Of a DNA stretch of 64,000 nt, positions 1 through 64,000 are shown piece by piece (positions within the stretch are counted from its first letter, which is position 1; every line of letters begins with the position of its first letter). The translations under genes and the position numbers were made by a program. The notes beneath the pieces were generated by a model. That model made no database searches. It had not been told where the DNA came from and worked only from the letters and a program-made list of their open reading frames with translations. Location of the stretch: the NCBI GenBank assembly GCA_018343915.1, contig JABRWF010000003.1, positions 1,674,001 through 1,738,000 of the forward strand. The letters run 5' to 3'. This DNA is from Agroathelia rolfsii. Taxonomy: Eukaryota > Basidiomycota > Agaricomycetes > Amylocorticiales > Amylocorticiaceae.

Positions 1-447
1 CACAGAACCTATGTTCCCAGGTGGAACAAAATGGTAATTGTTCCATATTCTTACAACTATATTGTACTAATGCTCTTTCAACACATAGGGAGCGTAACCT
101 TCCTGTATGCAACCCATCTTTCGTTTTTACATCCTACCTTTGCTGAAGTTATTCCTTTTTAGCCCCCAACAGGTCCCATCCACGATCACGAGGCCGAGGC
201 CCACCATTAGCAATATAGACAATATCGAATTAGATGTCTATTCATGAACTTGCTGCTGCATATCATGGCCTCTGCTGTGTAGAAAGACCAACAAACAACC
301 AATTTCAGTACAAGTGCGATTCATGGAAAGCGGAAAACGACGACGATGCATTACAACTCTACAACTATTAAGATTAACCAGCATAAATACTCGTACGGCT
401 TCATGAACGATTGATAAAAATAAGGGTGTCCCAAGTGTAAGTGTGTG
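1..447. other. Intergenic, downstream of lipin gene
   Basis: This stretch lies 3' of the minus-strand lipin gene. I see no supportable coding frame or RNA gene in it. It probably holds the lipin 3' UTR and terminator plus unassigned sequence. Confidence 0.5.
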
Positions 448-3400
448 TTATAAGAACGGTACATTCTGCATCTCTCCTGTGGCCAACAAATCCTCGTCAA
501 AATCCTCCTCCACCCGTTCTTCAATTTCGTCGCCTGCCTCGTACTCTCCGTCATCCTCTTCCTCTTCTTCCTCTGGCGAGTCCAGCTCATGAGCTTCTTC
601 CTCGTTATCATCATCATCATCAATCCCAGAGCCGGGTAACGACCCAGGCATGCTATCCACACTCTTGGCACGACCATGCCTGCGCCCTCCTCTCTGATGC
701 GCGTTTGCGCGCTCCTCTTCCTCAGAGTCTAGATACGTTGAAGACGACGAGGGGCTCACGCTCCGCCTCTTTGAAGATGGCTGGTTCTGCTTAAACGGCG
801 AAAGCGTATTGCCCAGCCGTTCGAACGAAGTCATCTGTCTGAGTCGACTTGACCGGCCGTCACCACCACTCTCGACGGTCGTTATCTCGCCCGATGCTGA
901 CGTCGCCTCCCTCCTCAGGGAAGACGGCGACAAATCCATCGATGGCGGAGGACTGAGGCTCCGCCTACTGCCCATGAGACTGAACTTACGGATCCGTGCC
1001 AACGTCGTATCGGACCGTGCGCTGAGCGCAGGCGAAGGCGGCTCGGCGGTCAAGTCTGAAGGTAGTGCAAACTCCTGCACGGGAGGTTTCCAGTAGTTGA
1101 AGTCTGTGAACTCGGGTGCCCATTTCCGGTGGATAGGCGGGAACATCTGATCGACAAGGTCTGTCATATGAATATACCTGTGAAAGAATATCGTATCAAT
1201 AAGATGAAAAACTGAGTGAGATTATGTGACACATACGAAGACTTGTATCCCGCCAACTCGAGCAGCTCCATCTTCACCTCGCCGGCGGAGTCAATCGTAA
1301 ATATACGCGCACTCGGCACGTTGACGCTCCGGTACGAAAGCGCGTCGGTGATCCTGTTACCAAAACCGGCGTAGAACGGATTACGAACAGACTCGCCAAA
1401 GAGGCGTTGGATATCGCGCAGACAGGCCATCTTGAACACTTCGGGTTTTCGAAGCACAACCTCCCTTCATTACCGGAATGTTAATTCAGTCAAACGAAAG
1501 GGAAAGGAACACGTTAGGAATAAAAATCAAAATAACCTACCGATGAAGTGAAGCAATCAGTCGATCGGGACTCATAATTACCGGTCCCTCGGGGAGCTGG
1601 TAGTCGTTCTGCTTGATGCCCTTGAGATAATCCCGCGTCGCATCGGCCTGTCCAATCGCGCGCGAGGTGAGGTACATGATCTTGTATCCGTTACGCGTGA
1701 TGTCCGTGTAGAGCTTTGCGACACCGAGATGAGTCCAGTCTTTGCCTAGCATGGTGAAGAAGTGTCCTAGACCATCCGACCTTTGCATCCGGGTCAGTTC
1801 ATGAGCAATGGTTTAGCTCGGACTGGATAAAGACTCACTTAGTTATGGTGCCATCGATATCCGAAACGACTACTTGATCTGTCGAGTCCCAGACAAATAT
1901 GCGTGCCGTACACGCGATGGCGCCAGAAGCGGATAATGAAAAGGTGATGCTATTAGGACCCTCCTTCAGATTGAGAGATTTCTGGTACATAATTGACATA
2001 AATTATGTTTTCGTGATTCAAAATGAGCAAAACCAACACACCAGTTGATCTGATGAAAGACGAAGCGTCTTTGCGTACGACTTCTTCTTGGCCGACTTCG
2101 TGGAGGCGGAAGGGAAAGCCAAGCTCGAGCTACCGTTGGTAGTGGGCTTGCGAGCGATAGGAGCCACCTTCAAGATCTACAGTGAAAATAAGATGACTTT
2201 TTAAACCCTTTGTTGATGAACACATACCTTGTCCGAAGGCTCCGAGTTGACTTCGCGTAAACCAGGCCGAGACACATTATCGGTACTACTACTACTATTC
2301 CTGCTCCACCAACGCACCCAAGAGCGCGATGTAGGTGCCCTGGGTGATGGGGCTTGCTGAGGAGGCTCCGAGCGGGAGCGAACATCCGACTGCGCCTCGT
2401 CCTCACCCTCAGAGGAAAGAGGCTCAGCATCAGCTTCGCTATCTGAAGGCGATGGAGATGCTGCTCTCGAAGGGGTCCCATCCGAACGTGCATCGAGGGC
2501 CGCCGCACGCCATACGATGAGGGCATCCATCAGTGGAGAGCCATCCGCACGAGTAATGTACCTAGTAGACATATGAGATCCGCATAAAGGTAGTAATACA
2601 TGTAGGCTCACTGTTCACCAGCCCAACGAATGACAAGCTTTTCATCATATAGGATAGAATCATCATCAAGGACTCTTGACACTGGTACTTTGGATCGATT
2701 AAACCTTCGATCCCTCTCAACCTCATCTGGCGACGACATATCCATCAGCGCCAGTTCAAACGCATGCAAACGGCCTTGTATAGAAACGCGGAGCTGCGTA
2801 GGGTCCGAGCGACTGGCCGTGAGACGTCCACCGGTACCAAAGACGGTCTCTTCTGTCGCCGACCAGCGATAGGACGGCGATCTAGAGCTTTCGCCTTGCT
2901 TGTACACGGCTTCCACACTAGGCAACTCCTTCCGCACCTGCTTCGGGCTCCCTTCAACCTCAGGAGGGACGCTCTGGCTGCGGAAATGGGCGTCCTTCCA
3001 TGGACGCTGTTCCTCTTCATCCTCCTCATCCAGCGGTTCGTCGATTTGATATCCCGACAGAGGACGGGGTTTTGCGACGGCTTTTCTGCGCATGGCGTCT
3101 GCCATGGTGGTTTCCATCGGAGATGGCTGTGGGAAGTTACCCCATTCCCACATGTACTCTTGTTCTGGAAAGGGTACAGGTCCAGAAGAGAGGGAAGGCG
3201 GTCTTGGTCGGCCACTCCCTCGCGAAGTCCATTTGCTGTTGGTAGTGGGCAGTGTAGGTGAGCTGCGTGTGTATTCAGGGCTAGGGGGTCCTGTTATTAT
3301 TATTGTTTTTGTGATTGTCAATACAGGGCTGCTCGTGCACAAAAACAGAAAGCTGACTGGACGGCTTCTTGAAGGCTTGACGCGATGAAGGTCCTGCCTC

Positions 3401-4332
3401 GGCTGGCCTCAGTTTGGGGGTTGAGGGTACATTGTTCTCTTCATCCTCTGGTGTTATTGTGCGCTCAGAAGCGTCACGATCGTGTTTGCGTTGCGAGACA
3501 TGGTATCCACCAACATCAAGAGCAGCGTCTGATTTTTCCTACATGAATTTGATGCTTGTTGATCACAAGATACTGGTTTATGTCCGCACCTTTTGTATAC
3601 GTGATGTTCGGTACTGGGACTTGCTTTTCCGACTTTTCAATAGCGGCATTGAGTTCCGCCCGTGCATCAGGAGGGAGCGATTCCGATCTGCGATGATCAA
3701 ATCTTGACTTGATTGTATGCGCATGAACCGCCGGTAACGCAGAGTCTGGGGAAGTAGAATCTGAGCGGGCATCCCCCGACGATGGTGCATCCAAGTCCAA
3801 AAAATCGGGCTCTCGTGCAGCGCCGGGAGATTCAGACATAATGTTGCCCTGTGCACCCTGGCTATCCTTGCGCTTAGCACCAAATCGTGTGGTCTGTTCA
3901 TCCTCTGAGTTTTCATTCCCAAGAGTAGTAGCATGGAGGATGGGACTCGTAAGCAGGCTCTCGGGGACATCCTCTTCTGTCTCAAATACAAAAAAGGCTT
4001 CGCCTGCCTCGCCAATCTTCATGTCGAAAGGGATAGGCTTCCCATTGACAGAGACATTGACCTGATAATCATAGATGTCTTGATACGACGTCGATACACA
4101 TATGTGGATATATTTCCCATACCTTCTTGTCACTGGGCCGCAATACCTGCCATTTTCCAAATCGTACATGGAAAGGAGAGCAAGCAAGTTCATGATCGCC
4201 ATTATCGGTTGGTCTTCTTATCACGATGACATCGATGGCACCCGTCAGTGTTGAGGGGTTGATTGGTGGTAAGTCTTTGTAGTACTGGTATGGCGCACTA
4301 ATGGCACTGACGGCGCCACGGATGTACTGCAT
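448..4332 (-). CDS. PAH1: Lipin / Mg2+-dependent phosphatidate phosphatase (Pah1/Ned1-like)
   Basis: This enzyme class dephosphorylates phosphatidate to diacylglycerol at the ER/nuclear membrane, feeding triacylglycerol and phospholipid synthesis. The N-terminal lipin domain is clear: the protein opens MQYIRGAVSAISAPYQYYKD, then has GAIDVIVIRR and, after an intron, VNVSVNGKPIPFDMK and GEAGEAFFVFE. A long Ser/Pro/Glu-rich middle, likely disordered and phosphorylated, follows. The C-terminal LNS2 catalytic domain carries the haloacid-dehalogenase motif DIDGT (codons near 1837-1860), followed by ITKSDGLGHF, GYKIMYLTSRAIGQAD and YAGFGNRITDALSY. The protein ends in a strongly acidic tail; in yeast Pah1 an acidic tail is the contact site for the Nem1-Spo7 phosphatase, so similar regulation is inferred. 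There are several short introns, one splitting the codon after DIDGTIT. I estimate 1,100-1,170 residues. Start: the first ATG of the lipin motif. Small plus-strand frames inside it are shadows. Confidence 0.95.
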
Positions 4333-4893
4333 TTATTAGCCTAGAGATTGGGGCAGGCTCTTTAAGAAGACAGGTCGTCGAGTAGACCTACTAGCTAGGT
4401 GGTACTAGCAGCAGGAGAAGAATAAACCCTGTAAGGGTGCGTGCGCTGAGCGTGCGTATGAAGCCTTGCAAGAGAAGCCGCCATAACTGTGTTTTATATT
4501 ATGCCATATTTGGTCCGATGCGTCATAGGCCTATATCTTTTCCTCTGGATCGTGTGTGTTTGTGAGGGAAAGTCAGCCCAGAAAGGCAAACCCATACAAA
4601 ATTCTCAAAACATTTTTGCCCCCACCGACGGCTAGAGAATCACGTGCGCCCCCACTACCCCAGTCCATTTACCAACGGTTCTCAAGATCAGCCGGTGGTA
4701 CGATAACATAGAGTGCTATTATCCGCTCTGTCTGCACATTGGGGTAAGGTGGCCGACAGGAACTGTGCACCGCCCAGGGCAAGAATACAGGTAAATAGAT
4801 CAGATGACTCTTTGAAGGACGTAACACAGATAGTTTCCTCCGTAGTATATTATGTGGGACCTGGCACCTGGCTATGGTATAGCATGGTGGAGA
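4333..4893. promoter_or_regulatory. Lipin upstream region / protease 3' flank
   Basis: This stretch separates the lipin start (4332) from the stop codon of the M28 protease (4894); both genes are on the minus strand. It must hold the lipin promoter and the protease terminator. I see no motif I would defend and no gene. Confidence 0.4.
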
Positions 4894-7800
4894 TCACACC
4901 CATGTCAAGCCACCAATCGAACCTGTCAGTGTAACATCTACTGTACCTCCCGTATGCTCATCAACCCAGGCATCAATTCTTTCAAACAGCTCCATAGCAC
5001 GTCCTCCCTCCTTCTTCTCCGCTTTCTTGCCAGGCCACATCGCCTTCTCGCGGACACCAACCAAGTTTACGGGAATAGCTCCGCGCCGATGTGAGTTGCC
5101 GCTGGTTCCCTCCGGAACGGTCTCCGGGAGCTTTAAGACGAGGTCGACTGACCACCTGCTCGTGCCGTAAAATGATGCCTGCTTGATGTGATGACGGGTA
5201 TGCTCCGCTGGCGGGTTATCGTCCAAGGACCACTCGAGCACGTGTGCGTCGAATGCAATTGCCGTCCACAGCATACCTGGATGGTCAACTTGGAGCGTAA
5301 AGCTTCGCGTGCCAGCTACTTCATCGATGACATCATTGACTGCTGAAACACGGAAAGAGTACGGTCTCTCTTCCACAGGTATGACCTCAACGGAACTGGG
5401 AGGTAACGCAATCGAATAGGGAGTCAAGAACTGTAAATAAAAAATAAAAAAGACCATGAGAAAAGTGAAAGGTTGGCAAGATGATCTCGCTTACAGCAGA
5501 AAACGGATAGACACCATCCCAATCCGCATTGTACTCGTTCATAGCTACCCTCTCAGCCGGCGCGCTACCAAACTCACTCGCCAGATCCTGCACGAGCGCC
5601 TCAAACCCGGGCGCACCGTCCGCAACAGCGACGTTCAGCCGCGTCTCGTGTGAGGTCATATTCTCGAAATGCACAACGAACATCCGCTTTTGGTGCATAG
5701 GATCGTAAACTAGCCGGGCAGCAAAGTACGCCATCGATATAGCAGATACTACGCTCAGCACGAGTGCGAGACGGATCTGGGTGCGACGACCCATGCGGTG
5801 GATGAAAGGCAAGGCGAGGGGTAGAGAGTATCCACCGAGAAGGGCGACGAGAGTTGCGATTACATTGTCTGCTGGTACCTCCCCGCCTAGACGACCGGTC
5901 TTTGCGTAGATTCAGTCAGACACCCATGAGGTGTGTACTATGGAACAGTTAAGGAACTTACAAGGGGGACGAAGAAATCAAAGGTAGCAGCGATAATTTG
6001 CGAGCCCGTTAGGAGCGAATTGAGCTGGCCGATGGCATAAGCCCAAAGGCTCATACGATCACTCTCAGCAAACCCGTTGACAACAGAGTCAGTCAGGATG
6101 GCGAAGAAGAGAGGGACGCCGGTCAAGAAGAACATCGCAGACGATCCGATACCAATAAACTGCAAGGTGGCCGCTGCTGCAGATTGAGCCAACAGCAGAG
6201 AGGAGAAGAAGCTACGTTCATGGACGCGGCCAATGAAAATTTGTGATACAATTGCACCTATGAGAAAGCAAAAAATAGGCGTCAGCACTGGTATCCTATC
6301 CAATAAAGGCTGGGGTAACGTACCAACTAATGCAGGAGGGCCGTACAAGAAGAAACCCGCGTATTCATTAGAGAACCAGGAAAATCCTTTGTTAAGTACA
6401 TTGGACATAATAATGGCGACCAGGTTGGGTGCAACGAGTGCCCCGGCAGTACCAGCAGCCACTGCGGCCACACCCTTGACTTGCTCGCCCCAAACACCTG
6501 TCTTCTTCTTCAGAGCCGGGGCGGGGTTGACGAACGTCAAGCGCACAAGGATGACGGAAGCAACCAAGAGCACAGAATAGAGGATTTTAGCGGCCTGGAA
6601 GGAGTAGACGAAGAAGTGGCCCAGGTATGAGAAAAACACGGTCTCCGGACGTGTGAATCCAGTGGTCAGTGATGGTAAGGGAGATTCGGCTGATGTAAGG
6701 TGGTGAATGAGAGCGAGGACGTTGTCGGCCATATGTTGTGCAGACCCGGGCTGGAGGTTTTCTACGAGATCCTAGATGCAGACGTTAGATGGTAGTCAAG
6801 GCATCTCTTCGTACAAAGCAAACCTTGCGCATGTGATAAAGATAGCTGTTTCCTATCAGGGCGAACTGAAGGATGATATTGAGATTGTATCGTCTGAATC
6901 AATAGGGTAGACCTTACATCTAGACCCGTCACATTGAGGTATAACTCAAATTGACGAAAGTCCGTACTGCGCTATATTGCCTGAGGAATAAAGTACGAGC
7001 AATGACGGAGAGCCACGTACTCTGACAAGACGACGCCACTACTAAATACTTCATTGGCGATGATTGTGCCAAAAGGCCTGCGATAGCAATAATTGAAAAG
7101 CTGAAGATCTTATCTTCTTTTGCAATGTTGGAGCATACCTCGGCACATGGGAATAAGCCTGAATCATTTGTTCCGAGCTTGCTTGGAATAAAAGTTCTCT
7201 TCCAGTGGTTCCAGCCGCTGGGGGAGGAAATTAACATGAGATTTCCGACCTATAGTAAAGCATTTAATATACCTTCCAAGTTGATGACTGCACGGACACT
7301 GCCATGAAAGATGGTCATAAAAATTAAAAAGATAAATTATATAAATTTTTCACACCTGTGTCGAATGGGATGTTGGGTCGAGAACAGCTGCGAAGCATCC
7401 TGGAGACTCTCCTCTGCATTGTTGAACAAGAATATAACGGCATGCTCTGGTGACCAATCAGGTGTATGGGTCAAAACACGAATGCACTCAAGCATGACAC
7501 CAACAGGCATGGCATCATCGGCGGCTCCTGGACTCGGAAGGGTGCTGTCGACGTGTGAGTTGACAAGTAGCGCATGCTCCTTGCCCGCATCCGTGCCATT
7601 GGATACACGAACGATGATGTTGGTAAGGTTTACATAGGCCTTATATAGTCTTCTTCGCATCATATCAAAACTACATTTCTTTTGAATGAGCGAATTGAGT
7701 TGCGTTTGTCTCTAATTGGAACGCACCGATGATAGCCACTGCCTTCTTGCCTCCAAACTTCGCACTCGAGTGCTCTACCTGACGCCTTGACGATCTCATC

Positions 7801-8232
7801 ACATTGCCTCTTCAGCTCCTCCGCCTGCTCCACCATCCAAGCGTCCCCAAGTGCATGTTCGCGACTGCCAGTAATCCTATAACCAATGTCCTCGGAGAGA
7901 TACTTGGCGTGTTCAAGAATCTTGGCCTCAGATATCTGCGCAAGGCCTGTGATGGGGTTTATCCTATCAAATCAAAATAATTAAATATGTGGTCCTGAAA
8001 GTGAAATTGACTGAACGCCGAGTTGGCTCTCTCTTACGACTCAGTGACAGGTGTAGGAAGTGCTACGTAAATTCTGGCATCAGAAACTTGGCAATTACGT
8101 CCAAAGGTAAACCAACTGCTCACTGTAATGCAGTTTAAATGCCAAAAACGGTGCACCGACTAGCAGAGGCGCTAAGACGAGGAAGGATTTGAGTGGACCC
8201 CATCTTTGACGCGGGTGACCCGAAGGACTCAT
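4894..8232 (-). CDS. PFF1: M28 family multi-TM metalloprotease, PFF1/ERMP1-like
   Basis: The sequence shows an M28 zinc aminopeptidase domain fused to a polytopic membrane region, the layout of yeast vacuolar membrane protease Pff1 and animal ERMP1. Translation starts MSPSGHPRQRWG and enters one hydrophobic segment (FLVLAPLLVGAPFLAF). The M28 domain follows: SEDIGYRITGSREHALGD, then metal-ligand segments VNSHVDST, SPGAADDAMPVG and FNNAEES, then INLEAAGTTGRELLFQ, DFRQFELYLNVTGLDV and the final-His segment NSYLYHMRKD. Downstream are several TM helices (5938-6732, with the LGHFFVYSF and ALVAPNLVAIIMSN stretches) and a C-terminal lumenal domain ending GSIGGLTWV. All expected metal-binding positions look present, so activity is likely. 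The gene has many introns, and the intron positions were chosen to keep the M28 frame. Location (vacuole or ER membrane) and substrate are inferred from the family only. Confidence 0.9.
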
Positions 8233-8745
8233 TGAATAATACTAGGGAATATGGTAGAGTCTTGTAATGACAATACTAGAATATTGAAGTCGTCACGGTC
8301 GTATGCCAAGTCTGACCAGAGAGCCAGTAAACTTATAAAAGAAACAAGCCCCGGCGCCCGTGGTCCGTCTAACGTCTATGGGAAAGAAACAAGTGAGCGA
8401 AATGGATTAGCCTGCTCAACGACTGCGGCTAGTTCGGGTCATGTACTTCCGGACTTCACAATCTTCATAGTCCACTTTCTTTGTCTTTTCATTCATCATC
8501 TCACCAATAGTCGTACCAACGGAGCTTCAAGGGTATACATATGTTATATTTATATTATCATCTTCGCTCGGATAGTCATAAATGTAGAATAATGAATCGA
8601 CATAAGTTATCAAAAGTATTAGAGCCTTGGTCCTGCCGCCTCCTCGTAAACCCTGATCCGGTATACAAGACTCCTTTTGCCCGTGAAGGCTCCCAGAGCT
8701 CCAGAGTCCAGGAATGGAATTTTGGTGATATCGATGCCTTCATAG
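8233..8745. promoter_or_regulatory. Protease upstream region
   Basis: This intergenic sequence lies between the start of the M28 protease and the 3' end of the 7-TM gene, both on the minus strand. It presumably carries the protease promoter. I see no supportable gene. Confidence 0.4.
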
Positions 8746-10092
8746 TCAAATCATATCCACGACATGTACTCCCACGGGGGACGCCAAGTCCGCTAGCTTG
8801 AATTCCTCTCGGGTCACATGCACTTCGAGACCAAGACCCGACCCCATTGCGCCGTCCGACGACGATGGATCGGAAACCTGTGGGCGGACAATAGTTCCTC
8901 CACGGACCCAGGACCGCGATGAGATGGTATGCGATTTTTGTGCCTCAAAGAGCGGCTGCTTTTTGAGCAAGACAATAAGAAACATGACCGTAGGCACGAT
9001 GGCCAGAATCTGCGGCGCAATGATGATAATAATCCAGCCGTATGCCGTCCCTGCTAGATAAGACGCCAAGCCTGCAATCATGAGTGTTGGGTAAATGCAG
9101 CCGGATTCGATGTATGTCAAGGCGAGCGTGTAGTAGTGCGAGGTGTATGCGTGGCCGGCCATGCGTTCGATCCGACGGCCTGCTCTGTATAGCCTAAAGC
9201 AGATAAATCCAGATAACAAGAAGTTGATGACAAGCGAAAGAGCATTCATGGCTGTGTACCATGTCATCATGTTCCCGGTATATGCGTCGGTCATAGTATT
9301 CAAATGAGCAAACGTAACGATCGTATACGACGAGGAAACTGCAACATGTGGACATAAATACTTGTCTTATTTTTGAAAATATGAGTATCAGAATACACCT
9401 ACCTAAGAAAGCGACCTCGAGCAGTCCAAACAAGATGAGGATCCATGTCTTTTTATTCCACAGAATCCAGCATCGCCAAACCTATGAAGATACTTTTATG
9501 GGTTAAACAGCTTGACGCAAACCCCTCATGCCGACTCACCACAATAGCATCGGCTACTATGACCATAGCAATCCATACACCCGTAGAAGCTGTATTGATA
9601 GGCACATCACCGTTACTGATGTATTGATAGCTCGCTGCCAGGTCGCCGAGATCGACGAGGTTATCGAACAGCATAACGAGGGACAACACTAAATGAATAG
9701 TGGATAGCCCAAAGAGAATCACAAATGCCACCCCAAGCATTCGCGACCTGGTACTGAATCCGCCATTACGTCGGTGGTTCCACATCAAGTACGCGGTGGG
9801 TACAAATATAGTAGCGTAGATGCCTATAATAATAATCCACCAGAGTCCCGGTCAGTCAGGTAATGAAACAGGAGAAAATGCACAAAAATAACCACTGACC
9901 GTAAAGACAGGATTCTATAATAAAAGCGGCTAAGGCCATAGTGTTTGTGATCTGACCCTCTTCCAGTAACAACATGGCTAAGGATACACAGAGGATATAA
10001 CAGAATAAAAACACAGTAAAGGTCAACCCGTCCAGAGGCCTAGTGAAAGCAGAAACAGTGCGACCTCGCGAGGCAGCGTGGCATCCCGTCAT
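8746..10092 (-). CDS. Predicted 7-TM membrane protein, paralogue A
   Basis: A polytopic membrane protein, closely paralogous to the gene at 24980-26342. Hydrophobic segments in order: ALAAFIIESCLYG; YATIFVPTAYLMW; MLGVAFVILFGLSTIHLVLS; TGVWIAMVIVADAIVV; the WRCWILWNKKTWILILFGL block; the segment starting TWYTAMNALSLVINFLLSGF; TLALTYIESGCIYPTLMIAG; IIIIIAPQILAIVPTVMFLI. A cytoplasmic-type tail ends VHVTREEFKLADLA plus about 11 residues. At least four introns are supported by lining up the two paralogues, for example the junction that creates VVWRCW. Proteins with this WRC-xxW loop and a 7-8 helix layout are common and mostly uncharacterised in Agaricomycetes. I do not know the function; a receptor-like role is only a guess from topology. 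The first exon, and hence the exact start, is the least certain part. Confidence 0.75.
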
Positions 10093-11466
10093 CCTTATAC
10101 TAACGCTCTGTCCGCAACGGACTCAGGGCGACATTCAAAAGAGTGGGTTCGCCAGAGTGGCTGAGCAACTCCGTAGCCAGGGATAGTGGGGTTTGAGAGT
10201 TAATGAACGCCTTGAAATCGGTCCCGATGCTTCATTACGGAGAATTTGAGCTACAACCAACGATCTCCACCCGTACAAGCACCTTAGCGGGGGCAACAGG
10301 GGTTGATATATTATACGACCCATGATGTGCTTGACACAGAACGAAAAGATCGCAACGGAGAACAAGCGATTTATAACCGAAGCTTAGGATAAGGTACTGC
10401 GAATAACCGCGTATTTGTACCCGAGCGTTGCGCTGTAAGAACAATCGGGTCTTCCACCTGACAGTTGTGGTGAATGAGAAGTTTCTTTTGCGTCGGAAGC
10501 GCTTGATATTGAACTGTTTTGATAAATTAGGGTAGTAAGGGTGGTGTGGGATGGATGGTTTCATGAAAAAGATCCGCGGCTGGATCATGGATAGAAACCG
10601 CTGAATAGAACTGATATCTTGTTACCTCGGTGGTTATTACAAGAAATACAAGGAAAGCAATGTCCGAAGACCGTCAGTTAGAGCGAGTAGGGGCATCACA
10701 TTGCGGCGCCTGTGCTTGGCATATATAATGGTGAGTAGCTATTTTCTAAGTGCTAGGATATCCGGATATCAATGACGTGATGTGCTAGACAAAGCCTCTC
10801 ACATCCAAGTTTACACATCCCTGAACAAGGAAAGCCACCACAGGCTATGAAACGTAAATTAGAGGATCATAACCCTATCGTACCAACAGCGCGGAAAGTT
10901 TTGATATATACCTGTGAATTTTCCGGCGGACGGGCCCAGAACTTAAGCAAGGCACGAACGCTACAGGACACGTCGACAAGACACCATATAATAAAGATGA
11001 TGCCAAGTTTTTATAGAGTAGTAGTGCATTTCAATGCCGAAGTAATATCGGAATAGAGGAAATTTGAGTAAACTCAGTGTGTTCGAGCTCATGCAATTGC
11101 AAGTTTATGATCAACTTGAAGCCGATTGACGGGGTTGTGACATGTGCTTGTGTCACAGATGGCAGTGATCTTGCTGCAATTGGAATTCGAGCTTGTATAA
11201 GTCACTGGCAGGCCCACTCAACAAAGGCTGTAAGGCACCCTCATCACCCTTAGGTCTGAACAGCATACACTATCTGGTGATTTGGATGTATGAAGCTTAT
11301 TTACTGTTATAATTGCACACTGTAAATATAAAATTTGCTTATCCGAGCAATACTAGACTGTCTAGACATTTCGTCTGGAAATTACTTGCCCGTGATGTGT
11401 ATCTCGGATGGTGCGTGTATGTTTATGTACTACATGCATAATGCTTCTCCATATATAGGTACTAGT
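10093..11466. other. Intergenic, upstream of 7-TM paralogue A
   Basis: No coding frame here has a recognisable motif or a splice pattern I can defend. The small frames on both strands do not connect. It should include the promoter of the 7-TM gene at its left edge and the 3' flank of the GH76 pseudogene at its right edge. Confidence 0.4.
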
Positions 11467-13205
11467 ATTATCCTCGCCAATCACGGATACTAACACATCC
11501 AAAGTGGCCATGCTTCCCCAAACCGTGTGAGGTGCAGCCTGTGCAGGGGGTCCTGCCCACGCAAGAGAACATGAATTCGTGCCATTTCGGGCATGGTACA
11601 AAAGCGAATTGGACTACCTCAAGATTCCAGTCAAAAAAGTTATATCGAGAAATAGAGCATAGATTGTACTTGGTCATTAGTATATGCTCGAATGAAAGAC
11701 TGAACACCATCATTGTTGCACGAGAATGGGTTTCACGTAATCCAGGGATAAAGATAGCTGATCATGATTAAATCTCTATACATCAGGATCAAGTATCCCA
11801 GGGATTATGTCGTCGAGAAATTACCTTTAAACCCGACGCCATCATTATTTTCATCTACCGAGGTGCCCTCTGTGATCACACCATTAGAGCCTTGCCAAGC
11901 AGTGTTCTTCGTCAATGCAGCAATTATGTCTCTGACGCTGGAAAGATGTGATATGTTAAATATCTTGGGGAACATGAGATAGCGGCTTACAGGTCGCATT
12001 TCCCGTAACGGCCGCTAAAACTCCAAGGCCCTCAATATTTCCCACTGTTGTATGTGAATTGGTATGAGGATGGAAATCTATCGCATTTGACAGCATCAAT
12101 TGTGTTAAGCACGATGTCATGAGAGCCCATATTAAGGTTCTTGATCCAAGTTGCACTGAGTTCAGCCGCTTCCGTGTAAGTCGGATTACCCGTGGCAGGA
12201 GCTAAAAACGCTGAGAGGGTTACATAAAGCCTGGAGACATGCATGATATTGTTAAGACACCTCAATTTAGGATTGATCATACCCTGTAGTGATAGAGCTG
12301 ATAGATGTAGCATCTGATGTGTGTCGCCAGAATACGCCCCCTGCCATGGTTTCTTGCGAAAACATCATTATCAGTAACGTAATATTTTATATTGGAGCTA
12401 GATTTATTTACCCCCATAGCAGGTCTTGTTGAACGAAAACGACTTCGTTGATATCTTTCCGGCGGCTGTGTCCGCTTTTGGCACTAGAAGATTTTACAGC
12501 CAGCGCGACAATTAGAAAAAAGCGGTGCATACTATTTGCTGATGTGTTCCCATGTAGCAATTGAATTCTTGGGCTGGGTTTCACTACCGTAGGCACGATA
12601 GGCACAATGAGCTGCAGTGACCCGACATGTAATATAGAAATTGATGGAACCATCTAGTGATAGTGATAGAAGCCGATATGTACTGGAAGGTTTGAAGGAT
12701 TTGATTATTAAGAGCAAATGTAGAGAGATGGGAACCCGGCATACACTATCAAATCTTGATTAATTCAATTCTTTAAGGTTCCATGCTCAAGGAGTCGAGT
12801 ACATGAACTTATTCACTGTCGCCTTCGCTAGCAAACCGTCGTTCACAGCCGCGGACCACACGTTAGCGGATTACCACTATACAAGTCCTGGCGGTGTGGA
12901 TTTAGAGATGTGCACTAAGAATGAAGGGCAACTCACCATTAAAAATCCCACCAGAACTTCGGACTTGTCAACATGTCTTATTAAGAGCTTCTTGAGCCAG
13001 TGTGATTCTCTCTGAAGGTGAGAAAGTGATGTTGTTGTGTTCTATTAAGGACATGGTGTGAGAATCTGTCAATGTTGTCACATTGATCATTTTCTGCTAA
13101 TCACCCATGTCGATGTGATCACTAAATCCTGAATATTGACAAAGGCCAAAAGGCTTCCCGTCAACATCCAGATGGCAGGTCCACCAAATGAGGTGTGGAG
13201 CGTCA
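11467..13205 (-). pseudogene. GH76 mannanase-like pseudogene (array copy 1)
   Basis: Leftmost of three tandem GH76 copies. Alignment by eye with the intact copies at 13831-15683 and 16790-18590 shows recognisable blocks: GSLLAFVNIQDL near the start, AYRAYGSET, AELSATWIKNLN, and a C-terminal TLDVLVSVIGED. It is broken in several places. The segment equivalent to LGWWQSANVW contains two stops; exon 2 has a frameshift and an in-frame TGA; the short exon carrying the catalytic Asp-Asp motif cannot be found; a 2-base deletion after NSGKY shifts frame; and the normal stop after GED is lost. All three copies point the same way, so tandem duplication followed by decay of this copy is the simplest reading. 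Boundaries are by homology. Confidence 0.85.
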
Positions 13206-13249
13206 TAAAGGTAGTTATGGATATTGACCAAGGGTTGCCTGTAGTTATA

Positions 13250-13440
13250 GGTTCTTTGAAACGTGACGTCACATTTCTAAGGGCCCTGAGATCAGATCGT
13301 CGTCATGAGGTGCATGCACTGGCAGCACCACCTTAGCGAGAGTGTGCAGTCAACATAAACAGGACCACTTCAGTAATCCGAAGTCACTATAGATCGTTTC
13401 TGCGAAGCCCAGCATGATGACAGTCGACCCTCTGCGTGGT
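13250..13440 (-). promoter_or_regulatory. Upstream block shared by the GH76 copies (copy 1)
   Basis: This block resembles the sequences upstream of copies 2 and 3. Shared stretches include cgtcatgagg and its neighbours and, further out, the caccatagat / cactatagat segment. It may be the promoter, or simply duplicated flank. The stretch from 13441 to 13830 beyond it, up to the end of GH76 copy 2, shows nothing else I can name. Confidence 0.6.
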
Positions 13441-13830
13441 CTTGTTAGAAGAAATACTTTTATACAACACGAATGCGTTTAGTCGAGCTCTGTAGCTGAG
13501 AAAACACAATAATCTCGCATTACTGGGATTACGAGGCATCCCGAGAACTTGAAGGGGATACTATATTGCGGAAACACGAACCTTGTTGGCATTTTGCAAC
13601 GAGACAGGGTCATAAGATCCGGCCATTTTAATTTTTGTTTGTTTGTGTACTGTAAATCTTAACTTGAAAAACCTAACCGCCGTTCATTCGTGCGAGAGAT
13701 CATACCAACGTATACTAGCAAGAAAATGAAACATATTTCAAGCAATCAAACGCGTATGTACTAGTACCTTATAAGAGTGTTTTTTTTGTACATAGTGGTG
13801 ATGCACATACATGTACTCGTGTTTTCATGC

Positions 13831-15683
13831 TCAATCTTCATCGATCACAGACACAAGCACGTCCAAAGCAGCCATGTTTCCCCAGGCCGTATATGGAGCA
13901 GGGGGTCCAGTCCACGACGGTGAGTATGATTCGGTTCCATTTTGTGCGTGATTGAGGAGAGAGTTGTACTGATAGATCGTTTAATCCCAGATCAGAACCG
14001 GAAAAGCAATTGTACAAAATAGAAGGTACAATACCTGAACATTCGTATATGCTTTGATGAGGGCTTGAACATTCGTATTAGTTGAGCGAGAGTAAGCTTC
14101 GTGCAAACCACGGATGAAGATAGCTGATTGCATCCCTCAGCGTCATAATTAAGAACTTCAGGGAGTTGTGTTATGGAAGAATACCTTTAAACCCGACACC
14201 ATCATTATCTTCGGTTACTGAAGCACCCTCAGTGATTATACCATTGGAGCCTTGCCAAGCAGTATTTTTCGTCGATGCAGCAATTATGTCGTTCATACTA
14301 TGGGTTTTTTTTTTAGTTAAATCTTGATATTGAGGGAATAAAAAGGCAGCTTACAGGTTGGTCCAAGCCGTGTTTCCAGTGACGGATGCCAAAACACTGA
14401 GTCCCTCGATGTATTTTCCACTGTTGTACGTGAACTGCCATGATGCCGATGACCTGTCGCATGTGACAGCATCGACCGAGTCAAGCACTATGCTATTAGA
14501 ATTGATATTGAGGTTCTTGATCCAAGTTGCACTAAGTTCTGCCGCATTTGTGTAGGTTGAGTTACCAGTAGTAGCAGCCAAAAAGGCCGAGAGAGTTATA
14601 TAAAGTCTGCGAGCATGGATGAGTTTGGAAGGGCGGATAAGTAAACAAAATGATTGGTCCCAGACCCAGTGGTGATTGAATTGATAGATGTATCATCTGT
14701 TGTGGATCGCCAGAATACGCCTCCTGCCATGGTTTCTTCATAGAAGCATTACTGTCAGGGGGTATCACTATTTCACATTGAACTCATATCGGTCCTACCT
14801 CCATAACAGGTCTTGTTGAATGAAAACGATTTCGTTGCGATCTTTCCGGCTGCTGCGTCTACCGCTGAGATAACACTGCAATGTGTTCAGAGCTGCTCTG
14901 ATGATCGTAAGAAAAAGCACTGCGCACTATTCGCTAACATGTTCCCATGTAGTAATGGCATTCTGGAGCTGAGTCTCATCGCCATAAGCACGATACGCAT
15001 AGTAAGCTGCAGTGGCCCACCACCTGAAATAAAAGTCCATGAGATCATGCATGACACCAGAGATTGCACACCTAGTGAAAGGAATCCATACTTACTGGGC
15101 ATCATCGTTGTACTGTAAAATTCTAAAGGCTCAACATCAAAGCAAACAGTGCATAAAATGAATAAAACATACGCTATCAAATATACATTAGTTAATTTTC
15201 TGAAGGCTGAATCATAGTAACATACCCATATTCGTCAAAGTTGGAATACGAACTCCATGCTTTATTCAATGAACTGAGTGTAAGTGCTTTGTTTGTAGTC
15301 GTCCTTGCAAGTCGATCATCGTTCGCGGCCGCGGACCACACGTTTGCAGATTGCCACCATCCAAGTGCTAATAGAGTTACTTCAGAGATATACAGCCAAA
15401 GTGGAAGAATGACTCACCGGTGAATGTTCCGTCAGAAGCTTGAGGCTGGCTATACAAACCATTAAGGGCATCTTGAGCCAAAGCTATCCTGTTCGAGAGA
15501 GAAAGCGAAGTCGTTGTGTTCTAGTGAAGGAACAAACATGAGAGCCTATCGACCATATCACACCGATCAATTTTGGCTGACCACCCAAGTCGACGGTATC
15601 GATAGATCCTGAGCTTTGACGATAGCCAAAAGGCTTCCCATTGTTATACAGAAAGCGAGTCTGCCAAACGTTGTGCGGAGCAT
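13831..15683 (-). CDS. GH76 alpha-1,6-mannanase-like protein (array copy 2)
   Basis: A secreted-type glycoside hydrolase family 76 protein; the family hydrolyses or transglycosylates alpha-1,6-mannan, in fungi usually in cell-wall remodelling. Introns were placed by comparison with copy 3. Blocks in order: hydrophobic leader, DLSIPSTWV, LGWWQSANVWSAAANDDR, YNDDAQWWATAAYYAYRAYG, TWEHVSEY, CYGGVFWRSTTDDTSINS, AELSATWIKNLN, CDRSSASWQFTYNSGKYIEG, NTAWQGSNGIITEGASV, RGLHEAYSRSTN and the C-terminus VSVIDED. The Asp pair in YNDDAQ fits the GH76 catalytic pair. About 390 residues, with no GPI-signal tail, unlike Dfg5/Dcw1. The codon matching the copy 3 start has become ACG; I place the start four codons upstream at an in-frame ATG (MLRTTFGRLAF), with an internal Met (MGSLLAIV) as alternative. 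One glycine is missing after CYG because the splice site moved. Confidence 0.85.
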
Positions 15684-15724
15684 TCTGAAAGTCGTAGAGA
15701 TTGTTTACCATGGATTCTCCTTAG

Positions 15725-15910
15725 TTATAGGTTTTCGGAAACACATCGTAGTAATTCCTGAGAACCCTGGATCGGATTGTCGTCATGAGGGGCATGCAAT
15801 ACCTTCTTGGCGAGATTGTACAGCCAACTCACATGGGCTCGCTTCAGCATTTTCGAGTCACCATAGATTGTTTCTGTGGAGGCGAACATGATGGCACTCG
15901 ATACACCCAA
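15725..15910 (-). promoter_or_regulatory. Upstream block shared by the GH76 copies (copy 2)
   Basis: Begins about 40 bases upstream of the copy 2 start. It matches the corresponding blocks of copies 1 and 3, including gattgtcgtcatgagg and the gcttcagca / accatagatt stretches. This shows that the duplicated unit extends beyond the coding region. A promoter role is inferred. Confidence 0.6.
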
Positions 15911-16789
15911 CATGCTATTTGCAAAGAAGTTTCCTCGTACGTCACGGATGCTTTTAATCTAGCACTTTATAATTCAAAAAAGTTTGGCTGGCTGAAATCA
16001 CGAGCAGGAGATTGTTGCTGCCACCCATAAGCCTTGTGGGTGTCCAGTCATGTGCATGGTACTGGCATGAGACAAAATTAGAATAATAGAGATGGACATG
16101 GCGGGTGACCGAGAAGGTTAGTTTTCGGTGTTCTCTTCCTGATTAGCATGTTTCACGAGGTCCCAGTGTGTGTTCGTTGAGTTGGCTGCCAGTGGATGCA
16201 GATGTTTCAGTCATACAGTCGCAGATCCTATTCAAGTATATGTAACTCAGCACTGGTAATAATCGCCTGATTTACTATCAGTAATGAGGTATTAGTTTTG
16301 GTTAGATTCAATGTTTGTCCAGGACATGAAACACGCTCTGTCTGAGAGCAGGAACTTCAGGTGCCAGCAACTTTAGCCGCTGAGCATGATGTGATGCATC
16401 ATGATGATGATGTCCGGAGTCCGAACCGGTGGCTGTGAGGCCACCGTGAACTCCTCCGCATAATGGTTCAAGCCGAACTCTGTGGCTGATCTAAACTTGT
16501 TCGTGACTGCGTACTAATACTGCTGATTGCCCCATATAGTTTGAAATACATGACAGATGGCTCGTCTCATAGTGCTAGGCTTGGATTACTGTTGTATCTC
16601 AGACGCACTACTAACTGCGCTTGTCATTTCTGTAAGAAGCAACAGTATATACAAGAAGCTTGGATAGATTTCCGGCAATGAGCAAAAATCTAATTACATA
16701 GAATTTCAAAAAGAAAATAGTTTTGTATACTATAGAAATTTTGAATCATCAAATATAGCATTCTTCCTTGTCTTTATTACTCCTTGCGC
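15911..16789. other. Intergenic between GH76 copies 2 and 3
   Basis: No coding frame can be supported. The sequence contains a short atgatgatgatg-like tract near 16,390-16,415 and is otherwise featureless to me. It should contain distal promoter sequence for copy 2 and the 3' flank of copy 3. Confidence 0.4.
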
Positions 16790-18590
16790 TTAATCCTCGT
16801 CAATCACAGACGCTAGCACATCTAGAGCAGCCAAATTTCCCCAGACCGTGTAAGGGGCAGGGGGTCCGGTCCACGATGGAGAATATGACTCTGTGCCATT
16901 TTGTGCGAGATACAGAAGCGCATTGTACTGATTAATGATTCAGAATGAGGAAGATCATAGTGCAAATAAAACATAGATAATACCTGGACGTTGGTGTAAG
17001 CCTTGATGAGACTCTGGACATCCGCGTTTGTTGAGCGAGAATAAGCTTCATGCAATCCACGAATCAAAACAGCTACATGGACCCAATTTTTAGCGTTTGT
17101 AAACTTATATGGGATGAAAACGCAACCTTACATTTAAATCCGACATCATCGTTGTCTGAATCTACTGAGGCACCCTCAGTTATGATACCATTAGAGCCTT
17201 GCCAGGCGGTATTTTTAGTCGCCGCGGCAATAATATCTGTGAGGCTGTAGGAGAACCGTATTAGTCTTGTACCTCAGACACTTTATTCAGGAAGCCGGTC
17301 AACTGCTTACAGGTCACTCCAAGCCGTGTTCCCAGTGACGGATGCCAAAACACTGAGTCCCTCGATGTATTTTCCACTGTTGTACGTGAATTGCCATGAT
17401 GCTGATGACCTGTCGCATGTAACAGCATCAACCGTGTCAAGCACTATATCATCAGAATTGAGGTTGAGGTTTTTGATCCAAGTTGCACTAAGTTCAGCAG
17501 CATTTGTGTAGGTCGAGTTACCCGTGGTGGCAGCCAAGAATGCCGAAAGCGTCACATAAAGCCTATAAATCCGCATGAGATTAAGCACTTGAACACAACA
17601 TACAACTTAACCCTGTGGTAATGGAGTTAATCGATGTGTCATCTGATGTAGGTCGCCAGAATACGCCTCCCGCCATGGTTTCTTCATTATCCTCAGTGAC
17701 GTATTCCTTACACATGATAAATCATACCCACCGCCATAACAGGTCCCACTGATAGAAAATGACTTCGTCGGGATAGACCCGGCTGCTGCATCTGCTGCTG
17801 TGACAACACTGAAAATATCTTTAGTGCAGATCTAGGCACTGAGAAAAGTTGAACGTACTATTGACTAATATGCTCCCATGTAGCAATTGCATTATTCAAC
17901 TGAGTCTCTTCACCGTATGCACGATAAGCATAGTAAGCTGCAGTAGCCCACCACCTAAAAAGGCGATTAATAAGGTTGTGTACCCGATGTTGGGAGTTAA
18001 TACTTACTGGGCATCATCATTGTACTAGGAAAATGGAATAGATCACGCGTTAATAACATATTCGCAGAGGCTATAGTACAACGTACGCTATCATAAACCC
18101 ATTAGTCCAATCTCATGTCATTAAATTAAAGCAACCTACCCGTATTGATCATAGTTGGCATATGAACTCCATGCAATATTCAAGGCATCGAGTGTATCCG
18201 CTTCATTTGCTGTCGTGCTTGCAATTCGATCTTTGTTGGCAGCCGCAGACCAAACGTTCGCAGATTGCCACCATCCAAGTCCTGGCCAAGTACGCTTAGG
18301 AACGTATATACGAAGATGAAGTACAACTAACCATTGAAAGTTCCAGAAGAGCTTTGAAGCTGGGTATAGGTCCCAGCGAGAGCGTCTTGGGCCAAGGCTG
18401 TCCTCTGTGATGTGGAAAGTGATGTGGATGTATTCTGATTGCGAAATGATGATGATGTCAGTTTATTTTATGGCTCCATATGGATCAGTATTAGACTAAC
18501 CACCCATGTTGATGGGATCGAAAGGTCTTGGGCTCTGACAATCGCCCAGACACTTCCAGTCGCAAACAAGAAAGCAAGTCTACCGGGCAT
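16790..18590 (-). CDS. GH76 alpha-1,6-mannanase-like protein (array copy 3)
   Basis: The best-preserved GH76 copy; about 390 residues across about ten exons. The start MPGRLAFLFATGSVWAIVRA gives a convincing signal peptide, followed by QDLSIPSTWV. Blocks: LGWWQSANVWSAAANKDRIA, the short exon YNDDAQ with the putative catalytic Asp pair, WWATAAYYAYRAYGEETQ, TWEHISQY, CYGGGVFWRPTSDDTSINS, LYVTLSAFLAATTGNSTY, CDRSSASWQFTYNSGKYIEG, ITEGASVDSDNDDVGFK, RGLHEAYSRSTN, and a C-terminus SPSWTGPPAPYTVWGN...ASVIDED. Expected to be secreted and to act on alpha-1,6-mannan or mannoprotein glycans. There is no C-terminal hydrophobic GPI signal, so a soluble form is likely. It sits head-to-tail with two paralogues on the same strand. 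Confidence 0.9.
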
Positions 18591-18639
18591 TTCAAACGAA
18601 AAACTATTATGGCTCATGGTCAAAGGTTACCAGTAGTTA

Positions 18640-18840
18640 TAGATTCCCAGAAATGGCGTCACATCCCCGAGAAGACCCTGCGATCAGATTGTCGTCATGA
18701 GCATCATGCGGGAAGCTTTTCGCGAGAATGCACTGTCAACCTTCGTAGCCTCGCTTCAGCAATCCATAGTCGTCATGGGGTTAGTTTCTGGCTTTCTGCG
18801 AAGGTATCCATGATGGAACTCGGCATTCGGCCTGCCCATG
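18640..18840 (-). promoter_or_regulatory. Upstream block shared by the GH76 copies (copy 3)
   Basis: Lies about 50 bases upstream of the copy 3 start. It aligns by eye with the blocks at 15725-15910 and 13250-13440, sharing gattgtcgtcatgag, gcgaga(a/t)tg and gcttcagca. A conserved promoter segment or duplicated flank. Confidence 0.6.
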
Positions 18841-19709
18841 TTGATAAGAAGCCTCATTACACGTCACGATCGTACTTAGTCGAGGTCTGGTTAGTCCATT
18901 GCCAGCAAACACAAGGCTACCTGAAGACGAAGCGCTTTTTGTGAAGCATTAGCCTCATGGGCGTCTAGTCATAGGACTTCGACTCAAACGAAATTAGAAC
19001 TATGGAACAAGAGAAGCTTGATTTGTTCAATTTCATATTAATTCGAGTTTGTCGGTAGTATAGAGCGACAGCGAGGAAGTATAACGTCTCTTATAGCTAC
19101 AAATCTTCATCACGATGAGATTGAGGATTTGAGTCCGGGACTTCTTCATGACCGACTACGAAATTTATAGTTCGGTCGGCGAAGTGCACACGAAATCGGC
19201 TACTAGCAGTAGGTCATGGATCTATATGCAAGCTATAGGTTCTGATTTATGACCGCAAGGAAGGGATAACCAATATATGCTGATATCAGTTTGGCTCAAG
19301 GCTCATGATACGGTTTAATCCAAGTCAAGTTCCAAGACGATCATCATGGCTTGAGAGTACTACACTTTCTCTGAGTCAGTGGCTATGGCATCACTATAGC
19401 CGGCCAGCGATACTACAGCGCCACCTATGGCACAACTACGCCACCACCTACGATGTGTGAGCTGGGAAGAATGCGCCAACGAGACAAATGAGCAATAGCC
19501 CATGAACGCGTCTCCGCTCCGGCTCGTGCCAATTGCCGTATGACCACCAACCCAGCTAGTTACCGGCGGGTCACGATATATGCCAATCATGATATTTATC
19601 CACATTCACACTGCCTCAACGCTCTTGCTAGAACCAATATAGTCTCTGCTGTAACGGCTCCCTTCATTCGACTTGTCTGAGTCTTGAAGTTCTCTAGTTT
19701 GTGCCTGTA
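18841..19709. other. Intergenic upstream of epoxide hydrolase
   Basis: No gene is supported in this stretch. It separates the divergently transcribed GH76 copy 3 (-) and epoxide hydrolase (+), so it should include both promoters. Confidence 0.4.
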
Positions 19710-21174
19710 ATGGATCCTCAGCAGCCCTCTTCCTTCTCTCATCGAGTAGAACGTCTCTCGACCGGCAAGACATACCATTTCATCGACGAAAAGCCCACAG
19801 ACTTTAGTGAAAGAACCATCACCTTGCTTTGTGTTCACGGTTTCCCTGACCTCTGGTACATATCCATGCTCTAAACAATCATAAAATGCGTGCCCCTAAG
19901 TGGAACTGAACAACACTCGCACACAATATCCATATATGTGCATAGGTACGGATGGCGCAATCAAATTGGCGCGTGGGTGCGAAAAGGCTACCGTGTCGTC
20001 GTACCAGACATGTTGGGATATGGTAAATCTGATAAGCCGATGGACGCGACGGCCTACAGCACGCGCAGGCTCTGCGATGATCTCGCTGCTATACTGGATG
20101 TCATTGGGGTTCAAAAAGCTGTATGATTTTTTTCATTGCCTACGTGCGTTGACGTGGGATCAAACAGTGTTATTGCTGCTAGGTAATCATTGGTCGTGAC
20201 TGGGGTTCATTCACGGTTGGAAGGTTTTCCCTCTGGTATCCAAATCGCCTACTTGCATTGATCATGTCAGTCCCAAGAGAGAGAGAGAGATGAATTTGTG
20301 GGTCGTTTGATTTGACAGCTATGATGAAATAGGATGTCCGTACCTTTTACGCCTCCCACGCCAACTTACGTCTCTTTGGAAGACGTTGTGAAACGTGCTC
20401 CCAACTTGGGATACCAGCTTTACCTTGCAGATCCCAAGTTCACCTCTCAAATAGAGCAAAAGGTAGTGTAGCGTTAGTGTTCACCGTCCCAAAAGGATGT
20501 TGAAGTTGATTCGTATTTTGCCTTGTCAGCTTGACACATTCCTGTCCACGCTGTACGCAGCGCCCTCACCCGGACCAACCTTTACACATACCGGACAACT
20601 TCAAAATCTTCTTGTGACTCGCAAATCTATGAATGACGTTTCGATTGTCTTGAATGGAACTGTAAAGTAACTTTCTTTCATATCCGTTGACTCGTACTGA
20701 CTGAAAAAAAAGGAGCTAGAATACTACAAGCAACAATTCCAGCTTGGGGGCATGACCGGTCCGCTGTCGTACTATCGTACCGCGCGGATTAGGTACGAAG
20801 AAGAGCAAGGTCCGTATGACTCATCGTAAATGTATTTTTCTACATCTATTCTTAGAGATAAAAAAAAACAGATGCGTCCCTCTCACAAACGCCCCCTGTT
20901 GACTTGCCTGTGTTGTATCTTTATGGCACTAAGGATCCCACTAACACTGGTGGCGCCTTGAAAAGGTGAATTCTCCCTCTCCTTCGTATTCTGGCATGAA
21001 CGTGGTCTCACCGCGGTCCCATCAACCAGGGCGAAGAAGCTTATCCCGTCGTTGGACATCATCCCACTTGAAGGCAAAGGTCATTGGGTGCTGGTCGAAG
21101 CTGCGGATGAGGTTACAAGTGGTATTTTGACGTGGCTTGATTCTATTCTCTCGAAAAACAAGGCGAAGTTGTGA
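19710..21174 (+). CDS. Soluble epoxide hydrolase (alpha/beta hydrolase fold)
   Basis: Converts epoxides to vicinal diols through an Asp-ester intermediate. Translation starts MDPQQPSSFSHRVERLSTGK. Motifs: oxyanion-hole segment CVHGFPDLWYGWRNQI, where the intron between DL and WYG gives a perfect frame; VVVPDMLGYGKSDKP; nucleophile elbow IIGRDWGSFTVGRF, with Asp as nucleophile (Arg replaces the His usual in GHDWG); cap region SYYRTARIRYEEEQ with candidate Tyr; acid region YGTKDPTNTGG; and catalytic His in GKGHWVLVEAADE. All GT-AG joins keep the frame. About 330 residues, normal for the family. No signal peptide or peroxisomal tail is evident (ends NKAKL). Convergent with the small membrane protein at 21484-22224. 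Substrate unknown; detoxification or secondary metabolism are both possible, and P450s that could supply epoxides lie about 10 kb away, without evidence of a link. Confidence 0.92.
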
Positions 21175-21483
21175 TATTTCTTCTATCTGCCATAATTGGG
21201 ATGCTTGGAACTCCTCATTTAGTAAGTGTCGGGAAGTCATTATTCTTTGCTTATTTATTTAATGATGAACATCACAATGCAGAGCATGCATACTATTGAA
21301 TGATAAAAAAACGTCGAACTAAAGCCGAATCAATTATTCATAACATACAAAGAAAGGAAGAAAAGGGATACAAAAAGAAACCAGTTCATTTGAAATACTA
21401 AAACACGAATTCATTCATTTCGTAAAAGGTATCAGTGTCCATATATCTTTTATGCGCCGAACGCAAGTCAGTCCACAGAAAAA

Positions 21484-22224
21484 TCAAGCGTAGTAATTGC
21501 GCCTAGAGGCGGTGTGTGCCTTGGGAGGCGGACCAGGGGGCTATTATCGTCGTCGTCAGTTATGATCCTTGGAAGAGCAGGAAAAGGGGTAAGGAAAAAA
21601 GACCCACAGGACCATATTGGGGGCTGTATGCGCCCATGTACGTGTCTCCGGTTCCATCAGCGGCACCATACATTGGCGGGGGCATGTTACTACCCGGGGA
21701 TCCAGCAGGAGGTGCGTACTGAGTATGTTGTGGCCGAGAGTTTTGGTGAACATAACCGCTCGACGGCTGGGAGGCTACGGGTCGCGAAGCATAACCACCA
21801 CGCGCATATTCAGTTTGCGAAGGGGTGTGATCATTGCTATATTGAGCATTGTTCGGATGGTGCTTCCTCTTGTTAGAGAAAAACATGTTTCTAAAACTGA
21901 TGCCGTTGGCGTTGCCGCCATAGACATCTGAGCCGGCGCCGTTGTATGCCCCTCTGGCTTGCATGGCCCTCACACGCCGACGGCGAGCGATGGCCACTAA
22001 GCACATGGCCAAGATCACTATTACCACAATGGCTAGAATTATACTCCGTTTCAGCCCATCATTTCTCCATGATGTGATGTTTTTTGTAAAATAGGACACT
22101 GACCAACGATGATCCCGGCAACCTTGCCTACTGTGCTATGACGATAATACCCACGATTGTTATACTGGGCTCGTACAAGGGGTAAACAGGATAAAAGGAG
22201 CGCTGCAGAGAGCTGTGTTGACAT
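21484..22224 (-). CDS. Small type I membrane protein with PPxY tail (RCR-like candidate 1)
   Basis: About 204 residues in three exons. N-terminal signal peptide (MSTQLSAALLLSCLPLVRA), a tiny ectodomain (QYNNRGYYRHSTVGKVAG), a TM helix (IIVAIVVIVILAMCLVAI), a basic stop-transfer ARRRRVRAMQ, then a Gly/Tyr/Pro/Ser-rich cytoplasmic tail with the PPxY motif in NMPPPMYGA and an end reading QYGPPPGPPP then KAHTASRRNYYA. Intron 1 is phase 1 and sits at the start of the TM helix; intron 2 lies just before the C-terminal Pro run. This layout resembles fungal RCR proteins, whose PY motifs recruit the Rsp5 ubiquitin ligase and which affect chitin deposition and transporter sorting. The RCR assignment is inference from layout. 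Two similar genes follow within 2.2 kb. Confidence 0.75.
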
Positions 22225-22919
22225 GAGTGGAACGAAGGGGAAGAAGAGTAATGATGATAGAAAGACCTCGCCAAAGGAGGGGAGGTTATGTGCGGGTCAT
22301 TGCCCATGGAGTGTGGGGCTGATCATGAAGGGCTCCGAGTAGCAATACGTCATAGGGCCACCTTATCTTTTGCTTCCGAGTCACGTTTTTTGCCATGACA
22401 CCATTGTCATATCAGGCGGGCTGCTGCGTCTTGCACTGTGATCGAGACTAATAGGTCCTCGTGTCTCCTTTCATGCATTGTATTGTCTCGGGAAGATTGC
22501 GAATATGTGCGTCGTTTCGTGGAGCACTCTAGACTTTCTGCATAATACTATTCGGATTGAATGCTGCGATCATGGGACATTTGGAGATTTTGAAGTCACT
22601 AGTCTCTATAGCTCTGTTTCCCCCTTTCAAAATTAGTTATGGACGCCCTATAGGTGGCTCTCATCGAACATTAGAATATTAATGGTAGTCACGCCTCCCC
22701 CCACACGCTCCGGATGATGACGTCTCTTCCACACCCCATAGGAGCTGCATCAGGCCTTATTTCAGTAACCGCCTCCTTTCTGGTCTGCACATCCTGGATA
22801 GCGGCTGGCCTCGGTTCTCCTATTTGTTTCTCTGATACTGCCAGTTTCTCTCTTTCCTTTTCCTCAAGAATTGCTCCTCTCAAAATCCTTGCACCGCGAC
22901 AACGACCTTGCACTCCAAT
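22225..22919. promoter_or_regulatory. Divergent promoter region between two small TM genes
   Basis: Lies between the starts of the minus-strand gene at 22224 and the plus-strand gene at 22920, so it must carry both promoters. No further gene is supported. The overlapping frames beginning near 22,690 are not convincing. Confidence 0.4.
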
Positions 22920-23336
22920 ATGCTGCTCCCAGAATGGGCCCAGACTGTCTTCTTGCCCTACGTCCTTATCTTCTTTAGCGCCTTGATCAGCGTGCATGCA
23001 GCACCCACTAGTACCAAAGAATTGCAAAATACCAACGGACCAGACGTCGTCCATGTCCATCCACATACGCGTGCACGCACAATTGGAATTGTCATAGGTA
23101 AGCATTGTACCTCGCCTTAGCCCTCGGACGTTCTCATAGTGCGCATCATTGCTTCAGGGGTAATCGCTTTTGTGTTGATAACCGCGATGGCCTTCAACTG
23201 GTTTCAGCGCAGACGACTGCGACGGAAGCAAGTGTCAGGAAATGCGCGAGCCCGGGCTGATGCTGCTGAGGCGGCAGCAACAGCAACAGCTACTACTCCA
23301 TCAACAACACTAGATGAGATTTCAAATGATAAATAA
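22920..23336 (+). CDS. Small single-pass membrane protein
   Basis: Two exons, about 120 residues. It starts MLLPEWAQTVFLPYVLIFFS with a hydrophobic signal region ending near ISVHAAP. A short ectodomain rich in His/Thr follows (DVVHVHPHTRARTIG), then TM helix IVIGVIAFVLITAMAFNW, a strongly basic stop-transfer FQRRRLRRKQ, and an Ala/Thr-rich tail ending DEISNDK. The single intron is phase 1 and lies at the TM start, in the same place as in the two flanking minus-strand genes. It lacks the Tyr/Pro-rich tail of those two. I do not recognise a named family; layout and intron suggest a shortened relative of its neighbours. Function unknown. Confidence 0.65.
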
Positions 23337-23666
23337 TGCTTTATTTCTTGTGGATATTTTCAAGGTGATGGAACAATTGCAAGTATTATCAACTGGCAAA
23401 ACTCAAGAATCCTCTTCTTCAGGTTAACGAATCGTTATGAATTTACGGCAAAGGAGCAAACGTATATACCAGCTTGTACATATGGTCAATCGTGTTTTTT
23501 TATTATCCAAATGGACGGGTATTTTGATAGTCAATCAATAGTACATAGTAAAAAAAAAAAAACAGTTCCGAGGAGGGATAATATCACATGGCTAATAAGT
23601 ACATGGTAGGGTGAGGGAAGTAAAACTGTCCAAAAGAAAGGGGATATCCACGCATAGCAAGCTAAG
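23337..23666. other. Tail-to-tail intergenic
   Basis: Short AT-rich spacer between convergent small TM genes, with a poly-A run near 23,550. Presumed to hold both transcript ends. Confidence 0.4.
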
Positions 23667-24408
23667 CTACGCCTTGAACCCTCCCACGAATTGATTACCG
23701 CTATTTCCAGGCGGTGGACCGGACGGCTAAAGAAACCAACAATACATATATTTAGTCAGCTTTTGTTCCCACATCCTCGTACTTAAGGCGACATCGTCGA
23801 GAACGACCGCCAAAAAGTACATTCAAAGATAGGAAGAGAAAAAAAAAAAAGGAACAATACGTACCGGCGCATAGTGCCCTCCACCTCCGGCGCCGTTGTA
23901 TGCGGCAGGAGGTTGTGTTACACCCGACCCACCCGAGGGGCCATAATAGCCTTGTTGTTCAGACATACCCGCTGGCGCGCCACCTCCGCCTGTTGCACCC
24001 GGACCTGTCAAATGCCCAGGGCGGTTCCGACGCCCACGGCTACGACGGAGTAGGAAGCAACAGCAGCCGAGGAGTAGTAGCAGACCTACTACACCGCCTG
24101 TTGTGATTGGCAGGACGAAGAGGGGACCGATGAAAGTAAGGGGGATGTGCGCATCAGCCGAAAGAGTTGCATGTATGCGCTTCCATTGGAAGGATATACT
24201 GCGTACCGACTATGGAGCCTGCGAGAATGCGAGCGAGCCTGTGCCTTCGATTAGAAGTGGTATATCTGAGCAGCACCGAATCAGGTGTCTCTGTCTCTGA
24301 GTCCTCTGCGGTAGCTGCTAGAGGCTGTGCCAGGGTAGATAGCACGAGTTGGAGTAGAACCAGTGCTGTGGTTTGCGCCGAAGCTGATAACTTGACAAAA
24401 CGGAGCAT
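23667..24408 (-). CDS. Small type I membrane protein, Gly/Pro/Tyr-rich tail (RCR-like candidate 2)
   Basis: About 175 residues in three exons. Signal peptide LSASAQTTALVLLQLVLSTL cut near AQ; an acidic ectodomain (TAEDSETETPDS) then a basic stretch (SNRRHRLARILAG); TM helix SIVGGVVGLLLLLGCCCFLL; stop-transfer RRSRGRRNRPG; a Gly-rich tail with QQGYYGPSGGSG and QPPAAYNGAGGGGHYAP, ending SGPPPGNSGNQFVGGFKA. Intron 1 is phase 1 at the TM start and intron 2 falls before the terminal Pro-rich exon, both as in the gene at 21484-22224. The cysteine cluster GCCCF at the inner membrane face is a candidate palmitoylation site. There is no strict PPxY (PPAAY is one residue too long). Probably a paralogue of candidate 1; function inferred at best. 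Confidence 0.75.
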
Positions 24409-24979
24409 CGTAGTGGGGATTCTCTGTGCCTTCGGATCATGCTGGTACCAATGGGGGTTTATATATGCTCAGGTTAGGAGTAAAAGAAGGCCAGAGCCAC
24501 TGGATTTCCAACTGCGGGGTCATGATGGACGTCATATACATGCAATGTATTCAGTTACGGTTCTATTGAATTGTCTCGGAAATGCTTCCGTTGTACTTAC
24601 TCTGTACAGGCAGTGTACTTGGGCTATGACGTACAGCCATCGTAAATTATTGGCCCAGTGGTTAAGTCTCATAAAAGCTTGCCAAGCGTATCAGAGGCGT
24701 CAGCCTTCCGCAGCCAGTCCCAGTGATAATAAGATGATCATAAGATAAGCATTGCATTGCATTTTGGGGGTATATTAGTACTATATAGCAATCATGAATA
24801 AAATAGTCGTTGGAAAGGGGGGGGGGGGCATGAAAACAACAACAACAATAACAACAGACTTCGTAATAGTGTACATATATGTGCTTGTGAGTCCATGGTA
24901 AACTATCAAGCAATCAAAACATCGACCACCTTTCACTCTAGTTCCTGGAAAAATAGAAAAAAAAACCTAATGATAAAGC
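24409..24979. other. Intergenic between small TM gene and 7-TM paralogue B
   Basis: No gene is supported. It contains a ten-base G run near 24,819 and a run of aac repeats just after it. It should include the promoter of the small TM gene. Confidence 0.4.
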
Positions 24980-26342
24980 TCATCCTCTCGAAGATGATGA
25001 CCCGGATCTGGACATGCCAACTACATGTACCTCCGAGGGGACGGCCAGGTCCGCCAGTTTAAACTCTTCCTTCGATATGTGCACCTGAATACCAGTCTCA
25101 AGCGTGCTATCAGGCGACAGCGGATCTATAGGTGGCCTACCGTGCGACGTTCCGCGTGCTTGCCAGGTACCGGTCGAGAGCGATCGAGAGCGTGTGGTCA
25201 CATGGGACTCGGGTCCTTGCGAGAGCGAGCGGTTGTTAACGAGTACGACGAGGACCATGAGCGTCGGCATAATAGCCAGAATTTGGGGCGCAATCGTCAG
25301 CGTGAGCCAGCCATACTCGGTTCGCGCGCAGTACATCGCCAGGCCAACAACCATCACCGCCGGATAGAGGCTGCCCGACTCGAGGAAGGTCCAAAGCAAC
25401 GTCCGGTACTTGTCCGCGTGGGCTTTGCCCGCCACGCGTGAAATGCGCCGTGCTGCGAGATAGAGGCGGAGGCAGATCAGGAAAGAGGCGAGGACGTTAA
25501 TCGTGAATGATAGGGCGTTTAGGGCAGTGTACCAGCCAATGACGCTTGCGTCGAAGATAACATCCGAGTCGAGTTGTTCGAATAAGATAGCGCCGCGTAT
25601 ACCGCAAGCTAAGAAGTGAGGAGCATTAAGAAATAAGTAAAAAAAAAAAAGCATATAGAGGATATAATTCTGCAAAAATAAATACCTATGAATGCAAGCT
25701 CAAGGACACTGAACATGATAACAATCCAGAGTTTGTTACCCCAGATAACCCAGCACCTCCAGACCTTGATATACGGAAGCATAACATCAGCGTCAAGTTT
25801 ATCACAGAGTGCTGAGAAAACACATACCACAAGTATATCTGCCACAACAACCATGCAGATCCATATACATGTGGAAGCCGTGCTCAGGGGTCGATCACCA
25901 TCAGTGATGTATTGATATGTGTCGGTCAAATTTGTAGGATCAACCAAATTGGTGAAAAGCATAACGAGCGATAAGACAATATGGGTCGTCGCCAGAAAGA
26001 ATAAGATACAAAACGTCACACCGACGAGCAGGAGGCCTCGCTTCGACGAAGCATCTCGTCGTGTGTGCCATATTAGCCAGGTAGTGGGCAAAAAAATAGT
26101 CATATATACTCCTATATTTGAAAAAAAAAACTCCCCCCGTTAAAAAAAGAATCCTGGCTAATGTGTAAAGGGACAAGCGTGGGGCCAAGAGGCGATTGGC
26201 TTTTAAACGTACCGTATAGACATGATTCCAGGACAAAGGCTGCAAGGGCTACACCATTGGTGACAGAGCCATCATCGAGCAGCATGTCCACTAGAGATTT
26301 GTGAGTTACTGTGTGAGGCCACAGAGGGCCATTTTCACTCAT
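24980..26342 (-). CDS. Predicted 7-TM membrane protein, paralogue B
   Basis: Paralogue of 8746-10092 with the same exon pattern. It begins MSENGPLWPHTVTHKS. Segments: SVTNGVALAAFVLESCLYG; MTIFLPTTWLIWHTRR; GVTFCILFFLATTHIVLSLV; TCIWICMVVVADILVV then WRCWVIWGNKLWIVIMF; WYTALNALSFTINVLASFLI; TLLWTFLESGSLYPAVMVVG; LTIAPQILAIMPTLMVLVVL. The tail carries VHISKEEFKLADLA, matching paralogue A, and ends in a Ser run (SRSGSSSSRG). Introns were confirmed by alignment with A, for example the junctions giving VVWRCW and AFIACGIRG. Function unknown; topology would allow a receptor or transporter-like role, but no diagnostic motif was recognised. The two copies flank the GH76, epoxide hydrolase and small-TM block. 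Confidence 0.8.
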
Positions 26343-28130
26343 TATAAGAGCGAGAATCAGTGTGTCTCATCGCTGGCTTCCAGCGTCTTAAAATATCTCT
26401 GACTCGATTGTCGGCAAGAGCGACCAGACAGGGCGGTTCAGGGTTGATGGCAGCAGAAGTCACCAGCGGCCAGTTGCCAGTGACGAGCAAGGAGATTGAG
26501 CGATCATAAGTTCGCTTAGGACTCGAGGAGCAGAAATGACCTGAAGCAAACAACCGAGAGGTACTGGTTGCCTGGCGCCTCGAATCTTCACACAACCACA
26601 TAATGAAACGTTTATACGGAGCTTCGGAGAATCTGAACACCAGCGACATAGAGGTGTCGCTGACTGGCATATCATCTCTGCATCATTTTTCGAGCAATAT
26701 AGGAAATTGCCAATGTAATCGTGCAGAATGGTCCTGCTGATCCTTTAGTCTATGGCCGTTGCAGACACCGCCGTTGGCCTGAGCGCCGTATGGGCGAACA
26801 AAGAACTGCGACATGATGGCACTTGTATAAATCTTGACCGACACCGACGCCGGATATCATTCGGATATCACCGCGGATCAGCAGCGGTTTGTGGACCATA
26901 TAAGGAAGGCCATAGTCACGTGCCTCCCGGTTTGCAAGGAGCTCGCATTCAAATTACAGCGCGCTTGAACTTCGCCAACAGCAATGTCAACAAATCCTTG
27001 TAATCTCGGCCGAGAATTGTGCATTTACATAATTTCTTGTGGGGAGAAGTTTCAACTTCTAATATCTGGGGAACTTGGGCTTGGGTCAATTAATAAATGA
27101 GACGTACATACATATCTGCAGCTATGGACTATTGGTAGAATAAAAGCCTGGGTCGCAAAACACGCTCATAGCTTGCTGCTCGCAGTGTACACTCCGCGTC
27201 GGATGTCTCTCACCGGCCACGCGGTCGGAACTATTGCTTTTCAAACCTGAATTCATCGGCTGCTGGTCCAACTTTCGGACGTGCGGCGCTTCGTACACCG
27301 GAGATATGAGTCTGGCGCTCCAACGGGAGATGCAAAGACTCCGAAAAACTGCACGGATAAGAACGGCCCACCCCATCCGCTTGCAGTTGAGAAGCGGAGT
27401 AAAGTAGCATGAACTAAGCACCTGAACATGTCGCTCTTCAGCCAAACGTCAAGCATGACCATGCATGACCTCCATAACCTCGTAATTTCTGTGGCTCTGT
27501 AATTGGCCAATTTCAGATAAATCCGAGGCGATAATCAACCGCTTGTCTTGTCAGTAACTCTGCAGCCAATACGCAGCAAATTCTACGATAGCCAAAGTTT
27601 ATTACCACCGAGCGGCATAGAAGAAGGAAGCAGCACATTGGCGGCCGGAGATTTATCTATTTTTTGGGGGGAGGGGGATTTAGGACTCACCAACTGGCAA
27701 TTCAGAAATCGTGCCCAAGCTTGAAGGTGCAAGGTCCATCGCAGGGTAGCTTTTTGACAGGAAATGTTACCAACCTTCGATATTAAGCTCACCGTGGTTA
27801 ATATCCTTGTGTTTCTTCTAGTCATAGCATAACATGCTGAAGAGTGTCTTAGCGGCTGAATAGGGACTCTGCGCCGTACCACGGTGACTGGACACCGTCG
27901 CACAATTTCTCTACCACGTGTTTAATAATAGTTTGAATACAGATCATTTCCGAACGTTGGCATGACGCCTTGGACGAGCGCAGCCTGTGCGCCGAATTCC
28001 AATCTCAACGGTTGTCTGTACTTGGATTCCAAGCGTCCATGAAGATAGACACAAAAAGTCATGGTATCTGCTAAGTTGATCGTCGATCACCGGTATCTCA
28101 ATCGTCTTATTGTCGAGGAGTTTCTAGTGC
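26343..28130. other. Unassigned intergenic stretch
   Basis: Several short frames on both strands (for example near 27,120-27,510 and 27,580-27,900, minus) show no recognisable motif and no consistent splicing. I see nothing supportable apart from the promoter expected for 7-TM paralogue B at the left edge. It may hold decayed genes or lineage-specific non-coding transcripts. Confidence 0.4.
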
Positions 28131-28508
28131 ATGAAGAGTCCCGACAATCTATTTGGCCAAAAGAACATCATACATATACCTTTTCTTGCATATAATAACT
28201 TCAGCGTAAAAATTGAAAATCCAGTGCTGAATAATTCACTTCGTCCGGCCCATTCTGAATCGTTGTTGCTAAGCAGAATATTGCTGCACCCACGGCTGAA
28301 CGGAGGAAGAAGGTCGATTATTGAGCGCGCTAAAATTGGGCGTAGACCTCACAATCACCGTGAGTTGATCCACTTGCCGTCCGCTCACGAAACATTACAT
28401 TTTAGTACGTGGCTTCTCTTAATAATGACATATGGATATTGCGATATTGGTATCCATGTAGAGGTACCTTTCTTTTGGCTGCTCATTTATAAATATGAGA
28501 CTCCATCA

Positions 28509-28598
28509 ATGGCACCGAACGCACATCACTATGAAATCTTTGGTGTGCCAGCTTCTGGCGCAAGCGATGCGAAAATGCAATATGTATCGCTAGGGTAA
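28509..28598 (+). pseudogene. Possible J-domain (DnaJ) N-terminal fragment
   Basis: An in-frame ATG opens MAPNAHHYEIFGVPASGASD, which looks like the start of a J domain (family pattern: (Y/H)YxxLGVxxxAS). The frame ends within 30 codons and the expected helix II with HPD is not visible downstream in any frame. At best a relic or a chance match. Confidence 0.25.
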
Positions 28599-29164
28599 TA
28601 AATTTACAGGTAAGGTTTCATCTCCATTGCGTCAAAATCAGTGGTGCCCTGCAATTACACCCATGGCTGATATAAAACATGGTTGTTTGGCAGGTAAGAT
28701 ATACCTAATGTGTCCATGATTGCATTAACTGTAGGTATATATTCATCATTGGCACTTCTTATCTAAGAACCCTCAGGGCCACACAGGGATGCAGAGGATT
28801 TAGAACGCTACAATTTCTTTGAGGCTTCAGGCATACGGTGCTTTCAAGGTGTCAGCTGCTACTATCAAGCAGGGTTATCATCTGACCTTTGATACTTGAA
28901 GAATCAGTGTTTCCATGCTTTTTGAGACCATGAGAGCTTTGCTATAACGAAATTCCGGCTTTAAGAGACCTGCACTTGCTTACATCAAACAAATTGCACA
29001 TTTACACCGGTCAGGATGAGATTTAAATCAGGAAGTACATGTATTTTCGCGACGTTATGTATTATACTGGACATGGTCAACTCAGTAGGGGTTAAATATG
29101 ATTGGCAGTGTCAACAACCCAATCTGTCCTGTGACATATCTCGTCAAAATGCCTTTGTTTTTTC
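28599..29164. other. Intergenic
   Basis: No supportable gene. AT-rich, many stops in all frames. Confidence 0.4.
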
Positions 29165-29770
29165 AACTTTCTCTGAGTTCCAGTCCTAGAACAGGGTCAA
29201 AATACACTGGGGATCATGCCTTGACGCTGCAAACAAACGGCTCTGGGTGGCTATAAGGAAATGAGCCTTAATCCGAGAATATAGCCCTAGTAAAAAATAA
29301 TCGGTTAAGTATCTTATTAACCCGTTCGGAGTAAACCTAAAGTTAAGGGTAGTATCTTTAACTTCTGGATTTTTGGCCTTTGAAGTCGTGAATACACGAA
29401 GGACACAGACAGTAATTATCCATATGTTTGCGTTGTCAACGTAGTGTCCGGGACAGATGCTGTGGTGTGAATGTGAGAATCTGACTAAATCATCGCCAAT
29501 CAAAGTGAGGGCAATTACATTGTCTACCAGCGCCAAATGCAACTTTTGCTGGGTTAAGCACATCTTCATTGATAAGGCCGATCTAAGGATTTTTCAGACT
29601 TGAAGGCATGAGGCTCATCTGGATATGTCTTCTCATCATGGAGGACCGTCCTTGCGAGGAAATGAACACCATGAGTGCGTATTTACTTTGCATCGAGCTA
29701 AGAAATCGATAAGGATATTCCATTTAGGAGTAAATTATCCTCGATACATAGTGTCTGCTGTCGCACAATG
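29165..29770 (-). pseudogene. Cytochrome P450 3'-terminal remnant
   Basis: A decayed copy of the last exons of the P450 genes to its right. Recognisable pieces: VLHDEKTYPDEPHAFKSE, the heme-loop relic ICPGHYVDNANIWI, VLRVFTTSKAKN and FRFTPNGLIR. The segment after HAFKSEK has lost the PERFL reading and runs into a stop. The sequence matching MADNVYRG is shifted out of frame. Nothing 5' of this (ExxR, I-helix, N-terminal anchor) is seen, so it is a truncated duplicate. It has the same strand and order as the two intact copies, as expected for a tandem array that has lost its left-most member. Confidence 0.8.
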
Positions 29771-30623
29771 AGTCACGCCTGCATTAACTTAGATGAGCAC
29801 ACAGACAGTTAAGCAGAAGCATATCGGGTCGATTACTGTCACATAATATGGATCCCAGTCGACTGGGTGCTGCCAATGAATCGTAATTCATGACTCATGA
29901 TGGATTGCCCTCAAGCTATCGTTTAAAAAAATCCAATGGCCTTTCCACAGGGGACTATTACTTCTGAGAGGGTCAAACTCGGTTACACTCAGGATAAATG
30001 ACATAAGGCACATGTAAGTACTATAGGTTTGTATGTAAAAAAAAAACCGGGTGTACATCACTGGAATTAAACGCCTTGCTTTGAACTTGCCATTAGTCGA
30101 GTTATAATGGTCTACAGTGATGATAACACAAATTTAAATCACTCACGTTGTACAGGTGATGATACGATGAAAATCAAGGCACTCATGTCATCCTGAGAAA
30201 AATGTATGATCTAGGTACGTTTTATGTAGGGTTATGTTACAAGAAAGCCCATATACTTAGTATCAAACTTTCCTTGGTCCCATCTGCAGGATGAGAGTTA
30301 GAAGAAGCTATCTAGTAATTGGTTCAGTTATTTGCTGGCGATTAATGTCAGTGGACTGTTTTGTGGTTTATTGCCAATCTAGGCCTCATCGGGTTGTGAA
30401 ACTTAATATCAGTCATCAAATGATCAATTCAACCCGGTATATCACGCTTCACCAGGAAGCTTGGTTAAGAAGCTCCAGCAAATATGGTGTACTTCATAGG
30501 ACTATACAAACAATGTCGGTAGCCTTAGTACTATTTCCAGATGATTTTTTTACTTTATCAAGTTAGAAAATCACAATCATACAACCAATAGTTGTAATCC
30601 GGACACTTGAAGCTTTCTCTGAC
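29771..30623. other. Intergenic between P450 remnant and P450 copy B
   Basis: No P450 sequence is recognisable here, so the 5' part of the remnant is deleted or decayed beyond recognition. The small plus-strand frame at 30,291-30,566 has no motif. Nothing else seen. Confidence 0.4.
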
Positions 30624-32988
30624 TTAGGCTCTAAGCTCCAGTTCATTAATGAGTGCTTCATATTCTGGGGACCTTGGCTTGACGCTACAAGCAAAGGGTT
30701 CCGGATGGCTGCATAAAAAAGCCCCTAACATTGAGAGCTTGGATTGATTCAATAAGAGTAATTTGATACATACCTGATCAACCCATTTGAAAACCTAACG
30801 CTTGGTGTGATCTCTTTGCCATCCTGATCATTTTCCTTTGTAATAGTGAATACACGAAGCACAAAGGCAATAGTTATCCATATGTCTGCGTCAGCAACAT
30901 GCCTTCCGGTGCAAATTCTGTTGTTTCAACGTGAGAAAAAAAATCTTATCAAATTATAATTGTGATCAAAATGCGGAAAAGATTATTACCGTCGACCAGC
31001 ACCGTACGCAACCTTTGATGGATTAAAAACGTTTTCGTCAATTTGCCAGTGACCATTCCTCTTTAAGAAACGTTCTGGCTTGAAGGTATGAGGCTCATCA
31101 GGATAGATCTTTTCATCATGGAGGATACTCCTTTCCGTACGCCAAAGTAAAAATGCTTGTTTGGAAAGTAGGGGCTTGAAGCTTGAAGCTCACCATGTGT
31201 TCCCAACAAGGAGGGTTCCTTGAGGAATAAAATATCCTCGATAGACATTGTCTGCCATTGCGCGGTGGGGTACAGCTAGGTGATTGAAGCATGCATTAGA
31301 TTTCTACCAGAATCCGGGCCAAGTCAAGCACGTAAAACTCTCACCTTGTGGTGAAACCGGATGCCATCGTACAACCTCTCTCGTCACAGCTTCAATGTAA
31401 GGTAGCTGAAGGCGATCTCCAAAGGTTGGCATGGTACCTGGAGCGAGCACAGTATCCAATTCCTCCTGGGCGCGCTTCTGAACCTCTGGATATAGTGTCA
31501 TCGCCAAGAAAAAGAGGAGATAGAGGAAACAGTCTGAGGATTTCACATCAGTCATTTTAGGAATAGTTTTTTTTTCAAAGATCCTTTACGTGTGCGTACA
31601 GTGTCTGAACCACCTATTAGCCGAAAAGAATGAAATATTAGTCTCAATAAAATTAGAGGTAAAAATGTACCAGCGTAGGCAACGCCAATGCAGTTCTTGA
31701 CAATGTCTTCCATCTCGGGGTATCTCTCGGGTGATAGCCCGTCTAATTGATCCTCAATCATCTTTGTTGCCACACAAGGTTTAGCTGTTCCTGCAGCCTT
31801 ATATATCGATGGGAAACAGGCTTTGAGCGCAACTTTCCTCGTTATTCTCATAACTTCCGAAGATTAGTTTACTGACCATGAGCTCATGGATCATTGCATA
31901 TGGTTTTTCTTTGAAGTTTATCACATAGGGTCTCCATGAAGAAGCCTTCCTTTTGAATGCCCACTTGGGCATTACCCACTCTGGGATATACTTCACTACC
32001 GGCGCAAAATCTCTGTGTATCCTTTACCAAAGCAGATGATGGAAATCGAAACGTACGGCTAGGGAAAATGTCTATGTAGAATGAACCCGGATTTACCGCA
32101 GCCTCGAACGACTCCATGGCTGATCTTGCTAGATTGACATACACATCTGACAAGCCAGAATTGGGGGCAATGTCATGACCGTATACAGCAGACATAATGA
32201 AAGCACCCGTAGCACTTTTAACCAGGAGTTGAACATCTGATTTAAATATAAGGAATGTATGAAAATGAGCTGACTTGCGAATACTTCTGATTAGATCCGT
32301 TGACCCTGCCGAAAGCTCCTTGAGAAGCAGAGTTGATGATCGAACCAATGCAGGGTAGTAGTTTGGTGTATCCCGGGCGTGAAAATACTAAATAATATGC
32401 TCTGAGTATTATCTGAAATAGACGAAATTGGAATGCACCCTGCAAACTTTATGAAAAATACGACTATGAGTCCGCCACCGCTCCCCATACTTGATGACAC
32501 CAAAGTTGAAATCCCAAGTTAACCTAAAATTACTACAATTACAGGCACTACACAATCAACAGCAAAGCGAACTCAACGATTCAAGCATAGGAATATCAGG
32601 TCTGTCCGAGTAAATTTCTGCTTGTTTATCTAATAGATCGTGGATAACTTGAGGAGAGTTTAGGTACAGCAGTTTCACGCCGGCGACGTTTATGAATACG
32701 AGATCTCCTGTGTATAAAATTTTTAGCTAATCAGCCATTTGTAGCGTCCAATACATAGAATATACCGTAAGTGCGTGACCAATTATTGTATGTAAGCCAT
32801 TCCTGGTTATTATGCATTTCGAAGAGGCTCCCCACAAGCGGTAAGCCTCTTGGTCCAGGTGAACAAGGAAGGCCAGCAGGATTTGATCTTCTCATCTTAA
32901 GGTACTGCTTGATCCAAGCAATGCAGATCCATATTATACCAAAGAGAATTAATGTAGCGGCGGGTTTCTGGGTTAGTGTTATTGGCAT
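30624..32988 (-). CDS. Cytochrome P450 monooxygenase (array copy B)
   Basis: An intron-rich microsomal P450 of about 510 residues. N-terminal membrane anchor after MPITLTQKP ([16 protein letters not shown]), proline hinge [52 protein letters not shown]-helix AGGSDTTVSS, ExxR segment [30 protein letters not shown], then [20 protein letters not shown] and heme loop [17 protein letters not shown]. Cys and Gly of the heme loop are present, but the usual Phe is Tyr and the Pro after Cys is Thr. It ends [15 protein letters not shown]. It resembles Agaricomycete P450s annotated as O-methylsterigmatocystin oxidoreductase-like; the exact CYP family is not assignable by eye. I take the ATG at 32988 because upstream in-frame codons are not ATG. 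Substrate unknown. Confidence 0.88.
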
Positions 32989-34631
32989 GCTCAAGGTGAT
33001 AAGGAAAGTTGGGGTGGTACGCAAGCTGTGAAGTGGTCAGTATATATCCAGCACTCAAGATTCAAGCTTATCCTATATGGGACATAGCGTGATCTCATCA
33101 GAAACCACAAGTGATTTTTCCACAAATCAGGGTTTGTTGCCGTTATTTATGACTGGCATGAGCCCAATGTGATGCTCATTCATAAAGTTAAACTTTGTAA
33201 CTCTGATTAACAAATTGTATAATGTAATATGGTCCTTCAATGTAAGAGACAGAACAGAGCTCGGAGAATGCATGTAGAGCGTTGTCAGTTTTTAGTGTTT
33301 TACACCAAGGAAGCGTAATATCTACTGGCGAGTGTACAGACAGATGTTGAAACTTCACTTTTGGCTAGTGCAGGCCCCCATCGCGTAGAAGCAAGTGCAA
33401 GCACATATTACGGAATTGCCTATTGGCGAGTGGGCTCCAAAATGATTGATGACTTTCTCTTGGACAAGACACGAGGAGATCACGCACTTAGATATCAGAA
33501 TGCGAAGCAAGAAAGGAAAGAGGGCACCAAGTCGAGTTGTACTGAGTGACGGGCCTTTCGACACGACGCAGTCACTCTACTGTTTGCCTGTGTAACGAGA
33601 ACAAGTTGGACAAGGATGTGCCTTGATACCCTTCTAACCGCTATGCCAGAATAATAGGGGAGGTAGGTGGGAGTACTAAGTATAGGTGTATCACTCATGA
33701 TGTATGCGGTACTGAGAAACGCAACAATGCCGTCACCATGTGCGGTACCGGAAGTAAAAGTAGACGGCTGCTTATAGCGACAGTCGGATCATCGAGTACT
33801 AGCAATTGGATGCCCCCCTCAGCCTGAGCTCCCCTCCTATGGTTATTGTGTTCTGCTCCTATACTGCGTAAACAAATCAAATTCTTCTCAGACCGAAATT
33901 TTGGCGCCTCATTGTCAATCTACAAAAGAAGACCAGTGCTTTGCCTCCAACCATTCAATATGCCAGTGGGAGTCCAACTGTATTGAGACTTGGCCAACGC
34001 GCCTGCCGTGTAAGACCTCAACATCTCAACGGTCTCAACTTCGTAAACTTAGAATCGGGCTCTACTGCACTACCAAAAATGAGTGGTATCTCAGGTGTGT
34101 GCGACAGAGCTGGCATCCTACCTCTCTCGGAGTCCCTCTGGAATCGCCAGCACACCTTGGTGGCGCTCGCTTTTTCAATTCGCTCACAATGGCGCCTTAA
34201 ACTTGGAATACGGCAATCCTATTGAATATCTACTTCGTATGACCAGGTACTGGCATATGTAATGCCTTTCCTTGCTTACACCCCAACTTGTGTGCACTGT
34301 TGTCACTGAGCTTGCACTCGGTCCCTCAAACTGTGCCTGTGTACCTCTAGGTGGCTTAGTCTAAGAATGCAGGTGGACACCACGGTGGATGGATTCATCG
34401 ACAAAACAAAGTTTCAGGACGCTGGGATATGTTAATTTGGAAAATTCCGCCCTGGACAGTTTGGATATACGAGCAAATAAGATATGTACTTTGCTGGTCA
34501 TGTGAAAAAGATGAATTACACAATACAATCATACCACTACATTTGATACTTGAATCACAGATCAGAAGTACTTGCGGCCCATCCAATCCTATAGTATATA
34601 AAGTGTACTATCGGAAGACTTTTTCTGTTAT
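32989..34631. other. Intergenic between P450 copies B and C
   Basis: Should include the promoter of copy B. Overlapping plus-strand frames at 33,901-34,225 have no motif, and I could not make a spliced gene of them. Nothing supportable. Confidence 0.4.
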
Positions 34632-37065
34632 TCAATTTCCTCTGAGTTCTAATCCTCGAACCAACGCTTCATATTCGGGGGACCTGAGCTTGACACTACA
34701 ATTAAACGGCTCTGGATGGCTATAAAAAGAATAAAGTTTTTACTTTCAGAACTTAGCTCTATCCAAAGGAATGGAACAAGTACCTGATCATTCCATTTGT
34801 AAATCTGATTTTAGGAGTGATTTCTTTGCCTTCTCGATCTTTGATTTTTGAGATGGTGAATACACGAAGCACATAGGCAATAGTGATCCATATATTTGCA
34901 TCAGCCACATGCCGTCCGGGACAGATGCTATTGTTCAGATAAAAAAAAGTTAACCCAATTATGACTAATCAAATCAAAATATAAAAACCATACCGCCTGC
35001 TAGCACCGAATGCAACCTTTGATGGGTTGAGGACCTTTTCATCAATTTGGCCTTTTTCGCTCAAGAAACGCTCAGGCTTAAAGGCATGTGGCTCATCCGG
35101 ATATGTCTTTTCATCATGCATGATTGTCCTGTTAGCAATTAGATGTCAATATACTAATTTTTGCTGTACTGGCAGATTTACCATGTATTTTCAATGACGA
35201 GAGTTCCCTCAGGAATAAAGAATCCCTTGTAGATGTTGTCAGCCATTGCGCGATGGGTCACACCTAAGTAGATGTGAATAATCATATAAGCGGTTGCTAA
35301 TGAGCAAGCAGATGTAGAGCAAACGAATTACTGCCCTGCTTACCTAGTGGTGTAACTGGATGCCACCGCAAAGCTTCTCTTGTCACGGCTTCAATGTAAG
35401 GCAGCTGTGGGCGATCTTCAAAGGTCGGCATAGCGCCTGGGACGAGGAAGGCATCTAATTCCTCTTGAGCACGCTTCTGTACGTGGGGATATAGTGTCAT
35501 AGCCAGAAAAAACGATGAAAGAGCAGAGGCTGTCTAAAAAACCCAAGCATTAGTCGTCTGAGCTTTACACAATGCAAGCAAACTCTTGTAAATGCATACA
35601 GTGTCCGAACCACCTATTAGAAATAATGATAAGATACCGATCCTACATAGAACTCAGAAAGAGAGAATTACCAGCAAATGCGAGACCGATGCAGTTCTTA
35701 ACAATATCCTCCAATTCAGGATACTTTTCAGCTGGCAGCCCATCCAGATGATCCTGAACCATCCTTGTCGTCACACAGGTTTTTGCTGTTCCTGCAGCCT
35801 AGCAACGACAAGAATGAGAATAATTAATTGCAGACTTATCCATCAAGACCATAATAATTGTAAATGCATTTACTCACCATGCGTTCACGGACCATCGCAT
35901 ATGGTTTCTCCTTGAAATCGATAACATGAGGTTTCCATGAGGAAGCCTTCTTTTTGAATGCCCATTGTGGCATTATCCACTCCGGGATGTACATTACTGA
36001 GAAATTTATGCATATTCACTTGTAATATTGGGGGAGATGATTCAAGATAGCACATACAACTGGGGAAAACATCCACCCAAAAAGAGCCTGGGTTTGCTGC
36101 AGCTCCAAGAGCCTCCATAGCTAGTCTTGCCAATTCTACGTATGGATCTGACGAGTAAGCCTGGGGCGCAATATCATGTCCATAGGTAATAGAAATTATA
36201 AAGGCGCCTGTAGAGCTTTATACGAGAGGTGGGAATTTTGTTAGGCTTTTCATTTGACTTGCAGTAGATATGCGCTGATTGAGCTTACTTGCGAATATTT
36301 TGCATAACATCGGTTGAACCCGCTGCAAGCTCCTTGAGAAGCAATGTTGCCGATCGAACTAACTCTGGGTAATAATTTGGCGTGTTTCTGATGTGAAAAT
36401 ACTAGATAATTCTCACGCATGAAGTACTATTCAAAACGGATGAGATTCGGCTCCACCCACAAACCTTATGGAATATGCGACTGTGAGTCCGCCATCGTTC
36501 CCCATATCTGATAAAGGCGAAATTAAAATCCCAATTCATTCTAAAAATGCCACATTGAGTACCGCCACGGTATGATTTTGATAATGTTGATTCAAAAAAA
36601 AAATTGAAACGGGCCTACTTACAGTTCTAACATAGGAATATCATGGCGATCTGAGTAGATTCCCGCATGTTTATCCAACAGATCATGGACAGCTTCGTGT
36701 GAATTCAAATAAAGCATGTTTACACCGGCAGCATTTACAAATACAAGATCACCTGCCAGTATATGTATGCACGATGCCAGTGGTGTCGTCCATATATTAT
36801 TAGCTTGTTAATTCAAAAAAATTTCATGTGATTACGTACCATAAGTGCGTGACCAATCATCATACTTAAACCATTCTTGGTCCTGATGTAACTCAAGTAG
36901 ACTTCCAAGGAACGGTAGACCTTTGGGTCCAGGGGGGTATGGCAGGCCAGAGGGGTTTGATCTTTTCATCCGAAGGTGCTTTCTGACCAAACTGATACCC
37001 ATCCATGCCAATAATATAGCAAACAGAGCTGCAGCGACAGGTGGTTGACTTGGTGCGGTTGACAT
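34632..37065 (-). CDS. Cytochrome P450 monooxygenase (array copy C)
   Basis: The best-conserved P450 of the array, about 510 residues over many short exons. Anchor VAAALFAILLAWMGISLV, hinge [86 protein letters not shown]-helix AGGSDTTAS, ExxR segment EAVTREALRWHPVTPLG, HDEKTYPDEPHAFKPERFL, heme loop VAFGASRRICPGRHVAD, and end SPEYEALVRGLELRGN. All key residues (Glu/Arg of ExxR, heme Cys) are present. Intron positions match copy B, including the unusual start of the intron after FHK (gtttg). An ER-anchored monooxygenase; substrate unknown. Head-to-tail with copy B and the remnant at 29165. Confidence 0.92.
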
Positions 37066-38266
37066 CTTTGAGGCGATGAGGGGGATAGAATGTGAGTGAT
37101 TAGCTGGCTAATCATCGATAATCGTTAAATACTTGGAGTTCAAATTACTGGTAGCTTCTCACAGACCCAAATAATATATTGAGTCCGGTTGCATCTTTCG
37201 GGGTATTGGAGACATGATGGAAATTTGAATTCAGCCGGGTGTTGGACGGACTTATCCTGTTGGCTCTGGAATGGAGTAGCTCATCGCAAAGAAGCAAATA
37301 ATATTAGATTATCGCTAAAATTATACACACACACGCCCAATAGAGTCAATATAGTTGTGGATGGTACTAATAAATTGATTGCTCAGGGGCTATGGGAAAG
37401 CAGCGGCATCCGCAATAGGCAGTGCAGCTGCTATTGTTAGGGACACGTTATTTTATCACAGAGACCTTATCGGTGGCTCACTACTAGCAACAACACAGGA
37501 TGGACTGTTCAATCGTGTAATAAATTTACAGGTTCAAACCGGTTGGATTCAATCTATCGACTGGCAAGATGAATTAGCCAGCCATTTGAGAAGAGGGTTG
37601 AGCACATAATTTCTCGTTTTTCGGATATATACCTCCCGTGGAAATAATGAATTACCCAGAGTCATGAATTCCAAGAGATCAAGCGATTACGGCATACTGA
37701 CAGTTCATATCGGCTACCTTATCATATTTTGGTGGTCTTGTATATATACCATCAAATGACTATAACTTGGCCGATAAAAATTATGAAGTATTGCAAGTGC
37801 CAGAACTTTATCTATGCCCCCAAAATGACTGCGGTGTCTCACGCAGGAGAAAATACTCCGGAAATCTTATAACTATTCCTATCTAATTTGCAATTTCTGC
37901 ATCTGTAAAATACATGCAGGCATTTCTCCGGACGTATTTCTCCTGATTCTCAAAGTATAATAGCCATTTGAGCCCCTACATTAGGAAATGATGAAAAAAT
38001 ATATTAAACCTGAGCCTTGAGTTGAACTTATAAAGCCATATATAGCCAATACAGTGCTATGTTAGCTAATGGCACTTTTATATAGCAGTATATTAACTAT
38101 ATAGCGCTACATAATCCCGAGCTGGGGTCAACTTCAATATAGATTTTTATTATTTCATGATGCTGCGTGCCTCAGAATACATTTGAGAGCCCGGCAAAGA
38201 TTATTTTCAGGCTCCACAATCTACCAAATATAGCAACTACAACTAACTCCAGTAAGCAAACTTGTA
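37066..38266. other. Boundary region between genes and transposon graveyard
   Basis: The left part should hold the promoter of P450 copy C. Two overlapping plus-strand frames (37,189-37,609) have no recognised motif. From about 37,950 the sequence becomes strongly AT-rich. Nothing else assigned. Confidence 0.45.
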
Positions 38267-38609
38267 TGTTACAAGTCACTTGTTGTATTATAAATTTATT
38301 TAGGATTTGTCACTATTTTTCCAATTTTTCTCTGATTTTTCTGTATTTTTTAGTATATAATATGTATATTATATAAGCAGATATTACATAAATACTTTGA
38401 TGACTAAGCAAGTCATATAATCAGTCATCATGTGACTGGCTATTATGTGACCACTAGTTATATGACTTATTATGTAAGCAGATCTAGAGCATAGGTCTGG
38501 ATTATGACACTATTATAGACTCACTATAGTGCAATATTGCATCATACTTAGCACCTCTGTGCACAAACCATATACTAGGTGCACAGACTAGGTAGAAATA
38601 GTATATAAC

Positions 38610-39498
38610 TATTGAACTATGGTAGTTCTTGGGTTGTATAGTATAGCTATATGCTAGCTCACAAGTTACCTATTATGAAGCAAACACTTACTTGTAGAGA
38701 AAAGTACAGGCTTGGGTTGTTTTCTAAGAATAGGCAAAGTTTCCTAGGTGAGAAGCAGTTAGTAACTATGCTATACTGAAGATAAGACTATAGCCAGTGT
38801 CTCTTTGAGACTACCTACTTGTTTTCCCTTGGGAAAGGCTTGTTCTCTTATCTTGTAGACTTAGTAAGTCTAGGGTAAAGTTAGTACCCTAGGAGCTAGT
38901 CTTATAGACTATTTAACTCACTATTTTTGAGTGAAATAACTTATATTTTACAGCTGATTTAGCTGGGGTTTATATACTATAAAATATTCTAATTTCTGAA
39001 GGATTTGTAAGCAATGTCTTTGCTTAAGTAATCTGCTTGGTAAGCAAAGAGCGTAAGGTTTATGCTGACAAATCCGCTCTGTAAGCTAAGTATAGTATTT
39101 GTAAGCAAATTGAATATTTGAATAAATAGGAAAGTGATATTAGTAATATATCTCAAATATTACTAATGTCTTTGAAGGTGATTACTAATTTATTTGTGTG
39201 ATTTATAAGCTGATTTATAATTACAATTGTGTATTAGTAAGTAAAGTGAATTGTTTAAACAAAAGATATTTAAAATGAATATTTAAATGAATTTTAAGAA
39301 ATGAATATTGAAATATAAATATATTTCGGAAATATTCAGAATAAAGTGAATGAATGATTGCTTTATATCTCCACAACTAATAGTTGTAAATTCTTGAAAT
39401 AAATAATAGTGATAGATGAGATATAAACTGATTTATTGAAGTATTCATTGAAATATTTAGAAAGATTGAATATATTGAAATATACATATCTTTCAACA
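38610..39498 (-). mobile_element. Solo LTR, family C (copy C1)
   Basis: An 889-base insert into an LTR-B copy, flanked by the 5-base target duplication ataac (38605-38609 and 39499-39503). Ends are tattgaac and ttcaaca; a tg-to-ta change at the first end explains the imperfect tg...ca termini. No internal coding region, so a solo LTR. Confidence 0.85.
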
Positions 39499-39628
39499 AT
39501 AACCTTGTAGTGTCTCTATCTAAAGACCCTAGATTTTGTTCTCTTTATCTTTAGGTAAGCACAAGTAGTGCTGTGTATTTAATTAGCTATTAACATAATA
39601 AAAACTTTGTGTTCAGAGTCTCTATCTC

Positions 39629-40229
39629 TGTTAAGTCTCGGACGGATGGAGATAGCAGAAAAGGGAAGGGATGGAGCGGAACGGAAGCGGAGATGGAGTG
39701 AACAGGAGTAGAGATAGGAGAGTGGATAGGAAAGGAGAGGGGTGACTAGACTTGGCCAAGATGTATATGTCAGGCCCTTGCCTAGTTGCAGTCCGGGACA
39801 GAAGTTAGACAGGAGAAGGGGAACTAAGTTGATTTCTAAACTGAGGTAGCTAGGTACATGCTAGGTCAGTATAAATACTATAGTAGCAGGAGGATACCAA
39901 GAGGAATAGAAATGAAGTGAGACAGAGAGTGGGAAACGGAATATGGGGTGCGAATAGGCCAAAACTATCTATGTGAACAAGGGTACCAGAACGTGTGGGG
40001 AAAATGATGGGAAAAAAGGATACGTGAGAAGAGGAAAAGACTCCGGGACTCCGGTCGGGTGCAGAGCAAGGGGTCGCTGGTTCCGATGCCCAAATTGCAG
40101 AGGGCGGAGAGCAGAAGTTGGGAGCCGGAGAGGTGTCTTTGGTTATTGGATGGTAGTAGGCAAGGGTAAGTAGGGACATGTTGGAAATGTCGGAGTGGAA
40201 GCCACTTGTGCGTGGAGGGGGTCGTGATA
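39629..40229 (-). mobile_element. Solo LTR-like insert, family F (GC-richer, younger)
   Basis: A 601-base insert with target duplication atctc (39624-39628 and 40230-40234). Read on the minus strand it starts tatcacgacc (probably from tgtcacgacc) and ends acttaaca. It keeps many CpG sites and a normal base composition, in contrast to everything around it, so it is probably a recent insertion. A 148-codon minus-strand frame inside (39850-40296) runs across the insert edge and is not taken as a gene. Confidence 0.7.
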
Positions 40230-40266
40230 ATCTCTCTCTCTCCCCTCTTCCTAAAAATCCCTTGGT

Positions 40267-40955
40267 GTCAAGAGTATACCTAACTCTTACTACCAAAACT
40301 CAACCAGTACCTATAAAAACCTCTGTAAGGTACAAGGTAGCTATCAAGAGTACACCTGCCTTTTACCACCAAAACTCAACCAGAGCCTATATTAACCCCT
40401 GTAAGGTATAGAGTAGCCTGTAATAGCTGTTTTATAACTCCCAAGGCCTGGGATACAAGGATGTACACACCTTGTGCATGGTCTCTACTATCACTCAAGA
40501 TGGAGCTTTACTGTCACCAAGTTTTACTCTAAGTCTACTAGACTTTCAAACAAGGTCTATAGGTAGGGCACCAACTTTCTTGTGTATGTAGATATATGTG
40601 CAGGGCATCTTAGCCTTGATAAATATAGGGCAAGCCTTTATTTACTTAGGTATACTGAGCACTATGTAATTTTGTATTATTGCAAATACAAATGGTCACT
40701 ACAAGGGCTAGACCTATCTTATACATGTACACAGAGACTGTACTAAGTACATCTCTACTATAAGCAGCACAAAGCACATTTACAACCTTCTAGCACTGAG
40801 CAGAGAGGATTTTAGAAAGGGGGAATAGAATGAGATAGGTGTTAAGAGTATACCTGCCTCTTTTTACTAAAACTCAACCAGAGCCTACAAAAACCTCTCT
40901 AAGGTGTGAGATAGCCTAAAATGGCTGTTTTACTTCTCCCAAGGCCTAGGATGTG
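40267..40955 (-). mobile_element. Fragments of two or three minus-strand LTR-B copies
   Basis: LTR-B starts are seen at about 40,269 (tgtcaagag), 40,342 (tatcaagag) and 40,841 (tgttaagag), each followed by the family's acctgc...actcaacca stretch. None is complete; they interrupt or truncate one another. The exact nesting is not resolved. Confidence 0.6.
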
Positions 40956-42771
40956 TGTTAAGGCTTATGCTCTTAACTACCTCAACAACAAAAGTGGCTT
41001 AAGCCTATACACTATACCAATATATTGTACCACTAATAAGTTGCACTTGTGTACTCTAAGTCTACAAGACTTTCTATAAGGGCCTACTATTTACTAATAA
41101 CATATAGAGAGTGCTTAGTAAGGGTCTTATACACTAGACTTTTAAGATACTTAGAGGCTTATCTTAAAGGGTATAAACCCTAAGTTTATATATTGCCCTT
41201 ATTTATTAGAGACTTAGTGTTAAGAGTACACTAGACTTTTATCACTAAAAACTCAACCAATGTCTATAGAAACCTCTCAAAGGTATGAGATAGGCAGTAA
41301 GGCCTTTTTTACTCTTCTTAGGACTTGGGATGCAAGAGTAGACATGCCTTGTGCACTGTCTTTGTTCTCACTCAACCCTGAGCTTGCTGATTACCAAGCT
41401 TTACTTTAGACTTGCTAAGTCTTTAAGCAAGGTCTACCATTGAGATGCAAAGTTTCTTGTGTATACAAATAGGCATGTAGGGTCTCTTAACCTTGATAAA
41501 TGCAGGGCAAGCCTTTGTTTACTTTAGGTGTACTAAGCACTATATATTTTGTAATCAACAACTGTAAATGGCTAGTATAAAGTATAAGCCTATCTTATAT
41601 AGTATATATATAGAGGAGCACAAAGCAACTTCTAAGCAACAGGTGGCATAGAGCACACCTATTAACTCCTAGCATAGAGCTAAGAGGATTTTGTATGGGA
41701 AAGAGGAGAGAGGGGGGATAGGACAGGCTCTATAAGCTAGAGAGTGAATGGACTCTAAAGACAAAGTTATATTATGTTAGTTAACTATTTAATACAAAGC
41801 ACTATTGTACTTACCTAAAGACAAAGAGAACAAATCTAGGGTCTTTAGGTAGAGGCACTACAGGGTTATATACTATTTCTACCTGGTCTGTGTACTGGTA
41901 CATAGTCTATACACAGAAGTACTAAGTATAATACAATATTGTACCATAGTGAGTCTATGATAGTATTGTGATCTAGACCTATACTCTAGACTTGTTACAT
42001 AATAAGTCACATGACTAGTGGTCACATAATAGCTAGTTATATAATGACTGATCATATGACTTTGCTTAGTTATCAAAGTACTTATATAATATTTGTTTAT
42101 GTAATATATATATTATATACCAAAAAATAGAGAAAAATCGGAGAAAAATCAGAAAAATAATGAAAAATCTTAAATAAATTTATAATACACAAGCAACTTG
42201 TAACACTTAGCAAAGAGGGGAAGGTATAAGGTGTAAGGCTTAAGATAGTCCTTATACAACCTAGAGGCTGACTAAATACACTAGGAGGGCAGAAGGGTGT
42301 ATGGGCTAGGATAATAAGCCTAAAGGCAAATTTTATTAGTAAACTATTTAGTACATACATTCTTACTTACCTGAAGACAAAAGGTCAAAGCTAAGGCCTT
42401 TAGGGAGTGTTATAGGGTCCATATATACTAGAATAAGGGCTGTGGAATAATCTATGCATAGCCTTTGGGAATAACAAGGAATGGTTAAAGATAGCACAAA
42501 TAGATGACTAAGTATAATGGTATGATTATTATATTATACTGACTAATCCAAGTCTAATAATATAATGGTCTAGACTTCTGCTTACTAATAGATACTGGTA
42601 AAAGGGTATTATGATGGCTGGTCATGTGACCAAGTATCATGTAACCAATTGCCCTTCAGAATATTTATAAAGAATAAATAAAGCATAGGAAATCAAGGAA
42701 AAATTGTAAAAATATGAGAAAAATATGAAAATTTAGAGAAAAATCAGGAGAGTCTAGGTGTACCTATAACA
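40956..42771 (-). mobile_element. 3' LTR (family A) of the chromovirus, with a nested LTR-B
   Basis: Minus-strand LTR whose first bases, tgttatagg (ending 42,771), lie directly next to the chromovirus coding remnant and a purine tract (gaagggggggtga). This identifies LTR-A as the LTR of that chromovirus. The other end, tgttaaggc, is at 40,956. LTR-B copy 41218-42205 is inserted in it; without that the LTR is about 823 bases. Confidence 0.8.
41218..42205 (-). mobile_element. Solo LTR, family B (copy B1)
   Basis: 988 bases, tgttaagag to cttgtaaca, inserted in LTR-A with target duplication cttag (41213-41217 and 42206-42210). This is the least interrupted copy and gives the reference for the family. 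No coding content. Confidence 0.88.
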
Positions 42772-44010
42772 TCACCCCCCCTTCTAAGGGACATTCCCCT
42801 AGAATTGCCTAAGTCCAAAATACCATAAATCTATAACCAAAGTCTTAACTTGTGTTAGATTCTCCACTTTATAGAAGGGTAGCTTATCAAAGGTAGTTGC
42901 TGAAATCCTTCTTGAGGCACTTGGGTTTTCTTTATAGAATTAGGTAATAAGCCTTTTTGCATGTATATCTTTGACAAATTCCCAACTCTCTTCTCCTGGG
43001 TAATCCTTGTATTCTACTAAGAACTACAGCTTTTTCCATCTTCCATATAGTCAAGTATCTCTAATACATGAGACTTCCTATTCTTCCTCTCCTTCTACTT
43101 CCACTGGTGGGGGTTCTTCTAGGGTTCTTCCCAGAATCTTACTTTCTTGGTAGGGTTGTAAAAGATTTACATGGAAGACATTGTGCACATGCTAATTCTT
43201 AAGGATATTAACTTTGTAGTTTGATTCCCTAATTCTTTTAATTACCTTATAGAGGCTTTGCTTTTTAAGGCTTAGTTTCCTACTTGGTTGTTTGGCAAAC
43301 TTGATATTTTGTACATTAAGCTAGATTCTTGCTCTAGGTTCTAACTATGGGAAGCTTTTTTTTGTTTTAGTCATAATATTGCTTTATGGTTTCCACTATT
43401 TTTCCTAGAGCTGCCTGGGCTTCCTCCTATATATCTTTTAGATTTCCTAACTAATCCTATACTCCTATTGTCTTGACCTAGGGTTGAGGAAGGATTTCTA
43501 TTTTAGGTATAAAACCATAGTTTAGCTCAAAGGGGGTAAACCCTGTAGCTGAACTTTGTTGTTGGTTTAATGCAAATTCTACAATTCCTAGATTCTCTGC
43601 CTAGTTTGTTTGTTATTAGTTTGAGTAAATCCATAAATAGGTTTCAATTTCTTGATTTAGCCTTTCTGTTTATCTATTACTTTATGGATGATAAGCTATA
43701 GATAGGGCTGTTTTGATTTCTAATTTCCAGTGTATTTCTCTTATAACCTAACTTATAAACTGGGGTCCCCTATCTGTGGTCTAGATCTTTAGTATTCTGT
43801 ATAGCTTGAATATGTTTTTTAGATATAATTCTGCTACTTCTACTATAGTCACTGTTTTAACGGTTGGGATTAAATGATATATCTTAGTAAGTTTGTCTAT
43901 TACTACTAAGATAGAGTTAAATTCTCCAGACTGAAGTAACTTTACAATTATATCTACCATAATGTGTTTCTAGGGTTTTGCAGCATAGACAGTGGCTGAA
44001 ATAATATAGA
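42772..44010 (-). mobile_element. Degenerate Ty3/gypsy chromovirus 3' region (integrase core + chromodomain)
   Basis: Minus-strand translation shows an rve integrase core: HIMVDIIVKLLQSGEFNSIL, TDRGPQF, then IVEFALNQQQSSATGFTPFE. Further on (about 42,940-43,090) a chromodomain relic is readable: FLVEYKDYPGEESWEFVKDI. This places it among chromodomain-bearing chromoviruses, which target heterochromatin in fungi. Many stops interrupt the frame; those checked (tag for cag, tga for cga) are C-to-T changes. The 5' part (gag, protease, RT) is missing, cut off near 44,010 by other LTR-like sequence. Non-functional. Confidence 0.85.
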
Positions 44011-44017
44011 GGGGGGT

Positions 44018-44962
44018 TGTATAATAACCCTAGTTATATTATATTATAGACACAATAGCATTTACTCATGTCTACCAAGTATACACTTATGTTTACCAAG
44101 TATGATGACTTGGACAAGTATACTAGTATTTTTTGTATTTTTATTACAAATATACCATTATTTTTCTTGTATTTTTACAATTTTTCTACAACAAGTTATA
44201 AGGAAAATATTTTGCAGGCAACGTCTTGTAATATGTGACTAAAATATGTTAGCCCTATATAATAGGAGCATTTATGATAAGAATATATTAGGAAGGCAGA
44301 GTCTAGATCATTCCTTTTCATCAAAAGATCTAGGCTTAGAAATCAGGGTTATTCCTATCACTATATAATTACTAAGGAGTACTAGACTCATCATTCCAAT
44401 TAGTTGCTCATTGGACTTAGTCAGAAAGTACTGCCCCATGATATTTTTAGACTTTGGCTTACTTACCCTAGCTATACATAGACCCTTAGGGCTGTATATA
44501 GGCCTTTGTTTTTAGTATAAATATACCCCTATAGCCCTTACCTAAACTTTAGCTTTAACTTCCTTATCTTTAGGTAAGAGCACCCCTCCTCTTTATGTAT
44601 TAAATACTACTATTAAACTAATATATTCTTGCCTTTAGGCTTGTATACGTCCTAGCCTACCTCCCTCTCTCTTATTTACTTATTAAGTATAAGGCCTGTA
44701 GGGCATCTTAGTAAGGATATCCATACCAGCCCTTGTATAAGGGACAAGAATAAGACCTAGAAGTCCTTAATAAACCAGAGGCATTTGTGTGTAAACTCAA
44801 ATCTACTTCATTATAGTCAAGGCAGAAAAAGACCTTGTAGTTGCTTTTATAGATATAGAGAGCTAAGCTGCTTCACTCAAGTATAAGAAACTTCAAATAT
44901 TATCAGATATAAAGCAAAGGTTATAGAGAAAGCATTTATGCTTAGAGTACCAATCACCTAGC
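44018..44962 (+). mobile_element. Probable LTR-like sequence, partly related to family E
   Basis: The first 100 bases resemble the start of LTR-E (atagcattta, accaagtatac stretches). The remainder has the general layout of the other LTRs here (TATA-like stretch, then a tctttaggtaag segment near 44,570). No target duplication found; assignment uncertain. Confidence 0.4.
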
Positions 44963-45417
44963 CTAGTTGTTACAAGTCGATCTATGTACTATAAATTTAT
45001 TTAGAATTTCTTATTATTTTTCCAAATTTTTCCTAATTTTTCTTGATTTTTTGGTATATAATATATATATATATTATAAGCAGATATTATATAAGCACTC
45101 TGATGACTAAGCAAGTCATGTAACTAGTTATCATGTGACTGGCCCTCATGTAACCACTAGTTATATAAGATATTATGTAAGTAAGGCCTAGAGCATAGGT
45201 CTAGACTATAATATCATCATAGACTTATTATGGTGTAATATCACATTATACTTAGCATTACCATGCACAGACCATGTACCAAGTGCACCGACCAGGTAGA
45301 ATTAGTATATAACCCTGTAGTGTTTTTACCTAAAGACCCCAGATTCATTCTCTTTGTCTTTAGGTAAGCATAAGTAGTGCTTTGTATTTAATAGTTAGCT
45401 AATATAATAACACTTTG

Positions 45418-46113
45418 TATCAGGGGTTGATCTTTTGAATTTTTCACTTTCTTTGATTTTTCATCATTTTATTTGATTTTGTAGATTAGTATTTTGCTTA
45501 CTATACTTGCAATTCTTCTTAGATCAAGATCTTACTTTTTAGGGTCTATTTGGTACTGTTCCTTTACCTTATTTTCTATTCTGATCTTCTTATCTCTTGG
45601 TTGATCTCCTTAGTTTTGCATTTTACTGTACATGTCTTCATTTCTTTACTTTGTGGCTGATATAGCTGCACTTTCATGCTCCTCTTCAATATTGAGACTC
45701 AGCTACTGTATAGTTCATATACATACTTAAGGCTGGCTATCCTAGAAAATGCCTCTCTAGTTTAGACCACTCTGTTCACCACTCAGTGTTCTTTGCTCAA
45801 TCCACTCTTTTACTTTCTTATGACTTAGTGATGATGATGCTGGCTCACTCTGGCTTATGTTCTTTGTCTATGCATTCAGGAAAGGCTGTGGGCTCTAATA
45901 ATCAGTGAGGGATAGAATATTCTAAAAGCCTGCTCTGTTAGGGACATAGGTATGTAAAGTCCTATGATGATTGGCATTTATTAGCCCTTGCCAGAGGTAT
46001 TCCTACTATGTTATATTTCTCAGTTTCCCACCACCTTCTCATTACTCCTTATCCCCCCCCCCTTTTATGGTTGTTTAGAGTGGTTGGTCATGGCTTCTAG
46101 CTATGCCCTAATA
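45418..46113 (+). mobile_element. Solo LTR, family D (copy D1)
   Basis: 696 bases with target duplication ctttg (45413-45417 and 46114-46118), inserted in LTR-B2. Ends tatcagggg and gccctaata are both explained by tg-to-ta / ca-to-ta transitions relative to copy D2. Orientation is arbitrary because no coding parent was seen. Confidence 0.85.
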
Positions 46114-46135
46114 CTTTGTCTTCAGAGTCCCTATC

Positions 46136-46991
46136 TGTCATGGGTACACCCAGACTCTCCTAATTTTTCTTTATTTTCCTGTATTTTTCTTGTATTTTTA
46201 CAATTTTTCTTAGACTTTCTACACATTATTTATTCATAATAGACAGCCTAGGACAATTAGTTACAGAGTACTTAGTTATATGATTGGCTATTATTATATC
46301 TTTGTACCAGTACCTATTAGTAAACAGAGTCTAGACCCTTCTAGTTCCTTCCAAGTCTAGACTCTTGATCAATCAGCTAATGATGCAATGATTATACTAT
46401 CATGCTCAGTTATCTATTTGTACTATATTTAGCATTCCTTTCTATTTCTGTCTCTGTACACAGACTATTCAGAAGTGTACAGACCACCCCTGAAACTTAT
46501 ACAAAGACCCTATAACACTCCCTGAAGGCCTTAGCTTTGACCTTTTGCCTTCAGGTGAGTAAATAAGCATGTATATCTCTCTTTACTATTTACTAATATA
46601 TTTGCCTTTAGGCTCATTGTCCTAGCCCTCTCACCCTTGCCCTCCCTTTGTGCCTTATCAGCCTAAGAGTTGTATAAGGACCTAAGCAAGCTATAGAATA
46701 GGCTATATTGCCTATCTCTCCCTCTCTATATTAAGTCCCTTAATAAATCAGGGCAAAGTGTCACTTAGGGTTATTACCCTCTAAGAAAGAATCTAAGCAT
46801 CTTAGAGTGTTTAGCACTCCCTTCTTTACTAAGCAAGCAGTAACAAGTTATTAGCCAATAGTAGCCTTTGGTGGAAAGTCTTCTAGACTTGGAGTACACC
46901 TTTGGGACCTAGTAGCAGTACATTGTTCTGTTTGTGGTATAGGTAGAGGTCACCTCTTTTGTTTAGATAGTTAAGAGCATGAGCCTTGACA
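46136..46991 (+). mobile_element. Solo LTR, family A (copy A1)
   Basis: 856 bases, tgtcatggg to ccttgaca, with target duplication ctatc (46131-46135 and 46992-46996), inserted in LTR-B2. Same family as the chromovirus LTR at 40956-42771, opposite strand. Confidence 0.9.
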
Positions 46992-47495
46992 CTATCTCCT
47001 CTCTCTCCCTCTCTCTAAAAAATCCTCTGCACTTTATATTAAGAGGTTATAAGTATGCTCAGTGCTGCTTATAGTAGGAGTTTGCTTTATACTACTCCTG
47101 TGTGTATACATAAGATAGGTCCAGCCCTTGTGGTGACTATTTGTATCCGCAATAACACAACCTACATAGTACTTAGTGCATCTAAGCAAGCAAGGACTCT
47201 GCTCTAAGCTTATTGTAGTTAAGATACTCTACACCCCTATTAGCATACACAAGACCTTTGATACTGTGACAGTAGACTTTGCTTGAAAGTTCAGTGAACT
47301 AGAAGTAAAGCTTAGTGACTGGAATACTCTAAAGTGAGTGACAGTTAAGACAAGGCACAAGGCATATATACCTGCATATCCCAGGCCTTGGGAGTTGTAA
47401 AACAGCTATTATAGGCTACCTTGTATCTTAGAGAGGTTTACATAGGCACTGATTGAGTTTTAGTGGCAAGAAGCAGGTGTGCTCTTGATACTAGT

Positions 47496-47889
47496 ATAGT
47501 GACTAAGAAGTTTTCTTTTATAAGGGTAGATTAACAGGAGCATATGGGTAACTAAATAAGACCAAACAAATAATATATATAAAAGGAGTCTTGCAACCCT
47601 CCCTTATATTTTTGAGAGGGTTTTATTGTTTAGTTATGTCAAGAGTATAAGCTTTCATATTAGATCAAAGCTAAAACCTAACTACTATTGAGCTTAGCTC
47701 TAGTATACAGTAGATTCACTGTAATTAGCATAAGCAAAGGAATTAAAAATTTTACATACATTTTCATCTGTCAAAACTTGTCTAGTCTTAAGCTATTTAT
47801 AGAAGCAATTAGTTGGGATCTAATACCTAATTTTAACCCATTCAGATTTAGGCTTGAGAGTATCTGTACTTCTAGGGAAATCTAGTGTT
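47496..47889. other. Unassigned AT-rich sequence
   Basis: Lies between LTR-B2 and LTR-C2. No domain recognised; the small plus-strand frame at 47,688-47,885 has no motif. Possibly part of the older element into which both LTRs were inserted. Confidence 0.35.
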
Positions 47890-47894
47890 GTTAC

Positions 47895-49459
47895 TCTTGA
47901 ACTTTTGTAGTTCTTGAGTTGTATAGTGTGGCTATATACTAGCTCACAAGTTATCAGTTATAAAGCAGATACTTACTTGTATAAAAAGTGTAGGCTTTGG
48001 ATTGTTCCTAAGATAAGGCAAGGTGTCAGGGCATGACTAGAAGCCATGACCAACCACTCCAAACAACCATAAAAGGGGGGGAGGTAAGGAGTAATGAGAA
48101 GGTGGTGGGAAACTGAGAAATATAACATAGTGGGAATACCCCTGGCAAGGGCTAATAAATGCCAATCATCATAGAACTTTACATACCTGTGTCCCTAACA
48201 GAGCAGGCTTTTGGGATATCCTATCCCTCACTGATTATTAGAGCCCACAGCCTTTCCTGAGTGCATAGACAAAGAACATAAGCTAGAGTGAGCTAGCATT
48301 ATCATCACTAAGTCATAAGAAAGTAAAAGAGTGGATTGAGCAAAGAATACTAAGTAGTGAACAGAGTGGTCTGAACTAGAGAAGCATTCTCTAGGACAGC
48401 CAGCCTTAAGTATGTATATGAACTATACAGTAGCTGAGTCTCAATATTGAAGAGGAGCATGAAATTGCAGCTACATCAGCCATAAAGTGAAGAAATGAAG
48501 ACATGTACAGTAAAATGCAAAACTAAGGAGATCAACCAAGAGATAAGAAGATCAGAATAGAAAATAAGGTAAAGAAACAGTACCAAATAGACCCTAAAAA
48601 GTAAGATCTTGATCCAAGAAGAATTGCAAGTACAGTAAGCAAAATACTAATCTATAAAATAAAATAAAATAATGAAAAATCAAAGAAAGTGAAAAATTCA
48701 AAAGATCAACCCCTAACACAAGGTTTCCTAGAATGGGAAGCAATTAGTAACTCTGCTATACTGAAGATAAAATTATAGCTGGTGTCCCTTTGAGACTACC
48801 TACTTATTTTCCCTTGGGAAAGGCTTGTAATCTTTATCTTGTAGACTTGATAAGTCTAGGGTGAAGTTAGTACCCTAGGAGCTAGTCTTGTAGACTATTT
48901 AACTCACTATTTTTGAGTGAAATAACTTATATTTTATAGCTGATTTAGCTGGGGTTTATATACTATAAAATATTCTAATTTCTGAAGGATTTATAAGCAA
49001 TGTCTTTGCTTAAGTAATCTACTTGGTAAGCAAAGAGTATATAGTTTATACTGAAAAATCCGCTCTGTAAGCTAAGTATAGTATTTGTAAGCAAATTGAA
49101 TATTTGAATGAATAGGAAAGTGATATTAGTAATATATCTTAGATATTACTAATGTCTTTAATGGTGATTACTAATATATTTATGTGATTTATAAGCTGAT
49201 TTATAATCACAATTGTGTATTAGTAAGAAAAGTGAATTGTTTGAACAAAAGATATTTACAATGAATATTGAAATATGAATATATTTTGGAAATGTTCATA
49301 ATAAAGTAAATGAACAAATTGCTTTATATCTTCACAACTAATAGTTGTAAATTCTTGAAATAAATAACAGTGATAGATAAGATATAAACTAATTCATTGA
49401 AGTGTTTATTGGAATATTTAGAAAGATTTGATATATTGAAATATATATATCTTTCAATA
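47895..49459 (-). mobile_element. Solo LTR, family C (copy C2), containing LTR-D
   Basis: Runs tcttgaac to ctttcaata, with target duplication gttac at 47890-47894 and gttat at 49460-49464 (one C-to-T difference). LTR-D copy 48024-48718 is inside; without it the length is about 865, like copy C1. Extended identity with C1 (for example the gatatgtctttgcttaag-like segment) is obvious by eye. Confidence 0.82.
48024..48718 (-). mobile_element. Solo LTR, family D (copy D2)
   Basis: 695 bases, tgtcagggc to cccctaaca, with target duplication caagg (48019-48023 and 48719-48723), inserted in LTR-C2. It is the reverse complement of copy D1 and retains intact tg...ca ends. Confidence 0.9.
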
Positions 49460-49979
49460 GTTATCTAAAGGCACTACTATAGAGTTAGTCCGTTACTTCT
49501 AGGGACTTTCTTTAGAAAGTAAAACTGCCTGATCAGACTTGTTCCTTTTACTATATACTTTTATACAATACCAGAGGTACTCCACTTGGTGCCTAAGAAA
49601 GAAGAAGACAATAAATCTGCTTTATAAGTAAATCCATAAAAGGAAAGGTACCTGTAAGGCCTAAAGCCTCCTCTTCTACTGTACCTGCCCTGACCTCTGT
49701 ACCAATCCCTTAGGCTACCAAATATACACCTGCAGAACTGGCTATATCTACCCTATCTGTACCTGAGCCAACCTTTAGTCAACCAAAAACCCCATCTCTA
49801 TCTTGTCTGGCAACCCCAAAGCCCAAATTCTTGAAGGAGGAAGAAAAAGAAGAGGAGTACCCATCTCTCTCCAAATTTAGAAAAACCAAGGCTTCCATTG
49901 TATTATATACCAGATTACATATACCAACTCCTATCCCTACCCCTCCAATAATTTGTACCCCAATTTTCTTGTACCCAAG

Positions 49980-51005
49980 TATTGAAAGATTGAATATTTA
50001 CAGGCTTTATATCTTTCCAATAATTCCAATGAATACTTCAAATAATCATCTAACATCATGTCATACATGATTATTTATTTCATGATTTTACAACTGTTCA
50101 TTGTTGAGATATTAACAATTCTTTACATGCATATATTCATTGAAATAATATGCATATATTCTTTTATTTAATATTTTCAATATTTCATTATATCTAATCT
50201 TATCAGAGATAAGATCATCATATCTGAAGTCACTTGACTTTATCATTTATAAATATCTTTTCATAAATATTAAACAATTCCATTTAAATATTCATTTCTA
50301 AATAATCATTGTGAATATTACTAATTGATTTTTCACGCCCTAGACCCTTGCTTATAAATCACTAAAATATTTACTAAGCAAATTCATAATATTAGTAATA
50401 TTTATAAAATATTACTAATACAGATCTAATAATAGAATATTGAGATCAATAGACATTTTCACTTATTAATACTATACAAATTACTAAGCACACAGATTGC
50501 TTACCAAGCATATTATTCAGCAAATAGGACTATTACTAAGCTGATTTATAAGCTGATTTGTAAGCAATCCTTCTTACTAAGTGGATTAGATAAGCACAGG
50601 ATTAGCTTACTAATCTTGTAGAAATTAGAATATTTTGTATTATATAAGCACCAGCAAATTCGGCTGGAAATGACAAGTTATTTCACTTGAAAATAGTGAG
50701 TTAAATAGTCTACAAGACTAGCTCCTAGAGTACTAACTTCACTAACAGACTTACTAAGTCTACTATAAGACAACAAGCCTTTCCTAAAGGGAAAACAAGT
50801 AGGTAGTCTCAAAGGGACACCGGCTACAGTCTTAACTTAGGTGTAACAGAGTTACTAATCACTTTCACAAATAGGTTTTATTGCCTTTAGACCTATAACA
50901 CCACAGACCATTAACTTTTCAAACAAGTAAGTTAGTTGTCTTTTAAATAGGTAACTAGTAGATTACAAGTAGTCTACATTACACCATTACTACTAACTTT
51001 TAACA
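49980..51005 (+). mobile_element. Solo LTR, divergent family C (copy C3)
   Basis: 1,026 bases, tattgaaag to ttttaaca, with target duplication ccaag (49975-49979 and 51006-51010). It sits inside the gag region of gypsy-2. Related to C1 and C2 in opposite orientation but clearly more diverged. Confidence 0.82.
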
Positions 51006-54000
51006 CCAAGAACCCCTGTCATGTCTGGACAATTATTCTTGTCCCCTACCCCTATGCCTAGTCTTAAAGCTCTCATTGTATAGATGATAAACTTGCACAA
51101 GGAAACTACTGTAATGCTTAGGGGTATTATAGATACTCAGAAAATGCTTGTGGAAATTGCTAATAGACCTACCCCCCTGCTAGCTATAATATTATCAACT
51201 AAGGAAAGGGGCAAGGAACCTGTAAAGTTCAATGGTTCTTATAACATATATTAGAATTTCATCATGGGATTTAAAAACTATCTGGTGCTCAACTCTACAC
51301 TCTATATAACAGATATAGATAAGGGGCATCTTCTAATTAGTCTTCTCACTAGTGGACCTGCATAATGGGCCTAGAAGTAGGCAGAAAAAATTACCAAATC
51401 AGCCATCAAGGGAGAAAAGGATTTTTCTTTTGACAAATTTTTCAAGGCTTTTAAAGGGCTGTACAAGGCCTTTGACTTCAAAAGAGTAGCTCTAGACAAA
51501 TTAAAAAGTCTCAGACAAGGAAGCCAAACAACTTAGAAGTTCATCACAGATTTCTAGGCCATAGCACAATAAACAGACTTATCCAAAGAGGACTAGAAGG
51601 TTTGGTTCCTGAATGGGTTAAATCCCAAAATCCGGAATATATTGGCAGGGTGGGACCCTGTAAACCTTACTATATTGTAGAAAGTAATGGATGCTACCTT
51701 ATAAGCTGAGCAAGGGTTAAGGTTAGCAGAACTTTAGTAGGATACCTGGTATCCACAAAATACACCAATAGGTTCAGCTGCAAACCCCATCATAATAAAT
51801 GCTGCACAAACTCTATCTACCCCCCCTCCCCCATCTAGAATAACCCCAGCTTTGGTGGACAACCTTCCTTTCCCCTTTACAACTAGTCTAAGGTATGCTG
51901 CTTTTATTGTGGGTAGCTTGGTTACCCACAGTGAAGATACCCCTTACTAGGGTATAAACCTCAGGGCTTCCAGGGGACAAGACCCCCTTTGGGCTTGATC
52001 TTGGCAACCGCTTAGGTTATACCTAACCTAGTGGTACCAACAAGCTTAATAGTGCCATTTGCAAGCATAGAGCTGGACTCTTTAGCAGTACTAGTGCACT
52101 TCATACAGATGTATAAAGAACAGGCAGTAGTATTAACTGTGCTAAAGGACCAGATAGGTTTTTTCTAGAGTCAGCTGAAAGGGCTATTTAGTCTGACTCT
52201 TATATTCAAAATAGATTTTCTTCCTTTTCTTCTTGTAACTCTATTTCTCTTTTCTCTTCTGCTTTTTCTTCTGTTTCTAGTGCAAATAGGTAGTACCTCA
52301 AAATTCCAATTATGTTCCATGGACCTTTTTTGTCTCTATCTACTTCTGCTATGATTGACTCCAGAGCATCCTCTTCTTTTATAAACTTTAAATATGCACA
52401 AAAACATAAAATCCCTACAAAAAAATTATCTTGTCCTATTCCTTTATACAATATAGATAATTCCACCAATGCTATTGGTAAAATAGAATACCTTGCAATA
52501 TTGGACACTAATATTGGATAAGAAAGAAAATGTCTACCCTTTTGTGTGGTCAATATAGGACCTAAAGACATTATCTTAGGTATTGATTGGCTGTGGCTGG
52601 AAAACCCTATCATTGACTGGAAAGCTACGGAAGTCACCTTCCTACCTAAAAAGGAATCTATGTCAGCTACTACTATTATGCCCATAGGATACAAAGTATA
52701 TACTAATGTTTTCTCTAAAAGAGAAGTAACTAGATTACCTAGCTATAAGCTATCCAATCATAAAATCAAGTTGTAAGATAAAACTAAGCTTAGATAAGGA
52801 TAGATATACCTCCTCAGCAGCAAAGAAACTAATGTACTCAACACATGGATTGATAATAACTTGGCCAAGGGATTTATTTAAAGATCTAAAAGTAAATTTG
52901 CAGCTCCTATATTTTTTGTACCTAAGAAAGACAGGAAACTTTGACCTGTCTAAGACTACTAGGCATTAAATGATTAGACAGTCAAAAACACCTATCCCCT
53001 ACCATTAATATCAGAAATTGTTGGCTATATAACCCAATTCCGTATCTTCTCCAAAATCAACCTATGGGCGGGTTTCAATAATATTTGAATTTGGAATAGT
53101 AATAAAAGAGAGGCTGTATTTATTATATCTAGAGGTTTATTTGAACCCCTAGTTATGCCTTTTGGCTTATGTAATACCCTATCATCAATGCAGGCCCTTA
53201 TAAACATAACCTTGGAAAGATTTATTCAAGCAGGAAATATTTATGTGTACATTGATGATATTATCATTAGTGTAGCTTCTAGGGAAGAACTATAGCAAAT
53301 AATATTTAAGATTCTAGATACCCTTCAAAAGAAGGATTTATTTGGTAATCTGGACAAGTTCATTGTGGAGCAACCCGAGGTGGAAATATTAGGCTTCATT
53401 GTCTCTTATTGATAAATACATATAGACCCCTCAAAGATTTAACCAATTTTGAACTGACCAACTCCTGTAAATGTTAAATAAGTCCGTCAATTTAGGGGCT
53501 TAGCCAACTATTACTAACGCTTCATTTGTAACTTTGGCACTATCTACAAACCCCTAGATTATCTCACAGGAAAGGTGGACTGGCAATAAGGACTAGAGGA
53601 ATAATCTAGCTTTGACAACCTAAAAGCTGCCTTTGCCATAAACCCCATACTCCAGGTATATATCCAAACAGCCCCTATAAGGATAGAAACTGATGCCTCC
53701 TCTTATGCTACTAGTGGAGTATTATCTTAAAGGGACAAAACTGGAGCTTGGTACTCTGTGGGTTACTTATCAGAATCCATAAACAAGGCAGAATAAAACT
53801 ATAATATTTGGGATAAGGAAATACTTAGGGTCATTCAAGCATTAGATCACTGGAGGCACCTGCTTCAAGGCCTCCCCAAACCCTTCGAAATCTGGATAGA
53901 CTACAAAAACCTGGAATACTGGACCACAGCAAAAAACTTGATCCATAGATAGGCCTGGTAGTCCCTCTTTCTGACAGATTTCAATTTCTGGATTTATTAT

Positions 54001-54166
54001 TGTTACAACCTTAGCAGTACTATGCCATAGACATAATAGCATTTATTTATGTTTACCAAGCATATATTTAGGTTTACCAAGTATATACCTAGGTTCATTT
54101 GGTATAGACTTAAAAAATCATGTAATTACTCAGGTATTTAATATTTATTATATCAAACTACAAATC

Positions 54167-55937
54167 TGTCATAGGTCTATAAACTATAACTATAAGCACT
54201 ATGAATACTATGAAGGATTACTATAGAAAAGACTATTAAAAATACTTAGCAGTAAACAATGGGTTGTAAAGCCTAATCCAAGGCTAGTAGTAACGCTCTT
54301 AGGGTTTCCAACCCTAAGGTTAACTATAAAGAAGTATACTATGACTTTGACAACTATAATAACTATGGCTATGACTTGGGACAATAAGAGTGGTACAATA
54401 GGGGCTTAGGGGCGTAAAGAGAGCCTGGGACAATGAATAACAATGATAGTATTGACAAAAGAGGTCTGTGAGATAGGGAACATCTCTTAGACCTTAGTAA
54501 CTTAAATACATAATTGTATACTATTGTTCTCCTACTTTGGTACGCTTTTCTAGTTACTAATCCTTAATAAATGATCTAATATTATTTCTAGGTTCTTTCT
54601 TGATTGTTTCAATGATTATCATGATGTATTGCAGTTCCTATATAACTGTAATAGTGCCTGAAGATGGGGAATGCAAAGTTACACTCTTTTGTATGACATG
54701 ACGCGTGACATGTCACAACCAGCGCGACAGTGAAAAGGAGTGGAAATAATAATATACCTGTTTCTAAGCCTTGGGCTTAGAATTGAGCTTTGACCAAATG
54801 ATAAACTATGGTTTACTGTGATATACTATGACTTATAGATAATATACTGTCACAACCCTGGTTATGCCATATCATAGCTTCAATAGCATTTATTCAAGTT
54901 TACCAAGCATATATCCAGGTTTACCAAGTATATACCTAGGTTTATTCAGGATAGCTATGGAATTACTTAGGTGTTTAAGTTTTATTTTATCAAGCTATAA
55001 ATCAAGCTATAGATGCCATAGTAAAGTATAAGTCATAGTATATTATTTCTAAGTCACAGTATATTATAGTGGATCATAGTTCACTACTTAGCTATAGCTT
55101 AGTTCTGAGCTAAGGCTCAGAAATAAGCCTATTGTTACTTCCGCTCCCCTACTATCACTGCCGCGCTAGTTGTGACATGTCACGGTCACGTCACACAAAA
55201 GAGCGTAACTTTACATTTTCCTATCTTCAGGCACTATCACAGGTACACAGGAACTACAACACATGCTGATAATCACTGGAACAATCAAGGAGGAACTTAG
55301 GGATTATATTGGATTATTTAGTAAAGGTTAGAAGTCAGTAGAGCGTACCAAAGTAGAGAACAATAGTGTACAGCCATGTATTTAAACCTTTAAGGTCTAA
55401 GAGATGTTCCCCATCTCACAGACCTCTTTCGTCAATACCATCATTGTTATTTACTGTCCTAAGCTTCCTCTAAGCCCCTAAGTTCCCACTGTATTGCTTT
55501 CCTTGTCCTAAGTCATAGTTATAGCATTATAGTTGTCAAAGTCATAGTAGACTCCCTTATAATCAACATTAGGGTTGGAAACCCTAAGAGCGTCATTCCT
55601 AGCCTTGGATTAGGCTAGGTAACCTACTGTTTTTTCCTTAAGCTTTATCTACAGTCTTTTCATAGTAATTCTTTACAATATTCATAGTATTCATAGTCAT
55701 AGTTTGCCCTTCAGTTATAGACCTGTGACATATACTGTGGATATATTATGTATAATAGCCTCTACAGCATGATTTGTAGCTTGATAATAATAATAATAAA
55801 TACTTGAGTGATTTCATGGTTATCTTGAGTGTATACTGAATAAACCTAGGTATATGCTTGGTAAACCTGAATATATGCTTAGTAGACATGATTAAATGCT
55901 ATAGTGTCTATGGCATGGTATAACTATAGTTGTGACA
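54167..55937 (-). mobile_element. Solo LTR, family E (copy E3, middle of the nest)
   Basis: Opposite orientation to E1. Starts on the plus strand as tgtcatagg and ends gttgtgaca, with target duplication aaatc (54162-54166 and 55938-55942). E2 is inserted in it; net length 883 bases. Confidence 0.92.
54848..55730 (+). mobile_element. Solo LTR, family E (copy E2, innermost)
   Basis: 883 bases, tgtcacaacc to gacctgtgaca, with target duplication tatac (54843-54847 and 55731-55735). Intact tg...ca ends and the most CpG sites of the three copies, consistent with being youngest. Confidence 0.93.
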
Positions 55938-58328
55938 AAATCATGCCATAGACACTATAATATAATATACACTATATTGTATTATCTATAAGTCATAGTA
56001 TACTATAGTTGAACTATAGTCTATTATTTAGTTATAGCTAAGTTCTAAGCCTTAGGCTTAGAAAGAGGCATACCATTATTTCCGCTCTCTTTCACTATTG
56101 TGCTAGTTATGACATGTCATGTGTCATGTCACACAAAAGAGTGTAACTCTGCATTTCCTATCTTCAGGCACTATCATAGTTACATAGGAACTACAACACA
56201 TCATGATAATCACTGGAACAATCAAGGAAGATCCTAGGAGTTATATTGGATTATTTAGTAAGAGTTAGAGACTAGAAAAGTATACTAATATAGAGAACAA
56301 TAGTATACTATTATGTATTTAAACCTTTAAGGTCTAAGAGATGTTCCCTATCTCACAGACCTCTTTTATCAATTCTAGTATTATTGTCTCACTGTCTAAA
56401 GTCCCCCTCAAGTGTCTATCAGCTTTAAAGAATATTTTCTTGTCTCTATACCACTCCTACAAGTCCAAGTCATAAGTCATAGTTATTATAGTCACCCTAA
56501 TCATAGTTCTGTTCTTATAAGTAACCTCAGGGTTGGAAACCCTAGAGGCGTTACTTCTAGCCCTGGATTAGGCCACATTAATTATTCTTTATTTTTCATA
56601 GTATTTTATGGTATATATTATCATAGTATTTATAGCTAAAATCACAATATTGCAGGATATTGCTTTAGACCTATGACAATTATTAGAAAGGGTCAGAAAA
56701 TAGCAGAGCTGACATCCTTTTATGTAACCTAGCTTTTTAAGTGTCAGATATGGAAGATAACTACAAAGTAGTCCTACTTAGTCCTAAGCTGTTTTGAGCC
56801 AATACCTCTAGGAAGGGTTACATTCTGATGAAAGGGGAATCTAATCTTATGAAGAGAATCCAAAACATCACCCTAGAAGCTGAAGTAGCTGAAGTATTAT
56901 AACTTGTCAAGGATCTAGGGCCTGTTAAACTCCAGAAGGGACTTGAGGCCTGGAATCAGGAGAACAGGGTAATCCTTTATCAAGGACATATATATATACC
57001 AGCTGACTGCAAGATCCACATGGATATAATAGCTATATACCATAATAGCCTATTAGGTGGTCATCCTGGACAGTATAAAACTCTTGAATTGGTATTTTGA
57101 AACTATTGGTGGCTAGGAATGATAAAAGCTATTAATAAATACGTAGAAACATGCCAGACCTGTATCTAGAATAAGAGCTCAAGGTTGCCTACATTTGACC
57201 TATTACAACTACTCCCAACACCCACACATCTATGGGACCATATAACTATAGATATAATCATCAAACTCTCTAACTCCTAAGGCTATAATAGCATTCTAGT
57301 TATAGTGGATAGATTCTCTAAAATAACTCATGTTATACCTATCATGGAAAAGATCAATGCTATTGGGACTGTAGAACTCCTATAGTCTAATGTGTTTAAG
57401 CTACATAGACTACCATCTCAAATAATATCTGATAGGGGACCCCAGTTTACAAGTAAGGTAATGAAGGAAGTACATAAATATCTAGGTATCACCACTACAA
57501 TGTCCACTACCTATCATCCTCAAATGGATAGGTAATCCAAGCAAGTCAACCAAGAACTTGAGGTATACCTAAGGTTTTTTGTGTCACATAGACAAGATAA
57601 TTGGGCCAGGTTACTACTATCTACAGAATTTGCACTAAATAATAGGGAATATTTAGCCATAAAAATATCCCTCTTTTGTATGAATTATGGGTTTGATCCT
57701 AGAATGGATTACTCCTTATCTGGAATATTCAAAACCCTTGTGTTATAAGACGCTTGCTATACTATAAATTTATTTAGAATTTCTTATTATTTTTCTTATT
57801 TTTTCCGGATTTTTCTCTATTTTCTGATATATAACTTGTATATTATATAAACATTATATAAGCACCCTAATGACTAAGCAAGTTATGTGACTAGTCACCA
57901 TGTAACTGGCCATTATGTAATAAGCTAGCCATGTGACTTATTATGTACGCATAAATCTAGAGTATAGGTCTAAAACATAACACCATCATAAACTCACTAT
58001 AGTACAATATCACATTATACTTAGTACCTCTGTGCACAGACCATGTACCAGTGCACAGACCAGGTAAAAATAGTATATAACCCTGTAGTACTGCTACCTC
58101 TATAAGCATGCATAAGATATGTCCAGCCTATTAGTGGTGACCATTTATATTTGCTGTATACACAAAAACATCATACTTAGTACACTCACCCAACAAAGCT
58201 ATATGCCTAGTTAGCCAGGGTTAAGATGCCTTAACCCCTATCTATATATACAAGATAACTTGTAACTTGACTATAGACCTTGCTTGAAAGTATTCATACT
58301 TGGAGTAAAGCCTGGTGATAGAAGAGCT

Positions 58329-60120
58329 TGTCAAGAGCACACCTATCTCTTGTCACCAAAACTCAACCAGAGCCTACGTTAACCCCTATAAGGTACAGGG
58401 TAGCCTGTAATGGCTTTTTTACAACTCCTAAGGCCTGGGATGCAAGGATGTACATGCCTTATGCATGGTTTCTACTATCACTCAAAATAGAGCTTCACTG
58501 TCACCAGGCTTTACTCTAAGTCTACCAGACTTTCAAGCAAGGTCTACAGTTTGGACACCAAATATCTTGTGTATGTAGATATGTGTGCAGGATATCTTAG
58601 CCTTGATAAATGCAGGGCAAGCCTTTGTTTACTTAAGTATACTGAGCACTATGTTGTTTTGTATTGTTACAGACACAAATGATTACTACGAAGGCTAGAC
58701 CTGTCTTATACATGCATATAAGGAGGCACTTAGCATGCTTGTAACCTTCTGGCATAGAGTCTAAGGGATTTTTCAAGAGAGAGAGAGAGGGGGAGAGATA
58801 AGGACTCTGAAGACAAAGTTTTATTATATTAGCTACTTCTAGATACAAAGCACTATTGTGTGTCAAGGCTCACGCTCTTGACTATCTAAACAACAGAGGT
58901 GACCCCTACTCACACCACAAACAGAACAATGTACTGCTACTAGGTCCCAAAGGTGTACTCCAAGTCTAGAAGACTTTCCACCAAAGGCTACTGTTGGCTA
59001 ATAACTTGTTACTGCTTGCTTAGTAAAGAAGGGAGTGCTAAACACTCTGAGATGCTTAGATTCTTTCTTAGAGGGTAATAACCCTAAGTGACACTTTGCC
59101 CTGATTTATTAAGGGACTTGATATAGAGAGGGGGAGGCAGGCAATACAGCCTGTTCTATAGCTTGCTTAGGTCCTTATACAACCCCTAGGCTGACAAGGC
59201 ACAAAGGGAGGGCAAGGGTGAGAGGGCTAGGACAATGAGCCTGAAGGCAAATGTATTAGTAAATAGTAAAGAGAGATGTACATGCTTATTTACTCACCTG
59301 AAGGCAAAAGGTCAAAGCTAAGGCCTTCAGGGAGTGTTATAGGGTCTTTGTATAAGTTTCAGGGGTGGTCTATGCACTTCTGAATGGTCTGTGCACAGAG
59401 ACAGAAATAGAAAGGAATGCTAAACATAGTACAAATAGATGACTGAGCATGATGGTGCAATCATTGCATCATCAGCTGATTGATCAAGAGTCTAGACTTA
59501 GAATGAACTAGAAGGGTCTAGACTCTGTTTACTAATAGGTACTGGTACAAAGGTATAATAATGGCCGGTCATATAACTAAGTACTCTGTAACCAATTGTC
59601 CTAGGCAGTCTATTATGAATAAATAATGTGTAGAAAGTCCAAGAAAAATGGTAAAAAATACAAGAAAAATACAGGAAAATAAAGAAAAATTAGGAGAGTC
59701 TAGGTGTACCTATGACATTGTGCTTACCTAAAGATAAAGAGAACAGATCTGGGGTCTTCAGGTAGAGGCACTACAGGGTTATATACTATTTCTACCTGGT
59801 CTGTGCACTGGTACATGGTCTGTGCACAGAGGTGCTAAGTATAATGCAATATTATACTATAGTGAGTTTATGATGGTGTTATGTTCTAGACCTATACTCT
59901 AGACCTGCTTACATAATTAGTTATATAACTAGTGGTTATATAATGGCCAGTCACATGATGACTAATTACATAACTTTGCTTAGTTATTAAAGTACTTATG
60001 TAATATCCACTTATATAATATATATGTTATATACCAAAAAATTAAGAAAAATCGGAGAAAAATCTGAAAAATAATGAAAAATCTTAAATAAATTTATAAT
60101 ACAACAAGTGACTTGTAAAA
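58329..60120 (-). mobile_element. Solo LTR, family B (copy B3), containing LTR-A2
   Basis: Starts tgtcaagag, ends acttgtaaaa, with target duplication gagct (58324-58328 and 60121-60125). LTR-A2 lies inside; net length about 930. Confidence 0.87.
58861..59717 (-). mobile_element. Solo LTR, family A (copy A2)
   Basis: 857 bases, tgtcaaggc to cctatgaca, with target duplication ttgtg (58856-58860 and 59718-59722). Reverse complement of copy A1 and highly similar to it, so relatively recent. Confidence 0.92.
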
Positions 60121-60290
60121 GAGCTTAAGTTTGTGTGGTAGTAGAGACAGGGTACAGAGAAATATACACCCCTGCATTCCAAGCTCTAGGAAGTATAAAA
60201 AAGGCCTTACTGCCTACTCCGTACCTTTGAGGAGTTACTGTGAGCTTTAGTTGAGTTTTGGTAACAAGAGTTAGGTATGCTCTTTGTTAT

Positions 60291-61109
60291 GAGATGATAG
60301 ACATGCCATTGTAGAATAGCTGATATATTTTCTATGTAAACAGATATGTTTCTATAGGTTGGCAGTATGCCTCTAATTTTTCCTTATTTTTTCCCTATTT
60401 TTCTTATGTTTTTATCTTTTGATTTGAGTATACAGGATGTACTTCTTTATTTTCTAGTTTCTTGTTGTATTGTTTACATGGTACTATTTTACATTTAGAT
60501 ATGATTCTAGATCTTTTAATGTACATTATTAATTTCCTTCTTTAATTATTGATGCTTCTTTCATCTTTGATCTTTTCTCATACTATACTTCTGTTCTAAC
60601 TCTATTGATCCTTTTCCTTTTCTTTCTTCTATTTCCCTTGATGTGGAGTTAAGGACTATTCTTAGAATACTTGTAACTAGTATATAAAGGCCTGTCCTTA
60701 GGGCCTTTGTAATCCAGCTTGACCACTTTGTCTTTGTCTCTGCCCTTATTACTTGTCTACCTTAGTGCTTTGCTCTGTGCTTAGTACTCTGTCTTAGTCT
60801 CTTTAGGCTTCTTATCTTGTAGCTACCTATATAAGCTTGTAAGAGGAGTATGCTAGTCAGCAACCTATATAAGCTGTGCTATACCTTGTCCCTTAGTGGT
60901 GCTCACTCATACTTATTCCCACTCTCTCTTTTGTGTGTTTTATCACTCTTCCCACTATCATAATACACCTGGACCCCAAGGTTAAGGGGATATAAACAAG
61001 TTCTATCTAGTTAAGGGACTGTAAAGATACTAGATTGTTGAGTGTTGCTTAGGAAAGTGACCTTACTTGTGGGAGACCTTGCATTCAAGTCTTAAAACAT
61101 AGATAGCAC
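60291..61109. other. Unassigned AT-rich repeat sequence
   Basis: Contains a tttttcc-rich stretch and a TATA-like / cttagggcc layout reminiscent of an LTR, but I found no ends or duplication. No coding content recognised. Confidence 0.35.
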
Positions 61110-61625
61110 CTCCTAGTTAGGGGAGGATAAAGATATTAGTATGGCTCCTTTGCCAGCCTTCCAGGCTAGTCTGGTTAGGTTTGGATAAGTTATGAGGATC
61201 TCATGACAATTGTCAGATAACCTAGTTCTCCTTCCTAGTAGCATAAATGCCATCCCAAAATTCCTAGTAGAGGTAGACCCTTGCCTGAGGTTCCGTAGCT
61301 GGTCTCTTGCTATAACCTTTTTGTCAAAAGCTCTAAACAATGTTTTGAAACTTCTCAGAACTTTAGCAAAGATTACTAGTCCTTCTGCCCTCTATCCTTC
61401 ACCTACATATCTTATCTTATTGTACCATAAGCTAGACCATGTAGTTGCACTATCCACTATTAAGCCCAAGAGATACTTGACTTTCTCTTCCTTGGTTACA
61501 TATACTCTAGGGTTGAGTTTGAGGTAAGCTTGGAATTTTTAGACAAATAGATGGAAATTAATCCATTATCCATTGAAGGTAGGAGGTGGGTGCCCAATTT
61601 CTTTGGGTTTAGCCATAGATCCTTA
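61110..61625 (-). mobile_element. Gypsy gag remnant
   Basis: Minus-strand translation shows a Retrotrans_gag core: PPPTFNG, then EEKVKYLLGLIVDSATTW, then FRAFDKKVIARDQLRNLRQG and STRNFGMAF. The LRNLRQG-type block is typical of Ty3/gypsy gag. Stops interrupt it, and no protease or RT is attached. It may belong to the chromovirus family or to another gypsy element. Confidence 0.7.
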
Positions 61626-62306
61626 TTGATTCTGGATCCATTACATTATAGTGGTTTGGTTTGCCACTAATATTTACAACAGATCTGCATTAGTAACTAG
61701 AGCAGGGGGTTGGGGTTGCTCAGCCATAGGAGATTGTACATATAAAGTAAAAGGGGTAGGAAGAGCAGATGTTTATGCAAATAGGAATGGAGGTAGAAAA
61801 GTGGGATTTTCTTTGTTGGAGAATTTGTATTCTCCTAAAGAGGTATCTTCACTACTTTTTCCTCTAGGGTCTAACTAGGGTTATAGTCTTAGTGTGAAAT
61901 GGTGGGCAAGCTCAATAGTAGTTACTAGAGACTCCTAAAGTGATTTGTATAGTAATAAAAGTTTTTTATTGCCCTTTGAGCTAGGCCTAATTCTACTAAG
62001 GTTTTTACTTGTTTTGGGCTACTTATAGTGACCGGAGTCTTTTTTGTCTATCCACTTAGGTAATGTTCCTTTTAATAGCTCAAAAGAACCAATGCAACTG
62101 TGAATACTAATACCACTTGTAATCTAGCCAAGAATACTTCTAAAATAAGAAAAGTATGAATAGGAAGACTACTACTTTTATATGTAAAATGACTATGGTA
62201 GTCTACTAATTTTTACGATAATTGATTTTTGCTTAAAGTAATGTGGCTTACTATACCACCTCTAGTGTATGGAGCAACTAGTGCAGAAAAGAGAGATTTG
62301 TTCTAA
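61626..62306. other. Unassigned sequence
   Basis: No motif recognised on either strand; probably flank of the gag remnant's parent element. Confidence 0.35.
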
Positions 62307-62906
62307 TATCAAGAGCACACCTGACTCTTGCCACTAAAACTCAACCAAAGCTTATAGTAACCCCTCTAAAGTATGGGGTAGGCAATAAGGCCTGTTTTAC
62401 ACTTCCTAGAGCTTGGGATACAGGGGTGTATACTTCTCTATGCCCTGTTTCTACTGTCATGCAAACCTAAGCTCTTCTATCATCAGGCTTTACTCCAAGT
62501 GTAAATACTTTCAAGCAAGGTCTATAGTCAAGTTACAAGTTATTTTGTATGTACAGATAGGGGTTGAGGTATCTTAACCCTGGCCAACTAGGCATAAAGC
62601 TTTATTAGGGCAAGTGTACTAAGTATAATGATGTTTATGTTGTTATAATTGTAAATAGTCACCATAAGGGCTGGACCTATCTTATGCATACACACAAGGG
62701 TAGCACTAAGCTAACCCTTACTACAAGTAGTACTGAGCACACTTGCAACCCTCTGGCATAGAGCCTAAGGGATTTTATTATGAGGGAGGGGAGATAGGGA
62801 CTCTGAAGACAAAGTTGTTATTATGTTAGTTGGACTATTTAATATAAAGCACTACTGTACTTACCTAAAGACAAAGAGAATGAATCTAGGGTCTTTAGGT
62901 AGAGGC
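62307..62906 (-). mobile_element. Left part of an LTR-B copy, cut by the copia insertion
   Basis: Starts tatcaagag (from tgtcaagag) and follows the LTR-B consensus to ttaggtagaggc, where the copia LTR begins. The remainder should lie beyond the right edge of the window. Confidence 0.75.
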
Positions 62907-63095
62907 TATTAGAATAAATGGGATGAGAAAATGACTTGTATATTCGGTAGATAAAATGTATCGGTTTTATACATGTATATTAATTGTGAGACATAAGACA
63001 AAAGAATACAAAAGAAACAAAAGAAACTATTGTTACGATGCATACAAAAAGTTTGTGCTATATTCGTAGCTGTTTATTATCCTTATTATCCAATA
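62907..63095 (-). repeat. 3' LTR of the copia element
   Basis: About 189 bases. On the minus strand it starts tattggataataagg directly after a purine tract (gaggaggag, 63096-63104) and ends attctaata. The short length is normal for Ty1/copia LTRs. Confidence 0.75.
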
Positions 63096-63102
63096 CTCCT
63101 CC

Positions 63103-64000
63103 TCAGCAACAAATTCCCAACATTTCCTTCAATGATTTGTAAGCAGGGCCAGGAAGGGCCTTTGTCAGGATATCGGCACGATTGATCTTGCTTGGCGTAT
63201 ATGTGATGTTGATGACGCAGTTGGTGATTTGTTCGCAAATGAAATGATAGTAAATATCAATATGCTTGGCACGTGAGTAGTGGACAGTGTTATGGGCAAG
63301 CTGGTTAGTGGCAGTGTTATTGGCAAAAATAGTAATGGGCTTGGTCGGTTTAGCTCCGATTGCTTGTAAGAACGTGACGACCCAGGCAGCGTGACGTCCA
63401 GTGCTGCTGAGGGCCATGTATTCGGCTTCCATGGTTGACAGAGCCACGGAAGGTTGTTTCTTGGAGGACCATGAGACCGGGCCGCCGCAGAGTAAGAAGA
63501 CAAAACCGGTAACAGACCGGCGGTCGGTGATGTTGGAAGCCTAGTCGGCGTCTGAGTAAGCAACGACATTCAGCTTGGTGGGGGTATGAGAATATGTGAT
63601 GCCGTCGTCGATAGTGCCTTGTAGGTATCTGAAAATGCGTTTCACGGCATTCCAGTAAGCGTTCGTTGGCCTTGAGTTGAACTGAGAGAGGTGTTGCACG
63701 ACAAATGAGATATCCGGCCGGGTAAGGATGGCCAGATAGAGTAATGCGCCGATAGCAGACTGGTAAGGTGCTTGAGTGATGGTTGCGCCATCGGCGGCTT
63801 TAGCAAGTTTCACGTTAGGTTCCGCGGGTATGTTGAGTGGGAATGATGTAGTCATGTAATATTTCTTGAGTATGGATCTTGTGTAAGCACCCTGCGACAG
63901 GGTGAGCTTCCGCGCGGACCGGTCCCTAGTGACCTCAATGCCGAGAATGTGCCGGACCTGCCCAAGGTCGGTTGTCTCAAATTTGCTGGCTATAGCTGCC
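63103..64000 (-). mobile_element. Ty1/copia polyprotein 3' part (RT C-terminus and RNase H), runs off window
   Basis: The minus-strand frame enters from beyond 64,000. RT end: KFETTDLGQVRHILGIEVTR, LSQGAYTRSILKKYY, then SAIGALLYLAILTRPDISF and YWNAVKRIFRYLQGT. RNase H: YSDAD, then STMEAEYMALSS, NNTATNQLAHN and YTPSKINRADILTKALPG, with the normal end GICC and a stop at 63103-63105. The only break seen is a TAG where the family has Trp (YSDADW), a single G-to-A change near 63,541. Composition is normal and CpG-rich, unlike the sequence to its left, so the insertion is recent. Integrase and gag would lie outside the window. Confidence 0.9.

What the first reader, a model, noticed from the sequence alone, without database searches (positions are those of the whole stretch)
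54001..56678. Three same-family solo LTRs nested like Russian dolls, each with its own 5-base target duplication
E1 (duplication attat) contains E3 in the opposite orientation (aaatc), which contains E2 (tatac). Removing each inner copy and one duplication leaves 902, 883 and 883 bases, so the parse is self-consistent. What first looks like one element with long inverted repeats is resolved into three successive insertions and LTR-LTR deletions. Repeated targeting of an LTR by its own family suggests an insertion preference for heterochromatin or for the LTR itself.
Basis: seen in the sequence. Interest (0 to 1): 0.75.

Follow-up and report, generated by a model that had tools for sequence, protein, structure and literature searches.

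The report
Three nested solo retrotransposon ends
Three leftover ends of related jumping genes sit one inside another in a fungal repeat region, exactly as read, but most likely because the region is full of such elements, not because the element aims at its own kind.

Summary
E1 (54001-56678, ATTAT), E3 (54167-55937, minus strand, AAATC) and E2 (54848-55730, TATAC) are TG...CA elements with perfect 5-bp duplications; net lengths are 902, 883 and 883. Paralogs elsewhere show both inner empty sites. E1 lies in a degenerate Ty3/gypsy pol gene, so four layers are visible.

They are best read as solo LTRs of a chromodomain-bearing Ty3/gypsy lineage. Full-length relatives exist for E2 (99.7% LTR identity) and E1 (about 86%); none was seen for E3. 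The three LTRs are 73-79% identical: sister subfamilies, not copies of one. Best relatives at about 89%, 97% and 99.8% fit the order E1, E3, E2.

An aim at the LTR itself is not supported: outside the window 3 of 56 insertions lie inside an E-type LTR, against 4.7 expected from local density and about 0.3 from an estimated genome-wide density. The preference is for AT-rich, CpG-poor repeat DNA.

Side finding: 90 of 93 LTR 5' ends and 10 of 10 close pol copies lie on four of eight contigs; one tested stretch of C1 and C2, across that divide, is homologous.

The parts
52297..53995 (+). Outermost host, left part: degenerate Ty3/gypsy pol (protease-RT-RNase H region) of a different lineage, interrupted by E1
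   Evidence: tblastn with the E1b pol: residues 26-615 match 52297-54027 at 34% identity, E 6e-84; the last bases of that match run into E1
53996..54000 (.). Left target duplication of E1, ATTAT
   Evidence: direct read
54001..56678 (+). E1: outer solo LTR (net 902 bp in 54001-54166 and 55943-56678), oldest of the three
   Evidence: best relatives 89% over about 700 bp, up to 92% over a shorter stretch; 2 CpG, observed/expected 0.09
54162..54166 (.). Left target duplication of E3 inside E1, AAATC (E1 positions 162-166)
   Evidence: five compared sequences align without a gap there
54167..55937 (-). E3: middle solo LTR (net 883 bp in 54167-54847 and 55736-55937)
   Evidence: best relative 97%
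54843..54847 (.). Left target duplication of E2 inside E3, TATAC (E3 LTR positions 203-207)
   Evidence: empty site in E3-type paralogs
54848..55730 (+). E2: inner solo LTR, 883 bp, youngest; differs at 2 private sites from all 24 other complete copies compared
   Evidence: 99.7% identical to both LTRs of a 6334-bp full-length element
55731..55735 (.). Right target duplication of E2, TATAC
55938..55942 (.). Right target duplication of E3, AAATC
56679..56683 (.). Right target duplication of E1, ATTAT
56930..57706 (+). Outermost host, right part: integrase region of the degenerate Ty3/gypsy pol
   Evidence: tblastn residues 687-945 of the E1b pol, 42% identity, E 3e-62

Best explanation
The stretch records successive Ty3/gypsy insertions into one AT-rich, repeat-dense block of a basidiomycete-like genome. 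A degenerate Ty3/gypsy pol was hit by an E1-lineage element, which was reduced to a solo LTR by recombination between its two LTRs. An E3-lineage element landed in that LTR in the opposite orientation and was reduced in the same way; an E2-lineage element landed in the E3 LTR very recently and was reduced too. The parent lineage encodes a polyprotein with RT, RNase H, integrase, an SH3-like domain and a terminal chromodomain. Its probable mode of targeting (inferred) is the chromodomain tethering the integrase to marked repeat chromatin. LTR-in-LTR nesting then follows from how densely earlier copies fill that compartment and needs no recognition of the LTR. Shown: the insertions, the nesting order, full-length relatives of E2 and of the E1 lineage, and the density comparison. 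Inferred: the chromodomain tether, the chromatin mark, that each deletion was homologous LTR-LTR recombination, and that E3, for which I saw no full-length parent, is a solo LTR of the same kind.
For: Exact parse and duplications. Paralogous empty sites. E2 LTR: 24 other complete copies at 99-100%, four pairs with LTR starts 5451 bp apart, plus a fifth pair whose first LTR is cut at a run of N. 14 of 16 E2 solo LTRs, the focal one included, have a perfect 5-bp duplication; of the five full-length copies two have one, two do not and one cannot be judged. Full-length L039 and L040 have LTR pairs 99.55% and 100% alike and a 1036- or 1152-aa frame with RVT_1, RNase H, H2C2, rve, SH3_Tf2-1 and Chromo domains over the cut-offs. 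CpG observed/expected 0.91 at 1-28000 against 0.10 at 38000-54000 and 0.25 at 56684-64000. In-LTR insertions: 5 of 58 in all (E2 2 of 21, E1b 1 of 7, E3-type 2 of 30); without the window's own two, 3 of 56 against 4.7 expected from local density, P(3 or more) 0.86.
Against: No chromatin or methylation data; CpG depletion is a proxy, and the young E LTRs and pol are themselves CpG-poor (observed/expected 0.20-0.39), so low CpG is partly a property of the family. Exact 5-bp duplications were found for only 14 of the 29 other E3-type copies and 5 of 6 E1b solo LTRs, so many older copies have decayed or rearranged ends. No full-length E3-type parent appears among the 40 scored of 203 first-look candidates. 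L064 abuts an E1-like piece on one side only; counted, it gives 4 of 56, still below 4.7. L072 looks like another LTR-in-LTR case but was fetched because it looked nested and is left out. Two of the 56 (L056, L057) are one insertion in a duplicated segment, so 55 are independent. The sample is small and the density is an average over flanks, so a moderate preference for LTRs cannot be excluded.
Confidence: 0.9

Rival explanations
1. The integrase, or the LTR sequence, directs E elements into E-family LTRs (true self-targeting).
For: Five two-sided LTR-in-LTR insertions in 58 examined; for the 56 outside the window about 0.3 would be expected if copies landed uniformly and E LTRs fill about 0.6% of the genome (my estimate), and 3 were seen, P 0.004. 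The two focal insertions lie within about 41 bp of each other in LTR coordinates.
Against: Local E-LTR density predicts 4.7 of 56. Offsets in the other hosts are about 384-388, 428-433 and 525-530; a 41-bp coincidence of two has about a 9% chance. The 16 E2 duplications read share no motif evident by eye (no formal test).
Confidence: 0.07
2. The unit is not three solo LTRs but one element with long inverted repeats, or a product of inverted-repeat rearrangement.
For: the repeat finder lists arms of 282, 169 and 140 bases at 79-82% complementarity, among 20 inverted pairs.
Against: Each boundary carries its own perfect 5-bp duplication and TG...CA ends, empty sites exist in paralogs, and the E2 LTR flanks full-length pol-bearing elements.
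Confidence: 0.01
3. The 0.9-kb units are short non-autonomous elements (TRIM- or MITE-like) mobilised in trans, not solo LTRs.
For: Single units outnumber full-length copies: 16 against 5 for E2. No full-length E3-type parent was seen.
Against: E2 is 99.7% identical to both LTRs of a full-length element with pol; the E1 lineage also has full-length copies, at about 86% LTR identity.
Confidence: 0.04

Closest known systems
Chromodomain Ty3/gypsy elements (chromoviruses) of Agaricomycetes, named 'Tf2' polyproteins in Rhizoctonia and Ceratobasidium records
   Same: RT-RNase H-H2C2-integrase-SH3-chromodomain architecture; RT/RNase H part up to 61% identical in the 120 listed of 7975 hits. LTR and duplication features of the named relatives were not examined
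   Different: Several sister LTR subfamilies of 838-902 bp in one genome; DNA was searched only in this genome, so how far the LTRs occur elsewhere is unknown
Autoinsertions of Ty3/gypsy elements in plants (Jedlicka et al. 2019, PMC6911290; abstract and passages seen)
   Same: Young copies nested in older related copies; 5-bp duplications predominate
   Different: There, LTRs are reported as not commonly targeted and some families show an excess of autoinsertion; here three solo LTRs are nested, with no excess over local density
crapaud of Podospora anserina (PMC10787394; passages and the start of the abstract seen)
   Same: Multiple LTR subfamilies around a more conserved internal region; solo LTRs common
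   Different: Crapaud variation lies in the 5' half of the LTR; here differences run along the LTR. RIP acts there; here the visible trend is CpG poverty
Nested LTR retrotransposons of maize and centromeric Tcn elements of Cryptococcus (recalled; for Cryptococcus only search listings seen)
   Same: Successive nesting in silent repeat blocks
   Different: No evidence here that the block is a centromere

Membership tests
Solo LTR | Single LTR with TG...CA ends and a perfect target duplication | tested here: met
   All three focal units
Solo LTR (E2) | Full-length element with the same LTR exists | tested here: met
   99.7% identity to both LTRs of L039
Solo LTR (E1) | Full-length element with the same LTR exists | tested here: inconclusive
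   Full-length relatives at about 86% LTR identity only
Solo LTR (E3) | Full-length element with the same LTR exists | tested here: inconclusive
   None seen among 40 scored of 203 candidates
Chromovirus (Ty3/gypsy with chromodomain) | RT, RNase H, integrase order with a C-terminal chromodomain | tested here: met
   Pfam hits over cut-off in L039 and L040; these are the full-length relatives, not the window's LTRs
Chromovirus (Ty3/gypsy with chromodomain) | Placement in an RT tree within the chromoviruses | not tested
   No tree was built; one search gives hit names only
Chromovirus (Ty3/gypsy with chromodomain) | Chromodomain binds a heterochromatin mark and directs integration | not testable with these tools
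   Needs binding and integration assays
Self-targeting (autoinsertion) preference | Insertions in own-lineage LTRs exceed their share of the target compartment | tested here: not met
   3 of 56 against 4.7 expected

The most novel reading that the evidence does not exclude
The chromovirus lineage that made this nest is confined to one of two homologous chromosome sets carried in the same assembly (two nuclei of a dikaryon, or two parental genomes of a hybrid), and although it has been very recently active it has not crossed to the other set. The nest would then be a marker of one nucleus, and the genome a natural test of whether retrotransposition respects nuclear boundaries.
Probability: 0.35. 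Interest if true: 0.6.

Novelty: new member of a known kind. Interest (0 to 1): 0.33.

Why it matters
The nest is a clean, datable record of successive insertions and LTR losses, and it shows how an apparent self-targeting pattern can arise from target density alone. What may matter more is the lopsided distribution: a lineage some of whose LTRs are still identical between copies is nearly missing from about half of the assembly, while the one stretch of that half compared is 92% identical to the other half.

Tried and rejected
Rejected: one element with long inverted repeats; a common insertion offset within the LTR; a duplication motif (16 E2 duplications and 19 of 35 E3-type and E1b copies, nothing evident by eye, no formal test). 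Left open: LTR exchange between subfamilies. LTRs of E2 and E1b differ at 25% of sites while their pol genes differ at 13% of four-fold sites (50 of 374); this suggests faster LTR turnover or recombination but is not decisive.

Considered: a full two-genome assembly. For it: two copies of an RPB2-like gene, on C2 and C1, 95.6% identical over 593 bases and identical in 197 residues, and 2 kb on one side collinear at 91.9%. Against it: the window gene at 5938-6732 has no match outside C3, and the third Rpb2-family hit, on C3, has no partner among the 3 candidates found. 'RPB2' is my reading of a PF00562 match. Single 1.5-kb samples of C1, C4, C7 and C8 matched nothing held from the other contigs, which is uninformative.

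Full report
What was claimed. Three solo LTRs of one family, nested E1 around E3 around E2, each with its own 5-base duplication.

What is there. Every boundary is as stated. Leaving out each inner copy with one duplication gives 902, 883 and 883 bases, which align end to end at 73.5% (E1/E2), 77.2% (E1/E3) and 78.8% (E2/E3), far above shuffled sequence. Uninterrupted paralogs show the sites before insertion. Of 28 E3-type copies that span the E2 site, 14 align with at most 3 gap columns in 50, and three of the four printed are identical over all 50 bases; the other 14 have an 11-base gap at or next to the site. At the E3 site in E1 all five sequences compared align without a gap, the closest at 46 of 50 and the others at 37 of 50. 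The parse is therefore secure. E1 itself interrupts a degenerate Ty3/gypsy pol, 34-42% identical to the E pol, so four layers are visible.

What they are. The genome (37.67 Mb, 8 contigs) holds 24 other complete copies of the E2 LTR at 99-100% identity, among them four pairs with starts 5451 bp apart; a fifth full-length copy is cut at a run of N. L039, one of these elements, is 6334 bp long with LTRs 99.55% alike and flanked by CCTCT; L040, an E1-lineage copy, has identical 848-bp LTRs. Their pol frames carry RVT_1, RNase H, integrase zinc-binding and core domains, an SH3_Tf2-1 domain and a chromodomain, all over the Pfam cut-offs. Among the 120 listed of 7975 hits to the RT/RNase H part, the most similar named proteins are about 61% identical and come from Rhizoctonia and Ceratobasidium; several higher-scoring hits at 41-58% identity carry names of other fungi, a frog, algae and a protist and were not examined. 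E2 is thus a solo LTR of a chromodomain Ty3/gypsy element; E1 belongs to a sister lineage with full-length relatives at about 86% LTR identity; for E3 only single LTRs were seen among the 40 scored candidates.

Order. E2 has two private differences in 883 bases against all 24 other copies. The best relative of E3 is 97% identical; those of E1 are about 89% over 700 bases and up to 92% over shorter stretches. All agree with E1 first, E3 next, E2 last, although subfamily divergence and insertion age are not the same thing. CpG counts are 9 (E2), 7 (E3) and 2 (E1), but the young lineages are CpG-poor too (0.20-0.39 of expectation), so this is weak support. E2, at least, is very young, and so is its reduction to a solo LTR.

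Is the LTR targeted? I took 21 E2 insertions (16 solo, 5 full-length), 7 of the 8 E1b insertions that one search lists, and 30 E3-type insertions (those of the 40 scored for which loci were given). Those with E-type LTR on both sides are: E2, the focal one and C3:5525681 (2 of 21); E1b, C6:3205775 in an E3-type LTR with duplication CTATT (1 of 7); E3-type, the focal one and L060 (2 of 30). L064 has an E1-like piece on one side only. Without the window's two, that is 3 of 56; L056 and L057 are one insertion in a duplicated segment (identical 400-base flanks on both sides), so 55 are independent. Local density of E-type LTR, measured about 100 bp or more from the site in non-nested flanks, is 9.9% (5121 of 51800) for E2 and 7.6% (6005 of 78717) for the rest, which predicts 4.7; three or more arise in 86% of simulations. 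With the nested loci included the densities are 13.0% and 9.1%. If E LTRs fill about 0.6% of the genome, my estimate from 198-302 first-look candidates of about 0.87 kb each, only 0.3 would be expected (P 0.004). So the copies home in on the repeat compartment, and nothing shows that they home in on the LTR. With about 8-10% of the flanks made of E LTRs, a chain of two such hits among some 200 copies is unsurprising (inference).

The compartment. The window's part 1-28000 has 43-52% GC in 2-kb steps and CpG observed/expected 0.91; 38000-54000 has about 33-39% GC and 0.10; 56684-64000 has 0.25. Flanks of E2 copies are mostly 30-42% GC and mostly contain DNA shared between loci, with exceptions up to 51% GC. 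This looks like methylated heterochromatin, but chromatin was not measured. A chromodomain-guided integrase is the simplest mechanism; the experimental precedent (Gao et al. 2008) was seen only in a reference list and is otherwise recalled.

A lopsided genome. The 5'-end pattern has 93 hits: 90 on C2, C3, C5 and C6, two on C1 and one on C8, none on C4 or C7; the backward control has 4 in all. The E2-like variant (25 of 25) and the E1b/E3/E4-like variant (42 of 42) are all on the four contigs, which make up 52% of the assembly; of a third variant, 22 of 25 are. The 10 pol copies with 92% identity or more are all there too. Merged at 100 kb, 25 of 28 clusters are on that set (P 4e-5). Other RT hits, most of a length like that of Ty3 elements, occur on all eight contigs among the 150 scored of 358. 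A conserved gene, RPB2 by my reading of its Pfam match, is present on C2 and C1 at 95.6% DNA identity and 100% protein identity over 197 residues, and 2 kb on one side is collinear at 91.9%. Two homologous chromosome sets from diverged parents would explain this. But two C3 genes tested lack a partner, so the sets are not shown to be complete, and a segmental duplication is not excluded.

Literature. Seven searches were made. 'Autoinsertion' of Ty3/gypsy elements is described in plants, with LTRs reported as not commonly targeted (PMC6911290, abstract and passages). LTR subfamilies around a more conserved interior are described for crapaud (PMC10787394, passages). Inter-haplotype diversity linked to transposable elements is described for a dikaryotic rust (PMC12129025, passages), and transposition in separated nuclei of Marasmius oreades (PMC9674265, passages). 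These searches were not aimed at naming this element, so I make no claim that it is unreported.

Verdict. A correct and careful observation of an ordinary kind of structure; the self-targeting reading is not supported; the distribution between contigs deserves a separate look.

Noticed in passing
Genome contigs C1, C4, C7, C8 against C2, C3, C5, C6: E-lineage LTR 5' ends: 90 of 93 on C2/C3/C5/C6; close pol copies 10 of 10 there. Other RT hits occur on all eight contigs.
   Followed up: partly
L082/L083 and L084/L085 (C2 near 1.32 Mb, C1 near 1.80 Mb): RPB2-like gene present twice, 95.6% DNA and 100% protein identity over the piece compared, with a collinear 2-kb neighbourhood at 91.9%: homologous segments inside one assembly.
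   Followed up: partly
window 5938-6732: Gene has a diverged copy in the opposite orientation about 16 kb away on the same contig (76% and 62% identity in two pieces, C3:1663522-1664303) and no other match.
   Followed up: no
L039, L040, L034: LTRs of E2 and E1b differ at 25% of sites, their pol at 13% of four-fold sites; E4 and E1b LTRs are 86% alike while 1.4 kb of pol is 98% alike: LTRs turn over faster than pol or are exchanged.
   Followed up: partly
window 42913-44103: Degenerate Ty3 pol pieces on the minus strand (31-40% identity) beside a 58-97 base E-LTR-like fragment at about 44007-44103.
   Followed up: no
window 38609-40239 and 47894-50859: Repeat pieces 86-92% identical to the DNA flanking the full-length element at C5:3646421.
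   Followed up: no
L072 (C6:203001-206500): An E4-like LTR apparently inside an E3/E1-like LTR, with unaligned gaps at the junctions; possibly another LTR-in-LTR nest.
   Followed up: no
C2:2039263-2045596 and C2:1128365-1134698: Two full-length E2-type elements lack matching 5-bp flanks, as if formed by recombination between copies.
   Followed up: no
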